64,000 nucleotides of DNA from Bolinopsis microptera (lineage: Eukaryota; Ctenophora; Tentaculata; Lobata; Bolinopsidae). The stretch covers positions 15,612,837 to 15,676,836 of the forward strand of contig NC_087081.1 of assembly GCF_026151205.1 (NCBI RefSeq). The letters run 5' to 3'. The notes under the pieces were generated by a model that saw only the letters and a program-made list of their open reading frames with translations, searched no databases and was not told where the DNA came from. The position numbers were made by a program, and so were the translations under genes. Numbering within the stretch: position 1 is the first letter of the stretch; each line of letters begins with the position of its first letter. Below, one piece after another: positions 1-64,000 of the stretch.

Positions 1-2080
1 GGCATATTAATTGTAACGCGATGCACTACTGGGCCGCGCCGCGCATCAAATAATTCTTCTCGCAAGATGATCGGCGAGATGCACCATTGTGCCTCACCAA
101 GCTGCGAAGGATAGACCATCGACAATCGTGAATCAAGCATAATTAGTGTTCACATTATTTAATATTAAAAACTGATTATAAATATGAATAATTAATTTTA
201 CTTACATATTGTGATTACTTCTTTGTGCCTTGAATAAATTATCACAAACGAATATGATACTTAAATTTTTATTATGTTAGGGAACCACTACATAAAGTAA
301 ATGGCGTCGTAAACTGTTTGCAAGAGGGGAGGGCTCTCGCAAGAACTTCAATCTCAGCCGTTATACATTTGTAGCGCGATGCACTACTGGGGTCGCGCGC
401 GCATCAAATACTGCTTCTCGCAACCAAGTTAATTGGATAAACTGAGTAACTGCGTGCAGCGCATCAGTTACTCAGTGATGCAAGTGTTATAAAAAGGTGA
501 TCGCGTATTCACAGCGTGTTCAAAGCCTTAAACAGGTTGTGTAAACGGCGGTAAAACTGTCACTATTGCACTATAGAAACCTGAAAAAAAAAAGTGGTTA
601 CTGCATACTCGGAGGGAGAAGTGCCAAGATACCTGCGCTACATAGGGACGCCGTTGTCAGCACTGCACGCGCGGCGCACACGAAACCTTCCCATCGGGGT
701 GTTGGATAGATTCTTTTCATGACTTGTGAAACAAAAGCGCGCCCGAAGTGGCGCGACGAAAGCAATAGGTAGGTGAAGTTATTGTACGCTTCAAAAAACA
801 TTGCCAAAATACAAATACAATTGCAACTCCAGTAAACAAAATTCAGCCAATGCACTATGATCAGTGGTAAGAAATCCGCACAAAGTTAAAAATTGCAAAA
901 CTTTTTTCTATCACGTTGCGACTCACGGTCGTTTCACAATGTACCTTTTTCATATATCGTCCTGAGATACAGGGGGGAGCCGCGCAACTTCGTGCGCGGC
1001 TGGTCATACAACGTATGACAATATTTCTTGGTACCTATTATTGTACTTTTGCTAACACTTTCAGTTCTGAACATCACTCGAGCTTCTTGTCATAATTTTA
1101 CATGAATCTATTTATGTTCTATATGTTCGACCTATATAATTTCTTTGACAAATCAGGGGGATAAAAAAAATTTTTACAGATTATCATTTAACACCCTTAA
1201 CTAGGGCATTGGCACTATGCCAATTTAGTTTGGGTCTGTTACGTATCTTTATTTATTAGTTTAAGAGAGTGAAGATATTTCATTTATCAAGGACCAAATT
1301 GACTTTAAATTACAAATGTAACAAGATGTTAGCAAATTTAAGCAACGTTTTATATGAGCCTCAAACAAAATATTAATGTATACCCGAAAGCAAATCCATT
1401 ATTACCATGAACGACGATTAACATTAATTCGACCAAACGATGGGCAACTTGGTGGGAAGTAAAGTATATTTTGTTATGTTCAATTAAGAGGAAATCTACT
1501 TTAATCCTGATATTAATTCTGCCACGTGAGAAATGAAAACTTGTTTAATCTGACGATTTTTTTCTGGTCGAATTTTATTCAATTCCAAAACAAATGAGCA
1601 TACATGAAATGAATATCAATTCTTCTACAGTTAAAATAAACACGTGTCGCCTGTTGTTGTGGTCGAGTTGTTTAATATTGTTCAATATCATTATACAAAA
1701 GTTGGTTTTTTATAATGTAGTCGAATGTTTCCGAGTCACACTCTAGCTGTAATAATCAAAAGTTTGTGGTGAAATTAATAAATATTACGTTAAATTTTTC
1801 GACCAGCGAGTTTTCGAATTATTCTCACTACCAAACTGTAATCTTATAAAAAATCCTGGTTTCAAAATAAAATCAGCGATTGTGCACACTGTTTGAAACT
1901 TCTATGCATTTATCAACATGAGAATCGCAACTACAACCATTGGTCAATACTCCCAATTCTCTTATACTCCACTGGATTCATGGGTTTAGTTTACAGATTA
2001 AAATGAGAGGTGAATTCAATTATTAAACTGCTTCCATACAATAATATTACAAGCGGGGAAAGGAGGTCCTATAAGCGTTT
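1..2080. other. AT-rich non-coding stretch
   Basis: I see no gene here. The longest open frame (85 codons, minus strand, 598-855) has no recognisable domain. A GC-rich motif near 735-755 (core GCGCGCCCG followed by AGTGGCGC) recurs near 57855-57875, so this part may hold a dispersed repeat. The region contains the local repeat pair listed separately. Confidence 0.5.
17..422 (+). repeat. Two direct copies of a ~48-bp CpG-rich sequence
   Basis: A block starting GCGATGCACTACTGGG, containing a GC/CG run and ending near TTCTCGCAA, occurs at about 17-67 and again at about 373-422, about 355 bp apart, with a few substitutions. The first copy lies at the window edge, so a longer array may continue to the left. 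Function unknown. Confidence 0.6.
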
Positions 2081-2084
2081 CTGT

Positions 2085-2372
2085 GGTAACCAGTTGGTAT
2101 GGTAATCAGTTGTTATGGTAACCAGTTGTTTATATGGTAACCAATTGCTGGTGGTACCAGTTGCCTGTGGTAACCCAGTTGTGCTGTGGTAACCAGTTGG
2201 TATGGTAACCAGTTGTTTATATGGTAACCAATTGCCTGTGGTACCAGTTGCTTGTGAAACAGGTTGCTTGTGGTAACCAGTTGGTATGCGTAACCATGTT
2301 GTATGGTAACAGTTGTATGGTAACCAGTTGGTATGGTAACCAGTTGAGTGGTACCAGTTGGTTATGGTAATA
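2085..2372. repeat. Minisatellite of a GGTAACCAGTTG core
   Basis: The core GTGGTAACCAGTTG / ATGGTAACCAGTTG recurs about 15 times with irregular spacing (roughly 14-22 bp), with longer composite units such as GTTTATATGGTAACCAATTG. The copies are imperfect. The minus-strand open frame crossing it (2217-2489) reads repeated QLV/NWLP residues and is a by-product of the repeat. Confidence 0.85.
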
Positions 2373-3019
2373 TGTTTTCTGCATTTTGGACATTTCGTAT
2401 TTTTTCTGTGTTCTACCTCTTCCTTGAGTCCATAAGTTTCTCGAACACATGAAATAAATGATATTAAGGTATCTAATTAATGGGATCATTATTTTATAAC
2501 TGATCTATCAGTGATTGTAAAAGAAAATTCGCCCCAATTAGTAGGTTATATGGTTGAAGCCTAAAATGATTATTAGAAAAAACAATATACGTAGTGTTCT
2601 CCAAGAGTTGATGGGATATTTTCTCTCCACCCATTTTGATCTTTCGTCAATGTTTCTTCTTTCTTCGTTCAGCCTTCTTCTTTCTGTTTCTCATTTTCAT
2701 TTTTGGCCCTTGAAAATTAAGGAGTTAAAAAATCAGTACAATTATAAACTAGCCATGTTTCATTACTTGAGACCTGCAACTAAAACTGTGCAGATGGTTA
2801 TAATGTTATTTCTCATTGACGATTCTGTCAACAACTTTTAAATTTCGATCTACAGAGGCCCAATTAAAACAATGGATTACTTTAAATACTCATGTTTGCG
2901 ACATGATAATCAATTCCATATTAACACCTGGCTATAATTTAAGACAATTAATAATTGTGTAAGGCTTCTCGAATTACCTTCTGCCCCAATTTAAAGTTAA
3001 CCTTACCTCTTACTTGGCA

Positions 3020-3400
3020 TCATGTAGTTAATATTACCTTGTGTCTTACATCTGCATCTGGAATTAACATTAGGTTGTGTCTTACATGTGGAGTTAACAT
3101 TAGCTTGTGTCTTAAATCTGGAGTTAATATTACCTTGTGTCTTACATCTAGAGTTAACATTTATAGGTTGTGTCCTTACATCTGAAGTGTTCACATTAGA
3201 TTGTGTCTAACATATGGAGTTAACTATTATAGGTTGTGTCTTACATCTGCAGGTAACATGTGCTTGTGTTCTTAATTGGTGTTATATACCTTGTGTCTTA
3301 CATCTGGATGTTAACATTACCTTGTGTCTAGAGTTATCATTATGTTATATAACCGTACATCTGGAGTTAAACGCTACATTAAACCTTACATCTAAAGTTA
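3020..3400. repeat. Minisatellite, ~28-bp unit (CTTGTGTCTTACATCTGGAG)
   Basis: About 12-14 tandem copies of a unit of about 27-30 bp built on CTTGTGTCTTACATCTGGAG then TTAACATTA. The copies degrade toward the right end. Open frames on both strands read the repeat (NITLCLTS on plus) and are not credited as genes. Confidence 0.85.
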
Positions 3401-6229
3401 ACCATTATCCTTTACCCTATCATGTACCTTACATTCTTATTCGGTTTATTCGACATTCATTATTATTAATGAACTTTGCCTGATAAAACAGTGTAGTTCG
3501 CATAAAATAGAACTTTGTTTAAAATTCCAACTCCGGGGTATAAACTGAATTGCAGCGATTACAACAGAGTAGCTGTTCCTCAACTCCTGACGATAGGCGA
3601 CCTATTCAGTAGGTTCACCTAACAAATAAAATGCGTGCGGTATTCGAAAGAAAGTAGAACGTATCATAGCTTTTCATATATTTGCCCAAATGCCGAATTT
3701 AATCACGATATTTTTTCGTAATACATATGGACATATTTGAGTTTGAGGATATGGTAAATATATGTACGTGACCCTATTAGTTAACTCTTTGGCGTAAACA
3801 ATAATATTATATTACATACCACTTTATTTTAATTTTAATCATTTCTAATGAGCAGGACTCTACCCGTGGATTTCACAATTTTTAGGATGCATTTAACATA
3901 ATTCTGCTTTATTACCAGAACGAAATGACGATACAAAATTAAAACTTGAAAACACTTGTAATTGAAATTATTTCTGACACGGTTATTACTCAGGTTTAGT
4001 AACGTGTGTTAAATTAAATATCTTTTCCAGGTTACTCATGTTTAAAGCTGAGTAACAAAAGTAAAAATGAGCTATTTCTTTGAATCAAATTTATAATTGA
4101 AGAGGTGCACTGCCTTTGAAACTGCCATTAAATTATCTATATGTATTTGGTCGTATTGAAAATATGATATTTCCTGGATCCCGAAGCTAAACAGTTTTTA
4201 TTTTTGAAAGAATTCTTCTCATAACCAATTGTATTTTTTTGATTACACCTGACCGTTCATTTGGACATTTTTTAGCCTCTGTGAAAAATGAGAACCTAAG
4301 AGGAAGCTAGTAATCTGTTCGAGTAATGTTAAAAGATCCTCGTGTGAGATTTTTCAAATGTAACATACAGATAAGAAGTCTATGCAGGTACCCAGACTTA
4401 ATGACAAAAACAAAGCTTTATTCATAGGCATCGCAAACAGAGGATTAATGCTTCATTGTGGCAGCAGACCGTTGCTAACCAAGTTATACCAAGGATTTCA
4501 AAACAAAGGCCATTATGCCATTAGAAAAAAAACTATGGCATGGTGCTCAGTCATATCGACGCCAACGAACTTGTGAGAAGCTGGAGTTTGGTTTTATTTC
4601 ACAATCTTTACAGTGTGCTACCACAAGGCGTAGATGGAATTCTTGAAATGTACGTTTTGCTGTTAATATTATTCCAACTCGTTTTCTAAGCTCTCAACGA
4701 TCCAATCGTGACATCTGCTCGCAGAACAGAAAGCCATCGACTCTACTCCTGTGATTTCTGTGGAATGCCATACTATGTTTTTTTTTAATGAATACCATAC
4801 TAACTTTTTTTTATTTAATTACTTTCAAATTTTTACAGAGGTACAGCAATAGATGAATATAAATTAGAATCGTTCAAAATATCGCCCCCCAATCTGTAAA
4901 ATATGATGGGCACCCAAACCGGTAAACACATGTGAACTATGTCCGCAGTAACTTGGACCAATACTTGGACGACTTCTCCTGAATTGGTATACTTTCGGAC
5001 TTTATTTGATTGGACATTATTGGACACTGGGGCCCTTGCGTTCATTTAATTTCCGTTTAAATAAATTCTGATAAGGTAGTTAAATTACAATACTGTTCAT
5101 GAATGCCTTCGAAGCGTCATTTTAATGTCCGTTAAAAATTATGTCCGTTCACGTAATGTCCAGTTGAGTAACGTCCGATAAGGTTTATATAGTAACTTTG
5201 TGATTATGATATGATTAGTGAGTACTGCTACAGCTTTTAAAAAATGTTTGATTATTGCCAATTTCGTCAGCAATAATCTTTATAATGCCATAATATGTGA
5301 TTCTCTGGGCACAATGGCGGAGAACCCATATCTTATTTGACACGTGACGATGATCAAACTCCAGCCATTGGCAACCAATACCTGAGATCACTGTACGATA
5401 CACTGCATCGTGCATGAAAAAACAAGCATGGACACCTTCCATCAATATACCAATCTCTTTTTGGATAAACACTTCTTTGTGTAGCATTTATATTCAAATT
5501 TTTCCAAAATAAGCATACGTTGCAACCAGAAATCCTTTCACTTGTTTAGTTTAGAAGTTACATTAGGAAAACTTCGCACGAATCATGAATTGTTTCAGAT
5601 TGGAGTTTAAGGACGCAACCTCTGTTCGCCAACATGATATCGGAACTGTAACTCTGTCAGGCGATGAGGGACGTTGTATGTTACACCTCGTTAGCAAACA
5701 AATGGAGAGGAGAAGACAGGTCAGTATGTAGCGGGGAAATTGGCCGGTTTATTATTTAAACACGCAGACAGTTAGGTCTATTATGTCAGAACAAGAGTAT
5801 TATACACATTGACCGGCGAATGATAGGTACTTCAGAAGCAATGAAAAAATAACAATCTATTAGATAAAATGAGTCATATGTTACTTTCAGCCGGAGCCAT
5901 CATAAGTGACATAAATCTAAAAGTAGTGTGGTTGTTTCTAAATATAAACTCAAACTTGAAAAGGAAACTGCGTGAAATATGAAAACATCATAAAAGGACC
6001 AATTTATTTAAAAAAATAATTTATGGAAAGCCCCCTCAGACAAAATAAACATCAATTATGCAATAAAGGATCTTAAAAGGGTTTGTACTTTCATTCCTGA
6101 GGTGCGGAGGGAATTAAGGCATGTATATATCGGGTGCTCCTTTTAACATCTAAACTACTAGGATTTGATTTTCTAGGATACACACTGAAAACACTATTTG
6201 TTAAAATGTTCCTTCTGAGTCAGTCCATG
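3401..6229. other. No recognisable gene; unresolved short ORFs
   Basis: AT-rich DNA. Short frames at 4382-4576 (plus) and 5215-5487 (minus, 90 codons) show no family I recognise, and no splice-linked partner exons were found. Around 4980-5190 several copies of ATGTCCGTT / GTCCG-type words occur, listed separately. Confidence 0.4.
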
Positions 6230-8045
6230 CTCTATTATGGAGGTGGAAGTCCTACGAGTTTTGAGTCATAAATCCGTGTCCCTTTTGCACACTGATGATC
6301 TTGTATAGAATGCTCTTCTGTGTTCGCCAAACCTACCGTAGCATTCTGGTGGATTTCCTACGTATGGTTTCTCACACGTTTACATATGTCAAATATATGA
6401 TGTTGTAAGTGATGCTTTGTACCTGGGTGTGGTTTTTACCCGTTTCCCATTGAATGCTGATTTGTGTAGCACTATCAATAGACTCACACGTTGCACAGTT
6501 TTCTTTCTACACGGCCTTGTTTGACCATGCTTATTCCCAGAGCTATTTCTTGTACCTTAACCAACGGCTTTTGAGGTTTGCTTCCTGTTTTTTGACAAAT
6601 TGGAAGGAACTTTTGGCCATTCATTTTTTCTTCAAGGGTGTTACTCTGTTGTTTTGAGGTCACTCAGGTTACAAAAACTTCTAGGTCTTCTTTAAGTTAT
6701 CCTCATTACATTTCACTGTGGGTGACAATGTCAGAGTACTTCCGTAGTTGAGACACCTTATTGGTAGGATCTCTGGCTTCAGTGTGTTGTCCTGGGGAGT
6801 CTTCGTTCAAGGTTTCTTTTCGGAGTTGAGATCTTTTTTGCTAATGTTGTTCTCCATTTTTGAGGGATAAGCAGCTGCCTTGGAATGCTTGCTTAATTCA
6901 ACTCAATCTGGAAGTTTCCAGTCGTTTTGTGAGTTGCTTATTCTCCTGAGTCTGATAACTGGCTTGTAAAAACTATTCCACTATAAATGTTGGTTTGCAT
7001 CTGTGCCATACACCTGCATAACTCTCCTGCCTAGCCTCGATAGCAGCCCCCGCCACTTGGATCTACTCCGCGCGTCCTTGATATGGAGGTCAGTTTGTAA
7101 GTTTCCTCAGGGTCGAAACAAAAACTCGTATCTAGAAAAGCCACAGGGCGTGCCAACTTCCTTCCATTTGGGATGCGTCAATGAGTAGCCATATTCTTTC
7201 AAGGATTTGTTTACATCGGAAATCCATGGTCAAATTTCCTTTCAGTGCTGTTAAGAGACCTGCACCATCGTCAATGTACCGTTACAGTCCTGATCTCTTC
7301 ATCATGTCAGTGTTACTGTAAACGCATTTGTTCATTCACATAAAAACAGTTATGTTAGGCCAACTGCACACACAGGACTTCCACCTGTAGGCACTCCGTT
7401 CTTTTTGGACCGTACCACTTGTCTTCGAAGCATCAATAGAGGAATCTAGATGATTATCAACGAGGGTCGACCAGCCAATCACTGAGTGCTGGTGTTCCAG
7501 TCTGGTCTGGTGGTAGGTATTCATTGCATGATGAACGGCTTTGTCGAACATTGGATACCCTGTTAAAGAGGGTGGATTATGGGTGTAGAACCGAGCTACA
7601 AATTTGTTTCAAAGTAAGTTTGTAGTTAGTTACTATGATTATTCAAAATATTAGTGGAAAGCTTGAACGAATTTGATTTTGAAATGCATCAAGTCTGATA
7701 GATTTACTTAATTAATGTTACAGGAGTTGGTTAGATTTGAAACGGATGTACCTTTTGTAATTGAGTTTTGTGGAGTGTGACGAAGGTGATAAGAAACATA
7801 TCAGACTGTATTATATCTTGGAAATTTCTTCTTCTGTGATCACCAGAAATGATATCTGGCTGCAATGCAAAAGGTACATCGTAGTTATTATTCTTGGAAA
7901 AATAATCTGGATAATTATCGGACTTTTCTTTGAAAGGAGTCTTTATAGGGAACCCTATATGGCGTTCTTTTTTATGTCCGTTCAAATATAGTCCGTTCAA
8001 ATAAAGTCCGTCCAAGTTTAAGTCCAAGTAACCAGTATAGGTCAT
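4975..8045. repeat. Dispersed GTCCGTTCAA-type short repeats
   Basis: Clusters of a short word near TGTCCGTTCAAATAAAGTCCG occur at about 4985-5190 and 7970-8035. A related string (AAAGTCCGATAAGGTAGTTT) is part of the 1.1-kb repeat units at 24.19, 25.61, 26.70 and 27.82 kb. This suggests fragments of one old element scattered through the window. No ends or target duplications were identified. Confidence 0.4.
6230..7560 (-). pseudogene. Decayed reverse transcriptase, possible GIY-YIG tail
   Basis: Read on the minus strand in shifting frames, this holds RT palm motifs: GVPTGGSP at about 7375-7397 (motif B region), then RYIDDGAG at about 7258-7281 (the catalytic YxDD motif C), then a segment resembling the post-palm region (VAFLDTSFCFD near 7115-7150). 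Further on, near 6345-6395, reads YVGN followed by RFGEHRRAF, like the GIY-YIG nuclease found in Penelope-type elements. Multiple stops and frameshifts separate these pieces, so the copy is dead. The combination of GVPTGGS and RYIDDGAG is familiar from RT proteins in invertebrate genomes. The RT assignment is fairly secure; the nuclease is tentative. Confidence 0.6.
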
Positions 8046-8138
8046 TAGTATTACACCCTCTCAACGGGTGTCAGCTTCAAATGTATTGTGAGAATAGAAA
8101 TATTGTAGCTAGTTATATATATCCAATTCAGAACCAGT

Positions 8139-11100
8139 ATGCTTACATTGAAGACATGGCGGGTTTCCTCAAGTACTAATGCCCTCGCCCAGGAGGGAAA
8201 ACGAAGAGGAAGTTCAAGTGCACAACACGGAAGAGTTTTACTCTACATTGGTATGTCCGTTTTTCAGCAATGTTATTGCTCTGAGGACCCTACTAATATA
8301 AGGGCTTGTGACACAAGGTTGGACGGTTTCATGAACGTTATAGGGGATAATATATTATGTGAAAATTTATTGTGTCGGAGCGATGATTGATAGATTTAAA
8401 TAATTTCACTTGCAAGCTAAGAAAATACGCATGGCTTTGTGATGGTCAACAACACTGTGAGAATAAACATGGATGAACTGAATTGTGCAGATAAAAACAA
8501 CATTACGCAGTGGACTAGCAGTAGATCCTCGTTTATATGTAATGATATATGTGAAACTAATACCTGTGAGGACGAAGCGTATTGTAATGGTTGATTTTAT
8601 GGAATGTATTGTAAATACACAGGTTATAACTCTGTCATTCTCACCGAATTACGTACTCCTGGTGATGTATGTGTATCTTACGAAATATGATGATGGAGAG
8701 GATCAGGTTCAACTGCACAACTACTGACCAAACCAAAGAATAATTGTTAAAAGTTCATTGAGTCCTGGTAAACTTTTGCTGGTTAACATTCACCAAGGGG
8801 CACGCCCACCCCCCCCCCCTGTCCTACTAAGCAGAAAAAAATGCTCATTATTGTGCAGACGAAGATCTAAAGAAATATCAAACAATTGTACAGACCAAGC
8901 TAGGGAAGGAGGATCGTGCACTATAAATGGATACAAGGTCAACTATGTCTAAAATATGTGATTTGAACGAAGACAAGAATGTTCAAATTTGCGTTGATCA
9001 CCTTAGGAAATGAATGTAGTGACATTTCAAAATCGTGTCTAAATAACACAATACACGTGATGTGGTGAGCAACTTTCGGGATTGGCAAGACTGATTGTGA
9101 AACAAAACCCAATCTGTCACTATCAAACTGAAAAAAACACTGCCCTAAGAAAAGTTGGGAAAGCAGGCGAATTGGACGTTTTCCTTAACCTGGATACGCG
9201 GGGACGGTATAGAGGCGACTGTGTGAATGAATGGTTATTGAGAACTGGAAATTCTGGCCAACATGTGGAAAAGGTAAGTCCCGAACGAAAGATTAGTAAC
9301 AGCATAAACGTGCCGAAAAACGTTATCCTGTGCCCCTCAGGAGATCCTGGATACGTCGAATTGAACGATCTAGTGACGGAATTGAAACATTGGTAATGTG
9401 GAAACAAATGTGGTTCATTGTCCCAACTTCCTCGGACATCTTCACTTCAGTCTCAAGGCAAAGGAAATGGCTTTGTCAAGCAGCTGTCATTTTGCATGAA
9501 AGGTCTTAGGCGTATCAAAAAATCTTAAAAAAGGGATAACTGCCACACAAAGCTTTTCGATTTCCAGATCATCACTTTTTTTTGGGTGGACACGAAAACA
9601 GAGTTGCATCTCCATGAAGTAACAGATTGTGAGCATATGTTCGGGGAACAATATGTCTTTACTAGCTGCACAGAAAATTGTTAAAAACTCAGCTTGCCCT
9701 GAAGAAACCGGCCCAAAATACGAAGCCTGTCCAATCAATACCTAATAGGATAGGAACCTTGTAATAACAAATATCTGGTTTCTTCACCAAATCACGTGAA
9801 AAACGTTATTCACGAATAGTATTTTGTGTGCGATAATAATCGTCACATGCATTAAATTACTCTCTCAAGTATGTTGACTTGATTGATAATTGCGGCGACG
9901 ATCGGATGAGTAGGCATGTACCAATGGTTTTCACATGCAAACTCTGCTCGTATCATTACAAAAGTTCAAACCTGATAATGGGATATTCGATTGCTTCGAA
10001 TGTCTGACGAATGTAATCTGGAGTGCTCAAACAGATACTGGGAAATTTAGCTCTAAAAAAGTAAGTCATTGATATAGGGGGGCTTATCGGTTGTGGCAAA
10101 TTATCGTTAAGGTAAAGAATCGTAGGATCTCTAAATCATGCAGGAACATCTGTTTGCCTTGGTAACAAATCCTAATAATCTTAATATCTTTGGGAGGAAC
10201 TTCTAGTAGGTTGCTATTTATTGGGTGTTAGTACAATATGACGCAGTTATTTTCAAGAAAGATATCGTAAAGTCAACTCCGAATGGTTGGTCTAGCTTTC
10301 CGTGCTCCACGATAGGTGTTGTCAGTACCATAGGATCGATATCTTTGTTGCTATGGCGGGATTGGAGCACCATTAGGGCTAAATGGAATACAGGGGTTCA
10401 CTCAGAGTCCCAGGCGAAGTCACATTGTAAAATCTCTTTAAGGGTGCCTAGGGGTTCTTAGCATCCTTCATGACATCTTGCCAGCATTGCTATCACACAA
10501 TAATTAGTTTTATTTGAAAACTTTTTTGGAAATGGATACAAATTTGCGGCTGAGCTCAACTTTTCATCGGAACCCAAAACAATACAAGAAAGTCTCGCAG
10601 TCCTGAAGCTTTCTATGACGGATGAAAGTAAAAAAACCTGAGTTGGGAGACGATCTAAAGTGTACCGTGGATGTTCTCCCATGATGTAGGAGATCCAGAC
10701 CACACCGGCCTACGGTCACAAAGCTTGATTTCTACGGAAATGACGGAGTCTGCGTTTAAGTATTTTGTAGACAAACATGACCCCCAGAGAAACTTCGTTA
10801 TGGGCGATACTCGCAGTAACTTTGTCTGCTTCCTATCATTTCAATATCCTTTACATTCTGATAGCTATTGTCTCCAGAGATCTCAAAAAGGTCTCTTACT
10901 ATTGGCGAACAATCGACAAAATGAGTGACGAAAACGAAAATTACTCGAAGGATAACAATTTTCATCACTACTGACTTCTGTTGTTTGGTGCCTTTCATCG
11001 TTATTGTGTGTTGCACTCCCTAGAAGTTATTGATGCAACTCCATGTTACGGTGTCTCAAATGTATATCTGCAATAAAATTCCCGTGATAAACCCCATTCC

Positions 11101-11290
11101 TTTATGACGATTTGTACAGAATTATTTCAATAGCACTATTCAATCACTTTCACCAGAATGTACCTCAGCCATTTACCAAACTATCATCGCACGTCTCCCT
11201 ATGCTCACACTGAAGATATCGAGATGGAAGCAGATAGAATGTTCGAAAGAGAGAACCTGGATGCACCTACTGGTTTGTCCTCGGTACAAA
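8139..11290 (+). pseudogene. Relic of GRL101-like receptor (LDLa ectodomain + 7TM GPCR)
   Basis: No long frame is open, but successive pieces in all three plus frames match, in order, the GRL101-like receptor family of invertebrates. A Cys-rich LDL-receptor class A-like part comes first (CEDEAYCNG near 8560-8600, YDDGEDQVQ near 8687-8712). The juxtamembrane ectodomain follows: GDCVNEW near 9216, ENWKFWPTCG near 9240-9270, NVILCPSGDPGYVELNDL near 9320-9373, and DCEHMFGEQYVFTSCTENC near 9623-9680, followed after a +1 shift by KNSACPEETGPKYEACP. NCGDD near 9890 suggests another LDLa module. The 7TM part is weaker: a segment at 10225-10420, then TDFCCLVPFIVIVCC near 10974-11018 (TM6-like) and KIPVINPI near 11077-11100 (the TM7 NPxxY region). 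Many stops and single-base shifts across 3 kb mean it cannot encode a receptor. Exon boundaries were not resolved. Confidence 0.65.
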
Positions 11291-11489
11291 ACATTAAAAA
11301 GTGACGGACCGTAAAACAACAGCAGATCTAGATATTCGAAGTTAACCTAGTCTTCAGGAACCAAGCTCGAGATAAAGGAGCAGAATTATCTTCAGCAATA
11401 GTACAGGGCGAGGACGGATGTGCTTGGTTGACAGAACCATTTGGTGACGTGATAGCTTGAGGTACATTATCCCATCTGTGCAGCAGGAG

Positions 11490-12095
11490 ACAAAATCCGA
11501 AGTCTCTCAACCATCTACAAAGATTCCAGAGATTCACAAAGGAACAAATAAGGGTGGATTAGTGTCGGAAACTAAACACAATCACGTATTGCTGAGGTGC
11601 ATCTTCGGAAGGCGAATGAGCAAGACAATATCCCGAATTTACTCTCAAACCCATAAATAAAGCTCCAGATATTTCACAAAGGTACAAATATTGTGGGTGT
11701 TTGGAGTCGGAACTAACACAACACGATATTTTATTGCTGAGGTGCACCTTCAGGAAGGCCAGCATGGAGCAGAGACAGATCCGAATTTATCTTCTCAAAC
11801 CATCCACAAAGATCCAGAGATTCACAAAGGTACAAAAATGGTGGGGTTTAGAGTCGGAACTAACACAACCAGATTATTGCTGAGGTGCACCTTCAGGAAG
11901 GCCAGCATGAGCAGCGCAAGATCCGGAATTCATCATTCAAACTATTAATACAGATGCAGTGGTCTCAAAGATATAGCGATGTCGAAGGTTTAGAGCTGCG
12001 ACTAACGGAAAACGTTATTGCTAGGTGCTTTCTGAGGAGGGCAACACAGAAAACGAATCTGAAATTGCTCTCAAATCATGGTCAAAGAATCTGAG
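11490..12095. repeat. Tandem repeat, ~143-bp unit, four copies
   Basis: Four imperfect copies aligned on the words GATTCACAAAGG / TTTCACAAAGG / GATTCACAAAGG / TCTCAAAGAT at about 11529, 11668, 11816 and 11959. Each is followed by a GTCGGAACTAACACA-like word and GCTGAGGTGCACCTTC. The spacing of 140-148 bp is not a multiple of three. The short open frames across it repeat the same peptide words and are repeat-derived. Confidence 0.85.
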
Positions 12096-13459
12096 ATTTA
12101 AGATCTTAATCAGAGTTAACTTCGTGGTATAGTTTCGAAAACTTTTGTGGGATATTTAGCTGAGAGTGAGTTTTTTGTTTATGTTAACTGAAAACTGTAA
12201 GTAAAGTAAAATGTATGATCTTATGCAATATGCAGTGAACCTCTTTATACTGGGCTTATAGGGGAAACGGAAAATGCACGGTACAGCCAAAAACTTGGTA
12301 TAGAGAGTTCCATGACCTAATCCCTTAACCTCAAATAACATACCATGTCTTGTTTGCAATGGATACAATTCGATATGCAGTATGACTTACATAATCAATA
12401 ATCACGAATTCTCCAACCCAGGGGGGACTTAGATCGGGGTAAAAATGAGCACGGGGTAATTGTATAGAGTTCGCGGTATAGACATTTTTACTGTGATATA
12501 TTTTTGGTTCACTGTACATGTAAGTGTTCATGCTCGTTTTAAAAGTATGGATATTCTATTTATATATAGATATGGAGTCCTGATGTCAATGACTTTCGGA
12601 AAAAACTTGATGGGAATTTATGGTTTACCGTTTTAAGAAATATGCTAAAAAAATTAGTAATTTTGAATTCCGTATAATTGATTATTTGTAATTCAATTAT
12701 TTCTTGTGTAGACGAATTTTATAAATCTTATTGAAGATTTAGGATATTCAGTTTTATCATAAAAGATAAACTTTGTAAAGTTTTATTTTGACTTGAATAT
12801 GGATCGCTTTAAGAGCAAATAACAATCAAGTTCTTATTTTTAAGTCATTGGGTTCTTCCAATCTCGAAAAGTTTAAAAGCTCATTTTCAAGTAGTATTAG
12901 TAAGCTCGTTTGAAATATAATGAAACTGTAAATATCGTGATATGCATTATGCATATGTTATAATATTGTGTATATAGAAGTTATTGATTATTTTCTTATT
13001 TTATTCCTCCTTATTCCGCTCTTTTGAAAAAATTCAATGTTTTATTTTGTTAATGACTGGATTTTTCCTTACCTGATTTGGTTTTAATCCGAAATTTTCC
13101 GAATCGGGTCCTGGTTCCGACGATCAGTGCTGTACAAAACTAAGTTTTTTAGTTTCTTTCCCTTTTTCACCACATTATTTGATTATTCTTTTTACTCCGA
13201 AAAAAACTAGACTCCTAAAAAATACACGGATAAATAACAAGTAACTGCATACACGGAAATGTGTTGTAGATCTTTAATATAGAGGGTCAGAATATAACCC
13301 GACGAAAGTAAGAAAAAACGTGTAACTGGTTGCAAGAACCAATAACTATAAGACATTTCTCAACGAAGTGTTCTTGGACGATTGTTCAGTTGTGGTAATT
13401 TTCTAAAATCTGTAGCAGAAATCTGCAGCAGATCACGGAAAAAATCCTCAAGGATTTTG
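12096..13459. other. AT-rich non-coding stretch
   Basis: Very AT-rich, with no recognisable gene, RNA or element end. It separates the 143-bp tandem repeat from the Penelope-like relic. Confidence 0.5.
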
Positions 13460-14770
13460 ATATCGACATGGCGGAAACCGTGTTAAAATGGTGGAAGCAC
13501 CAATTTTCTTTATCAGACAACCAACCCCCTGATAACCCGGATGTGCAGAAAGGTCCGACAGAAAGGTCCGACAGAAAGGCTGCCCTCTCCAGGTCCGACA
13601 GAAAGGCTGCCCTCTCCAGAAACCATTCATTCAATTTCCGCTACCAGGAAATATTGATACGGAAGAGGAATTGAGGAGATTAAACCGTTTCGTCTCTAAC
13701 ACCATAAAGGAAGCAGAGGTCACGACTAACTTAACAACACAACAAAAGGCTGACATTAGGTCATTAAAAAGTTGGGAAAACCTACACATCTCTGTGAGCG
13801 ACAAGGGAGGATTTTGTTGTTGCTGACAAACTGGTACACAGATCCCTGACCATCAACCACATATTACCACTACAGCAGGTGTTTACAAGTGGATCCCGTA
13901 ACGGGCGTGAACAACCTGTGGCGAGACCTACAGAAATCAGTTACAACAGACAGATCAAGGCAAAAACAACCGAACTTGAGAATCTCTGTAACAAACTTTG
14001 GCATGATATTTGTGACCACCAAGAACTCGGAGATAAGATGAGACGACTGTTTTCAGCGCATAACACCAAGCTACCAACACACTACACGCTCGTCAAGACT
14101 GATCACAAGATCACAGTGGGTCAGGACATATCCGAGTTAGAGTTAGAAAGTTTCAAGATGAGACTCATCATCTCCTGCATCGGCTCTCCTACACAACCTC
14201 AGGCGTGGCTAGTCACACAGATCCTTAACCCGCTCCTAAACCACGTCCCTTCCCATCTCTCTAACATCCATTCCCACCTCCAGGTCCTATCTAGTATCTC
14301 AAATTCCTCAAGAAGAACTCTCTAATCTCTCATTCTTTTATAGTGCCGATATTGCAGCATTGTATACTAATTTAGTTGCCGAACAATGTATAAACAATGT
14401 TTTAGAATTAGCAGAGGAGCATTGCACGGGACCCATTAGAAACTTTTAATTTATCATTACAAGATTACACGACATTAGGAATATTTTAGAAGTAGGTTTA
14501 AATAATTCATATTTTACGTTTAATAATCGACTGTATATACTGTATTATTAGGTTTGTTTATGGGTTACCCTCCTAGTCCTATTTTAGCAGTAGTCAGAGT
14601 TTATTTTTTTGAGAGAAACAGTATTTATATAGACAGTCATCAGATTACCAGATATGTTAGAATATTTTATGGGAGGTACATGGATGATGCTGGCTCAGTG
14701 TCTGACTGATCTGCACGAGCTAGCTGTACGATGAATTGACATCGTCAATTAAAGTATGACTATGAGCATG
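13460..14770 (+). pseudogene. Frame-broken Penelope-like reverse transcriptase
   Basis: Plus-strand pieces in different frames follow the order of Penelope-like RTs: LNRFVSNTIKEAEVTT at about 13680-13730; VSDKGG then, after a frameshift near 13808, DFVVADK; the open part at 13879-14325; SFYSADIAALYTNL near 14332-14375 (motif A region with the catalytic Asp); GLFMGYPPSPILAVV near 14550-14595 (motif B); and FYGRYMDDAGS near 14665-14700 (motif C, YMDD). Frameshifts and stops interrupt it at least three times. A short 27-bp direct duplication at 13555-13620 lies in the 5' part. No GIY-YIG domain was found downstream. The family call is secure, the ends are not. Confidence 0.85.
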
Positions 14771-15730
14771 GAGCATCTTTTTTCAGTTCGATGGAGGTCA
14801 TGATTCACTCAGCCAATATCTCGCCAGGGGAGCATTTTAACCCTATATATGTCGTGGGGGTGATTTGGAATCAGCGTCCAAAAACACTTCCGCGATTCAA
14901 GTTGGTTTTTACCTAATAGTAATACCTGGGGACCACAGGCTATTATGTTCATAATAAAGATTCGGCGGAATGACAGGCTGAGCGCCGCCCAGTAAGTTGG
15001 TTTCAACTGTCGGGGGGCTCTTTTAGAAAAATCTCCAAGATTGAGTGTAGAGTGATTTAGATTTATTTTAGCACGCTCGCTTAGTTTTAGTGTTTACTCT
15101 CTTTCTCAGTGAAAAGAACGATCGCTGAAAGGGAGAATGATCAATGCTTATGTGTTCATAAACACAAAAATTTACCCAATCTGTCAAATTTGTGTTCAGA
15201 AATTTACATATTTGAAAATGGGACAGAGTTTGGAAAATACGGATTTTGATCGTTTTGTTAAGTTTTCTGCTGTGGGCTTCATCCGACCGAGATCAAACTT
15301 CCAGCACCTCAATCGTGTCGTATGCCCATAGTTGAATGACTAATTGGTTGCGGGTGAGAAATTCAGTCAAAACTGTAAAATTTTGGTCCTGTGTAAAAAA
15401 GCTAGGCTTAAATCAAAATTCTAAAAATGCTATAATAGCTGCGCCTGCATATCATTTTTTTGCAATCTTGCTAACTATTGCTGCGAGTTTTCAACTTCAT
15501 TTGCAAGCTGACATTGGTTCATAATCATAGTTCATACGAAAGATATTCACGTTTTGGTAACCTTTTTGTGATTTATGCCGTTTGTACTGGAAAGATCTTG
15601 TCAAAAATAAAGTGTAGATAATAGAGTTAATTGATATTTTTATAATTTTAGATGAGCATTCGGTATTATTTACTTAATACTAAATAATATAACAGAACAA
15701 ATCAAAACAGATTAATTGAATCAATTATTT
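14771..15730. other. Non-coding; shares a module with other repeats in window
   Basis: The words CCAATATCTCGCCAGG and GGGGAGCATTTTAA at about 14811-14840, and GATTGAGTGTAGAGTGATTTAG near 15040 (written here as related to the copy at 28.97-29.05 kb), recur at 28970-29050. The first word also recurs near 42790-42815. This marks a dispersed repeat fragment. Two short plus-strand frames (15137-15331 and 15336-15524) have no recognised domain. Confidence 0.45.
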
Positions 15731-16913
15731 CTAATGTTCTCGAATGTTCTGGAAAGATTTCATGTACTCAAAGTTTCCAAAAATTTTAGCTAGTCGACGG
15801 AACATCTTCGAACCGTAGATATACTGAATAATGAAGTATTTTTCTACGTTTTGAGGAATCATCATTTCTTCTCGCTCTTCCTCGATCGCCAAAATTATCT
15901 GAAAATGAAATTTATAGTCATCATTCGAATAGAAATAAGTTGTACACTTATATTGCAATCGTAAAACTAAAGGAAAGGGAAAATAAAATTGTTCGTCACT
16001 GACACTGCAGATATCATTCACCTTTGTGTTATAATTATAGAAATGATATTATTATTTATTCTATTAAAATCCTAATCTGTTGATCTTAATCATTTAATTA
16101 TACCAATTAATTATACTGATTATACTAATTATAATTGATTACCTTGCTAGCAGCGTGATCAGGCTCAATTGCTGGAAACATCCTGTTGAGCTTCACCGTA
16201 CAATTGTTAAACATTCCCGTGTTCATAAGATGAGGGAATATGGTGGTAACTTTAACATTAGTGATCCCACAGCAGTCGTGCTCGTACTGCAGACCCCGGC
16301 TGAACCCCACAACGGCGTGTTTTGAGGCCCCGTAGTCTACCATCCGCGGACACGGACCCAGTCCCGCTATGGACGCAACATTCGTGATATGTCCTCCTTT
16401 TTCCAGCATGTCAGGGTAAAACACTTTGGTGAGGTGCATGGGCCCTAGCCCATTGACGTTCATAACTTTGGTATATCTTTCTATGGGGGTCTCTGAGAAA
16501 AGCTTCCCAAAAACTATCCCAGCATTGTTGATGAGGTATTCCAGATGTCCCCCTGCAGCGATGTTTTCATCCACACTTTCCTTTAACTTGGTCACACTAT
16601 CCGGGTCACTCACGTCACATTTGTACACGTGCACCGTGCAATCCTGTCTTGACCCGTATTCTTCTTTCACTTTCTCATTCAACTTATCGTTCACATCCAC
16701 ACAATGAATGGTGTTACCATCTCGTGCTAGCTTTTTCAGAAGTAAGTTCCCGATTCCTTGTCCGGTTCCTGTGATAAGAATGTGGTTGTTTTTTAGCTCC
16801 TTGCGGGGCCTAGAACGAGAGATGAAGTAGAACACTTCGAGAAGAAATGTTGATATTAGCTGAACATGAAAGATGAGAATCTCCAGCCACCAGCTAAAGG
16901 TGCTATTTTCCAT
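15731..16913 (-). CDS. SDR16C-type short-chain dehydrogenase (retinol/steroid dehydrogenase-like)
   Basis: Minus-strand gene of two exons, 16913-16143 and 15898-15731, joined at phase 0 across a 244-bp GT-AG intron (acceptor TTTTCAG). The product is 312 residues, the usual size for RDHE2/HSD17B11 relatives. A hydrophobic N-terminus (about residues 8-30) suggests a membrane anchor in the ER or lipid droplet. The Rossmann cofactor motif TGTGQGIG is at 48-55, NNAG at 129-132, and the catalytic set is Ser181, Tyr194 and Lys198 (YGASK). D73 after the second strand, as in CVDVN, suggests NAD preference. Family members oxidise or reduce retinoids or steroids; the substrate here cannot be told. The second exon supplies the IP...P-type C-terminal region ending in REH. 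The start is the first ATG, just before the anchor. The gene appears intact. Confidence 0.9.
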
Positions 16914-19541
16914 TTTACTTTTCGCTACAGGATATTTGTATGGTTAATCATGTTAAACAAATTTTATAATACAAACTATATTTTTATCCTAAATTAGAAG
17001 CCGTTCTATAAAATTACATATCTTTATAATTATAAGGAAATGTCATATCAATTATCATATGAACTGTATACGCGTATAGTATACGTATAGTATACGCGTA
17101 CGGCAAGCAAACTGTAAAAAAAGAATCTCCGATGACCGCCGATTCATAATTCTGATGATATAATGTACGGTAAACATGTGCTATTATAGTACAGCAACGA
17201 TAAGCTGATTAATTTAAGCTCAAAATTGCAATATAATTACATTAAGAAAGGCCAAATTCTGGCGGTTGTAGTATGAGTATTATAGTCGATAAAAAGATAG
17301 TATAAACTAAGAAATTCGAAATGGTTCAACAAATCAACAGTTCAACAGGCAGAAGTGTAAGAGGGAAGGAGAGATAACAATAATTGCGACTCTGCAAGAG
17401 AGATTGAATTAGTCCATTCATGAACTTCTTTGTGTGCTATCTTATGGAAATAGTACTTCTTATCATGTCATATTATGAGATAACTTCGTTAATATTAACG
17501 ACAGTCGTAATGAAAACCACGAGATGGCTGGGGCGTGGTATCGTCAAGTATCAGTCATAAATTGCATATGAATGTTTGTACAATTTTATGTTATTATTAA
17601 ATAAATATTCAATGTAAAATAATACATTATGTATACATTATTTTTGAATTACATCGAATATACATTATACATTTAATGTACATATTACATGTATAATGTA
17701 TAATGTATAATGTATATTCAATGTACATGTAGGTCGAACCAAGTGTATGCCTAGCATACGAGAATGTGAGGACAATTTTAACGGTATAAGGAAAATGAAC
17801 AAAAGGAGAAATGTCGTTCAAATTGATTTATTCTGGCCCTTTGAAATCAAGGCTGGCAAGGTTCAACAACAATTGCATAATAATGCGGGAGAAATAACGG
17901 TCAAGTTACGCACCCGTGACAGTGCAGCATGACGTGGTAGTTCCACTTACACTGAGCATGACACTGGTAGCACGCTAGTAAATCGGTAATTCTACTTCCG
18001 ACTGATAAGTGAAACTCCGGGGCAGATGTGATACTTCCCAAACGAGTAGCATGGAAAAAAGTCAGGCAAATATAAGGAGGATACTTGGTAATTCTAAGTG
18101 AAATAATTTTAAAAATTGTTTGATTGTAACCAATCGATTATAATTTAAGTCTATTCCTAAATCCTAAATGCTATTCAAACGCAAAATTGCAATCCACAAG
18201 CTGAAGCACAAAGCTTTCAATTCGCATTGAAAATGTTCAATATGTGATAACGCCTTGTAATGCTAATCTTTTAACAGCAACATAATTTTCTGGATAACAT
18301 GGCCGACAAGATGTTTGTTAAGTGCATATCATATTATATACATGTATACACTGTATATACACTAGGTGTATAACAGTTGTAATATAAAATCATTGAATTT
18401 AAACTTTCAAGACTCAAGAATTTGACGACGAACTCCAAGTCCAATAATCAACTGGCAAATACAAAAAAATAACAGAGGACACCTTTATTTATAACAGTTA
18501 CTAATAATTGCTGATCGCAGCAACAATTGTAATTTAAAACTGACCATATCAACTATACTGCACACTCTTAACACCACGTAACAGCCTATATAACACACTG
18601 TATAACTATAAACACGTAACAAGGAGTTTCTTAACTACATTATCTGTAAAAGGGTAGTAGGTACGTGATGGGGGCCGACTTAACTACTTCCTAGGCTGGC
18701 TGCAGGTTTCTTTGCTTATCGCACTCATTTAAATGTATAATCGAACAAGTGCGTATATGATGTGCACGTGCGTATAATGTGCATCTGTGCAAGTTGTATA
18801 TCGTGTGCATATGTCTTTTATCGACATAATTTTTATGGAGATTATGCTCTTTTGATCAAACAAGTGTAGGAAATGTTTCATTCAAAACTTATGAGCTGTT
18901 TAAAACATTTTAACTACAATACCGTCCCTCGTCACCCAGAAGGAAAGTTTTAAAAAAATTTCGATCCCTCCTTCCCAATTTGTCAAACTCAAACAAATAA
19001 AACACAGTTATCCGGTTTTTTGAACTCACAATTAATGCAGATTCTGAAATAATTTCTGCACGATTGTATAGCAAAGTGAAAAGTCTTTTTTTTTGTTTTT
19101 TGTTTTTTTCTCTTTTTTCTTTGGTTTTGTATCTTTTAATCTTTTTTTTGTTTTTATGATATGGTAAAATATATTAACTGAAAATATGCAAATGTAGAAT
19201 ATCTTCGTGTGATGAAATGTATCCCTGTCTGTCCTTCTTTATCTATGTTTCTTGAAAGGATGCGTCATCCATTTCAATCATTGGTCAACTAGTGGTTACT
19301 CCATTTCCAACCAGGTTTAGCTTTGTGTAGAGGTGTAGGTACTTGTTGTACAATATTTGTATATTTCAGTTCACGTTATCTTTTCTCATAACGACACCGT
19401 TCTGTGAATTTTAAGGTTAAGTTAAAGAAAACTACTTCTTTAACAGTTTAACAGTTTACCTACTCGAATAAGACCTATGTAATTGTAAAATTTTATAAGT
19501 TTATATAGTTATATAAAATTGAATTCGTGTAAGACGCTAAC
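16914..19541. other. AT-rich intergenic/intronic stretch
   Basis: No exon was recognised. It holds palindromic TATACGCG/GTATAC words at 17068-17102, a TGTATAATGTATAAT-type microsatellite at about 17630-17725, and a T-rich run near 19085-19150. The 3' exon or exons of the minus-strand membrane-protein gene must lie here, or the gene uses a stop just after the donor, but I could not pick one out. Confidence 0.5.
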
Positions 19542-21553
19542 CTGAATAACGAAAAGATTTGATTTCAGAGGAGATTCATACAGGATAGCCCCGTCACTTT
19601 TTCGTTGAATTTGAAGAATAGGGTTTGTGCTCAGAGAATGTTCTGCTATAAGAGCTTCGTTTTTCTTTTGGAGTTTTTTGTTGGCAATGATAGTCCAATA
19701 GTTGAGACTCTTAGGTTTGCCGAATATGGACCTCCTTTTCCTGACTGCTCCTGGTCGGAACATGATCTTCTTCGCATGTTTTGGCGGGGGAGTTTGTGTC
19801 GCTAATAGAGCGTTCTTATTTTTTGGTTGTTGACGCCGAGCAGTCGTTAATGTGGACTTTGCTTCTGGACGTCGGATCTTTGGATCATTGAGCTGGGACG
19901 TGGAAGAGAGCTTTTGAGCGGCCAGTGTTACTTTATTAGGTGAGAGTTTGCGAGGACACTCTTCAAGAGGCACTGGGGTGACAGGAGAGGGGTTTGGTGG
20001 GAGGATGGCGGGAGTCGAGGATATAACATCATCTCTTTCCACTTCGATACACAGCGAGTCTCCCTTCTTTTCTACTTTCAGTGTTTCTTCTGTGGCTGTA
20101 TCCGGCACAGTCTGGTCCGTATTTCTTTTAAGATATTTTTGATTCAATCTTCTTTCCCTCGCAGACGACAGCCTATTAGCTGTGGCAAGCTTGGATCTGG
20201 TGATTTCAGGACTGACTGTGGACATTATTTCATCTAAATTGGTGATCACTCTTTCGGCTTCTGATTGTAATTCCTGGTTCTTAATCCTTTAATCTTGTGT
20301 TTAGGAGGTGGTCTTCGTGAAGGTTTCTTGGAAGAACTCTTTACCGCAAGCTTCGGGGTTAAAGTGGGCGATGTTTCTTTAACTGCGTATTGTTCCATCT
20401 TCTGTGGATCCCGACTAATCATCTCAATTTCCTGACCAGATGTTTCATTCTTTACTTTATCTTCGCCAAAAGACAGTGAAACGCTATCCGATACTTTGAA
20501 TTCGTATGGTGACCATTTGGCATTTTCGTCCCCAGAAATGAAAACAAGTTCACCAGGTTCAAGATCCTGAGGGATAAACTTGTATTTGTTGGGCCAGATG
20601 AGCTTCTTCTGATGTTTGGGGAAAGGATAGTGACACTTTACCAACTCTCCTGGGCTCAACTCCGTGTCTGATACGTCCATGGCCGGGTAAATCTGAAATA
20701 AACTTGTGGACAACTTGTCTAATTTAAGCATTTTTTTTGTCCGTCAAATTTAGTAATTTAGAAATTGGGGCGTTAAAATTAGTCAGAGAAATGTGATCAT
20801 GACCGTCCCAAAAAGGGGGAGGACCGTCCCAAAAAGGGGGAGGACTTGTACCTTTAAAGTAGTCCGCTTGTTCCTCTCGTTACGGCTTCTCAGGGGTCGT
20901 CTTCTTCGTTTTCTTTGCGAAACTTTTTCCATGCTGGTCATCTTCGCTAGCGGGTGTTCTTTTTGAGCTTCCTTCAGTTTCAATTTCATAAGCATACGCT
21001 GCTTGTGATAGTTCTTTGGTTTAAAATCGGTCTGACTCTGTGATTTTACTATTTCTTGATCTTCTTCTGGTTTCATTTCTTCCTGTAGTCCACTTTCGAG
21101 ATCTTTGTTAATGCCGTTATCTTTTTCTAAAAGTTTCGATAGTTCTGAAACCTTCTTCGTGGTCTTAACAAAGAATCCGACCATCAGACATGCTAGCAGG
21201 ATGGCAGTTAAAACAGCTATGAAACTGAGTATAAAAGCAACTTTTATTGCGGAGTCATCAGATCCGTCGATTTCTAGGATTTCGTCAATAGGCGATGCCG
21301 AAGTAGAATTGCTGTCGCTGATATTCTGAAGTTCTGATACAGTGAACGTGGAACTGGAGCAGCGGAGAGCGGCACTGTGAGTGCCCAGATGAATAGGATA
21401 ATCCTGGTCATCGAATTGAACTTGATGTGTTTTTGAAAGTTTGCTAATGTATAACTGTAAACAGTGACAGAGATTGCAACGAATATTAATGGTAAAGAAA
21501 GAATTTGATCGCGTGTAAAAGACAAGCGCGAACAGTGAAATAAATTGCGCCAT
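19542..21553 (-). CDS. Single-pass membrane protein of unknown family (3' end incomplete)
   Basis: Minus-strand gene, proposed exons 21553-20852, 20692-20345 and 20273-19542, all joined at phase 0. Exon 3 ends at a CAG/GTTAGC donor, so at least one further exon is missing. Exon 1 starts at an ATG in the context ACCATGG. It has a hydrophobic N-terminus, two N-glycosylation sequons (Asn77, Asn82), a clear transmembrane helix at about 105-129, then a basic cytoplasmic part (QRKRRRRP at 213-220). The first intron (159 bp; donor AAG/GTACAAG, acceptor TTTATTTCAG) is well supported. Exons 2 and 3 are rich in Pro, Ser, Lys and Arg, with no domain I recognise. The 71-bp second intron is weak; if retained, translation stops at 20246. 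It could therefore be two isoforms, or two genes. Confidence 0.6.
20800..20845. repeat. 22-bp tandem duplication in an intron
   Basis: GACCGTCCCAAAAAGGGGGAG occurs twice in a row within the first intron of the membrane-protein gene, a few bases from its donor site (20850-20851). If unspliced, the repeat reads as VLPLFGT twice. Confidence 0.9.
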
Positions 21554-22225
21554 GGTAACCACGGCGCCCACGTGCCGAATCGCGCGACGGTATGATCAGT
21601 GCGCCTTGCGCGCTGATTTAACTAAATTTATTAGTTGACGACTCTCATCAATCTCCCATGATCCCTTCAAAATAATACCACATATCACTCTTTCTTGTGG
21701 TCATGTGATCTAAAAGCTTAAAAGATGAATTATATCTCAGGTGTTATGTGATCTGGACAATAAACTAGCTCAGAGGAAACATTTCCCGTTTGTTGATTTG
21801 CTGATCAGTTACAGCAAGTACAAAATGACACTCGACGATTACTACGAGAAGAATTACCCAGAGATAGATCTTGATTCTTGATTTAGTCTTTTAGTGTTTC
21901 ATAAAACTGTTTAATTTCATAAAAACCTCAAACACTTCTAAAATATTAAATGTATGTGTCTGAGATTCTTCAAAATGAGGAAGACTTGTTTCAAATCGTA
22001 CAGCTGGTTGGTAAATCTTCCTTATTTAAGATTTTGTTAAGCTAAACTTATATCGACTTACTCGACTTTATAGGGTGGCTTTATGTCCGAGCAGATATGA
22101 CCTTTATCCAAATCTGTCTATATTCAGCGTAAACTTGTTTATCATTTATCTCCCAGAGGATAAGCTTATAGCTTAATAGGTGAGAAGCTCGTCATGTCTG
22201 GCGAGATGACCGGCTAGCATCATCC
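21554..22225. other. Upstream region of membrane-protein gene
   Basis: A CpG-rich patch (CACGTGCCGAATCGCGCG, 21569-21590) lies just upstream of the proposed start and may be part of the promoter. Beyond that the stretch is AT-rich with no gene seen. Confidence 0.4.
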
Positions 22226-22510
22226 TCCGCTCAGCTATCTTATCAGATGCTCTAATGAGTAATGAGTAATGAGTAATGAATAGACTTCGTTAGTCTGACG
22301 CTTTGACCAGTATATCTTATCAGATGCTCTAATGAGTAATGAGTAATGAATAGCAAATAGACTTCGTTAGTCTGACGCTCTGACCAGTCTATCTTATCAG
22401 ATGCTCTAATGAGTAACGAATAGACTTCGTTATAGTTAGTCTGACGCTTCGTTATACTTATAGTCTGACGCTTCGTTATATTGTTATTATATAGTCTGCC
22501 GCTCTGACCA
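22226..22510. repeat. Tandem repeat around ATCTTATCAGATGCTCTAATG
   Basis: Three to four copies of a ~65-75-bp unit: TCTTATCAGATGCTCTAATG, then GAGTA/ATGAGTA iterations, then TAGACTTCGTTAGTCTGACG and CTCTGACCAGTCTA. Copies differ in the number of internal ATGAGTA words, and the right end degrades into shorter TTCGTTAT/AGTCTGACGC repeats. Confidence 0.85.
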
Positions 22511-23869
22511 ATCTATGTGATATCCTCAGAATTCTCGTATAACATCCATCTATTACAAACATAGATCAACTTCAAGATGAACGCAGACATCGATCAAGAT
22601 GACAATAATCACAATTTGATATTGAATATCATTGTGGTTATCGATGGCATGCACCCCTCCACCGTCCCTCCTACAATGAAATGATGGGCACTGGGCAGCG
22701 TCTGACAAGGGAATAAAGATGTGAAGAATGTGTTAAAACGATCTTTATACAGTTATACTTATTTAAGCAAATTATTACAACTTTACAAGACAACTGTTTA
22801 TCTGGATACTGGTGGGTAATTGAAGGGTTTGATGGTCAATGCTGAGTTGATTTCTAAATCTTCCTCAACTCTCCACCTGAAGGCAGGTCAATTATATTTT
22901 TATAGTATGGTTACTTTTTCGTATATTTATTCTATTTCTTTTCTGGAAATTGTATAGTTTTTGAAAACATTTTTTTGACCCACGCATTTAATTTGTAAAA
23001 ATCATAATATTTGTGAAAAATAACTACGACCCTTATTTAATCTGATCTATAAGTTTGACCAAAAAATAATTTTCGTTTGTCCGGCACTAAATAATATGGC
23101 TACTAACTTAATTTTCGGAAAAAAATATTTTTGTTGAATGATCATAAAGTGAAGTATGGCGATAATATGGTTAAGTGGTAAGATCATGGTATCATTAGTC
23201 AATGACTCTAGACAGGGTTATTGATATGGTATGTCCACTCATACATCTATCTATCTATTAAAGTATTAACGGGTGATACTCGTAAAGACTAAAATATTTG
23301 TTCCGGCCAATACAAGACCGTCGACGAGTCCAACTCGGCACGCGTTTTGGTAGGTAGGTTATAACTTTATAATGACCCACAAATACCTACAAATACAGCT
23401 ATTATATGTAAACATATCAAATTAGTCTTTAACTCCTATAAGACTCAATAATAAGAGCATTAATCAGAGTTCTCACTTTTTAACCATCGTTAAAACTGTC
23501 TTTTTTAATTCTGGTGGTGGTATTAAACTTAAAAACACTTAAGAGTCGTTTTAGTCCTTTATCGTCCGACCTAATCTGTACGGCTTAAATTTTACGAAAT
23601 AATAAATCACTCTTACCGTAAGCAGTAATTATTAATTAGTATGCAGCCAAAGGAACATAATTTGGCCCCATCATATCAGGGCCAGTCGAAATTAGGGTTG
23701 ATATGGTGGAATGAAACAGTGTCAAATAACATGCGTAATCGGTATAGTAACTGAATGATTGAGATAATAATTAAATTCACTGCGAAATTGAATCAATATG
23801 AATAATTAGAAGTAACTGAGCAATTGAATTAATAATAATAATTAAAGTAACAGCTGATCAATTGAATTA
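22511..23869. other. Repeat-derived stretch, no gene
   Basis: Contains ACAAACATAGATCAACTTCA at about 22557, shared with 31220 and in part 32930. It is followed by a short frame starting MNADIDQDDNN (22577) whose relative occurs at 31240. The rest is AT-rich without recognisable content. Confidence 0.45.
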
Positions 23870-26800
23870 ATAATTTAGGTAACTGCAAAATTGATTGACT
23901 GATTAAAGTTATTAAGTAGCTGAGTAACTTAGTTACTGAGTAGCGGAGAAAGTGAGTTGCCGAGACACAAATCAAAGTAACCCAGTTATTACCCGAATTG
24001 TTTAAGGGTACAGGGTAGCTGTGTTGGATACGCACGAGATTATGAAAACGAGACAATATTAATATTATACCAATATAACTAGCATGCTCAACTGTTCTGC
24101 AAATTAACAAGAGCTATACCTCATTTCTTTGAACTTAATTGTGGTAGCGGACACTTGGAAGCTAAACCAGCTATATAAACGGAAACCAAATAAAGTCCGA
24201 TAAGGTAGTTTTAAAGTGTTTACGTTAAAGTGTTTGTCTCAACTCTGAAATCAGTAACCTAGTACTTAAAAGGAACATTGATATATGGCCCCGCCTAAAT
24301 GTTAGGAAATAATAAATAATAAATTTAAAGTAACTGTTACTGGGTGGCGCTGATCAGCCTGTCATTCTGCTGAATCTCTGTGTTTATGAACACAGCCTGT
24401 GGTCACTAGGTAAGGTAACTGCGAAATTGATTGACTGATTAAAGTAATTAAGTAGCTGAGTTAATAAGTAACTAAGCAGCTGAGGAAGCCAAGTGAGTTA
24501 TCGACTCACAAATCAAAGGTAAAGTAACATTATCTAAGCTATTACCCAAACTGTTTGGGGGTACAGGGTAGCTGTAAGTGTACTGGATAATGCAGGCGCT
24601 ATACGCACGTGATTAATCTTACTATATATAAAGCGAGACGATATATATATATTTATTTATCTGTGCCATTTTACTGACACCACGGCATCAACTTTAACAC
24701 GACTTTCCGCAAAAACCGTAAAAGATATGCAACTGAAACTTTTTTGACTGGGTCAAATGCTTTAATGGCCTTCAAATCAGCATGAAAAAATAAAAAATTG
24801 GCCAAGAAATAGGAGTTTTAGAGCCCAAAATTTGGACCCCCAAGTGGTGTCAAAAACGCGAATTAAATAAGTAATAATTATTTTAGTCTCTTGACACCAC
24901 TTCAGGGTTAGACGGGTTCCTGCTAGTATTATGAAAACAAGACTGTATTATAAGCCTGCAAACTTGCAATAGATTTCTATAGTCGCCTTGAAAGCACTGA
25001 AAATTAACTTCTCTCCGCTGCATTTCACGAGCAGATTATGCTGGGCCTTCCTTGGTACAGTGGCACACCAACATCTCCAAATAAATCTTCTCACCGAATA
25101 TAACTTCCCCCACTCATCCTCTTCAAAATCTAAGCTCTCTACCCAAATCAGTCACAACATGAGGAAAGAATTTGTGGATGTTTGGTGTTGTCTTCGCTCC
25201 CCCTCCCCCCTCTCTCTCGCTCGATCTTTAGGTGCTCGCTCTTTACTGGACGGCGCTCATAATTGACATGACCCGGCCTAAATGCATTAGTAAATAACAT
25301 AATTAAGACTGCGAAATTGATTGAGTTTGACTGAGTAGCTGAGCGTCGAGCGAGCCAAGTGAGTTGCCGAGCGCTATAACTAGACTCTCAGTTTAACTTT
25401 AAGACAGTTATTGTCTGTTTGAGAGTAGTAGCTAATGGCAATGCCAATGCTATTTAATTGTACGTGGATACGCACGAGATTATAAAAACGAGACAACATT
25501 ATACCAATACTTATAGCATGCTCAACTGTTCTGTAAAATAATAAGAGCCATACCTTATGGCTCATTTCTCTGAACTTAATTGTGGTAGCGGACACGTGGA
25601 AACCAAATAAAGTCCGATAAGGTAGTTTTAAAGTGTTTGTCTCAACTCTGCAATCAGTAACCTACTCAAAGGGAACATTGGTATATGGCCCCGCTAGGAT
25701 GTTAGGAAATAATAAATTTGAGGGCAGTCAGCATTCTTGCTCCCCTTTCTCTCTTTCTCTCTTTGGGTACTTGCTCTTTACTGGACGGCGCTCATAATAA
25801 TTTCACTTGTTACTGTTGCTCTGTTGGTATCTCGAATTTTTAACTTTAACTAACTTCTGGTCATACATCCGGATCCCGATGGCACTCTCGTGGCACTCTT
25901 GTCACTTGTGGCACTATGGCGGCACTCTCGTGTCACTATGGCGGAAAATTGCCAACTTTCAATCATGTTCGTTCAAAAGCATAAGAGAATAAGACAATCA
26001 TTATACCTTAATCATTATCTTTTCACAATAACCACGGTGTCATAAAAGCATTACCCTTTATTTACTAGCCTTGTCGACAATTATAAATAGCAACTCTTCA
26101 ATCAATCGCTTTATCAGCATTCCAATTGTTATTTACAATCGTGATCTGGTCACGTGTCACATGCTATCAGCATGTGAAAAAATCCTGTCGCGATGAAATT
26201 GAGAGATTCTCCCAGATCTCTGGATCATAATTTTTTAAAAATTATTAAATTAAAATTAACATTCCAACATTCCAATTACCGTAGCACGAGCTACGTAGGT
26301 TGGAATGTTATTATGCGGTGGTGGTTAAATGGTGTTTTTGACTAACGTAACCTACTCGAAAGGAATATTGACATGGCCCGGCCTAAATGCATTAGGAAAT
26401 AATATAATTAAGACTGCGAAATTGATTGAGTTTGACTGAGTATCTGAGCGTCGAGCGAGCTGAGTGGGTTGCCGAGCGCTAGACTCTCAGTTTAAGACAG
26501 TTGTCTGTTTGAGAGTAATAGCTATGTACGTGAATACGCACGAGATTATGAAAACTAGACAATATTATACCAATACTAGCATGCTCAACTGTTCTGTAAA
26601 ATAATAAGAGCCATACCTTATGGCTCATTTCTCTGAAATTAATTGTGGTAGCGGACACGTGGAAGCTAAACCCTTATATATAAATGGAAACCAAATGAAG
26701 TCCGATAAGGTAGTTTTAAAGTGTTTATGTTAAATCGTTTGTCTCAACTCTGAAATCAGTAACCTACTCAAAGGGAACATTGATATATGGCCCCGCTAGG

Positions 26801-28790
26801 ATGTTAGGAAATAATAAATGATACATTTATCTCCAATTAAAGTAACTGTTAGTGTTACTGGGCGGCGCTGATCAGCCTGTCATTCTGCTGAATCTCTGCG
26901 TTTATGAACACAGCCTGTGGTCCCTAGGTAAGGTAACTGCGAAATTGATTGACTGATGAAAGTAATTAAGTAGCTGAGTTAATAAGTAACTAAGTAGCTG
27001 AGGAAGCCAAGTAAGTTATCGATTCACAAATCAAAGATAAAGTAACATTATAAAGTAAGTTATTACCCAAACTGTTTGGGGGTACAGGGTAGCTGTACTG
27101 GATAATACAGGCGCTATACGCACGTGATTAATATTATGAAAACAAGACTATATTATAAGCCTGCAAACTTGCAATAGATTTCTATAGTCGCCTTGAAAGC
27201 ACTGAAAATTAACTTCTCTCCGCTGCATTTCACGAGCAGATTATGCTGGGCCTTCCTTGGTACACCAACATCTCCAATCTTCTCACCGAATATAACTTCC
27301 CCCACTCATCCTCTTCAAAATCTAAGCTCTCTACCCAAATCAGTCACAACATGAGGAAAAAAATTGTGGATGTTTGGTGTTGTCTTCGCTCCCGGCTCCC
27401 CCCTTCTCTCTCGCTCTCTTTAGGTGCTCGCTCTTTACTGGACGGCGCTCATAATTGACATGGCCCGGCCTAAATGCATTAGTAAATAACATAATTAAGA
27501 CTGCGAAATTAATTGAGTTTTACTGAGTAGCTGAGCGTCGAGCGAGCCAAGTGAGTTGCCGAGCGCTAGACTCTCAGTTTAACTTTAAGACAGTTGTCTG
27601 TTTGAGAGTAGTAGCTAATGCTCTAATAGTCTAATGCTATGTAATTGTACGTGGATACGCACGAGATTATGAAAACGAGACAATATATTATACCAATACT
27701 AGCATGCTCTACTGTTCTGTAAAATAATAAGAGCCATACCTTATGGCTCATTTCTCTGAAATTAATTGTGGTAGCGGACACGTGGAAGCTAAACCCTTAT
27801 ATATAAATGGAAACCAAATGAAGTCCGATAAGGTAGTTTTAAAGTGTTTATGTTAAATCGTTTGTCTCAACTCTGAAATCAGTAACCTACTCAAAGGGAA
27901 CATTGATATATGGCCCCGCTAGGATGTTAGGAAATAATAAATGATAAATTTATCTCCAATTAAAGTAACTGTTAGTGTTACTGGGCGGAGCTGATCAGCC
28001 TGTCATTCTGCTGAATCTCTGTGTTTATGAACACAGCCTGTGGTCCCTAGGTAAGGTAACTGCGAAATTGATTGACTGATGAAAGTAATTAAGTAGCTGA
28101 GTTAATAAGTAACTAAGTAGCTGAGGAAGCCAAGTGAGTTATCGACTCACAAATCAAAGATAAAGTAACATTATCTAAGTTATTACCCAAACTGTTTGGG
28201 GGTATTAATATTATACGAAAACAAGACTATATTATAAGCCTGCAAACTTGCAATAGATTTCTATGGTCGCCTTGAAAGCACTGAAAATTAAGTTCTCTCC
28301 GCTGCATTTCACGAGCAGATTATGCTGGGCCTTCCTTGGTACAACTACACCAAAATCTCCAATCTTCTCACCAAATATAACCTCCCCACTCATCCTATTC
28401 AAAATCTAAGCTCTCTACCCAAATCAGTCACAACATGAGGAAAGAATTTGTGGATGTTTGGTGTTGTCTTCGCTCCCCCTCCCCCCTCTCTCTCACTCTC
28501 TTTAGGTGCTTGCTCTTTACTGGACGCGGCGCTCATAATTGACATGGCCCGGCCTAAATGTATTAGTAAATAACATAATTAAGACTGCGAAATTGATTGA
28601 GTTTGACTGAGTAGCTGAGCGTCGAACGAGCCAAGTGAATTGCCGAGCACTAGACTCTCAGTTTAAGACAGTTGTCTGTTTGAGAGTAATAGCTATGTAC
28701 GTGGATACGCCTTCGCGTGCGAAAAGTGGCATGCAACGTATGTCAACTAATGCTAGCATGCTCAATAACTGTTCTGCAAATTAATAAGAG
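23870..28790 (+). repeat. Tandem array of ~1.1-kb units (about 4.5 copies)
   Basis: The word GACATGGCCCGGCCTAAATG (one variant ACCCGG) recurs at about 25265, 26369, 27457 and 28541, giving spacings of about 1085-1105 bp. GCAGATTATGCTGGGCCTTC recurs at 25033, 27237 and 28316. GTGGTAGCGGACACGTGGAA recurs at about 24143, 25584, 26646 and 27768. The second unit has its middle replaced by a segment of the composite dispersed repeat (about 25725-26350). Each unit includes a short CT-rich tract before TTTAGGTGCTCGCTCTTTAC. The 70-90-codon frames inside (24988-25266, 27243-27458) are duplicated with the repeat and are not credited as genes. Confidence 0.85.
25736..26175 (+). repeat. Composite dispersed repeat, copy 1
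   Basis: Starts with CTCCCC then a CT-rich tract, GCTTGCTCTTTACTGGACGG-like sequence and ATAATTTCACTTGTTACTG. It continues with TTTTTAACTTTAACTAACTT, CATACATCCGGATCCCGATG, a few degenerate GTGGCACTCTC units, GCCAACTTTCAATCATGTTC, CATTACCCTTTATTTACTAG, and ends near TGTCACATGCTATCAGCATG. The same order recurs at about 30.04, 33.53 and 34.68 kb. No protein is encoded. Confidence 0.8.
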
Positions 28791-29167
28791 CTATTTTGTA
28801 TTAATTTAAATTTCTCTGAACGTAAGTGCCAAGTGGTAGTTACCTTGTTACCTTGTTACCTTGTTAATACTTTAATATGCTGAAACCCTAACCCTAACGA
28901 GAAATTAGACCAACTTCCTTATATGGTCATATCATTATTATCATCACGTGATCGAGACAGTTTTTCGCCAATATCTCGCCAGGGGAGCATTTTAATTATA
29001 TATCAATGAGTTAGAACAATCTCGAAGATCGAGTGTAAAGTGATTTAGCACAATTGGGAAAATCCGCCATTATTTTTACCCGCTATTATTTTAACCCGTC
29101 ACAATATGCCATGGGGTGAGCGTCGTTGACGCTCAGCTAAGGGTTCCGTTGCACCTATGCAGCCCCC

Positions 29168-29222
29168 GGTCTACTCAGTCGAATGCTCGACTGAGTAGAC
29201 CATCGTAGTCCCTCCTACGATG
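29168..29222. other. Two adjacent perfect hairpins
   Basis: The first has 15-bp arms (GGTCTACTCAGTCGA and its complement) around ATGC at 29168-29201. It is directly followed by 8-bp arms CATCGTAG / CTACGATG around TCCCTC at 29201-29222. It sits between the 1.1-kb array and the expanded CT tract. It could be an element end or an RNA-level structure; function unknown. Confidence 0.8.
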
Positions 29223-29349
29223 AACCAGAATATTATATAAGAATGCAAGATCAGTTGGCAGTTGTTCCCCTGATCATTACACTAATAATCTGTTTTATTC
29301 CGGTTCGCAGCTCGTTGGTTTACTGGGTATTGTCCTCGTTTTCTTCGCT

Positions 29350-29490
<141 letters not shown>

Positions 29491-29739
29491 TTAGGTGCTT
29501 GCTCTTTACTGGACGTATAGTAAGTCACAGCTCCTCTTAGTAATTAAATGTAATCAATATTGAGCTGTGTTTGCCCTAATGACTTGGTCGGAAAGCAGCT
29601 GATTAATATGTTTCTAAACTCAGATGATGTAATATTAAACCACGATAAACCTGCCAATTACTTAAATAGATGATCACCTATAGAGTATAGGTGCCTGCTC
29701 TGTGCAGTTACTGGACGCCGCTCATAATAATTTTACAGT

Positions 29740-30500
29740 AGATACTTTTATAGCCCTCTTTTGTGCGTAGAAGTTTAGCTTTTCTCAGCTCCTCAGCACT
29801 CAGCAGCCATATAATCAGAGATATTCACATAATTGCATATCAATTTCAATTCCCCCATTCAGTCCTAAGATCTAGATGTGCGTGTGAGGTAACTAAAAAA
29901 AGTGGTTCTACTTCTAACGAGCTACGGTTGGAATGTTGTGTCACGTGGGCAGTGAGATGAGAGGAGCGTGTCAGCAGTCAGCAGTCAGCAGTGGTACACT
30001 TACGCAGCTCCTTTACTTCGGTTTACTAGATTTCGTCTTCGCTCCCCTTTCTCTCTCTCTTTTGGTGCTTGCTCTTTACTGGACGGCGCTCATAATAATT
30101 TCACTTGTTACTGTTGGTATCGTGAATCTTCAACTTTAACTAACTTTTGGTCTCGTGAGTCGTGGCACTCTGGCGGCATACTACCAACTTTCAATCATGT
30201 TTGTTCAAAAGCCTAAGACAATCATTATACCTTAATTATCATCTTTACGCAATAACCACGGTGTCATAAAACTAAAAGCATTACCCTTTATTTACTAGCC
30301 TTGTCGAAGCCTTGTGATTTACAATCCTGATCTGGTGACGTGTCACATGCTATCAGCTTATGGGCGAATTGCAATAACATTCCTGCAGGATACATTAAGG
30401 TATAGCAATAACAAGTCCCACGTGCATTGTTTAGCTGTTTTAGAATCTGGATTGGTATGACGTAGGTATTAACTTGACGTGAGGTGTTTCATATGAATGT
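29740..30500 (+). repeat. Composite dispersed repeat, copy 2
   Basis: The 5' module (TAGATACTTTTATAGCCCTC, then GTTTAGCTTTTCTCAGC, TTCCCCCATTCAGTCCTAAG) matches 34385-34520. It then runs through the CT tract at about 30045 and GCCAACTTTCAATCATG near 30183 to TTAGCTGTTTTAGAATCTGG near 30428. Only about two GTGGCAC units remain in the 11-mer site of this copy. Confidence 0.8.
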
Positions 30501-30589
30501 TGAACCATGCAATCATGTCATTGTCACAGAATATGGCATATAAGACGAGGTCCATAGGGAAATAGCATCAGTGATGTTTCATACTTCCC

Positions 30590-30990
30590 GATCTTTCGAG
30601 TATGCCAGCTACGACGAGATCATGAGATGTTTTCATGATTGAAAGTTGGCACTGTGCCACTAAAGTGCCGCCATAGTACCACGAGAGTGTCACCATAGGC
30701 ATATTGCCGCGACAGTGCCGCCATAGTACCACGAGAGTGTCACCATAGGCATAGTGCCACGACATGAGTGCCACGAGAGTGCCACGACAGTTTCCATCAG
30801 AATCCGGATGTATGACCTTTCCGGTCATACATCCGGATCCCGATGGCCTTTTATGTACGACCCTTTTATGCAGTACCGTGGTTATTGCGAAAAGACAATG
30901 ATGAATGTATAATGATTCTCTTAGAGTCGTAGGCTTTTGAACATTGAACAAACATGATTGAAAGTTGCCGCCATAGTGAAAGTGGTGCCA
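30590..30990. repeat. Inverted junction of composite repeat copies
   Basis: From about 30634 the repeat runs in minus orientation (GATTGAAAGTTGGCACTGTG then CCACGAGAGTG-type 11-mers). It then meets a plus-orientation piece: a CCGGATGTATGACC arm at about 30805-30818 faces GGTCATACATCCGG at 30824-30837 across TTTCC or similar. The arms extend to about 22 bp with two mismatches. This is a head-to-head junction of two copies. Confidence 0.75.
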
Positions 30991-31713
30991 TCGGGATCCG
31001 GATTTATGCGACCTAACTTTTATATAATAAGGCGCGTTGTGCGACCAATATACCTAAAAACTTTACTCTCAATTGTTTAAATATGCGTGCCAGATTTCTC
31101 CATTTATAAACTGTCCAGTTATTCCGTTACTATTACTATTACTAATATGTTTTATGTTAGTTGGTCGGACTTAATCATATTTTATTATAATCTTTTGCGC
31201 ATGTACTCGTTATAGGATACAAACATAGATCAACTTCAAGTCCAATCAAGATGACAATATGATGTTGAATATCAGTCGGGTTATCGATGCTCAAACTGAT
31301 GCTATTTTAAAAATAATGTTTCCCGATACAGAAAATACGTATGTCTTCCGAGAGCTATAAAAAACGTTGGTAGCAAATCCAGTATTGGGTTATATTGTGG
31401 GGACGCGCATGACCGACTTGCCGAATTTTAGAATCCTTATAAAATTCAAAATTAAATCCAACCCTAAAAGATCGTTAACATTAAAAGAAAATCAGGAAAA
31501 AATAGTGAAAACTACCTTAGAAAACTTAAAGAGGATAAGTAAATAAGTTACGTACAAATACGCGGTACACAGAATTATAAATGGACTTGACCTGAATCCA
31601 ACATATAAAGTTCGTCTAATTCAATGTATTGAATACGATGTATGATAAATTAATATATAAATATTAAAACAGTCTATAGTTGTATTGATATACACAGTAA
31701 ACTGTAGTGGCAA
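30991..31713. other. Repeat-derived stretch with a small relic frame
   Basis: Contains TGTTTTATGTTAGTTGGTCG and GCATGTACTCGTTATAGGAT (shared with 32840-32930). A plus-strand frame from about 31240 to 31545 reads ISRVIDAQTDAILKIMF, one stop, then LVANPVLGYIVGTRMTD and a Lys-rich tail. The family is unrecognised; it looks like a relic. Confidence 0.4.
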
Positions 31714-32082
31714 CTAGTGCCTCCTCCGGTCCCTGTCTCTGTTCCTATCCTTGTCTCTGAAGCTATCCCTGATAGTATTATGAAGTTAAGTTCAATGTGT
31801 TTATACGTATATCGTGTAGTCTGTCAATTTAAAAACAGCAGACTTCTTTCTCATTCATAGTGAACTGTAAAAAACGAGACAAGCTGGAGAATAGCTTGAG
31901 CGATGTAGTAACCACACACTTACCGACTGTCATGACCACCACGTGACCCCCACCCTCCGCCGCCTCCTCCACCTCCGCCGCCTCCTCCACGACCACCACC
32001 GCCTCCTCCTCCGCCGCCTCCTCCGCGGGGTCCTCCTCTACCGCCCTTGTTCCAATCAGTGAAGTGCTGCACTGTTCTCACT
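31714..32082 (-). CDS. RGG-rich protein, last two exons (RNA-binding type)
   Basis: Minus strand: exon 32082-31924 (159 bp; acceptor ATTTCTATTCAG, donor TCG/GTAAGTG), a 155-bp intron, then terminal exon 31768-31714 (acceptor ATACTATCAG), with phases 2/1 matching exactly. The first reads VRTVQHFTDWNKGGRGGP followed by a long Gly run with Arg and one Trp (GGWGSRGGHDSR). The second reads a charged RD/RDR tail ending RRRH and a stop. RGG boxes and RD-rich tails are typical of nuclear or nucleolar RNA-binding proteins, but no RRM, KH or helicase domain is visible in this part, so the family is not identified. Upstream exons were not found; the intron directly upstream carries the 11-mer array at 32109-32351. 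Confidence 0.65.
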
Positions 32083-32108
32083 CTGAATAGAAATTAATAT
32101 TAACTATA

Positions 32109-32351
32109 GTGGCACTATCGTGGCACTATCGTGGCACTATCGTGGCACTATCGTGGCACTATCGTGGCACTATCGTGGCACTATCGTGGCACTATCGTGG
32201 CACTATCGTGGCACTATAGTGGCACTATCGTGGCACTATCGTGGCACTATCGTGGCACTATCGTGGCACTATCGTGGCACTATCGTGGCACTATCGTGGC
32301 ACTATCGTGGCACTATCGTGGTACTATCGTGGCACTATCGTGGGACTGTCG
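32109..32351 (+). repeat. 11-bp minisatellite GTGGCACTATC, ~22 copies
   Basis: About 22 nearly perfect tandem copies; variants include one TATAG copy near 32217 and GGTACT/GGGACT near the right end. Because 11 is not a multiple of three, all three plus frames read the same 11-residue word (ALSWHYRGTIV, cyclic). The array lies just upstream of the RGG exon's acceptor site. Confidence 0.97.
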
Positions 32352-32456
32352 TGGTAGATTTAACCTACCGAACATGGAATCCCTTGCTCGGGTGGTACAA
32401 CGCAGTAGAGCCAAGGCTCCGGATCTGCACAGCACAGAAGAATTCATCCTTCCCCC

Positions 32457-32587
32457 AATCCAGTTGTTGAGTACAACAGCTGGATTGCAGACGGCACGTT
32501 TTAAATCGCCCCGAATATATTCAAATAAGTACTGCCTAGTCTTTACAGCCCGGAACCAATCCAGTTGTTGAGTACAACAACTGGATT
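32457..32587. repeat. Two copies of a 30-bp palindrome, 101 bp apart
   Basis: AATCCAGTTGTTG, AGTA, CAACAACTGGATT at 32558-32587 is a perfect 13-bp-arm hairpin. The copy at 32457-32486 has one arm mismatch. Both are followed 40-45 bp on by CGCCCCGAATATATTCA, so the whole ~100-bp unit is duplicated. Confidence 0.85.
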
Positions 32588-33519
32588 AGTTTACGGGCTG
32601 TTAGTGTTACGTCGCCCCGAATATATTCACCCAGAGCTATACGATTCATGCTGTAATTGACTAGCCTTTAACTCTTTAATGACCTGGTCGGACGACGGAC
32701 CTGGTTCTGCAATTATAGCAGCTAATTAATGTTTCTAAACGCGAATGATTTGCCTGCTGCTGTGCTCACACGTCTAAAAATCTAAATTGTTTAAATAATA
32801 ATATGTGTGCCTATCTCCGTTTAACTGTCCAGTAATACCATTACTAATATGTTTTATGTAAGTTGGTCGGACTTACCCACTCTATTTTATTATTTTTACG
32901 CATGTACTCGTTATAGGATGCAAACATAGATCAACGTTTAGCTTTTCTCAGCACCTGAGCTGCCATATCTGATATCAGAGCTATAATTCAGAGAGAGCTT
33001 AGTTATAGGTCGTGATGTGTCGACTCTTCTCAGACCAACTCTACAATGCAGTCCCGTAATGAAGGTTTCTCATTTATCTCACCAAGAACTTCAGCAACTT
33101 TGTTTTATAACTGCTCACCGTTGGATTAACTTATTCCATATATTACGACGTTCCTGCTTCTTTCGTCCTTTTCAGCTATTGTCTTAACTGCACTACAAAT
33201 CTACTTTGGTGTAAGAGCAGCTGCAGGGCAAAAGAATACACCAGATTACACAGGATTAAAATTGAATCAAAGTTCTTCGTCCTTGTTATGTCATGTCATG
33301 TTATGTTATGTCATGTGCTGGTGGTCTGACAATGAGTCCCTTTTCCCCTCTTCATTGTGCACTAAATAATTATAACTATTAGTACATAATCATAATAATA
33401 GTATAACAGTATTTGGTGTTATTCCAGTTCGCAGCCCGTTTAAAAGTTGTAGTTTGATTGTCCCCGGTAACCGGAGACAACGTCTCGCCTCTAGCTAGCT
33501 CTCTGTATGGTGATCAGTT
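32588..33519. other. Repeat-derived stretch, no gene
   Basis: Includes GTTTTATGTAAGTTGGTCGG and ATGCAAACATAGATCAACGT (related to 31180-31230) and GTTTAGCTTTTCTCAGCACC (the composite repeat's 5' module). A short run of TGTCATGTTATG-type words lies at 33288-33316. No exon was recognised. Confidence 0.45.
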
Positions 33520-34215
33520 TACCAGTTGCTGTCTCTCTCTCTCTTGAGGTGCTTGCTCTTTACTCATACTGAACGTCAATCATAATAATTTCACTTGTTC
33601 CTGTTGGTATCGTGAATTTTTAACTTTGACTAACTTTTGGTCATACATGGCACTGTCGTGGCACAGTCGTGGCACAGTCGTGGCACAGTCGTGGTACAGT
33701 CGTGGCACAGTCGTGGGACTGTCGAGGGACTGTCGTGGGACTGTCGTGGTACTATCGTGGCACTGTCGTGGGACTGTCGTGGTACTGTCGTGGTACTGTC
33801 GTGGCACAGTCGTGGGACTGTCGTCGAACTGTCGTGGGACTGTCGTGGCACAGTCGTGGCACAGTCGTGGGACTGTCGTGGTACTGTCGTGGAACTGTCG
33901 TGGGACTGTCGTGGCACTGTCGTGGGTCTGTCGTGGCACTGTCGTGGCACTGTCGTGGCACTGTCGTGGTACTGTCGTGGCACTGTCGTGGCACTACGAC
34001 GGCACTATGGAGGCACTCTGTCGGCAAAGTGCCAACTTTCAATCATGTTCGTTCAAAAGCCTAAGACAGTAAGACAATCATTATACCTTATTTATTATCT
34101 TTTCACATTAACCAAGTAGTCATAAAAGCATTACCCTTTATTTACTAGCCTTGTCGAAAATTATAAATTGCAACTCTTCAATCAATCGCTCTATCAGCAT
34201 TCCAATTGTGAATTA
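33520..34215 (+). repeat. Composite dispersed repeat, copy 3 (expanded 11-mer)
   Basis: Same order as copy 1: CT tract at about 33530, GGTGCTTGCTCTTTACT, ATAATTTCACTTGTTCCTG, TTTTTAACTTTGACTAACTT, CATACATGG, then the 11-mer array, then GCCAACTTTCAATCATGTTC (34030) and CATTACCCTTTATTTACTAG (34131), to about 34215. Confidence 0.85.
33650..34012 (+). repeat. 11-bp minisatellite GTGGCACTGTC, ~33 variable copies
   Basis: About 33 tandem 11-mers of form GTGG-N-AC-(T/A)-GTC, with the variable base cycling among C, G, T and A. The left end prefers GTGGCACAGTC, the centre GTGGGACTGTC and GTGGTACTGTC, and the right end GTGGCACTGTC. Overlapping frames of 96-160 codons on both strands all read the repeat and should not be called genes. 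Confidence 0.97.
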
Positions 34216-34379
34216 GAATAGTTAGCTTCTGTTGAAAACATCCCATGATTTCGATACTACTATTTCCCTATGCAAATTTAGTTCTAAGATTACAAGCAGG
34301 GCTAATGAGTACACTGCACAGTCAAACAATCAACTAGGTAACTTTTGAATGCTCTCCTTTCTTCCACTGATCTGTCCAG

Positions 34380-35182
34380 GCAAATGTAGATACTTTTATA
34401 GCCCTCCTTTGTGTGTATAAGTTTAGCTTTTCTCAGCACCTCAGCAGTCATATCAGAGATATTCATATATATTATATTACATGTCAATTTCGATTCCCCC
34501 ATTCGGTCCTAAGATTACGAGCAAGTGAACTATAGGTGTGCGTGTAAGCTAAATAAAAAAAGTGGTTCTAAAATTGGCAAAAGCAACGGTTCGAATGGTG
34601 TGTAACGTGGGCAGTGTAGACCATAGAGATGAGAGGAGCGTTGTCAGCAGTATAACTTTGTAAGCAGTCAGCAGTATTGCTCCCCTTTCTCTCTTTCTCT
34701 CTTTGGGTGCTTGCTCTTTACTGGACGGCGCTCATAATAATTTCACTTGTTAATGTTGCTATCTCGAATTTTTAACTTTAACTAACTTTTGGTCAATGGT
34801 CATACATCCGAATCCCGATGGCACCTTCGTGGCACTATCGTGGCACTCTTGTGGCACTCTCGTAAGTCGTGGCACTCTGGCGGCATACTACCAACGTTGA
34901 ATCATGTTCGTTCAAAAGCCTAAGACAATCATTAGGTATACCTTCATTATCTTGTCACAATAACCACGGTGTGATCATTAAAACATTACCCTTTATTTAC
35001 TAGCCTTGTCGAAGCCTAATTGTGATCTGGTGACGTGTCACAAGCTATCACCTTATGGACGTTGCGCGGATAACATTCCTGCAGGATACACTTACTGATA
35101 CTTTTAGGTAACACATAGCAATAACAAGTCCCACACGTGCAATGTTCAGTTGTTTTAGAATCTGGATTGGTATGACGTTGGT
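34380..35182 (+). repeat. Composite dispersed repeat, copy 4, interrupted by hAT
   Basis: Full order from TAGATACTTTTATAGCCCTC (34388) through the CT tract (34685), four degenerate 11-mers (34815-34880) and CATTACCCTTTATTTACTAG (34984) to TTTTAGAATCTGGATTGGTA (35152). It is broken at 35190 by the hAT insertion and resumes at 36769. Confidence 0.85.
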
Positions 35183-35603
35183 ATGAGGTATAGGGTTTGC
35201 ATTATCGGTCCAAAATTTTTTATCGCCGATAACCGATAATAATTTTTCAATTATCGGCGATAACGATAATTATCGGCGATAAAATTTGGTCAGAACAATT
35301 AGCTTATTTTCCATCGATTCAGTGGCTTAATTAATCATACGTTCATGATTTATAACTTCCGTGATTGAGGGTCATGAATTCCCGAGATATCGTACACAAA
35401 TTGTAAACGCGTAATTTCAAAATAGTCAATTAATTGAAAGTGAAGATCCGATATACTTTACAGTGAACAGTCAGTGACAATAACAATCTTACACAAAGTG
35501 GAACGCGTAATTCCAAAATTGTAAATTAATCAAAAGTGAAGTGGTATTAACAATCTCCCCCTATTTGTAATGTGTGCAAAGTTAGAACTTGCTACATGAG
35601 TAA

Positions 35604-35738
35604 CTACTTAGAAGCTTTATTAGCAAAATAGTATTTCAAAAAAATCAACATATCTAAAGATTTGTCAGATAGTCTACATCTTAATTTCGTGAGAAAGAGT
35701 CCACTTGCACTCAAGGTCCGCTCTGCCTCAACAGACGT
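35604..35738 (-). pseudogene. hAT C-terminal dimerisation fragment
   Basis: Minus-strand frame reads TSVEAERTLSASGLF, then LTKLRCRLSDKSLDMLIFLK, close to the conserved hAT C-terminus (SxEAERxFSxxG ... LRxRLxxxxxxxLxFL). It is in a different frame from the BED part only 29 bp away, so the two are joined by the internal deletion. No start codon. Confidence 0.85.
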
Positions 35739-35766
35739 GGGCGATGATGTTCAAAATACGGAATGT

Positions 35767-36156
35767 TCATGGCATCTCTGATGAAACTGCTGGTTGCAAT
35801 TTGATTAAATGAGAGTCGGCTAAACGGCTATACATTTCGGCTTGAGTTTTCTTTTCGATGTAAGATACTATTAGGGACTGATTTTTTAGTCGCTTGACTT
35901 TGGGGGATGCCGAAGATTTATCATTATTAGCAGCTGCATTTTTTATACCGTGTTTAACTCTCAAGTGGTACCAAAGACTAGTGTAAGACCTTTTGGCTGT
36001 TGTGCTGAGAAAAGACTTGTCACATTGCATGCAGGCCACGTTGTCCCCATCTTTTGTGAAATGTTTCCAGATCTCGTTGGTTGACATATCAAGATTAACT
36101 AGTTTTCCGAGACACAACAGAAAACAGATAACAACTGATACGTGTAACGTAATCAA
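35767..36156 (-). pseudogene. BED zinc finger of hAT transposase (truncated)
   Basis: A 129-codon open frame. The useful ATG is probably the internal one before STNEIWKHF. It shows the BED finger: IWKHF, then C-x2-C (CMQC), and WYHLRVKH with the paired His. A basic linker follows. The frame then stops where the RNase H-like core should begin. BED fingers bind DNA at the element ends. Could a BED-only protein act as a repressor of related elements? That is inference only. Confidence 0.8.
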
Positions 36157-36768
36157 TCAACGATTTAAGCAAATGAGCGACCCAGGCAAGTTAATCATCG
36201 GCATTTCTCAGGGGAGGGGCGTGGAGTGTGGACTGTGCAGAAGTGTATTGTGTTGTTATGGTGTGTACTGTGTCGGGTTCAAATTATTACCTTATACGGT
36301 TGTAACTGAATTGATAGTTTGAAGTGAACAGCTTATCTGTAATAGGGTGGGGCGAAACTACGGGATACTTATTACAGATTTACCGTTTAAACTTTAATTC
36401 CGTTGAATTCAAATATGCAACTATCCCATGAAATGTGAATACTTTTACATAGTACATACCTTGTTTCACCAATCAACAGTGATAAGATAACATTGCAAAT
36501 CTTGCTGATTTAAGTACTTAAGTAGCAAATTCAGATGTTTTGATCAGTTTCACACATATCTTATGATCAATCTAGTGAAAATGGGAGGTAAGAATCTGCG
36601 AGTTAGCTGTAAAGTCTCGAAAATTCCGAAATTATTTTTGAAAATAAATTTCTGAAATTATCGGTTTATCGGTCAGAAATTATCGCCGATAACCGATAAC
36701 GATTTTACTACGAATTATCGCCTATAATTTTATCGCCGATATTATCGATTGCAAACCCTAATGAGGTA

Positions 36769-37250
36769 GGTATGCAAGTATGACGTTATAGGTATTAACA
36801 TGTAGGTATGACGTAGGTATTAACTTGACGTGTGTGACGTGTGTCATGTGAATTTCAAAATCAATGTTTCTGCAATCAAACAATTACTAATGAGTTCTAA
36901 AAATGTCCAACAAAATCTTTATAAAGTTATAGCATCAGTATATATTTTTCGGAAATATTTTCGTCCATCCTCAATACCTACTAAAGTGTAAAGATAAAAT
37001 GGGGTTGTCATGTGAATGTTGTACCTTGCAATCATGTCATTGTCACAGAATATGTACAATAGTGGCATATAAGACGAGGTCCATAGGGAAATATCATCGC
37101 AGTGATGTTTCACACTTCCCTTTCGAGTATGCCAGCTACAATCACGAGATCATGAGATGTTTTCCTGATTGAAAGTTGGTACTGTGCCACTAGAAAGCCG
37201 CCAGAGTGCCGCCATGCCCATAGTGCCACGAGAGTGCATCGAGAGTGCCT
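36769..37250 (+). repeat. Composite repeat copy 4, distal part
   Basis: Resumes after the hAT with TATGACGTAGGTATTAAC, GACGTGTGTCATGTG, a GCATATAAGACGAGGTCCAT word (shared with 30535 and, degraded, 43150) and the reverse-orientation GATTGAAAGTTGG plus GAGAGTGCC 11-mer remnants ending near 37250. Confidence 0.7.
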
Positions 37251-37259
37251 CGACAGTGC

Positions 37260-37340
37260 TGCACGCCGCCGTTTTTTTTTCAAAACGGCGGCGGCGTGGT
37301 TAAAATCGTCGTCGGCGGCGGCGTAATCGACGTAAGGTCA
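37260..37340. other. GC-rich hairpin (CGCCGCCG ... CGGCGGCG)
   Basis: CACGCCGCCGTTTT at 37261-37275 pairs with AAAACGGCGGCGGCGTG at about 37282-37298 across a T-rich loop, followed by further CGTCGTCGGCGGCGGCG. It is a sharp GC island in AT-rich DNA at the edge of the satellite, possibly an element end. Confidence 0.7.
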
Positions 37341-37439
37341 CGTGATTTCGCAGATTAAATTTTCTTCTAGAATAATACTGCATGTGGAGAGCAATTTTTA
37401 ACAGTTTTGAATTTTGACACGATCAGGTTCGTAATCATG

Positions 37440-40400
37440 ATATAGTGAGGGCTAGTTGAACGCATTTTTGCCACACTTTTGCCACACTTTTGCCACAAAT
37501 TCAAGACGTCATAACTCAAAGATCTTTTCAGATATAATTCTAAAATTTTGACAGCCATGTCCGGTTCTAAACATCGAATCTCCCTAATTTTTGGACAGTC
37601 ACCATATTTTAGGGCATTATTGATACCTACCAAGTTTCAGACAAATTGGTCGCTTACTTTCGGAGTGGCACCGATCGCAACTGGCACAAAATATATTCTT
37701 GTGTTTGACTTCATATCTCATCTCCTAGACATAGAAATTTCTTTGAACTTTGCAGGAACACCTTAAAAGGTGTGCTAAGGGTACTGACAAAATTTAAAGA
37801 AAATCGCTCTAGCCAGTTTTGAGCAATAGGCGACTCAATTTGTGGCAAAAATGAATTTTGACTCTGAACATGGCCAAAGTGGCCACATCCTTAATTTGCT
37901 GTTTTTGGCCCATATCTCCGGTTCTAAACATCGAATCTCCCTAATTTTTGGACAGTCACCATATTTTAGGACATTATTGATACCTACCGAGTTTCAGACA
38001 GATTGGTTGCTTACTTTCGGAGTGGCACCGATCGCGATAGGCACAAAATATATTCTTGTGTTTGACTTCATATCTCAGCTCCTAGACATAGAAATTTCTT
38101 TAAACTTTGCAGGAACACCTTAAAAGGTGTGCTAAGGGTACTGACAAAATGTAAAGAAAATCGCCTGATTCAGTTTTGAGCAATGAGCGACTCAATTTGT
38201 GGCAAAAATGAATTTTGACTCTGAACATGGCCAAAGTGGCCACATCCTTAATTTGCTGTTTTTGGCCCATATCTCCGGTTCTAAACATCGAATCTCCCTA
38301 ATTTTTGGACAGTCACCATATTTTAGGACATTATTGATACCTACCGAGTTTCAGACAGATTGGTCGCTTACTTTCGGAGTGGCACCGATCGCGATAGGCA
38401 CAAAATATATTCTTGTGTTTGACTTCATATCTCAGCTCCTAGACATAGAAATTTCTTTAAACTTTGCAGGAACACCTTAAAAGGTGTGCTAAGGGTACTG
38501 ACAAAATTTAAAGAAAATCGCTCGAGCCAGTTTTGAGCAATAAGCGACTCAATTTGTGGCAAAAATGAATTTTGACTCTGAACATGGCCAAAGTGGCCAC
38601 ATCCTTAATTTGCTGTTTTTGGCCCATATCTCCGGTTCTAAACATCGAATCTCCCTAATTTTTGGACAGTCACCATATTTTAGGACATTATTGATACCTA
38701 CCGAGTTTCAGACAGATTGGTCGCTTACTTTCGGAGTGGCACCGATCGCGATAGGCACAAAATATATTCTTGTGTTTGACTTCATATCTCAGCTCCTAGA
38801 CATAGAAATTTCTTTAAACTTTGCAGGAACACCTTAAAAGGTGTGCTAAGGGTACTGACAAAATGTAAAGAAAATCGCTCGAGCCAGTTTTGAGCAATAA
38901 GCGACTCAATTTGTGGCAAAAATGAATTTTGACTCTGAACATGGCCAAAGTGGCCCCATCCTTAATTTGCTGTTTTTCGGCCCATATCTCCAGTTCTAAA
39001 CATCGAATCTCCCTAATTTTTGGACAGTCACCATATTTTAGGGCATTATTGATACTTACCAAGTTTCAGACAAATTGGTCACTTACTTTCGGAGTGGCAC
39101 CGATCGCGAATGGCACAAAATATATTCTTGTGTTTGACTTCATATCTCAGCTCCTAGACATAGAAATTTCTTTAAACTTTGCAGGAACACCTTAAAAGGT
39201 GTGCTTAGGGTACTGACAAAATGTAAAGAAAATCGCCCGATTCAGTTTTGAGCAATGAGCAACTCAATTTGTGGCAAAAATGAATTTTGACTCTGAACAT
39301 GGCCAAAGTGGCCACATCCTTAATTTGCTGTTTTTCGGCCCATATCTCCAGTTCTAAACATCGAATCTCCCTAATTTTTGGACAGTCACCATATTTTAGG
39401 GCATTATTGATACTTACCAAATTTCAGACAAATTGGTCGCTTACTTTCGGAGTGGCACCGATCGCGAATGGCACAAAATATATTGTTGTGTTTGACTTCA
39501 TATCTCAGCTCCTAGACAAAGAAATTTCTTTAAACTTTGCAGGAACATTTTAAAAGGTGTGCTAAGGGTACTGACAAAATTTAAAGAAAATCGCTCGAGC
39601 CAGTTTTGAGCAATAAGCGACTCAATTTGTGGCAAAAATGAATTTTAACTCTGAACATGGCCAAAGTGGCCCCATCCTTAATTTGCTGTTTTTCGGCCCA
39701 TATGTCCAGTTCTAAACATCCAATCTCCCTAATTTTTGGTAAGTCACCATATTTTAGAGCATTATTGATACTTACCAAGTTTCAGACAAATTGGTCGCTT
39801 ACTTTCGGAGTGGCACCGATCGCGATTGGCACAAAATATATTCTTGTGTTTGACTTCATATCTCAGCTCCTAGACGAAGAAATTACTTTAAACTTTGCAG
39901 GAACACCTCAAAAGGTGTGCTAAGGGTACTGACAAAATGTAAAGAAAATCGCTCGAGCCAGTTTTGAGCAATAAGCGACTCAATTTGTGGCAAAAATGAA
40001 TTTTGACTCTGAACATGGCCAAAGTGGCCCCATCCTTAATTTGCTGTTTTTCGGCCCATATCTCCGGTTCTAAACATCGAATCTCCCTAATTTTTGGACA
40101 GTCACCATATTTTAGGGCATTATTGATACTTACCAAGTTTCAGACAAATTGGTCGCTTACTTTCGGAGTGGCACCGATCGCGATTGGCACAAAATATATT
40201 CTTGTGTTTGACTTCATATCTCAGCTCCTAGACGAAGAAATTTCTTTAAACTTTGCAGGAACACCTTAAAAGGTGTGCTAAGGGTACTGACAGAATGTAA
40301 AGAAAATTGCTCGAGCCAGTTTTGAGCAATAAGCGGCTCAATTTGTGACAAAAATGAATTTTGACTCTGAACATGGCCAAAGTGGCCACATCCTTAATTT

Positions 40401-42140
40401 GCTGTTTTTCGGCCCATATCTCCGGTTCTAAACATCGAATCTCCCTAATTTTTCAACAGTCACCATATTTTAGGGCATTATTGATACTTACCAAATTTCA
40501 GACAAATTGGTCGCTTACTTTCGGAGTGGCACCGATCGCGATTGGCACAAAATATATTCTTGTGTTTGACTTCATATCTCAGCTCCTAGACATAGAAATT
40601 TCTTTAAACTTTGCAGGAACACCTTAAAAGGTGTGCTTAGGGTACTGACAAAATGTAAAGAAAATCGCCTGATTCAGTTTTGAGCAATGAGCGACTCAAT
40701 TTGTGGCAAAAATGAATTTTGACTCTGAACATGGCCAAAGTGGCCACATCCTTAATTTGCTGTTTTTCGGCCCATATGTCCAGTTCTAAACATCCAATCT
40801 CCCTAATTTTTGGTAAGTCACCATATTTTAGAGCATTATTGATACTTACCAAGTTTCAGACAAATTGGTCGCTTACTTTCGGAGTGGCACCGATCGCGAT
40901 TGGCACAAAATATATTCTTGTGTTTGACTTCATATCTCAGCTCCTAGACAAAGAAATTTCTTTAAACTTTGCAGGAACACCTTAAAAGGTGTGTTAAGGG
41001 TACTGACAAAATGTAAAGAAAATCGCTCGAGCCAGTTTTGAGCAATAAGCGACTCAATTTGTTGCAAAAATGAATTTTGACTCTGAACATGGCCAATTAG
41101 TGGCCCCATCCTTAATTTGCTGTTTTTCGGCCCATATCTCCCGTTCTAAACATCGAATCTCCCTAATTTTTGGACAGTCACCATATTTTAGGGCATTATT
41201 GATACTTACCAAGTTTCAAACAAATTGGTCACTTACTTTCGGAGTGGCACCGATCGCGATTGGCACAAAATATATTCTTGTGTTTGACTTCATATCTCAG
41301 CTCCTAGACGTAGAAATGTCTTTAAACTTTGCAGGAACACCTTAAAAGGTGTGCTAAGGGTACTGACAAAATTTTTAAAAATCGCTCGAGCCAGTTTTGA
41401 GCAATAAGCGACTCAATTTGTGGCAAAAATAAATTTTGACTCTGAACATGGCCAAAGTGGCCCCATCCTTAATTTGCTGTTTTTCGGCCCATATCTCCGG
41501 TTCTAAATATCGAATCTCCCTAATTTTTGGACAGTCACCATATTTTAGGGCATTATTGATACTTACCAAGTTTCAGACAAATTGGTTGCTTACTTTCGGA
41601 GTGGCACCGATCGCGATTGGCACAAAATATATTCTTGTGTTTGACTTCATATCTCAGCTCCTAGACATAGAAATTTCTTTAAACTTTGCAGGAACACCTT
41701 AAAAGGTGTGCTAAGGGTACTGACAAAATTTAAAGAAAATCGCTTGAGCTAGTTTTGAGCAATAAGCGACTCAATTTGTGGCAAAAATGAATTTTGACTC
41801 TGAACATGGCAAAGTGGCCCCATCCTTAATTTGCTGTTTTTGGCCCATATCACCGGTTCTAAACATCGAATCTCCCTAATTTTTGGACAGTCACCATATT
41901 TTAGGGCATTATTGATACTTACCAAGTTTCAGACAAATTGGTCGCTTACTTTCGGAGTGGCACCGATCGCGAATGGCACAAAATATATTCTTGTGTTTGA
42001 CTTCATATGTCAGCTCCTAGACATTGAAATTTCTTTAAACTTTGCAAGAACGCCTTAAAAGGTGTGCTTAGGGTACTGACAAAATTTAAAGAAAATCGCT
42101 CGTGCCAGTTTTAAGCAATAAGCGACTCAATTTGTGGCAA
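37440..42140 (+). repeat. Satellite array, ~357-bp unit, about 13 copies
   Basis: The word ATATTCTTGTGTTTGACTTC (one TTGTTG variant) recurs at about 37690, 38049, 38406, 38763, 39120, 39479, 39837, 40197, 40555, 40913, 41273, 41631 and 41992, a period of 357-360 bp. The first copy is divergent on its left and the last truncated. Copies 2-4 are almost identical. Each copy has an 88-93-codon plus frame (ending NFAGTP and stop at AACACCTTAA) and a minus frame (VSINNALKYGDCPKIREI). No domain is recognisable, and no start context or splice signals make them convincing genes. The two halves of the unit resemble each other (see findings). Confidence 0.95.
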
Positions 42141-42885
42141 ATTCTGATTTTATGTTTTTATTTGTGCTTTTGAGGCCCTATAAGTCTTTTTGCTGCAACA
42201 TGGAACTTTTTGAGACTCTCAACATATTTGCTGAGGTAATTAGACTACTCCTTGAACTCCTAGTAGTCGGTATGAACGGTATGGTTTGAGTCGCGAGAAG
42301 TTAAAGTTGGTGTAAATCTGCGCCGAGGGAGTGAAGCAGATTTGTGGCAGATTTGCGCTCAACTATATAATAGTTCTTTATAATATCAAGCTGACAGCCA
42401 ACCGACTATAACCAAGTTATTGTTAGCAAAACCACTGCGCGCGTGCCGAGTTATTCATATTGTTACTCGATTAGAGCTCGCGTTTGCGTTGCTCCATGTC
42501 TCGTGACGTAGTTATAGCATGACGTAGCTAGTATATTCCTTAAACATGTGCATAGATCATCATCAACGGGAAAATATCGACGTTAGCGATGCCTGCTACA
42601 GTATCTACTCGTGTACAAATTATATAGAAAATAATATGGTCTGAAATATTCATGGATTTCGTTCAACAAATTCTTGCCAAAATTACGAACCACTATAAGT
42701 CGAGTGCCGCCAGAGTGCCGCTATAGACATAAATAAACAGGTTCACGCCGTGTTCACCGTTTGAAAATCACGTGATCGAGACAGGTTTTCGCCGATATCT
42801 CGCCATGAGGGGAGCATTTGTGTAGTACAGTACACAGTACAGTACTTCGATAATCCCCCTCCCCACTGGCAGGGAGCAATATATA
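42141..42885. other. Non-coding; fragment of shared module
   Basis: No gene seen. Near 42770-42815 the words CACGTGATCGAGACAGG and CCGATATCTCGCC, GGGGAGCATTT match the module at 28945-28990 and 14811. TACAGTACACAGTACAGTAC lies at 42826-42845. Confidence 0.5.
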
Positions 42886-43230
42886 ACGCATATAAGGCAA
42901 AAGCATTACCCTTTATTTACTAGCCTTATCAAAGATTATTAATTGCAACTCTTTAATCATTCACCCTATCAGGCCTATCAGCATTCCAATCGTGATTTAC
43001 AATCGTGATCTGGTGACATGTCACACGAACGTGCAATGTTCAGTTGTTTTAGAATCTGGATTGATATATGACGTAGCCCGTAGGTATTAACATGACGTGA
43101 GGTGTGTCATGTGAATGCTACGTTGTAAATTGCAATTTGCAATCATATCACAGAATTTGGCATATAACTATAAGTCGAGCTCCATATAAGGGAAATAGCA
43201 TCAATGATGGTTCACACTTCCCAATCTTTC
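42886..43230 (+). repeat. Composite dispersed repeat, copy 5 (distal half)
   Basis: Begins AAAGCATTACCCTTTATTTA at about 42899, passes CCAATCGTGATTTACAATCG and CAGTTGTTTTAGAATCTGGA (43040), to GACGTGAGGTGTGTCATGTG (43094) and GGGAAATAGCATCAATGATG (43190). It lies back-to-back with copy 6. Confidence 0.8.
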
Positions 43231-44490
43231 AATAACGACAGCTACGAGGAGTTTCGAGATCATGGGATGTTTTCAACAGAAGCTATAAGCTATTTGCATC
43301 TTTGTATGCAGTTCGTCGAACTTGGCTGCGGTTAGCATTTACATCTCAAGTTCCTGCCTCTTTGTCATCTAGCGTCAGATAGCGACATTGAAAGGGTACC
43401 CGACAGTAGCTGATCTCTACAAACGGGTTATTTGCAAATACCACGATCCGAACAGCCGAAGCCGCCAACCTGTTCCAGAGATCCGGAAGACTGGGAAGAA
43501 CTTACGTCATCGTCATACCAATCCAGATTCTAGAACAACTAAACATTGCACGTGAGACTTGTTATTGCGATGTGATTAGTATACCTCAAGTAATACCTCA
43601 AGTAATACCTCAAGTAAAACCTCAATTATACCTCAAGTAATACCTCAAGTAATACCTCAAGTAATACCTCAAGTAATACCTCAAGTAATACCTCAAGTAT
43701 TACCTCAAGTAATACCTCAAGTAATACCTCAAGTAATACCTCAAGTAATACCTCAAGTAATACCTCAAGTAATACCTCAAGTAATACTTCAAGTAATACC
43801 TCAAGTAATACCTCAAGTAATACCTCAAGTTATACCTACCTCAAGTAATACCTACCTAAAGTAATACCTACCTCAAGTAATACCTCAAGTAATACCTCAA
43901 GTAATACCTCAAGTAATACCTCAAGTTATACCTCAAGTAATACCTCAAGTAATACCTCAATTAATACCTCAAGTAATACCTCAAGTAATACCTCAAGTAA
44001 TACCTCAAGTAATACTTCAAGTAATACCTCAAGTAATACCTCAAGTAATACCTCAAGTAATACCTCAAGTTATACCTCAAGTAATACCTCAAGTTATACC
44101 TACCTCAAGTAATACCTACCTAAAGTAATACCTACCTCAAGTAATACCTCAAGTAATACCTCAAGTAATACCTCAAGTAATACCTCAAGTTATACCTCAA
44201 GTAATACCTCAAGTAATACCTCAATTAATACCTCAAGTAATACCTCAAGTAATACCTCAAGTAATACCTCAAGTAATACTTCAAGTAATACCTCAAGTAA
44301 TACCTCAAGTAATACTTCAAGTAATACCTCAAGTGTATTCTGCATGAATGTTATCACAAAGCCCAAAGGCTGAGCATGTGACACGTTTCCAGATCACAAT
44401 TGGAATGCTGATATAGCGATTGATTGTTGACTCATGTTACTCGTATAAATTTCTTCGAAGTAGCGCTAGTAAATAAAGGGTATAATGCTT
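43231..44490 (-). repeat. Composite dispersed repeat, copy 6, inverted, with 12-mer expansion
   Basis: In minus orientation: AAAGCATTATACCCTTTATT at about 44493-44474, AGCATTCCAATTGTGATCTG near 44390-44410, CGTGTCACATGCT near 44375-44385, then the 12-mer array, then AACAAGTCTCACGTGCAATG near 43550-43565 and CAGATTCTA-flanked sequence near 43525. The array occupies the place where other copies have only one CTTGAGGTAT/ATTAAGGTAT-like word. Confidence 0.8.
43580..44335. repeat. 12-bp minisatellite TACCTCAAGTAA, ~62 copies
   Basis: Nearly perfect 12-mers with a few variants (TACTTCAAG, CAATTAATA, TTATACC). A longer variant block, TATACCTACCTCAAG then TACCTACCTAAAG, occurs at about 43830-43878 and again at 44094-44142, 264 bp (22 units) later. 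The minus frame reads EVLL repeatedly because 12 is a multiple of three; I do not credit it as a gene. Confidence 0.97.
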
Positions 44491-44634
44491 TTATGCACTG
44501 GGAGACTTTGGGACCGGAAACTGATTCGGCCCCCAAAGAGGGGTCGATCACGTCACCAATCAGTGACGTACAATTGCATTTTCAATATCCAGCTGTAAGA
44601 TTAATATATCCCTATATATCCCAATAGTCCAATT

Positions 44635-45105
44635 ATGAGCAATTCATCAGAAGTAAGTTGTGGTACATCGGATAATGCTGCTGAGGAAATGATTTCTGCC
44701 TTGACTGGTGGACCGTTAAATGAGACTTATTTTGAAGGCTTAGCTGAACAGCGCAGAGAGGCTTTGGAAATTGCCATAGAAGAAAATGAAAAACTATATC
44801 GTAAGTGGACACTATTTACTGCTCATTTTTTGATATTTCGTCTTAAAACGATAGTGTTGCTGCTTGATAAAACTTTAAATTAAATTCTAATAGATCTGTG
44901 TGGCAGTTATATCATGAGTTTACTATAAGAAGATAAGAGTATAAGAATGATTTCATAAGCACCTTCTATTTTAGTCGTATGATTGTTAATAATATTAATG
45001 ATTGTTCTTTCAGAAAAGATAGAAGAGCTGAATATATTACTGACAGCAGCTACCAAACGTGCTGAAGAGGCCGAACGCCAAGTTCAACTCATTGTTGAAA
45101 AGTGA
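44635..45105 (+). CDS. GMNN: Geminin-like coiled-coil protein (short)
   Basis: Two exons, 44635-44800 and 45014-45105, joined at phase 1 across a 213-bp GT-AG intron (donor ATC/GTAAGTG, acceptor TTCTTTCAG), giving 85 residues. The middle matches the geminin coiled coil: YFEGLAEQRREALEIAIEEN then EKLYQKIEELN, the region that in geminin dimerises and binds Cdt1 to block re-licensing of replication origins. The family also includes GEMC1 and multicilin. Geminins are usually near 200 residues with an N-terminal destruction box; here only about 30 residues precede the coil, with no RxxL box seen, and the coil ends early. Upstream exons may have been missed: an in-frame stop at 44602 and a CAATAG acceptor-like site at 44622-44627 allow one. 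A composite repeat ends about 145 bp upstream. The intron argues against a retrocopy. Confidence 0.8.
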
Positions 45106-45180
45106 AAATATTGAAATTAGTGACAATTTTTATAAAAATTAGTTCATTATACGTGTAATGTAATTTGACCATAACCCATT

Positions 45181-45564
45181 TCATTCTCGGTATCAATTTG
45201 CATTTGCGGACGGTTCCTCGAATTAATATCATGTCCTTTTATTTGGAAAAGAGAGACAGTGGCAGTGGTTCACTCTACCCATGATTATGGGTTTTGGTCA
45301 AATATCATCTCTTTTTGATTATAATGTCAGAATAATTTACACAGTCGAAACTTCATTAATAAGGAGGTAATTTCATTCTCGGTATCAATTTGCATTTGCG
45401 GACGGTTCCTCGAATTAATATCATGTCCTTTTATTTGGAAAAGAGAGACAGTGGCAGTGGTTCACTCTACCCATGATTATGGGTTTTGGTCAAATATCAT
45501 CTCTTTTTGATTATAATGTCAGAATAATTTACACAGTCGAAACTTCATTAATAAGGAGGTAATT
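45181..45564 (+). repeat. Perfect 192-bp tandem duplication
   Basis: 45181-45372 and 45373-45564 are identical by eye over all 192 bp, starting TCATTCTCGGTATCAATTTG. It begins 75 bp after the geminin-like stop codon, likely in its 3' UTR or just past it. Identity suggests a very recent duplication or an assembly artefact. Confidence 0.95.
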
Positions 45565-46449
45565 TCAACGTTTTCGAAATTTTACCTTTGAAAACGTTTC
45601 CTTGTGTTAAGGTAGGCATATCTGTCGATAACAGACTGAATATGGCACTTTTTACTCATTCAAGTTGGCATTAAATTCCTATATAATGCCATTTAAATAT
45701 CGTGGGAAAGCAGAATATATTCGAAACCACGAATGAGCAAAATTCTCACCTTTCGCACGTGCAAACTTTGAGCGGACGTTGCGTGCGCATAAAATATTGA
45801 ATCACCATAAATTTTTGCATAGTGTTATTTTATATATAGTTTAATAAGCATGCAAAGAGATTTCAACAAGAACTTGGATCACAACGGGACTCCAAAGTTG
45901 ATAAAAATTGTGAAAATAACAATTTTAAGTGATTTTAGCAATTTTAAATCAATTTGGGCGTGTCCCCACGTGTGCAACTTTTCTATTTTCAACTTTAAAA
46001 CTAGCCTATAACACAATTTAGACCTTTAGAAAGCAGAACTGAGCTCCACAACCCAAGGCATGGCCCAACACCAAAGAATACTAATTCACAACTTTTGTGT
46101 TTTTATAAAATTATTCTCCAAAAAAGCACTAACTTCAATAGCGAACATCTTTATGAAGGAGTAAGGTAGGAAAACTTTCCGGTAGATTTTCACAATGCTT
46201 GAACAATTATCTAAGGTATAAATGTCCTCAGATTTTGAATAAAATTGCTTCTTAATGGTGTAAAATCGATTTGAAAAGTTGTTATTTTGTCAAAAATCAA
46301 GTTTTCAAAACACCTAATTTGATGACGTCATCAAGTGTTGATGATGACGTTAAATTATTTTTTAATATAGTGTAAACAGAAGTGTAAACAATTATCTTTA
46401 AAACCTGTGGTTCGGGATTACTGTATCTTTTATACTTTTGAATTTACGG
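45565..46449. other. AT-rich non-coding stretch
   Basis: No gene recognised. TTTTCGAAATTTTACC and TTTGAAAACGTTTCC-type inverted words occur near 45570-45600, and TGATGACGTCATCAAGTG lies at 46322-46339. Confidence 0.45.
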
Positions 46450-46454
46450 ACACC

Positions 46455-46740
46455 TGCAGATCTCTGACTCATTTTTTCCTCTTCACCCTTTTGAAAAAAG
46501 GCAATAGTGAAAGGTTACGAATGGACGTTTTTGCAGAAAAACGTGGATTTTGGAGATAGCGGTAGGTGGGTCAAATATATGTCGTGTTCCTTACTTGCTT
46601 CCGTTCGTTACCATGTCAACTTGCCGCGCGCACGCGCACGGGGATTGCTTGCGGAGATGTGGTGTATAGCTAGTCTGTGGTCAATGAATGCGCGGCACGA
46701 TCGTATTTTAATGTATACTAGTAATGTATAGTATTTTGTA
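46455..46740 (+). repeat. Dispersed repeat, copy A (second copy at 59830-60100)
   Basis: CACCCTTTTGAAAAAAGGCA through AATAGTGAAAGGTTACGAAT, TTTTTGCAGAAAAACGTGGA, a GCGCGC-rich block and GGAGATGTG(G/A)TGTATAG recur at 59837-60090 with substitutions and small indels over about 250 bp. The second copy ends just before the N gap. No coding potential is evident. Confidence 0.85.
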
Positions 46741-46894
46741 ATAAGCCCAACTTGAATGTGGCAAGCGTAGTCTACTGATGTTTCAATATTATTATTATAA
46801 GGTGAGCTGATTAGAGCTTATATTAATAGTTATAGTGAAATGGAAATCTAGCGTCCGCCAAAACGAAACAACGGGCGCAATTCAGCGGGAAAAC

Positions 46895-47030
46895 AATAAC
46901 AAGACACGGTGATTTTTATTGTTTTCCCGCTGTTGGTCTTACTCTTTCATGTACCTTTGTACTGCTGTCCGCTGATCAGCTCGCCGTTTTTTTGTGGTAA
47001 GCTGACGGCTGTTCAAGAAATTCTAGTAGA
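46895..47030 (+). repeat. Direct repeat flanking the RT gene (pair at 51560-51690)
   Basis: ACAAGACACGGTGATTTTTA, TTGTTTTCCCGCTG, GTCTTTCATGT, TGTCCGCTGATCAGCTCGCC and TTTTGTGGTAAGCT recur in the same orientation at about 51565-51690. The pair brackets the minus-strand RT ORF and could be its terminal repeats (Penelope-like elements have pseudo-LTRs), or independent copies of another repeat. Confidence 0.75.
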
Positions 47031-47057
47031 ATTGGACGGCCATTCTAGAATTGGAAG

Positions 47058-47107
47058 ATCACAATGTTGGCAAGCACGACTGCAGTCGTGCTTGCCAACA
47101 TTGTGAT
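47058..47107. other. Perfect 50-bp palindrome
   Basis: Two 25-bp arms with no spacer, centred on CTGCAG; the left arm begins ATCACAATGTTGGCAAGC and the right is its exact complement. It lies just inside the flanking direct repeat, between it and the RT ORF. It could form a cruciform in DNA or a long hairpin in RNA. Confidence 0.97.
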
Positions 47108-47810
47108 GGTGACGGTGTTTGCATATTTAGATAGTTCTTGTTGATCGTTTTTCTGTTGCCATAGCACAGTTATCAAACTCCAATTCGGCATTCTGGCTAT
47201 AATTATTCTGGCTATTATATGTTCTGAGTGGACTGAAGATCCTAAAAGTACTTCTGAAGCTGTGTGCTACTTTATGTGTGTGTATTGTACGATATACAGA
47301 AAAACTGGCTCCGATACGATACAATAGTGTTTTTAATTACTTATTCTTTTACTCAACACTGTATAATATTAATATAAACAAATAATTCTTCAAGTAACAT
47401 ATCTGCCCTTGAAACCACTTATTTAATCGAAATGAAATTATTGGAAAACCCGTAATAACATTATTGCAACTCTATTTATTAACAAGTGAAAGGCTTAACT
47501 GAGGTCCACAAACTTTAGATTGTGCATTGGCGACTTATACAAGTATTACTGGCCAAACTATCATCTTTCCCTCACTTTTCTCCTAAAATATATTAATAAT
47601 TTAATTACCAAAAATCATACGTTCATAAAGTTATACGTTCATAAAGCTACGATAAACAAAAATAATAATAATTACAAAAGAACAACTTCAAACACGACAG
47701 CAGGGGATTCCAACAAAACACAGCACACAAAACTAGTGTAAACTAACAACCACAGTCACCTTCCCAGTTCCAGTACTACACCGCTACACGTCATGCATCA
47801 CAATGTAGAA
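47108..47810. other. Sequence 3' of the RT ORF
   Basis: On the element's coding (minus) strand this is the region after the RT stop codon. No GIY-YIG nuclease or second ORF was seen in it. Short frames at 47127-47324 (minus) and 47520-47741 (plus) have no recognised domain. Confidence 0.45.
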
Positions 47811-49922
47811 CTAGGAGCTAGAAGTGAGGTGACGGGGTAATCGGTTCTCAAACAAGTAGTCAAGTGTACTGATCATGTCAAACTTCTCCTGAAATCCATG
47901 TTTTTCAGCTATTCGTCGGAATTTGTTACTCAACAGCTTCCTATCAAAACCTAATTTAATAAACGCGTTTAACATCAGTTCAACCCGTTTCCTAAAACTT
48001 TCAAACTGATTACAAATTCTAAAAAATCTGACTAGTTGCGACCCAAAAACTCCAATAAGTACATCTCTGGACATATTACTACATTTAGGGGCATATTGGA
48101 CTATATTAAAAGGGAAATCGTCCCGTTTATCATAAACTTCTACAATAAAATAACCTTCAACTATAGAGATATTCAAATCTAGGACATGAGCACTAGTGTC
48201 CTCGGTGTTCTCCTTATTAAGAGTTAAACTATCAGGATAAATATTGGCTACATGCTCCTGGAAGACACCATCAGAATTAATAGTAGTAATGTCATCAATT
48301 AACCTAAACGTGTTATTAAGTCTCTTAGCGCTATAATAATCAATCCTATAGAGTTTATCTAAATATTTATACTCATAATAAAAAAGTGTAAGATTAGCAA
48401 TAAAGGGTCCTGGGTTTACCCCAATAGGGACACCAATAATCTGTCTAAAAGTCATATTCCCCATGCTAAAATATGAATTATCTAAAATAAAATCAATAGT
48501 ATTAATAAGAGTATCCACGTTAAAACGGAAGGTGTTTTCACGTGGATTCTTGACCCATGCAAAACCACTTTCATATATTGAAATATACGGACACTTACTG
48601 TGTTTAAAGGCTAAATTAACGACATCTTTAAGAGCTACTTTGATCTCATCATGTCTGAGATTAGTGTACAAAGTCGAAAAGTCATAGGTTTGGACATTAC
48701 GAGCCCTATCAGACTCCATATAGCTATTAAAACAATCTAAAATAGGCGCATTATTGTCGATAATCCAATTACGCTTAATCCCAGTCACTTTAAACAGCAT
48801 GCGTGAATAACTACAAATTTGACTGTAGACAGCTTTAAGTCCAAGAGTAAGGCGCTGTGCAATTGGTTTAACTGTACAGCAAGCGTAAGACACTACAAAC
48901 CGCTGAGAAAACTTGGGTTTATGGAATTTAGGGAAAAGTACTATATGGGGTAAAACATCGTCCTTATTCGTATCATCAATATTTAACACATCCTTCATAA
49001 AAGTTTTCTGTATCTTACAAATCTCCTGGGTATTGGATTCCGTGATATGAGAATATGAAATAGAATTAGTCATACATTCATTCAAAATGGTATCTAAATA
49101 AAAACGTTTACAAATTATAGCGACATTTTTCGATGCCTTGTCCACGGGACAAATAACAAAATATTTATGAAAATATTCCAGCTCCGCTTCAACAAATGGG
49201 TCAGAAAAGACCGAAACCACATCACTGCTACGTTTATATCGCTTTTTTAAACAATCAACGGCATCAGTTAGTAATTCTCGGAATTTCTCCTTCCACCCAT
49301 CAAAGCAGACTAAAGCTACTTTCTCCTTTTCACTCCAACTCTTAACAAACTTATCTAAATTCTCTAAAATAGTACGTTGAGCAAAATTAAAATCTAGAAC
49401 TGCGGGTTCCTTGAAACTAGGCCCTTTAGAAATAATATTCCTTAGCATTTGATTACTAATAATAGAAACATCCCCTGTAGCGACATGATTACAATCGCCG
49501 TTAATATATTCCTCATGCTTATTACATATACAATCATAATCTTCAATACACTTAAAATCGTTAACCGTATCATTATAATTAAATAATTTACTAGATATTT
49601 TAGGCGTGTTAGTGAATACAACTGAAGGTTCATTAATATTACATTGGCTAATATAGGACTTTAAAGATTTATCCCTGAAAATTCTGGGTAAATTTATCAT
49701 ATCAATAGCCTTATTAACAAATTTAACTTTAAACATGAATTTCTGTTTCTTTTTAGAAACTTTAGGGCATTTCCATACATTAAACGGCTTAATTTTATAC
49801 ATTAAAAGATCTGTAATCACAAAATGGGCATGTCTGCGTAGAATATCATGCTTCAAAACATTATCATTAAAAACATTATCTAAATATAATTCTCTGACTT
49901 TATTCAGTTTATCACGTTTCAA
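47811..49922 (-). CDS. Intact Penelope-like reverse transcriptase ORF
   Basis: 703 codons without a stop; the frame is open further upstream to the edge of a TIR element at 49975, and 49922 is a TTG, so the true start lies beyond. An N-terminal Cys pattern (CICN ... GDCNHVATGD, 131-150), VICPVDKASKNVAIICKRFY (256-275), TYDFSTLYTNL (412-422, motif A Asp414), GVPIGVNPGPFIANLTLFYY (497-516, motif B), FRLIDDITTIN (539-549, motif C IDD) and YDKRDDFPFNIV (597-608) match a class of RT proteins common in invertebrate genomes, related to Penelope-like elements. No GIY-YIG domain follows. Motif C has Ile where Tyr/Phe is usual, but both Asp remain. Absence of stops suggests recent activity or selection. 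Confidence 0.88.
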   Translation of the reverse strand: MKRDKLNKVRELYLDNVFNDNVLKHDILRRHAHFVITDLLMYKIKPFNVWKCPKVSKKKQKFMFKVKFVNKAIDMINLPRIFRDKSLKSYISQCNINEPSVVFTNTPKISSKLFNYNDTVNDFKCIEDYDCICNKHEEYINGDCNHVATGDVSIISNQMLRNIISKGPSFKEPAVLDFNFAQRTILENLDKFVKSWSEKEKVALVCFDGWKEKFRELLTDAVDCLKKRYKRSSDVVSVFSDPFVEAELEYFHKYFVICPVDKASKNVAIICKRFYLDTILNECMTNSISYSHITESNTQEICKIQKTFMKDVLNIDDTNKDDVLPHIVLFPKFHKPKFSQRFVVSYACCTVKPIAQRLTLGLKAVYSQICSYSRMLFKVTGIKRNWIIDNNAPILDCFNSYMESDRARNVQTYDFSTLYTNLRHDEIKVALKDVVNLAFKHSKCPYISIYESGFAWVKNPRENTFRFNVDTLINTIDFILDNSYFSMGNMTFRQIIGVPIGVNPGPFIANLTLFYYEYKYLDKLYRIDYYSAKRLNNTFRLIDDITTINSDGVFQEHVANIYPDSLTLNKENTEDTSAHVLDLNISIVEGYFIVEVYDKRDDFPFNIVQYAPKCSNMSRDVLIGVFGSQLVRFFRICNQFESFRKRVELMLNAFIKLGFDRKLLSNKFRRIAEKHGFQEKFDMISTLDYLFENRLPRHLTSSS

Positions 49923-49974
49923 AGGGAATAAAATACGTTTAGTTTTAGTAATACATGATGTATGAAAAGGTTCA

Positions 49975-51244
49975 TTACGGGTAAATGCCTCACAGAATGG
50001 CTAGCCTCACAGAATGGCCAAATTTGTAAATGTTTTTGTAACTTATTTTTCATAAAAGACTGGTAGGTTTTGTGGATACCATATGAAACAAAAGTCTTCT
50101 GGCAACACTTCCTGTGGTGAAATCATTAACTAGGACCACATTTTCTGGCATAAATATGACTGTTTATGTAGAAATTTTGAGCACTGAAAAATTTGTTTTC
50201 AAATTTTTGAACTAAGTTTACATTTTGGTGAGAACTTCTGGCACCAGTATGACAGAAGATGTTCAAAGAATAGTATTCATCAAACAAAACGAACATTGTT
50301 CAATATAGGAAGAAAAAAATGCCAAAATGGCTACACGCCTCACAAAATGGCCAAAATATGCCTCACAAAATTTGTTTTCAAATTTTTGAACTAAGTTTGC
50401 ATTTTGGTGAGAACTTCTGGCACCAGTATGACAGAAGATGTTTAAAGAATAGTATTCATCAAACAAAACGAACATTGTTCAATTTAGGAAGAAACAAAAT
50501 GTTAAAATGGCTAAACGCCTCACAAAATGGCCAAAATATGCCTCACAAAATGGCCAAAATTTAAAACTCCTTTTATTCAATGAAACCATAAGTCTAAAGT
50601 ATTCACAAGCTATTTATCATACAATAACACCCCAGATGGAGTGTTTTTACAGCCGAATGAAGGTTATAAATCATGAAATCAGGGAATATGAACAACGCCA
50701 CACAAAATGGCCATTTTTGGTGTAGGAAATTATGCCCTTTTTATTCAGTTCTAAGAAATTTCACCTATATGGGGGTGTTGACAAGGCATATTAATACCAG
50801 CAGCATGCCTGAAACAAGAGCCAAAGGTTTTAGAAAAATAAAATTTTCTCGTTTTCTTCTTTTTTTTGCCATTTTGTCAGGCATTTTTTCTTTTTTGTGA
50901 AATAATTTTTCACAGCTCAGTTTTTTCGTGAGTTTTAGGTTATTACCCCATTCCTTAATAGGTTTTCTAAGAACGTGTGGTGATAGAAATTTAAAAAGTA
51001 TCTCCATCAACAAAATTATAGAAATTCAGATTTGGCCATTCTGTGAGGCATGTTTTTTTGGAGGAAGATTTTCCGGCCAATTTTTCTCAAAGAAAAAATG
51101 GTTATGAGATTAAATGAACCCCCGGGAAGAAAAATATGAGTGTCAACTTAGCTTCTTATGAGATAAAAACTGGAATAAAGTGTGTTTTGTGACTTTGAGA
51201 GACCTTCCTTTTTTTTGGCCATTCTGTGAGGCAAATACCCGTAA
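49975..51244. mobile_element. Non-autonomous TIR element (MITE-like), 1270 bp
   Basis: Ends are inverted: TTACGGGTAAATGCCTCACA at 49975 faces TGTGAGGCAAATACCCGTAA ending at 51244, continuing to about 27 bp (GAATGGCC / GGCCATTC) with one or two differences. A TA target duplication fits: with one TA kept, the flanking RT frame reads through. The word CCTCACA(G/A)AATGGCC recurs inside at about 50004, 50337, 50518, 50534 and 50696. It encodes no protein I can recognise. Confidence 0.88.
50185..50560. repeat. ~181-bp direct repeat within the TIR element
   Basis: TTTGTTTTCAAATTTTTGAA, GGTGAGAACTTCTGGCACCA and ATTCATCAAACAAAACGAAC occur at about 50188-50310 and again at about 50369-50490, followed in each case by GGCTA(A/C)ACGCCTCACAAAAT. 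Confidence 0.9.
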
Positions 51245-51355
51245 CAATCAATAGTAAACTATTTACGATATTTAAAACATCGATACTGCCAGACCCACTA
51301 CTCCAAGACCTCCTTCTCCTGCTCTTCACGGAAGTAAACTTAGCAAAGTTACGCG
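51245..51355 (-). pseudogene. Displaced 5' segment of the RT frame
   Basis: On the minus strand, reading from a TAG near 51353, the frame is open with a basic segment (SVKSRRRRSWSSG) up to the TIR element. It joins in frame with the sequence beyond the element at 49974 if one TA is removed as target duplication. No ATG was seen, so initiation is unexplained. Confidence 0.55.
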
Positions 51356-51689
51356 ACTAAAGATCACGCATGTGGATTGACGTCACTGCAACCCGCCGCG
51401 TGATTAGTCTGAGTCACTAATCTAAATATTCACGCGCGGTGGTCGGTATGCTGACGTGTATTTATATAGTGTCTGATCTCTGAACGATAGGAACTAAAAC
51501 TTCGCCGTTGCAAAGAAAAAACCGCTTTGCGTGCGGACTGCAGTTAATATCATAAATGTAGTATGAACAAGACACGTTGATTTTATTGTTTTCCCGCTGC
51601 TCGGCTGTTAGTCTTTCATGTGTTTTTGTACCCTTGTCCGCTGGTCAGCTCGCCGTCTTTTGTGGTAAGCTCAGCCGAGCGCAATTCTT

Positions 51690-52980
51690 GTTTATGTTGT
51701 TCATGAATTTGTGATGTTTTTATTTCGGAAAAATAAATTCAGGTTTCTCGCTAATAAATTAAATTCACGTTTGGCTGAAAGTGTTCCTCACGTACGACAA
51801 GACCAGTGCCCACGTCACTCGATACCCAAATATTTAGGTTAAGCAAATTGTTCCCAGGAAAGGTACACGAAGCAGCTCTAAAATTCGTCTTCCCTCGCAT
51901 TCCTAGCGATATCATGGCAAATGAATGGGCTATACGATCACAATTAATACGATCACGAAAATAATCGAATTTTGTCTCCTGTAAAGTGTAAACAAAGATG
52001 GTGCTTGTTTATTCTTGTATTGTTTATTTTTGATTTTCAAGCCATATTTTGGATTTCTTCTGTTTTCACTTTTTTAATCTTATCTATCTATTCCAAATTT
52101 ATTTAATGTGATCGTCGACCGTTTTTCTTCAAGCATTTGCTTCACAGAAATGGTAAGCAAAGCAATTTAGATCTGGATGCTCGATTTATGGAATGTCGAT
52201 CGGTCAATGCTGCAGAATGTTGATTGGCTCAAATTGCTGTCATGAGAGAGACTATTATGACAACGAGTTCTATCATTGGTTTCTATAGTTTTCATTTCGT
52301 TGCAGACAGACGACACTTTCATCGAAGTTTTATCTAGCTGGAGTAGGTGCAAATTGCAATAAGTTCACGTAAGCACAACATAAGATCGTACAGTTGAAGA
52401 GGGTACAGTTTTGAAATCCGGACGAATTTTAAATCTAAACATTTTCGGTCCCACCAAATTACTCGCCAAAGGGTTTTTAATTTTGTTTACAGAAGGGCCC
52501 TGAGCATATTGTGAAATTAGCTCCATACGATGTATGTAACGATGCTAATTCTGTTTAACTATTCTATTTCCCCATTCAATTTACATTTTAATGTCGCTTG
52601 TTCACCCTTCTTGAATATTTCTGCCGCGTTATACTGTCCTCCACTGCATCATTCGTTAGTATCTCAGTTAAATGAGGTGGGCGGGATCATACGCCGGCTA
52701 AAATATTTCTTTTTCGGGAATAAAAAGCTCTGTTAATCTTTAAAATGACATATTTTACTTCCTTGCACATTGGAATTCGGGGTCTTGTTGATATAGACAA
52801 TAATCCAATTACCTTCAAATTAGGAGAATAATTAGATCTTTACCAATGAACAAGGAGCCGAATTCCAAAGGTCTAGGAACTAAAATATGTCCTGGTATCT
52901 CTCACCATTATTCCAGTGGGTACTGTCAGAGGTTAGCGATATACTTATAGTTGTGTCGGTCGTTAGCCATATAATTCTAT
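51690..52980. other. Intergenic, no gene recognised
   Basis: Follows the right flanking repeat. Moderately AT-rich, with no domain or clear exon in either strand. Short frames at 52167-52352 (minus) and 52530-52736 (plus) are unsupported. Confidence 0.45.
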
Positions 52981-52989
52981 TTATAAAAA
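52981..52989 (+). promoter_or_regulatory. Possible TATA box of the SRCR gene
   Basis: TTATAAAAA lies 132 bp upstream of the first ATG of the SRCR gene. With a 30-bp spacing the transcript would have a 5' UTR of about 100 bp. No other core-promoter evidence. Confidence 0.35.
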
Positions 52990-53120
52990 CAGCAAGGACG
53001 GCCGCGTCGGCTGACGTTTACAAAATTAATAAATCATTCTATATATGTGTGTTTTTATAAAATATAAATCCATTTCACACAAACAATCTTTTAAAGATCA
53101 GCGACTGGTCCCAATTAGGT

Positions 53121-56100
53121 ATGAAGTTAATAACATTGGTGTTGATCACCTTACTGGGTACTGTCTCCTGTCAAAGTACTCAAACAACCTGCAAGACATG
53201 CGCAAATATGGACTGGTCCGACTCAACGATGTTCCAAAATGGGATTAAATATGAAGATTGGGATCCGAGTGTGATGCCCGATGAACATAAAAATGTTGAA
53301 GGATTCGGTAAGTGTTAAGCAAAGTTGTGAGCAAAAGAAGCTGTATGCCTAGATTAGGGCATACGTAGTACTAGTAAATTTGCTAGCTTGGATTGGTCAC
53401 AAATCGACAATTATTAAATCGATCATACTTCACAAAAAGGGTAAAGGCCGAAATATTGCAATTTATAATGTTAACCCATTACTCAATGTGAGTAGTAATA
53501 TAAATAAGTGAATTGTCAACTGAAAACTCGAACATTATGTGATATATCCTATTTATGGGACATATCACATATTATGTCTTGTTAAACATCAAAATTACGA
53601 ATAATATGATCTGGATCGTTGACTTGAATTCTTTTCAAGTTTTCACAGATCTTGATATAAAACCGCAAACTTTCAGATTCCTGTGTGAATCAGGAATGAC
53701 TCAATGCGGATCTATTCACTGGGAAATGAGGTAAATATTCATACAATACAGGAACTAATTTCACAATAACTGCTCAGGACTATCATTGTGGATTCGTGAT
53801 ATGTATTGGACTGAAACAAAATATAAGGCTTGCTTGATAATTTTCATGCACATGTTAAGAAATCATAAAAAAATAAAACGTTTGTAAGCTGCACGAATTT
53901 TAAACTTCGACCAACTTAAAATAACGATTATTAGCGAAGCTCAAACTATCAATTAAATTCAAAATATGCGACTAAAAATTACACTATTTTCTTAGTGTGA
54001 AGAACGAAGAAGGTGGAACTGTAACTACCTTTGAAAGGGTAAAAATAAGCATGCTTGGCTGTTTGCCGATGGACTCGATGGCCACGTGCGACACATACAT
54101 GCCTCATTTCGTTGTTCCTGAGGGCGGAAAGAATTCAAACTGTGAGTTTGTATTGAAATACATTATTACCTTTATTAACATCATTAGTACCTCATTAGTA
54201 CCTCATTAGTACCTCGTTAGCCTCATTATTACCGAGCCTAGTTATAACTAAAACCCCTTTATAACCTTTAACGCGGTTTTTTGGTATAATTTATTTCTTC
54301 CCTCGACGCACATTATAGCAAAGTCCTTCGGTAGAGTATTGTACATATTTTTGCAAATTTTTGAAAAGTCGTCTTTTCCTTCGTATTCATTCTTATATCC
54401 CTCATTTTTACCTGAATACTTAAAACATGTTTTCAGGTGTGATAGAAAAATGCGATGAACCATTGGTTGACAATTGTGTAGAACATGATAGATCGGATAA
54501 GGAATATGTATATAAGAAAGACGACGATAAAGACGATGAGAAAGATGAAGAGCCAATCACGAGTTGTCCACACTGTGGGGAAGTGGACTTCTCTTCTGCT
54601 ACATTTTACGATGGTGAAGGAACTGAACAGCAAATGCCTGAAGTAGATGTTGAGTGGAAAAAAGTCACTGGATATGGTAAGCCGTGAATTTATCAAACGC
54701 TACTCCCTGAAACAAATTAGATTATCCAGTTGTCACATATTTGATATTTGTTATTGCTACAAACCATGACGGTATGTAATTTCAGCACTTTGTTCCGGCA
54801 GCGATACCGTAGAACCAAAAGAGTGCGTTGCTTCAGGTTGGAGACCGAATGTATGCGCCAGATTTCACTTCACAATGGGGTAAGATCTTGAAACTCATAT
54901 TAAGCTAATAAAGTGATAAGGTAATAAGGAGAATTTATTTAAAAAAGTGTATCAATATGTTGAAATTTGGTGTTGGCATTTTACCAACTAAAATCCGATA
55001 AGTAGAGGTAAGTAAAGGTAAATCCATTAAATATATATAAATATATTTATCCAGTAAAGGTATAAATCATTAAAGTCATTTTGTCATCATTAAAGTCATT
55101 TTGTCTCAGAATTAAAGGAGAAGACACAAACGGAGATAAATACGCGTTTGAAGGAACAAAATTAGAAATTAGGGATTGCTTGCCTGAAGGAACTACCTGT
55201 GCGGACGTTACTGCAAAAATTGAGAATATCGCGAAGGAAGGCGGCATGGATTTCACTTATTCAGACTGTAAGTTGATTAAAATGTAAGCTTTTTAATGTC
55301 ATAACTGTCAATAACACCTTCCACAATGCATTTTTAGGTAGTATTTTTAAGTAGCAGATCGGCACTCGGCACTTGGTATATCAAACACAATTCTTCCGTG
55401 GACTAAAAATTCCCATCTCAGGCGAACTAGAAATATGCGACCGTGACGGAGAGAATTGTAAGGTACAGGACGATTCTCCTAAAGCAGGAGAGTGCCATTT
55501 CCCTGATCTCATTTGGGGTGGGTACAAAGTCTTGGAGGGTGAGCACGAAGGAGAAAAGTATGCCATGTACATGTGTCACCCACCCTTTGTAATGACACCA
55601 AACAGGCATTCCTTCAAGGGATACATGGATGCTTACAGCAAAACTCCCAGTGAAGCATACATGGACATGGCCTACACTGCTGGCTGTTATGAAGGATATG
55701 CATATGTTCCAGAATGCATGGAACCCATTGAAGGAGGCCATTGTGGTATTCCTATTTACATTGAGAACGGCCATGCAGTTGAAGTTATGATGAAAGATGA
55801 TGAAGACAAATGGGACAAAATGGACGAAGATAAAGAAGGAGATAAACCCAGTCCCAATGCGTTTGCATTTAAGTTTAACATGGATGTCGACTCAGGCTCT
55901 CAAGGCTCTGAGTACATGGAAGATGAGAGTAAGATGAGTGAAGAAGAGTGGAAGTTCATGTCAATGATGCCAAGGGGAGCTAGATACGAGTGTGACGCTG
56001 ACTATGTGATGCACCATACCGTCAAGAAGGACTGGGGCTGGTGTCGACCAGACGGTTCTTTTGAGGTACCCCGATGTGAGCACAAGGACACCTTTTACAA

Positions 56101-57224
56101 TTTAGAGTTCAGGCTCAATAGTGGAGGTGAGAAAAAACTAGCTGGAAACGGCGGGATTGTTCAAGCTAGGATGATAATGGAAAATGGAGATGTAGGAGAT
56201 TGGGAGTACGCCTGTAACGATGGTTTTAATGACAATGCAGCCGGAGCTATTTGCAGAACTCTCGGATTTAAGACTGGAGCTAAAATACCCTCTTCCAAAA
56301 AGATGGATATGAGTTTGGATTCGATGAGTAATGGTGGTTTTGGATGGACACACTTCAGTTGTGATCACGACGACACACTTCCACAAAGGTAATTGTGTCT
56401 ATAATAGTGCTTAACTAGACTTACTTCTTCATTATAAACTATGTATAGTAGGCTTAATGGATGAATTATAACAGCACACACCACATATAACCGTGAAGAA
56501 TTGTTTAAAACAATCGGAGAAGTAACAAAATGAACCATTCAAAATTACAAATAAAACAATTTATAAAATTTCAGTATGGGTTGTCGGGCAATAAAATACG
56601 AAGAAGTTAAACAGTCGAAGGAACATGCAATGAAATGGCACTGCTTTGATTTTGAAAAAATGGCAGTGAGATGTTTCGACCACAGAATGTTCAACGTGGA
56701 AGTGGATTTGGAAATGTCTAAGAGGAGGGCCACATGTGGTGTTCAGGTGAGTTGGAGGGTTCATTAACAAAACACAGAATACTTGGTTCATGCGCACTTT
56801 ACGCACCTTTAAAACACAACACACTTTTCCTGAAAAATTTACGAACGAACCAACTTATATGGAACACAGTGCAATGCTGTATGAATTTAAACTGTTTGAT
56901 TTTAACCAAATACAATTATTACATTCTTGTAATTTAATCTGCAGGACACGGGACAGCTCCAAATTAAAAATCAACTAATTTCAGGCACAGAAAAAAGAAG
57001 TCCACATGCAACTGAACCATCTGGGCGAAGAAGTAAGTGTGACGTGGATGTTGGACGATGTGGAGACAGAGTTACCCACCAAATCCAACAAAAGGAGAGG
57101 ATTCATGGTCAGGGGTAAAGATCTCAACAATAAGGATTTTAAGTGCATAGGATGCCAGATTCATATGGGAAGAGACAAGGTCTTGTTAGGAGAAGCCAAG
57201 GTCTGCGAGGAGGACTCCGACTAG
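53121..57224 (+). CDS. Secreted multidomain protein: Cys modules, sushi-like, SRCR
   Basis: Nine exons: 53121-53307, 53649-53730, 53996-54141, 54437-54676, 54786-54879, 55110-55267, 55422-56388, 56575-56746 and 56985-57224. All eight junctions are GT-AG and phase-compatible (1,2,1,1,2,1,2,0), giving 761 residues. Residues 1-17 are a signal peptide (MKLITLVLITLLGTVSC). Exons 1-3 and 4-6 encode two tandem Cys-rich modules with the same phases and similar order (TCKTC/SCPHC, CLPMDSMATC/CLPEGTTC, ending SNC/SDC); I do not recognise the family. About 326-402 and 409-521 are sushi/CCP-like, the second with an acidic Asp/Lys insert near 427-445. SRCR spans about 528-650 (LAGNGGIVQARM, DNAAGAICRTLGF, FGWTHFSC). 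The tail has four or more Cys and a possible Ig-like fold. No membrane anchor was seen, so it is likely secreted, perhaps in adhesion or recognition. Confidence 0.88.
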
Positions 57225-59499
57225 AAACATGAACTCGCCATCTCATGGTGACGTCTTGAGGACTTGATCGGACTGTTTTGATTCAAAATGTGACAATGTC
57301 AGTGCATGTATCTAGTAATGAATAAGTGGTATAAATAATTTATAATTATTAGTTATTAGTTATTATTGGTTTTTAGTTATTAATTATTAATTATCAGTTA
57401 GCTTCATGTTGAGCATATGTTAACCTGTAAGTAATAATTAATTAATTTCACTTTAAATCATTCACCTTTTCCTATAGATATAATTGTATGTTTATATTTT
57501 AGATTGTATTGAAATGTTATGAACCATTGAAGAAAGCGAATATTCTCCCTTGTCTAATGAAATTATAAGTATAACTTGTTGGTCTAAATTGGCTCTCCAC
57601 AGAGGCAACATATAATTGTGGATATGTAATGGCTAATAGTTATACCGAACTTTTTCACACCATCTGCCGCTATTAATTTTATCAGATTTGTATACTTGGT
57701 ATTACTGTGTACAATAAGAAAATATTGGCATACCCTCACTAGGTCAAACGTTTTTTCATGACGAAACATCAACAACATTTTTAGTGAAATCAAAAATAGT
57801 GAACAGAATTTTCACAACAAATGTTGCTCTATCAGGATTCCAGAGCAAACAAGCGCGCCCGCAGTGGCGCAAAAGTACATGGTTAGGCGAACAACAAATG
57901 TAAGCAGTAGGAGACATTCATAGCTATAAGTATAACAACAGTGAAATTTGGGTCTCGGAAAGCTGAAATTTGAAAATTTAAAAATTTTCATTCCATAGGC
58001 ATAATCCATCATTAAGTTTTTTTCCGGATATACTGCTTCCTGGCTTCCAGTACTTTAACTACTTGTGTTACTTTCATTTTGACCTCACTGATTGAGTGAT
58101 TGGTCACTGGTCAAAAATTTGTCGCACATAAAACAAATTACGCTTGTGCAGATTGCAGAATCGCACTATTTACAAATTGAAATACAATACACATTACACA
58201 ATATATTAAATTACCGCACTTGTATTTTGCTTTTGGATCTATGAACGAAGCTCTGAAACTGCGCGGGTTAGAGCCAGAGGGCCTGGTTCTGAACGCGGCA
58301 GATGATGAGTAGCCGGACGAGACGTGTATTGAGCAGTCAGGGTGGATGCCTGAAGTGTGGGCAGATCTATTATGGGTGATTGACATGTTGCGGATATGCA
58401 CAATGATGGGGCCATGCTAGCTTGGAGGGGTGTGGCCTGAGTAGCAAGTTGAAGTGGTGTTAGTTGTTACTTATATGAGGGAAATCTCCCTTGGTATATT
58501 GGTTATAAGTATTACTATTAAGCTATTAGATATTGATTTGCAGTACAATAAACTGTAATGTAATTAAGTTGTGAGGTGTTACGAGCACTAAGGTTTTATA
58601 AGTTAAAGTATGAAATTATGAAGTCATGAGATTTTTCCATGTTATGGTGGTGCCGGGCACGAACCCTTTTCGTTGAGTAATTGTTGATTTCAGCAAAATT
58701 AGTTTAAATAGAAGTCTCTTTAGTATTATTTATTAAACACAGGCATGAGTAATACTCAATATTGAGTATCCTTAAATTGTCTGACATGATCATAGTTCAT
58801 CTAAAGTATGATCATAGTTTTAGTATTTTACTATTATATCTGTATGTGATGTCCTCTTATCATTACTGATCATGTTACTGTCCAGTTCATATGAAACATT
58901 GTTAAGAATATATTAAGTTACAAACTTGTACGTCATCTTGAAATTGAGTCAGATCCTTTGCCATGTGATCCTTGTTTCACTGTTTTTCTTGTCATAATGA
59001 ACCAATACACCATTCCAAAAATGTGATATGTCATATCTTATTCTTAGAAAAATGAGATACTGATAGATCATGACATAATTGAAAATATCATCACATATTT
59101 TCAACGTTAATACTAATAGCATCAATAAAGTTATTCAAATTTGCAATGATCTAATAAATATCGAAACTGATATTTGATGCTGTGTTATTTAAAACTTTAT
59201 GTATCATCATGATTTGCACGCGTAGCGCATTCCAATGTTCAAGCAGCTAGCACGTGATACAATTCAGCCAACCAGAGTACTGAAATCTGCAAAGTTAAAG
59301 TTGCAAACTTTTGATCGGCCCGAAATGACACTTTTCTGGAGATTTGAAGATAACTCAAAATCTACGTTGTCTTAAATTCTCCCCGTGGTGGGGGGGGGGA
59401 CGTTACTTTTACAGAACGAACATGTTGCAAAAAACCGGAATTCGCTATCTCTTTTACACTTTTGAAGTTAGGCCCTGGCCAGTAAGGTTTCCTGGGTTT
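57225..59499. other. Intergenic, no gene recognised
   Basis: Includes the 3' UTR of the SRCR gene, with TTATTAGTTATTATTGG-type repeats near 57350-57400. A minus-strand frame at 58138-58401 (87 codons, Ser/Arg/His-rich) and one at 57812-58012 are unresolved. A GC-rich motif near 57855-57875 resembles 735-755. A G-run of nine or more lies near 59390. Confidence 0.45.
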
Positions 59500-59825
59500 A
59501 ACTTGAACAGTGACAAATTTTAATTTAATTTAAATTTATCATAGATCATAGTAACAAATTGAAGTGTAGCACAGTTTACCTACCATACTATAAGTTATAT
59601 TTTGATGCAAGCTAGTATTAGTAAGGTATCTTGATGCAAGCAAGCTACATTAAAATTCTTTTTTGGACTGCCTTATATAACTTGAACAGTGACAAATTTT
59701 AATTTATTTTAAATTTATCACAGATCATAATAACAGACTGAAGTGTAGCACAGTTAACCTACCATATTATAACTATAAATTAAATCTTGATGCAAGCTAG
59801 TATTAATAAGGTATCTTGATGCAAG
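59500..59825. repeat. ~181-bp tandem duplication
   Basis: TAACTTGAACAGTGACAAAT followed by TTTAATTTA..., GAAGTGTAGCACAGTT and GCAAGCTAGTATTA occurs at about 59500-59640 and again at about 59681-59820, with a few substitutions. Confidence 0.85.
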
Positions 59826-59829
59826 GAAT

Positions 59830-60100
59830 TTTTTCCTTTTCACCCTTTTGAAAAAAGGCAATAGTGAAAGGTTACGAATGGAGGTTTTTGCAGAAAAACG
59901 TGGATTTTGGAGAACGAGATAGGTGGGTTTAAATATGTCGTCAGTCCTTTCGTTAGTTACCATGCGACGAAAAAGTTGCGCGCGCGCGAGGATTGTTTGC
60001 GGAGATGTGATGTATAGATAGCCTGTGATCTATGAATGCGCGGCGCGACTGTGTATTAATGTATATGATGCATGTAATGTATAATATTACCATTAGGTAA
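59830..60100 (+). repeat. Dispersed repeat, copy B (pair of 46455-46740)
   Basis: Matches copy A from CACCCTTTTGAAAAAAGGCA (59838) through the GCGCGCGCG block (59975) to TAATGTATAATATTA (60087). It is cut off by the N gap. Confidence 0.85.
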
Positions 60101-60104
60101 TACG

Positions 60105-60204
60105 NNNNNNNNNNNNNNNNNNNNNNNNNNNNNNNNNNNNNNNNNNNNNNNNNNNNNNNNNNNNNNNNNNNNNNNNNNNNNNNNNNNNNNNNNNNNNNNN
60201 NNNN
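60105..60204. other. Assembly gap (100 Ns)
   Basis: Exactly 100 unknown bases, the customary placeholder for a gap of unknown size. Distances and orientation across it are not certain. Confidence 0.98.
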
Positions 60205-60447
60205 CATTCTTCGCTATTGCAGTTCACACGATATTTTCAAAAAGAAAAATGTTCCTATCCGGAAAATGTTATGATTAATTATTTTTAGTGTTATGATTAA
60301 TTATTTTTAGAACATGTAGTTCTGAATTTAACAACCAAAAAACATGATTCCTTGGTATTTAGCAATCAATGGCTTATTAGACATGAAATATGCATATGAA
60401 TTATGCTCACATGTATTTATTTTTGACATCAAAATTTCGTTAAGATC

Positions 60448-61042
60448 CTAGAAGTGAGCCTTTGACGATGCTGCACTCGCTATCAGTTCAGTTTTATAAC
60501 ATTGAAGTCGAGCTTTGAATGCGTCTACTGAACTGGCTTCTTTAACCGAACTTGGTACTTTGTTCCAGTAATTGTTAACACGGTTACTGAGGACCTGATT
60601 TCCTCTTTTATCTTAATTAGAATCTTGGTACCGCTACGTGATATCCTGAAAAGATCTTGTCCATAGTCCACTTTACCCGTCGTTATTTTAAAGGTTTCAA
60701 AAAGATCACTCCTCATACGGCGCTCCAGTAGTGTTGTTAACTGAAGGATTCTCAATCTCTCATCGTATGGTAGAATACCAATCTCGTCGATTATTCGTGT
60801 AAGTTCTCTCTTGAACATCTTCTTAATAGTCTTAATACTTTAATAGTTCTCCAGTTTCTGTGCTCTGCTGGTAGATTCCACACTTGCACAGCGTATTCGA
60901 TGTGAGGTCGAACTAGAGTTCGGTAAACATTCAGCATAACAAATTTGTTACGGCAGATCAAGCTTCGTTTGATCCAGCCTATAACAGACTTTGCTTTTTT
61001 CACGGACTTGTCTACCTTACAAGACATATTTATGTGGATCAT
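60448..61042 (-). mobile_element. 5'-truncated non-LTR retrotransposon (CR1/L2/jockey-like) RT end
   Basis: Minus-strand pieces of the C-terminal part of a LINE ORF2: KAKSVIGWIKRSLICRNKF, YRTLVRPHIEYAVQVWN (61042-60880), then IGILPYDERLRILQLTTLLE and RRMRSDLFETFKITTGKVD (about 60780-60650), then, after a frameshift near 60600, NRVNNYWNKVPSSVKEASSV and a stop at 60448-60450. These are the LVRPHLEY, ERRxRGDLxxxFK and NxWNxLPxxV words of this region. At least two frame breaks; the 5' end is lost near 61042. Confidence 0.88.
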
Positions 61043-61170
61043 AATTAGCGGGGATCGAAATTATGGGGGAACGAAAATATGGGGATTTTTTTCAGAAATA
61101 CAGTAATTCAGTACGAAATTTCAGAATTCAGTACGAAAATATGGGGATTTTTTCCAAAAATCCCCAAATT
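61043..61170. repeat. Short direct repeats (ATATGGGGATTTTTT)
   Basis: GAAAATATGGGGATTTTTT occurs at about 61072 and 61135, with CAGTACGAAATTTCAG/CAGTACGAAAAT words between them, and the inverse AAAAATCCCCAAATTTCGTA at 61155-61174. It looks like the edge of a small element or a hairpin. Confidence 0.6.
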
Positions 61171-61732
61171 TCGTACCATTTAATATGTCTCTTAAGGTAT
61201 ATGGAAATGTTATACTTATTAAGAAAAGCCGGTCCCGCCTAGCCTCCTATCATAATGAGCCAATGTTGCGATTGTACAATCAATACTTTAACACGTCACG
61301 TCATCGTATAATTGCTTATCATTTTATTAGCTCTTCGGAAGGAATATTGAAATGGCCCTGCTGCTTACGTCAACTTTTGTTTGTTTGTTTGGGGACCAGC
61401 TTTTGGTACATTCATGGTTAATGTTTACTATAATATAATTTCAAAGTATTACATGTAGAGTAATTACATAGAATTAGATAAATATGAATTTCTTTTGCTT
61501 AGGATATACCAATATGATATCCAAAAATGAAACGATGTACCTTACGCTTCGCACACAACACAACTGGTATAGGTAGTTGTTCCTCAAAAAAAGAGCCCTA
61601 TATACATAGCTAAACCTGGCCTGGGTGAGACCTGCATCACGATTGCTATTCAGTGATGTGTGTTCTACAAGTCATCACATACCTGAGTTACAATCACGAT
61701 TGTAATATAATGATACTTATTACTTTCCTTCA

Positions 61733-62428
61733 TTTTTACAATAAGTTCTGATGAGCTGCTTCTCCTCCCTATTTCTGTCAAGGTGTGATGAACCACGTAT
61801 ATGGTACGCTGCCCATTTAGATTTCTTCAGGTTTCTTGATCGAGCAGCAACCATTTTGACTGATCCCATGCAAGCCAATGTCACTTTTATCGGTCTCGGT
61901 TACCACTATCTGCATGTTTTTTAATCCTGATCAAATTTTCTGTCACCAATTCAGGATCACACTACCGATGATTCCCAAATCTCGGTGATCACTTCTTCTG
62001 CCACTATATGTGGATCACTGCCCTAATTGTCTGGTACACCGTATACAATGAAATTCTTTCTGCGGACGTTTTTAACAGCTGTCTTTATACTGTCTTAATC
62101 GACGGAGCACCGGTAGTTGTTTCACAGCCCTTTCACAGTTCTCCTTGACGATGTCACACCAAGTTTTTTCATCTCAGTTTGTACAGTTTGCTGGACAGAG
62201 TCGAGCTCTTTCTGTTGCTGTTTGAACTGATCCTTCTGATAATTAGGCTGCGCTGATACCAGTCTGTCTCGTACTGGCCGCAGATTTACATAGTTCAATA
62301 TTGCCTGTCATCAATTTAGAAAGATTTTCAACAGCATGAGTAGCCAAGGGGTCTTTCGTTATACCCATCAATCTCGAATGATTCAGCTTTGTTAACGGTT
62401 TGAGTTTTCGAGAGTTACAAAGTTCCAT
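61733..62428 (-). mobile_element. Decayed LINE ORF1
   Basis: Minus-strand pieces: a coiled-coil-like start (FKQQQKELDSVQQTVQTEMK, about 62230-62170), NVRRKNFIVYGVPDN (about 62075-62030), RPIKVTLACMGSVKMV then ARSRNLKKSKW (about 61908-61825) and HLDRNREEKQLI (about 61790-61755). This is the order of LINE ORF1 proteins (coiled coil, RRM-like part with NIVIYGVPE, RPIKV, then DRTxEER). Stops and frameshifts interrupt it. It lies upstream, on the same strand, of the RT fragment at 60448-61042, so both may come from one element with the middle lost, or from two. Confidence 0.75.
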
Positions 62429-62649
62429 ACTTTATTGTTAGTACTTTGGTCCGAGACATCAATTTTGTATGAAAAGCATTAAGACATCGGCAGCGATAAC
62501 TCTTTTTCAAGTTTGTTCAAATTTTCCACAGAGTTGAACTCTATAGTACAAAGACAAGCTGATTAGCTCGGCGTGTCGATGTAAATCTGAGAATAACTGA
62601 TTGTAACTCAACTTCTTCATGTGCTTTTTATGCTGACTTAGAGGTGCAT

Positions 62650-63000
62650 TATTCTCCAGCATATATCTCGAAATATATGCCTGCGTTCCGCTAGAAACCG
62701 CCATTTTGAAATATTTTCTTGTGTTTGAAGTCATATCTCAAGTTTGGCATATAGAAACTCGCCCAAAATCGCACAGATTATTCCTCTGATAGCCATACAA
62801 CTGTCTGGAAAGTTTAGAGAAAAATCTATCATTCAGATCTCTAAATATATACCTGTGTTCCGCTAGAAACCGCCAATTTGGAGATATTTTCTTGTGTTTG
62901 AAGTCATATCTCCATTTTGGCACATAGAAATTCTCCCAAACTCTCACACATTATCTGTCATATAGCCATCTAACTATCTGGAAAGTTTGAAGAAAATCTG
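62650..63000 (-). repeat. Two ~173-bp repeats related to the large satellite
   Basis: TTTTCTTGTGTTTGAAGTCA then TATCTC occurs at about 62714 and 62887, and CCGCTAGAAACCGCCA occurs before each. The word order (TTCTTGTGTTTGA, TCATATCTC, ATAGAAA, GGAAAGTTT) parallels the second half of the 357-bp satellite unit. The minus-strand frames 62507-62734 and 62738-62947 read the repeat. Confidence 0.8.
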
Positions 63001-64000
63001 TCATTCAGATCTTGTGAAAATCAAAAATATATTCTAAGTTATTCACTAAAACACTCGATTTTCGAACTTTTTATTTGGAACAGATTTGTCGAAAGTCCTG
63101 ACCTGTTCTGCAGACACTTTCGCGCTTGTGCAGTAGCGCGCGACAGCCATTTGGCGTAAACCCATCGTCAGATGGGCCAAAATTTGCAAATGTGCTCAGA
63201 ACTAGCATTGTCTGACCATAAAAGACCACTTAAATTGCACTTTTTGAATAAAAAGTATATCCTGTTAACATTTCTGAAACTCTATCTAATTTGCAACGTA
63301 CGTACACCACATAACAGTGTGATAAGTGTTGTGCGCAAACATAATTTGAGCCGAATACAGATAGCACGACCACTGTTCACGAACAGGTGTTCGTGATAAA
63401 CTTATGATATGATGGTTACCAGATCATATGACTGCCTAATAACTTGCTTAGGATGATGTGAACCCCTCGACAGCTTGACACAGAATCAAGTAGGTTCACA
63501 TTATCGCAAGCACTGTACTCCTCCTGGACTGGACCATTCTCTTATCTCTAGGGGGGCCGTGGGTCCATTAATTTCGTCTAGACGGGAGAGTACCATGTCA
63601 GCAGTGGTCGACCGGGATCGAAATTCAGTACCGGCCGGGACCGGGCCGGGATGAATGTCATCCCGGCCGGGACCGGGATTTTCCAATATTTCTCAATCTC
63701 AGTAAAATGAAACAATGTTATATGTTAAATAAAATCTTCCAGAACAAACTGAGGTATGTCAAGTTAAAATTGACAGTAAGTAGTAGTAACTACTCTATCT
63801 CTCTCTAATCTCTATCTCTCTATCTTTCTCTATCTCTCTCTTTATCTCTGACATAGAGAGCGCGAGCGCTCTCATTGGTGGATCGACCATAGCGTGTCAC
63901 AAATTATTATTTGATATATTTCATCAGATGAAGAAGCTGATGAGGGCGAGGCCCCTGACTCTTGAGTATTTCTAAGTTTGTTCGGACTTCAGCTTTCTTC
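63001..64000. other. Non-coding; CCGG-rich hairpin and CTAT/CTCT microsatellite
   Basis: At about 63630-63678 GGCCGGGATGA and TCATCCCGGCC form a near-perfect hairpin within repeated GGCCGGGACCGGG words. At 63795-63850 a CTATCTCTCT-type microsatellite occurs. No gene is supported. Confidence 0.6.

Follow-up and report, generated by a model that had tools for sequence, protein, structure and literature searches.

Foldback elements carrying tandem repeats in their ends are already well known, and the dispersed family of the ctenophore Bolinopsis microptera analysed here adds a member to them. The closest in build is Tm1 (Mutator/Foldback) of Meloidogyne, root-knot nematodes, whose inverted repeats consist mostly of 13-15 bp tandem units located behind a short terminal motif; common to Tm1 and the present family are composite inverted repeats, variable short tandem units behind a short terminal motif, unequal arms, MITE-like small members and no clear target consensus (PMC3169594). 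Tm1 has other sequences, mostly 9-bp target duplications and, in one member, a MULE transposase, whereas the present family has 8-bp duplications, GG...CC termini, an 11-bp unit and no transposase in the copies examined. Tetris/DAIBAM of Drosophila virilis is also a foldback element with variable tandem repeats in its inverted repeats and in free arrays, and no autonomous copy of it was found; it differs in its unit (~220 bp versus 11 bp here) and in its duplications (8-10 bp), and its authors suggest Mutator (PMC4079207). Galileo (P superfamily) resembles the present family in its long dynamic inverted repeats, its arm-to-arm difference in unit number and its chimeric copies with unmatched target sequences; it differs in having ~210-bp units, a P-type transposase and a 7-bp duplication (PMC3573991), which was perfect in none of the 28 end pairs examined here. 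The Merlin superfamily shares 5'-GG termini, duplications of 8 or 9 bp and internal tandem repeats (PMC8101967), but no Merlin transposase was found between the ends of the present family. A full-text search with four of the terminal and array sequences returned four papers, none of them concerned with a transposon as judged by title or abstract, and by this search the present family was not found in print.

The window, meaning the whole stretch of 64,000 nucleotides analysed (C10:15612837-15676836, in a genome of 264.65 Mb and 232 contigs that was searched), contains the four long tandem arrays listed by a first-pass annotation, all of which were confirmed as real by TRF and by direct count (coordinates are window positions on the forward strand, unless otherwise stated): a CT microsatellite at 29355-29490, which precedes TTTACTGGACG and lies outside the transposon (68 copies, longest pure run n = 64); a free-standing 11-mer array of TGGCACTATCG at 32103-32354 (22.9 units), with no adjoining transposon module; an 11-mer array of TGGCACTGTCG at 33648-33995 (31.6 units); and a 12-mer array of ATACCTCAAGTA at 43581-44334, in the right arm of a mirrored copy (62.9 units by TRF, 60 when up to two mismatches are allowed). 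Scans of the window with Rfam (gathering threshold) and ARAGORN (bacterial code) gave no matches. The annotation had attributed the arrays to one element seeding three unrelated satellites at set internal positions. We consider it very probable that two unrelated things are superimposed here: a genome-wide family of foldback-like transposons, and the local duplication of one insertion beside a CT tract, with later private expansions.

The terminus-side motif CCGGATCCCGATGGCAC has 159 matches in the genome at two mismatches or fewer (74 forward and 85 reverse; 1 and 3 for the reversed control), and exact GGTCATACATCC has 115, compared to 12 for its control. The run from CCGGATCCCGATGGCAC through TTACCCTTTATTTACTAG is spread over contigs C1-C13 and C224, in at least 85 matching pieces. 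The element ends read GGTCATACATCC...GGATGTATGACC, and the fetched copies start with GGTCATACATCCGGATCCCGATGGCAC and end, inverted, with GTGCCATCGGGATCCGGATGTATGACC; since fetching relied on terminus and arm sequence matches and took in only some of the 159 sites, the sample is short of elements whose ends have diverged. Ends were paired by end sequence alone, identical flanks being counted once, which gave 28 pairs including one from the window (L036, in which the flanking octamers agree at 1/8). The flanking octamers were equal at seven or more of the eight positions in 16 of these 28 copies (11 perfect), compared to none of 756 mismatched pairs, whose best agreement was 6/8; at 5, 6, 7, 9 or 10 bp there was no comparable signal among the 28 pairs. 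The 12 pairs lacking an 8-bp duplication at this threshold include some that are chimeric, truncated or mis-paired (e.g. L014, L042, L066). Both things that the first-pass annotation had recommended looking for among genome-wide copies, termini and a target duplication, are present, the latter measuring 8 bp.

The copies with a target duplication range from 59 to 1136 bp. In L012, L014, L016, L019 and L028 the modules of one arm recur in mirror image on the other, and inner sequences match in both orientations at single loci, indicating that the arms reach deep into the element. Single-strand folding of four small copies (all that were folded) gave long hairpins, with z values of -8.8 to -10.8. 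A 110-bp arm segment differs from its consensus by a mean of 5.9% in 25 copies, a value that is a floor, since the segments were picked by anchors with four mismatches or fewer. A foldback-like DNA transposon is recognised by terminal inverted repeats between target duplications of one fixed length and by long inverted repeats with tandem repeats in variable number; the dispersed family shows both and is a non-autonomous member of this kind. The earlier comparison with MITEs and Helitrons carrying internal minisatellites was right in kind for MITEs (non-autonomous, with terminal inverted repeats, a target duplication and an 11-bp array at a set place near the ends) and wrong for Helitrons, which have neither terminal inverted repeats nor a target duplication, both present here. 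Elements of the hAT type make 8-bp duplications and have ends of the CAGGG/TAGGG type; hAT was rejected for the foldback family, whose ends are GGTCATAC. Separately, at L042:1840-3050 a larger palindrome is centred on an element, the sequences directly to either side of the element being mutual reverse complements, and the loci L043 and L044, 128 kb apart on C2, are segmental duplicates ~96% identical with the same foldback insertion in both.

The 11-mer unit is TGGCACTNTCG, with the eighth base free. An array of it lies directly behind the terminus in 85 of 102 ends (at least one unit) and is missing from the other 17, the range being 0-41 units; these 102 termini come from 88 loci minus 11 cut from the window, the window being counted once, at five mismatches or fewer in 21 bases. 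The two arms are unequal in unit number in 15 of the 16 copies with a duplication (automatic walk, three mismatches per unit allowed). The 11-mer site is part of the element, with a variable number of units. A genome search with the 11-mer array returned 17 candidate places. Several of them adjoin a terminus or an arm module; at L088 a terminus flanks only one side of the array. L087 is 11-mer array over all its 521 bases. The free arrays at 32.1 kb of the window and at L087 are what would be expected if the 11-mer were an ordinary satellite into which transposons happened to land, an explanation that we regard as very improbable, because the array begins at the same place, right behind the terminus, in those 85 ends and is found inside the 8-bp duplications as well. 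Free 11-mer arrays are most simply elements that lost their ends; L053 and L086, in which one side has arm modules and the other lacks a clear terminus, look like intermediate states.

The order of modules in the window was read from the sequence, from self-comparison of the region and from module marking. Four forward copies (25.78, 30.08, 33.57 and 34.72 kb) present the order CT tract, TTTACTGGACGG, ACTTTAACTAACTT or a near-match, 11-mers, GCCAACTTTCAATCATG, TTACCCTTTATTTACTAG, and do so with gaps: the TTTACTGGACGG module is weak in the 33.57-kb copy, where it reads CATACTGAACG; the 30.1-kb copy has about one degenerate 11-mer at the 11-mer site; CCGGATCCCGATGGCAC is absent from two of the four (30.1 and 33.6 kb); and the series of modules can be followed to E (26.15 kb) in the 25.78-kb copy, to D in the 33.57-kb copy and to G in the 30.08- and 34.72-kb copies. 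A further copy, at 42.9-44.5 kb, is a fragment in mirrored form that lacks the CT tract, the terminus and the 11-mers. The six or more copies in one fixed order of the first-pass annotation amount to these four, which do keep the order, plus one truncated mirrored element. Its view that different copies of the composite had each expanded a different site is mistaken in substance: two of the four arrays are outside the composite copies, since (CT)64 has no directly following module and the 11-mers at 32.1 kb have no adjoining one.

One window copy retains both boundaries, that of 865 bp at 30149-31013, flanked by a perfect TAACTTTT target duplication (left copy at 30141-30148, identical right copy at 31014-31021). 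Its left terminus is degenerate (GGTC only), for which reason it is outside the 28 end pairs, and its right arm is present twice, with a 5-bp spacer between the two end sequences near 30817/30823. The left TAACTTTT copy is the end of ACTTTAACTAACTTTT; being located between perfect TAACTTTT copies, the left one ending ACTTTAACTAACTTTT, the element inserted into local sequence. The other copies are incomplete: a left arm at 25859-26176, with terminus GGTCATACATCCGGATCCCGATGGCAC, 11-mers, GCCAACTTTCAATCATG, TTACCCTTTATTTACTAG and TCACGTGTCACATGCTATC, the rest missing (module marking); a left arm at 33639-34227, whose shortened terminus, GGTCATACAT, runs straight into the 11-mer array (TRF and module marking); a left arm at 34798-35190, extending from the terminus as far as module G, broken by a hAT-like insertion (module marking) and continued beyond it at 36769-37259 by an inner part and an inverted right-arm remnant (self-comparison and module marking); and the mirrored copy, at 42899-44526, assigned to neither strand, which has inner modules on both arms and neither termini nor 11-mers (self-comparison and module marking). 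The hAT-like element is non-autonomous, occupies 35191-36760 (35183-36768 with its duplication), has the ends TAGGGTTTGCA/TGCAAACCCTA and a perfect 8-bp ATGAGGTA duplication, and split the 34.8-kb foldback copy later. In the self-comparison, the blocks 25712-26077, 29738-30469 and 34386-35184 align at 71-82%; from this homology the joint would have been duplicated nearby, together with the CT-bearing segment, after the insertion.

Three other features were observed in the same part of the window. A 358-bp satellite (12.8 copies, 96% matches) extends over 37560-42141, shortly past the right-arm remnant of the 34.8-kb copy. At 45178-45567 a 192-bp unit forms a tandem duplicate with 100% matches, either a very recent duplication or an assembly effect. 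A 703-aa open frame on the minus strand, at 47811-49922, gave no Pfam match (E 1) and no match to a solved structure (E 0.1).

The DNA on the CT side behaves differently from the dispersed family. A 91-base query running from TTTACTGGACGG to ACTTTAACTAACTT, with its lead, has seven matches in the 264.65 Mb, all of them in the window (15.638-15.648 Mb of C10), four covering the whole query and three only its first 37 bases. The host segment CT-TTTACTGGACGG-ACTTTAACTAACTT adjoining the insertion is at 30034-30148 (self-comparison and genome query), and segments related to it are located near 25.2, 25.8, 27.4, 28.5, 29.5, 33.5 and 34.7 kb; seven of these eight CT-side segments, all except that at 29.5 kb, are the genome-query matches, and none is outside the window. 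The 29.5-kb segment, that of (CT)64, shares only the CT-TTTACTGGACG part and was not reported by the 91-base query, so short CT-side pieces elsewhere could be missed. It has no directly following transposon module; next comes the 30.1-kb copy, which has its own CT segment. Since the CT-side segment was found in the window only, the CT tract and the sequences around it are most plausibly local DNA outside the dispersed family. The stretch 25000-28828 is composed of diverged segmental duplications (~1.1 kb spacing, 80-89% identity) that carry the CT-TTTACTGGACG segment.

The 12-mer site gives a third pattern. Copies in which it is readable carry no more than a single unit, which often reads GGATACACTTAGGTATC or GGATACACTTGAGGTATC. 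The 12-mer dimer, at three mismatches or fewer, has 53 genome matches, all in the array of the window (reversed control 0), and no second 12-mer array was found in the genome by this search. The array is a private expansion of a single-copy site, not a recurrent property of the family. Two identical variant stretches 264 bases apart within it (43821-43885 and 44085-44149) suggest that it grew partly by inner duplication.

These results bear on the possibility that the CT tract and the 12-mer site are both parts of a single transposon family, from which three satellites are seeded at fixed places. In its favour, the order from CT tract to transposon is common to the four forward copies of the window, and the sequence from which the 12-mer arose has a single occurrence at the corresponding position of other copies; it is nevertheless most unlikely, given that the CT-side segment was found nowhere else in the genome with the 91-base query, that the target duplication and terminus set the element boundary after ACTTTAACTAACTTTT, that the (CT)64 copy is not directly followed by a transposon and that a second 12-mer array was not found. 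The single seeding element of the first-pass annotation is not retained: CT lies outside the transposon, in locally duplicated DNA, and the 12-mer expansion was found in just one arm of one copy. Arrays existing apart from the flanking modules, which that annotation had named as the observation that would count against it, do occur for CT and for some 11-mer arrays (32.1 kb of the window, L087). The preferred reading is the superposition of a dispersed transposon family and a locally duplicated insertion.

The transposase that mobilises the family can be approached from its ends and from the transposases of the genome. No transposase-encoding copy was found among the copies examined; the inner open frames of copies longer than 400 bp gave no lead, and the one of them that was compared with Pfam, of 97 aa from L066, the longest end pair, had no match. 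Pfam profiles gave 58 genome matches for DDE_Tnp_IS1595, 88 for MULE and none for PF21787, which we take to stand for the P-type transposase and which was silent in the control genomes as well. Among the intact IS1595-domain families of the genome is one of 318 aa at C11:746202. Mobilisation by a Merlin (IS1595/IS1016-type) transposase is about evenly balanced between true and false in our estimation. The 5'-GG termini and the 8-bp duplication are those of this superfamily, in which 5'-GG termini, inverted repeats of 24-462 bp, duplications of 8 or 9 bp and, in several families, internal tandem repeats are described (PMC8101967). The 58 IS1595 matches in the genome point in the same direction, and for three of them an element site, out of the 98 compared, is no more than 4.1 kb away (chance expectation 0.17, P ~0.001), a post hoc comparison whose threshold was set after seeing the distances and for which the size of C5 was estimated. 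A position within an element was established for none of these three: at C7 and C10 the element extends in the direction opposite to the match, and the C2 match adjoins a segmental duplicate, the sequence read stopping short of the right end. The only IS1595 match that was read is at L089, whose 1501 bases contain no GGTCATACATCC-like ends. The assignment to the Merlin superfamily, which fits the GG...CC termini and the 8 bp, is tentative, because no transposase-bearing copy was found.

A Mutator-like (MULE) transposase has been proposed to move Tetris and is established for Tm1 from its gene content; for the present family, mobilisation of this type is possible but rather unlikely. It would agree with the foldback structure and the short tandem units in the ends, as in Tm1, and with the 88 MULE-domain matches; the duplication, however, is sharply 8 bp, with no signal at 9 or 10, versus mostly 9 in Tm1, and no MULE match comes closer than 37 kb to an element site in a list of 116 (a list lacking ~59 of the 159 motif sites). 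Mutator (MULE) target duplications range from 8 to 11 bp, 8 being the low edge. An exact end pair 3.2 kb apart at C8:2810963-2814185, with an inner-sequence match near each end (2813459-2814859 is L073), is the best candidate for a longer and perhaps coding member.

The plan of the element is a 5'-GGTCATACATCC terminus, an array of the 11-bp unit, further arm modules and then the mirrored modules on the other arm, the smallest copies (from 59 bp) being nearly pure hairpins. Insertion would take place by a transposase supplied in trans, likeliest of the Merlin type, with an 8-bp staggered cut as the duplication suggests. The number of 11-mers changes independently in each arm. Slippage or unequal exchange is the presumed cause, and the capacity of the DNA to form hairpins may promote either; the units may be extra transposase-binding sites, by analogy with statements on Galileo (PMC3573991) and Tetris (PMC4079207). 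At this locus, one element landed at TAACTTTT beside the CT tract, and the joint would then have been copied several times by local segmental duplication and scrambled, judging from the homology of the segments; the private expansions would have come later, of CT at one copy without a transposon and of the 12-mer in one arm of one copy. A more far-reaching scheme would have the foldback family moved by a Merlin transposase, its 11-mer array acting as a tunable transposase-binding block that sets mobility per arm, the 59-132 bp hairpins remaining mobile and end-less arrays seeding free minisatellites; it is speculative, and we think it improbable as a whole.

The gain is modest, since foldback elements with tandem-repeat ends were already known. 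The locus carries a warning, namely that a module order common to one locus can stem from local duplication and not from one element. The family provides a compact natural series, with 0-41 units, independently varying arms and insertion footprints around copies of 59 bp to ~1.1 kb, and this series lets one ask how minisatellites arise inside transposon ends and get free.
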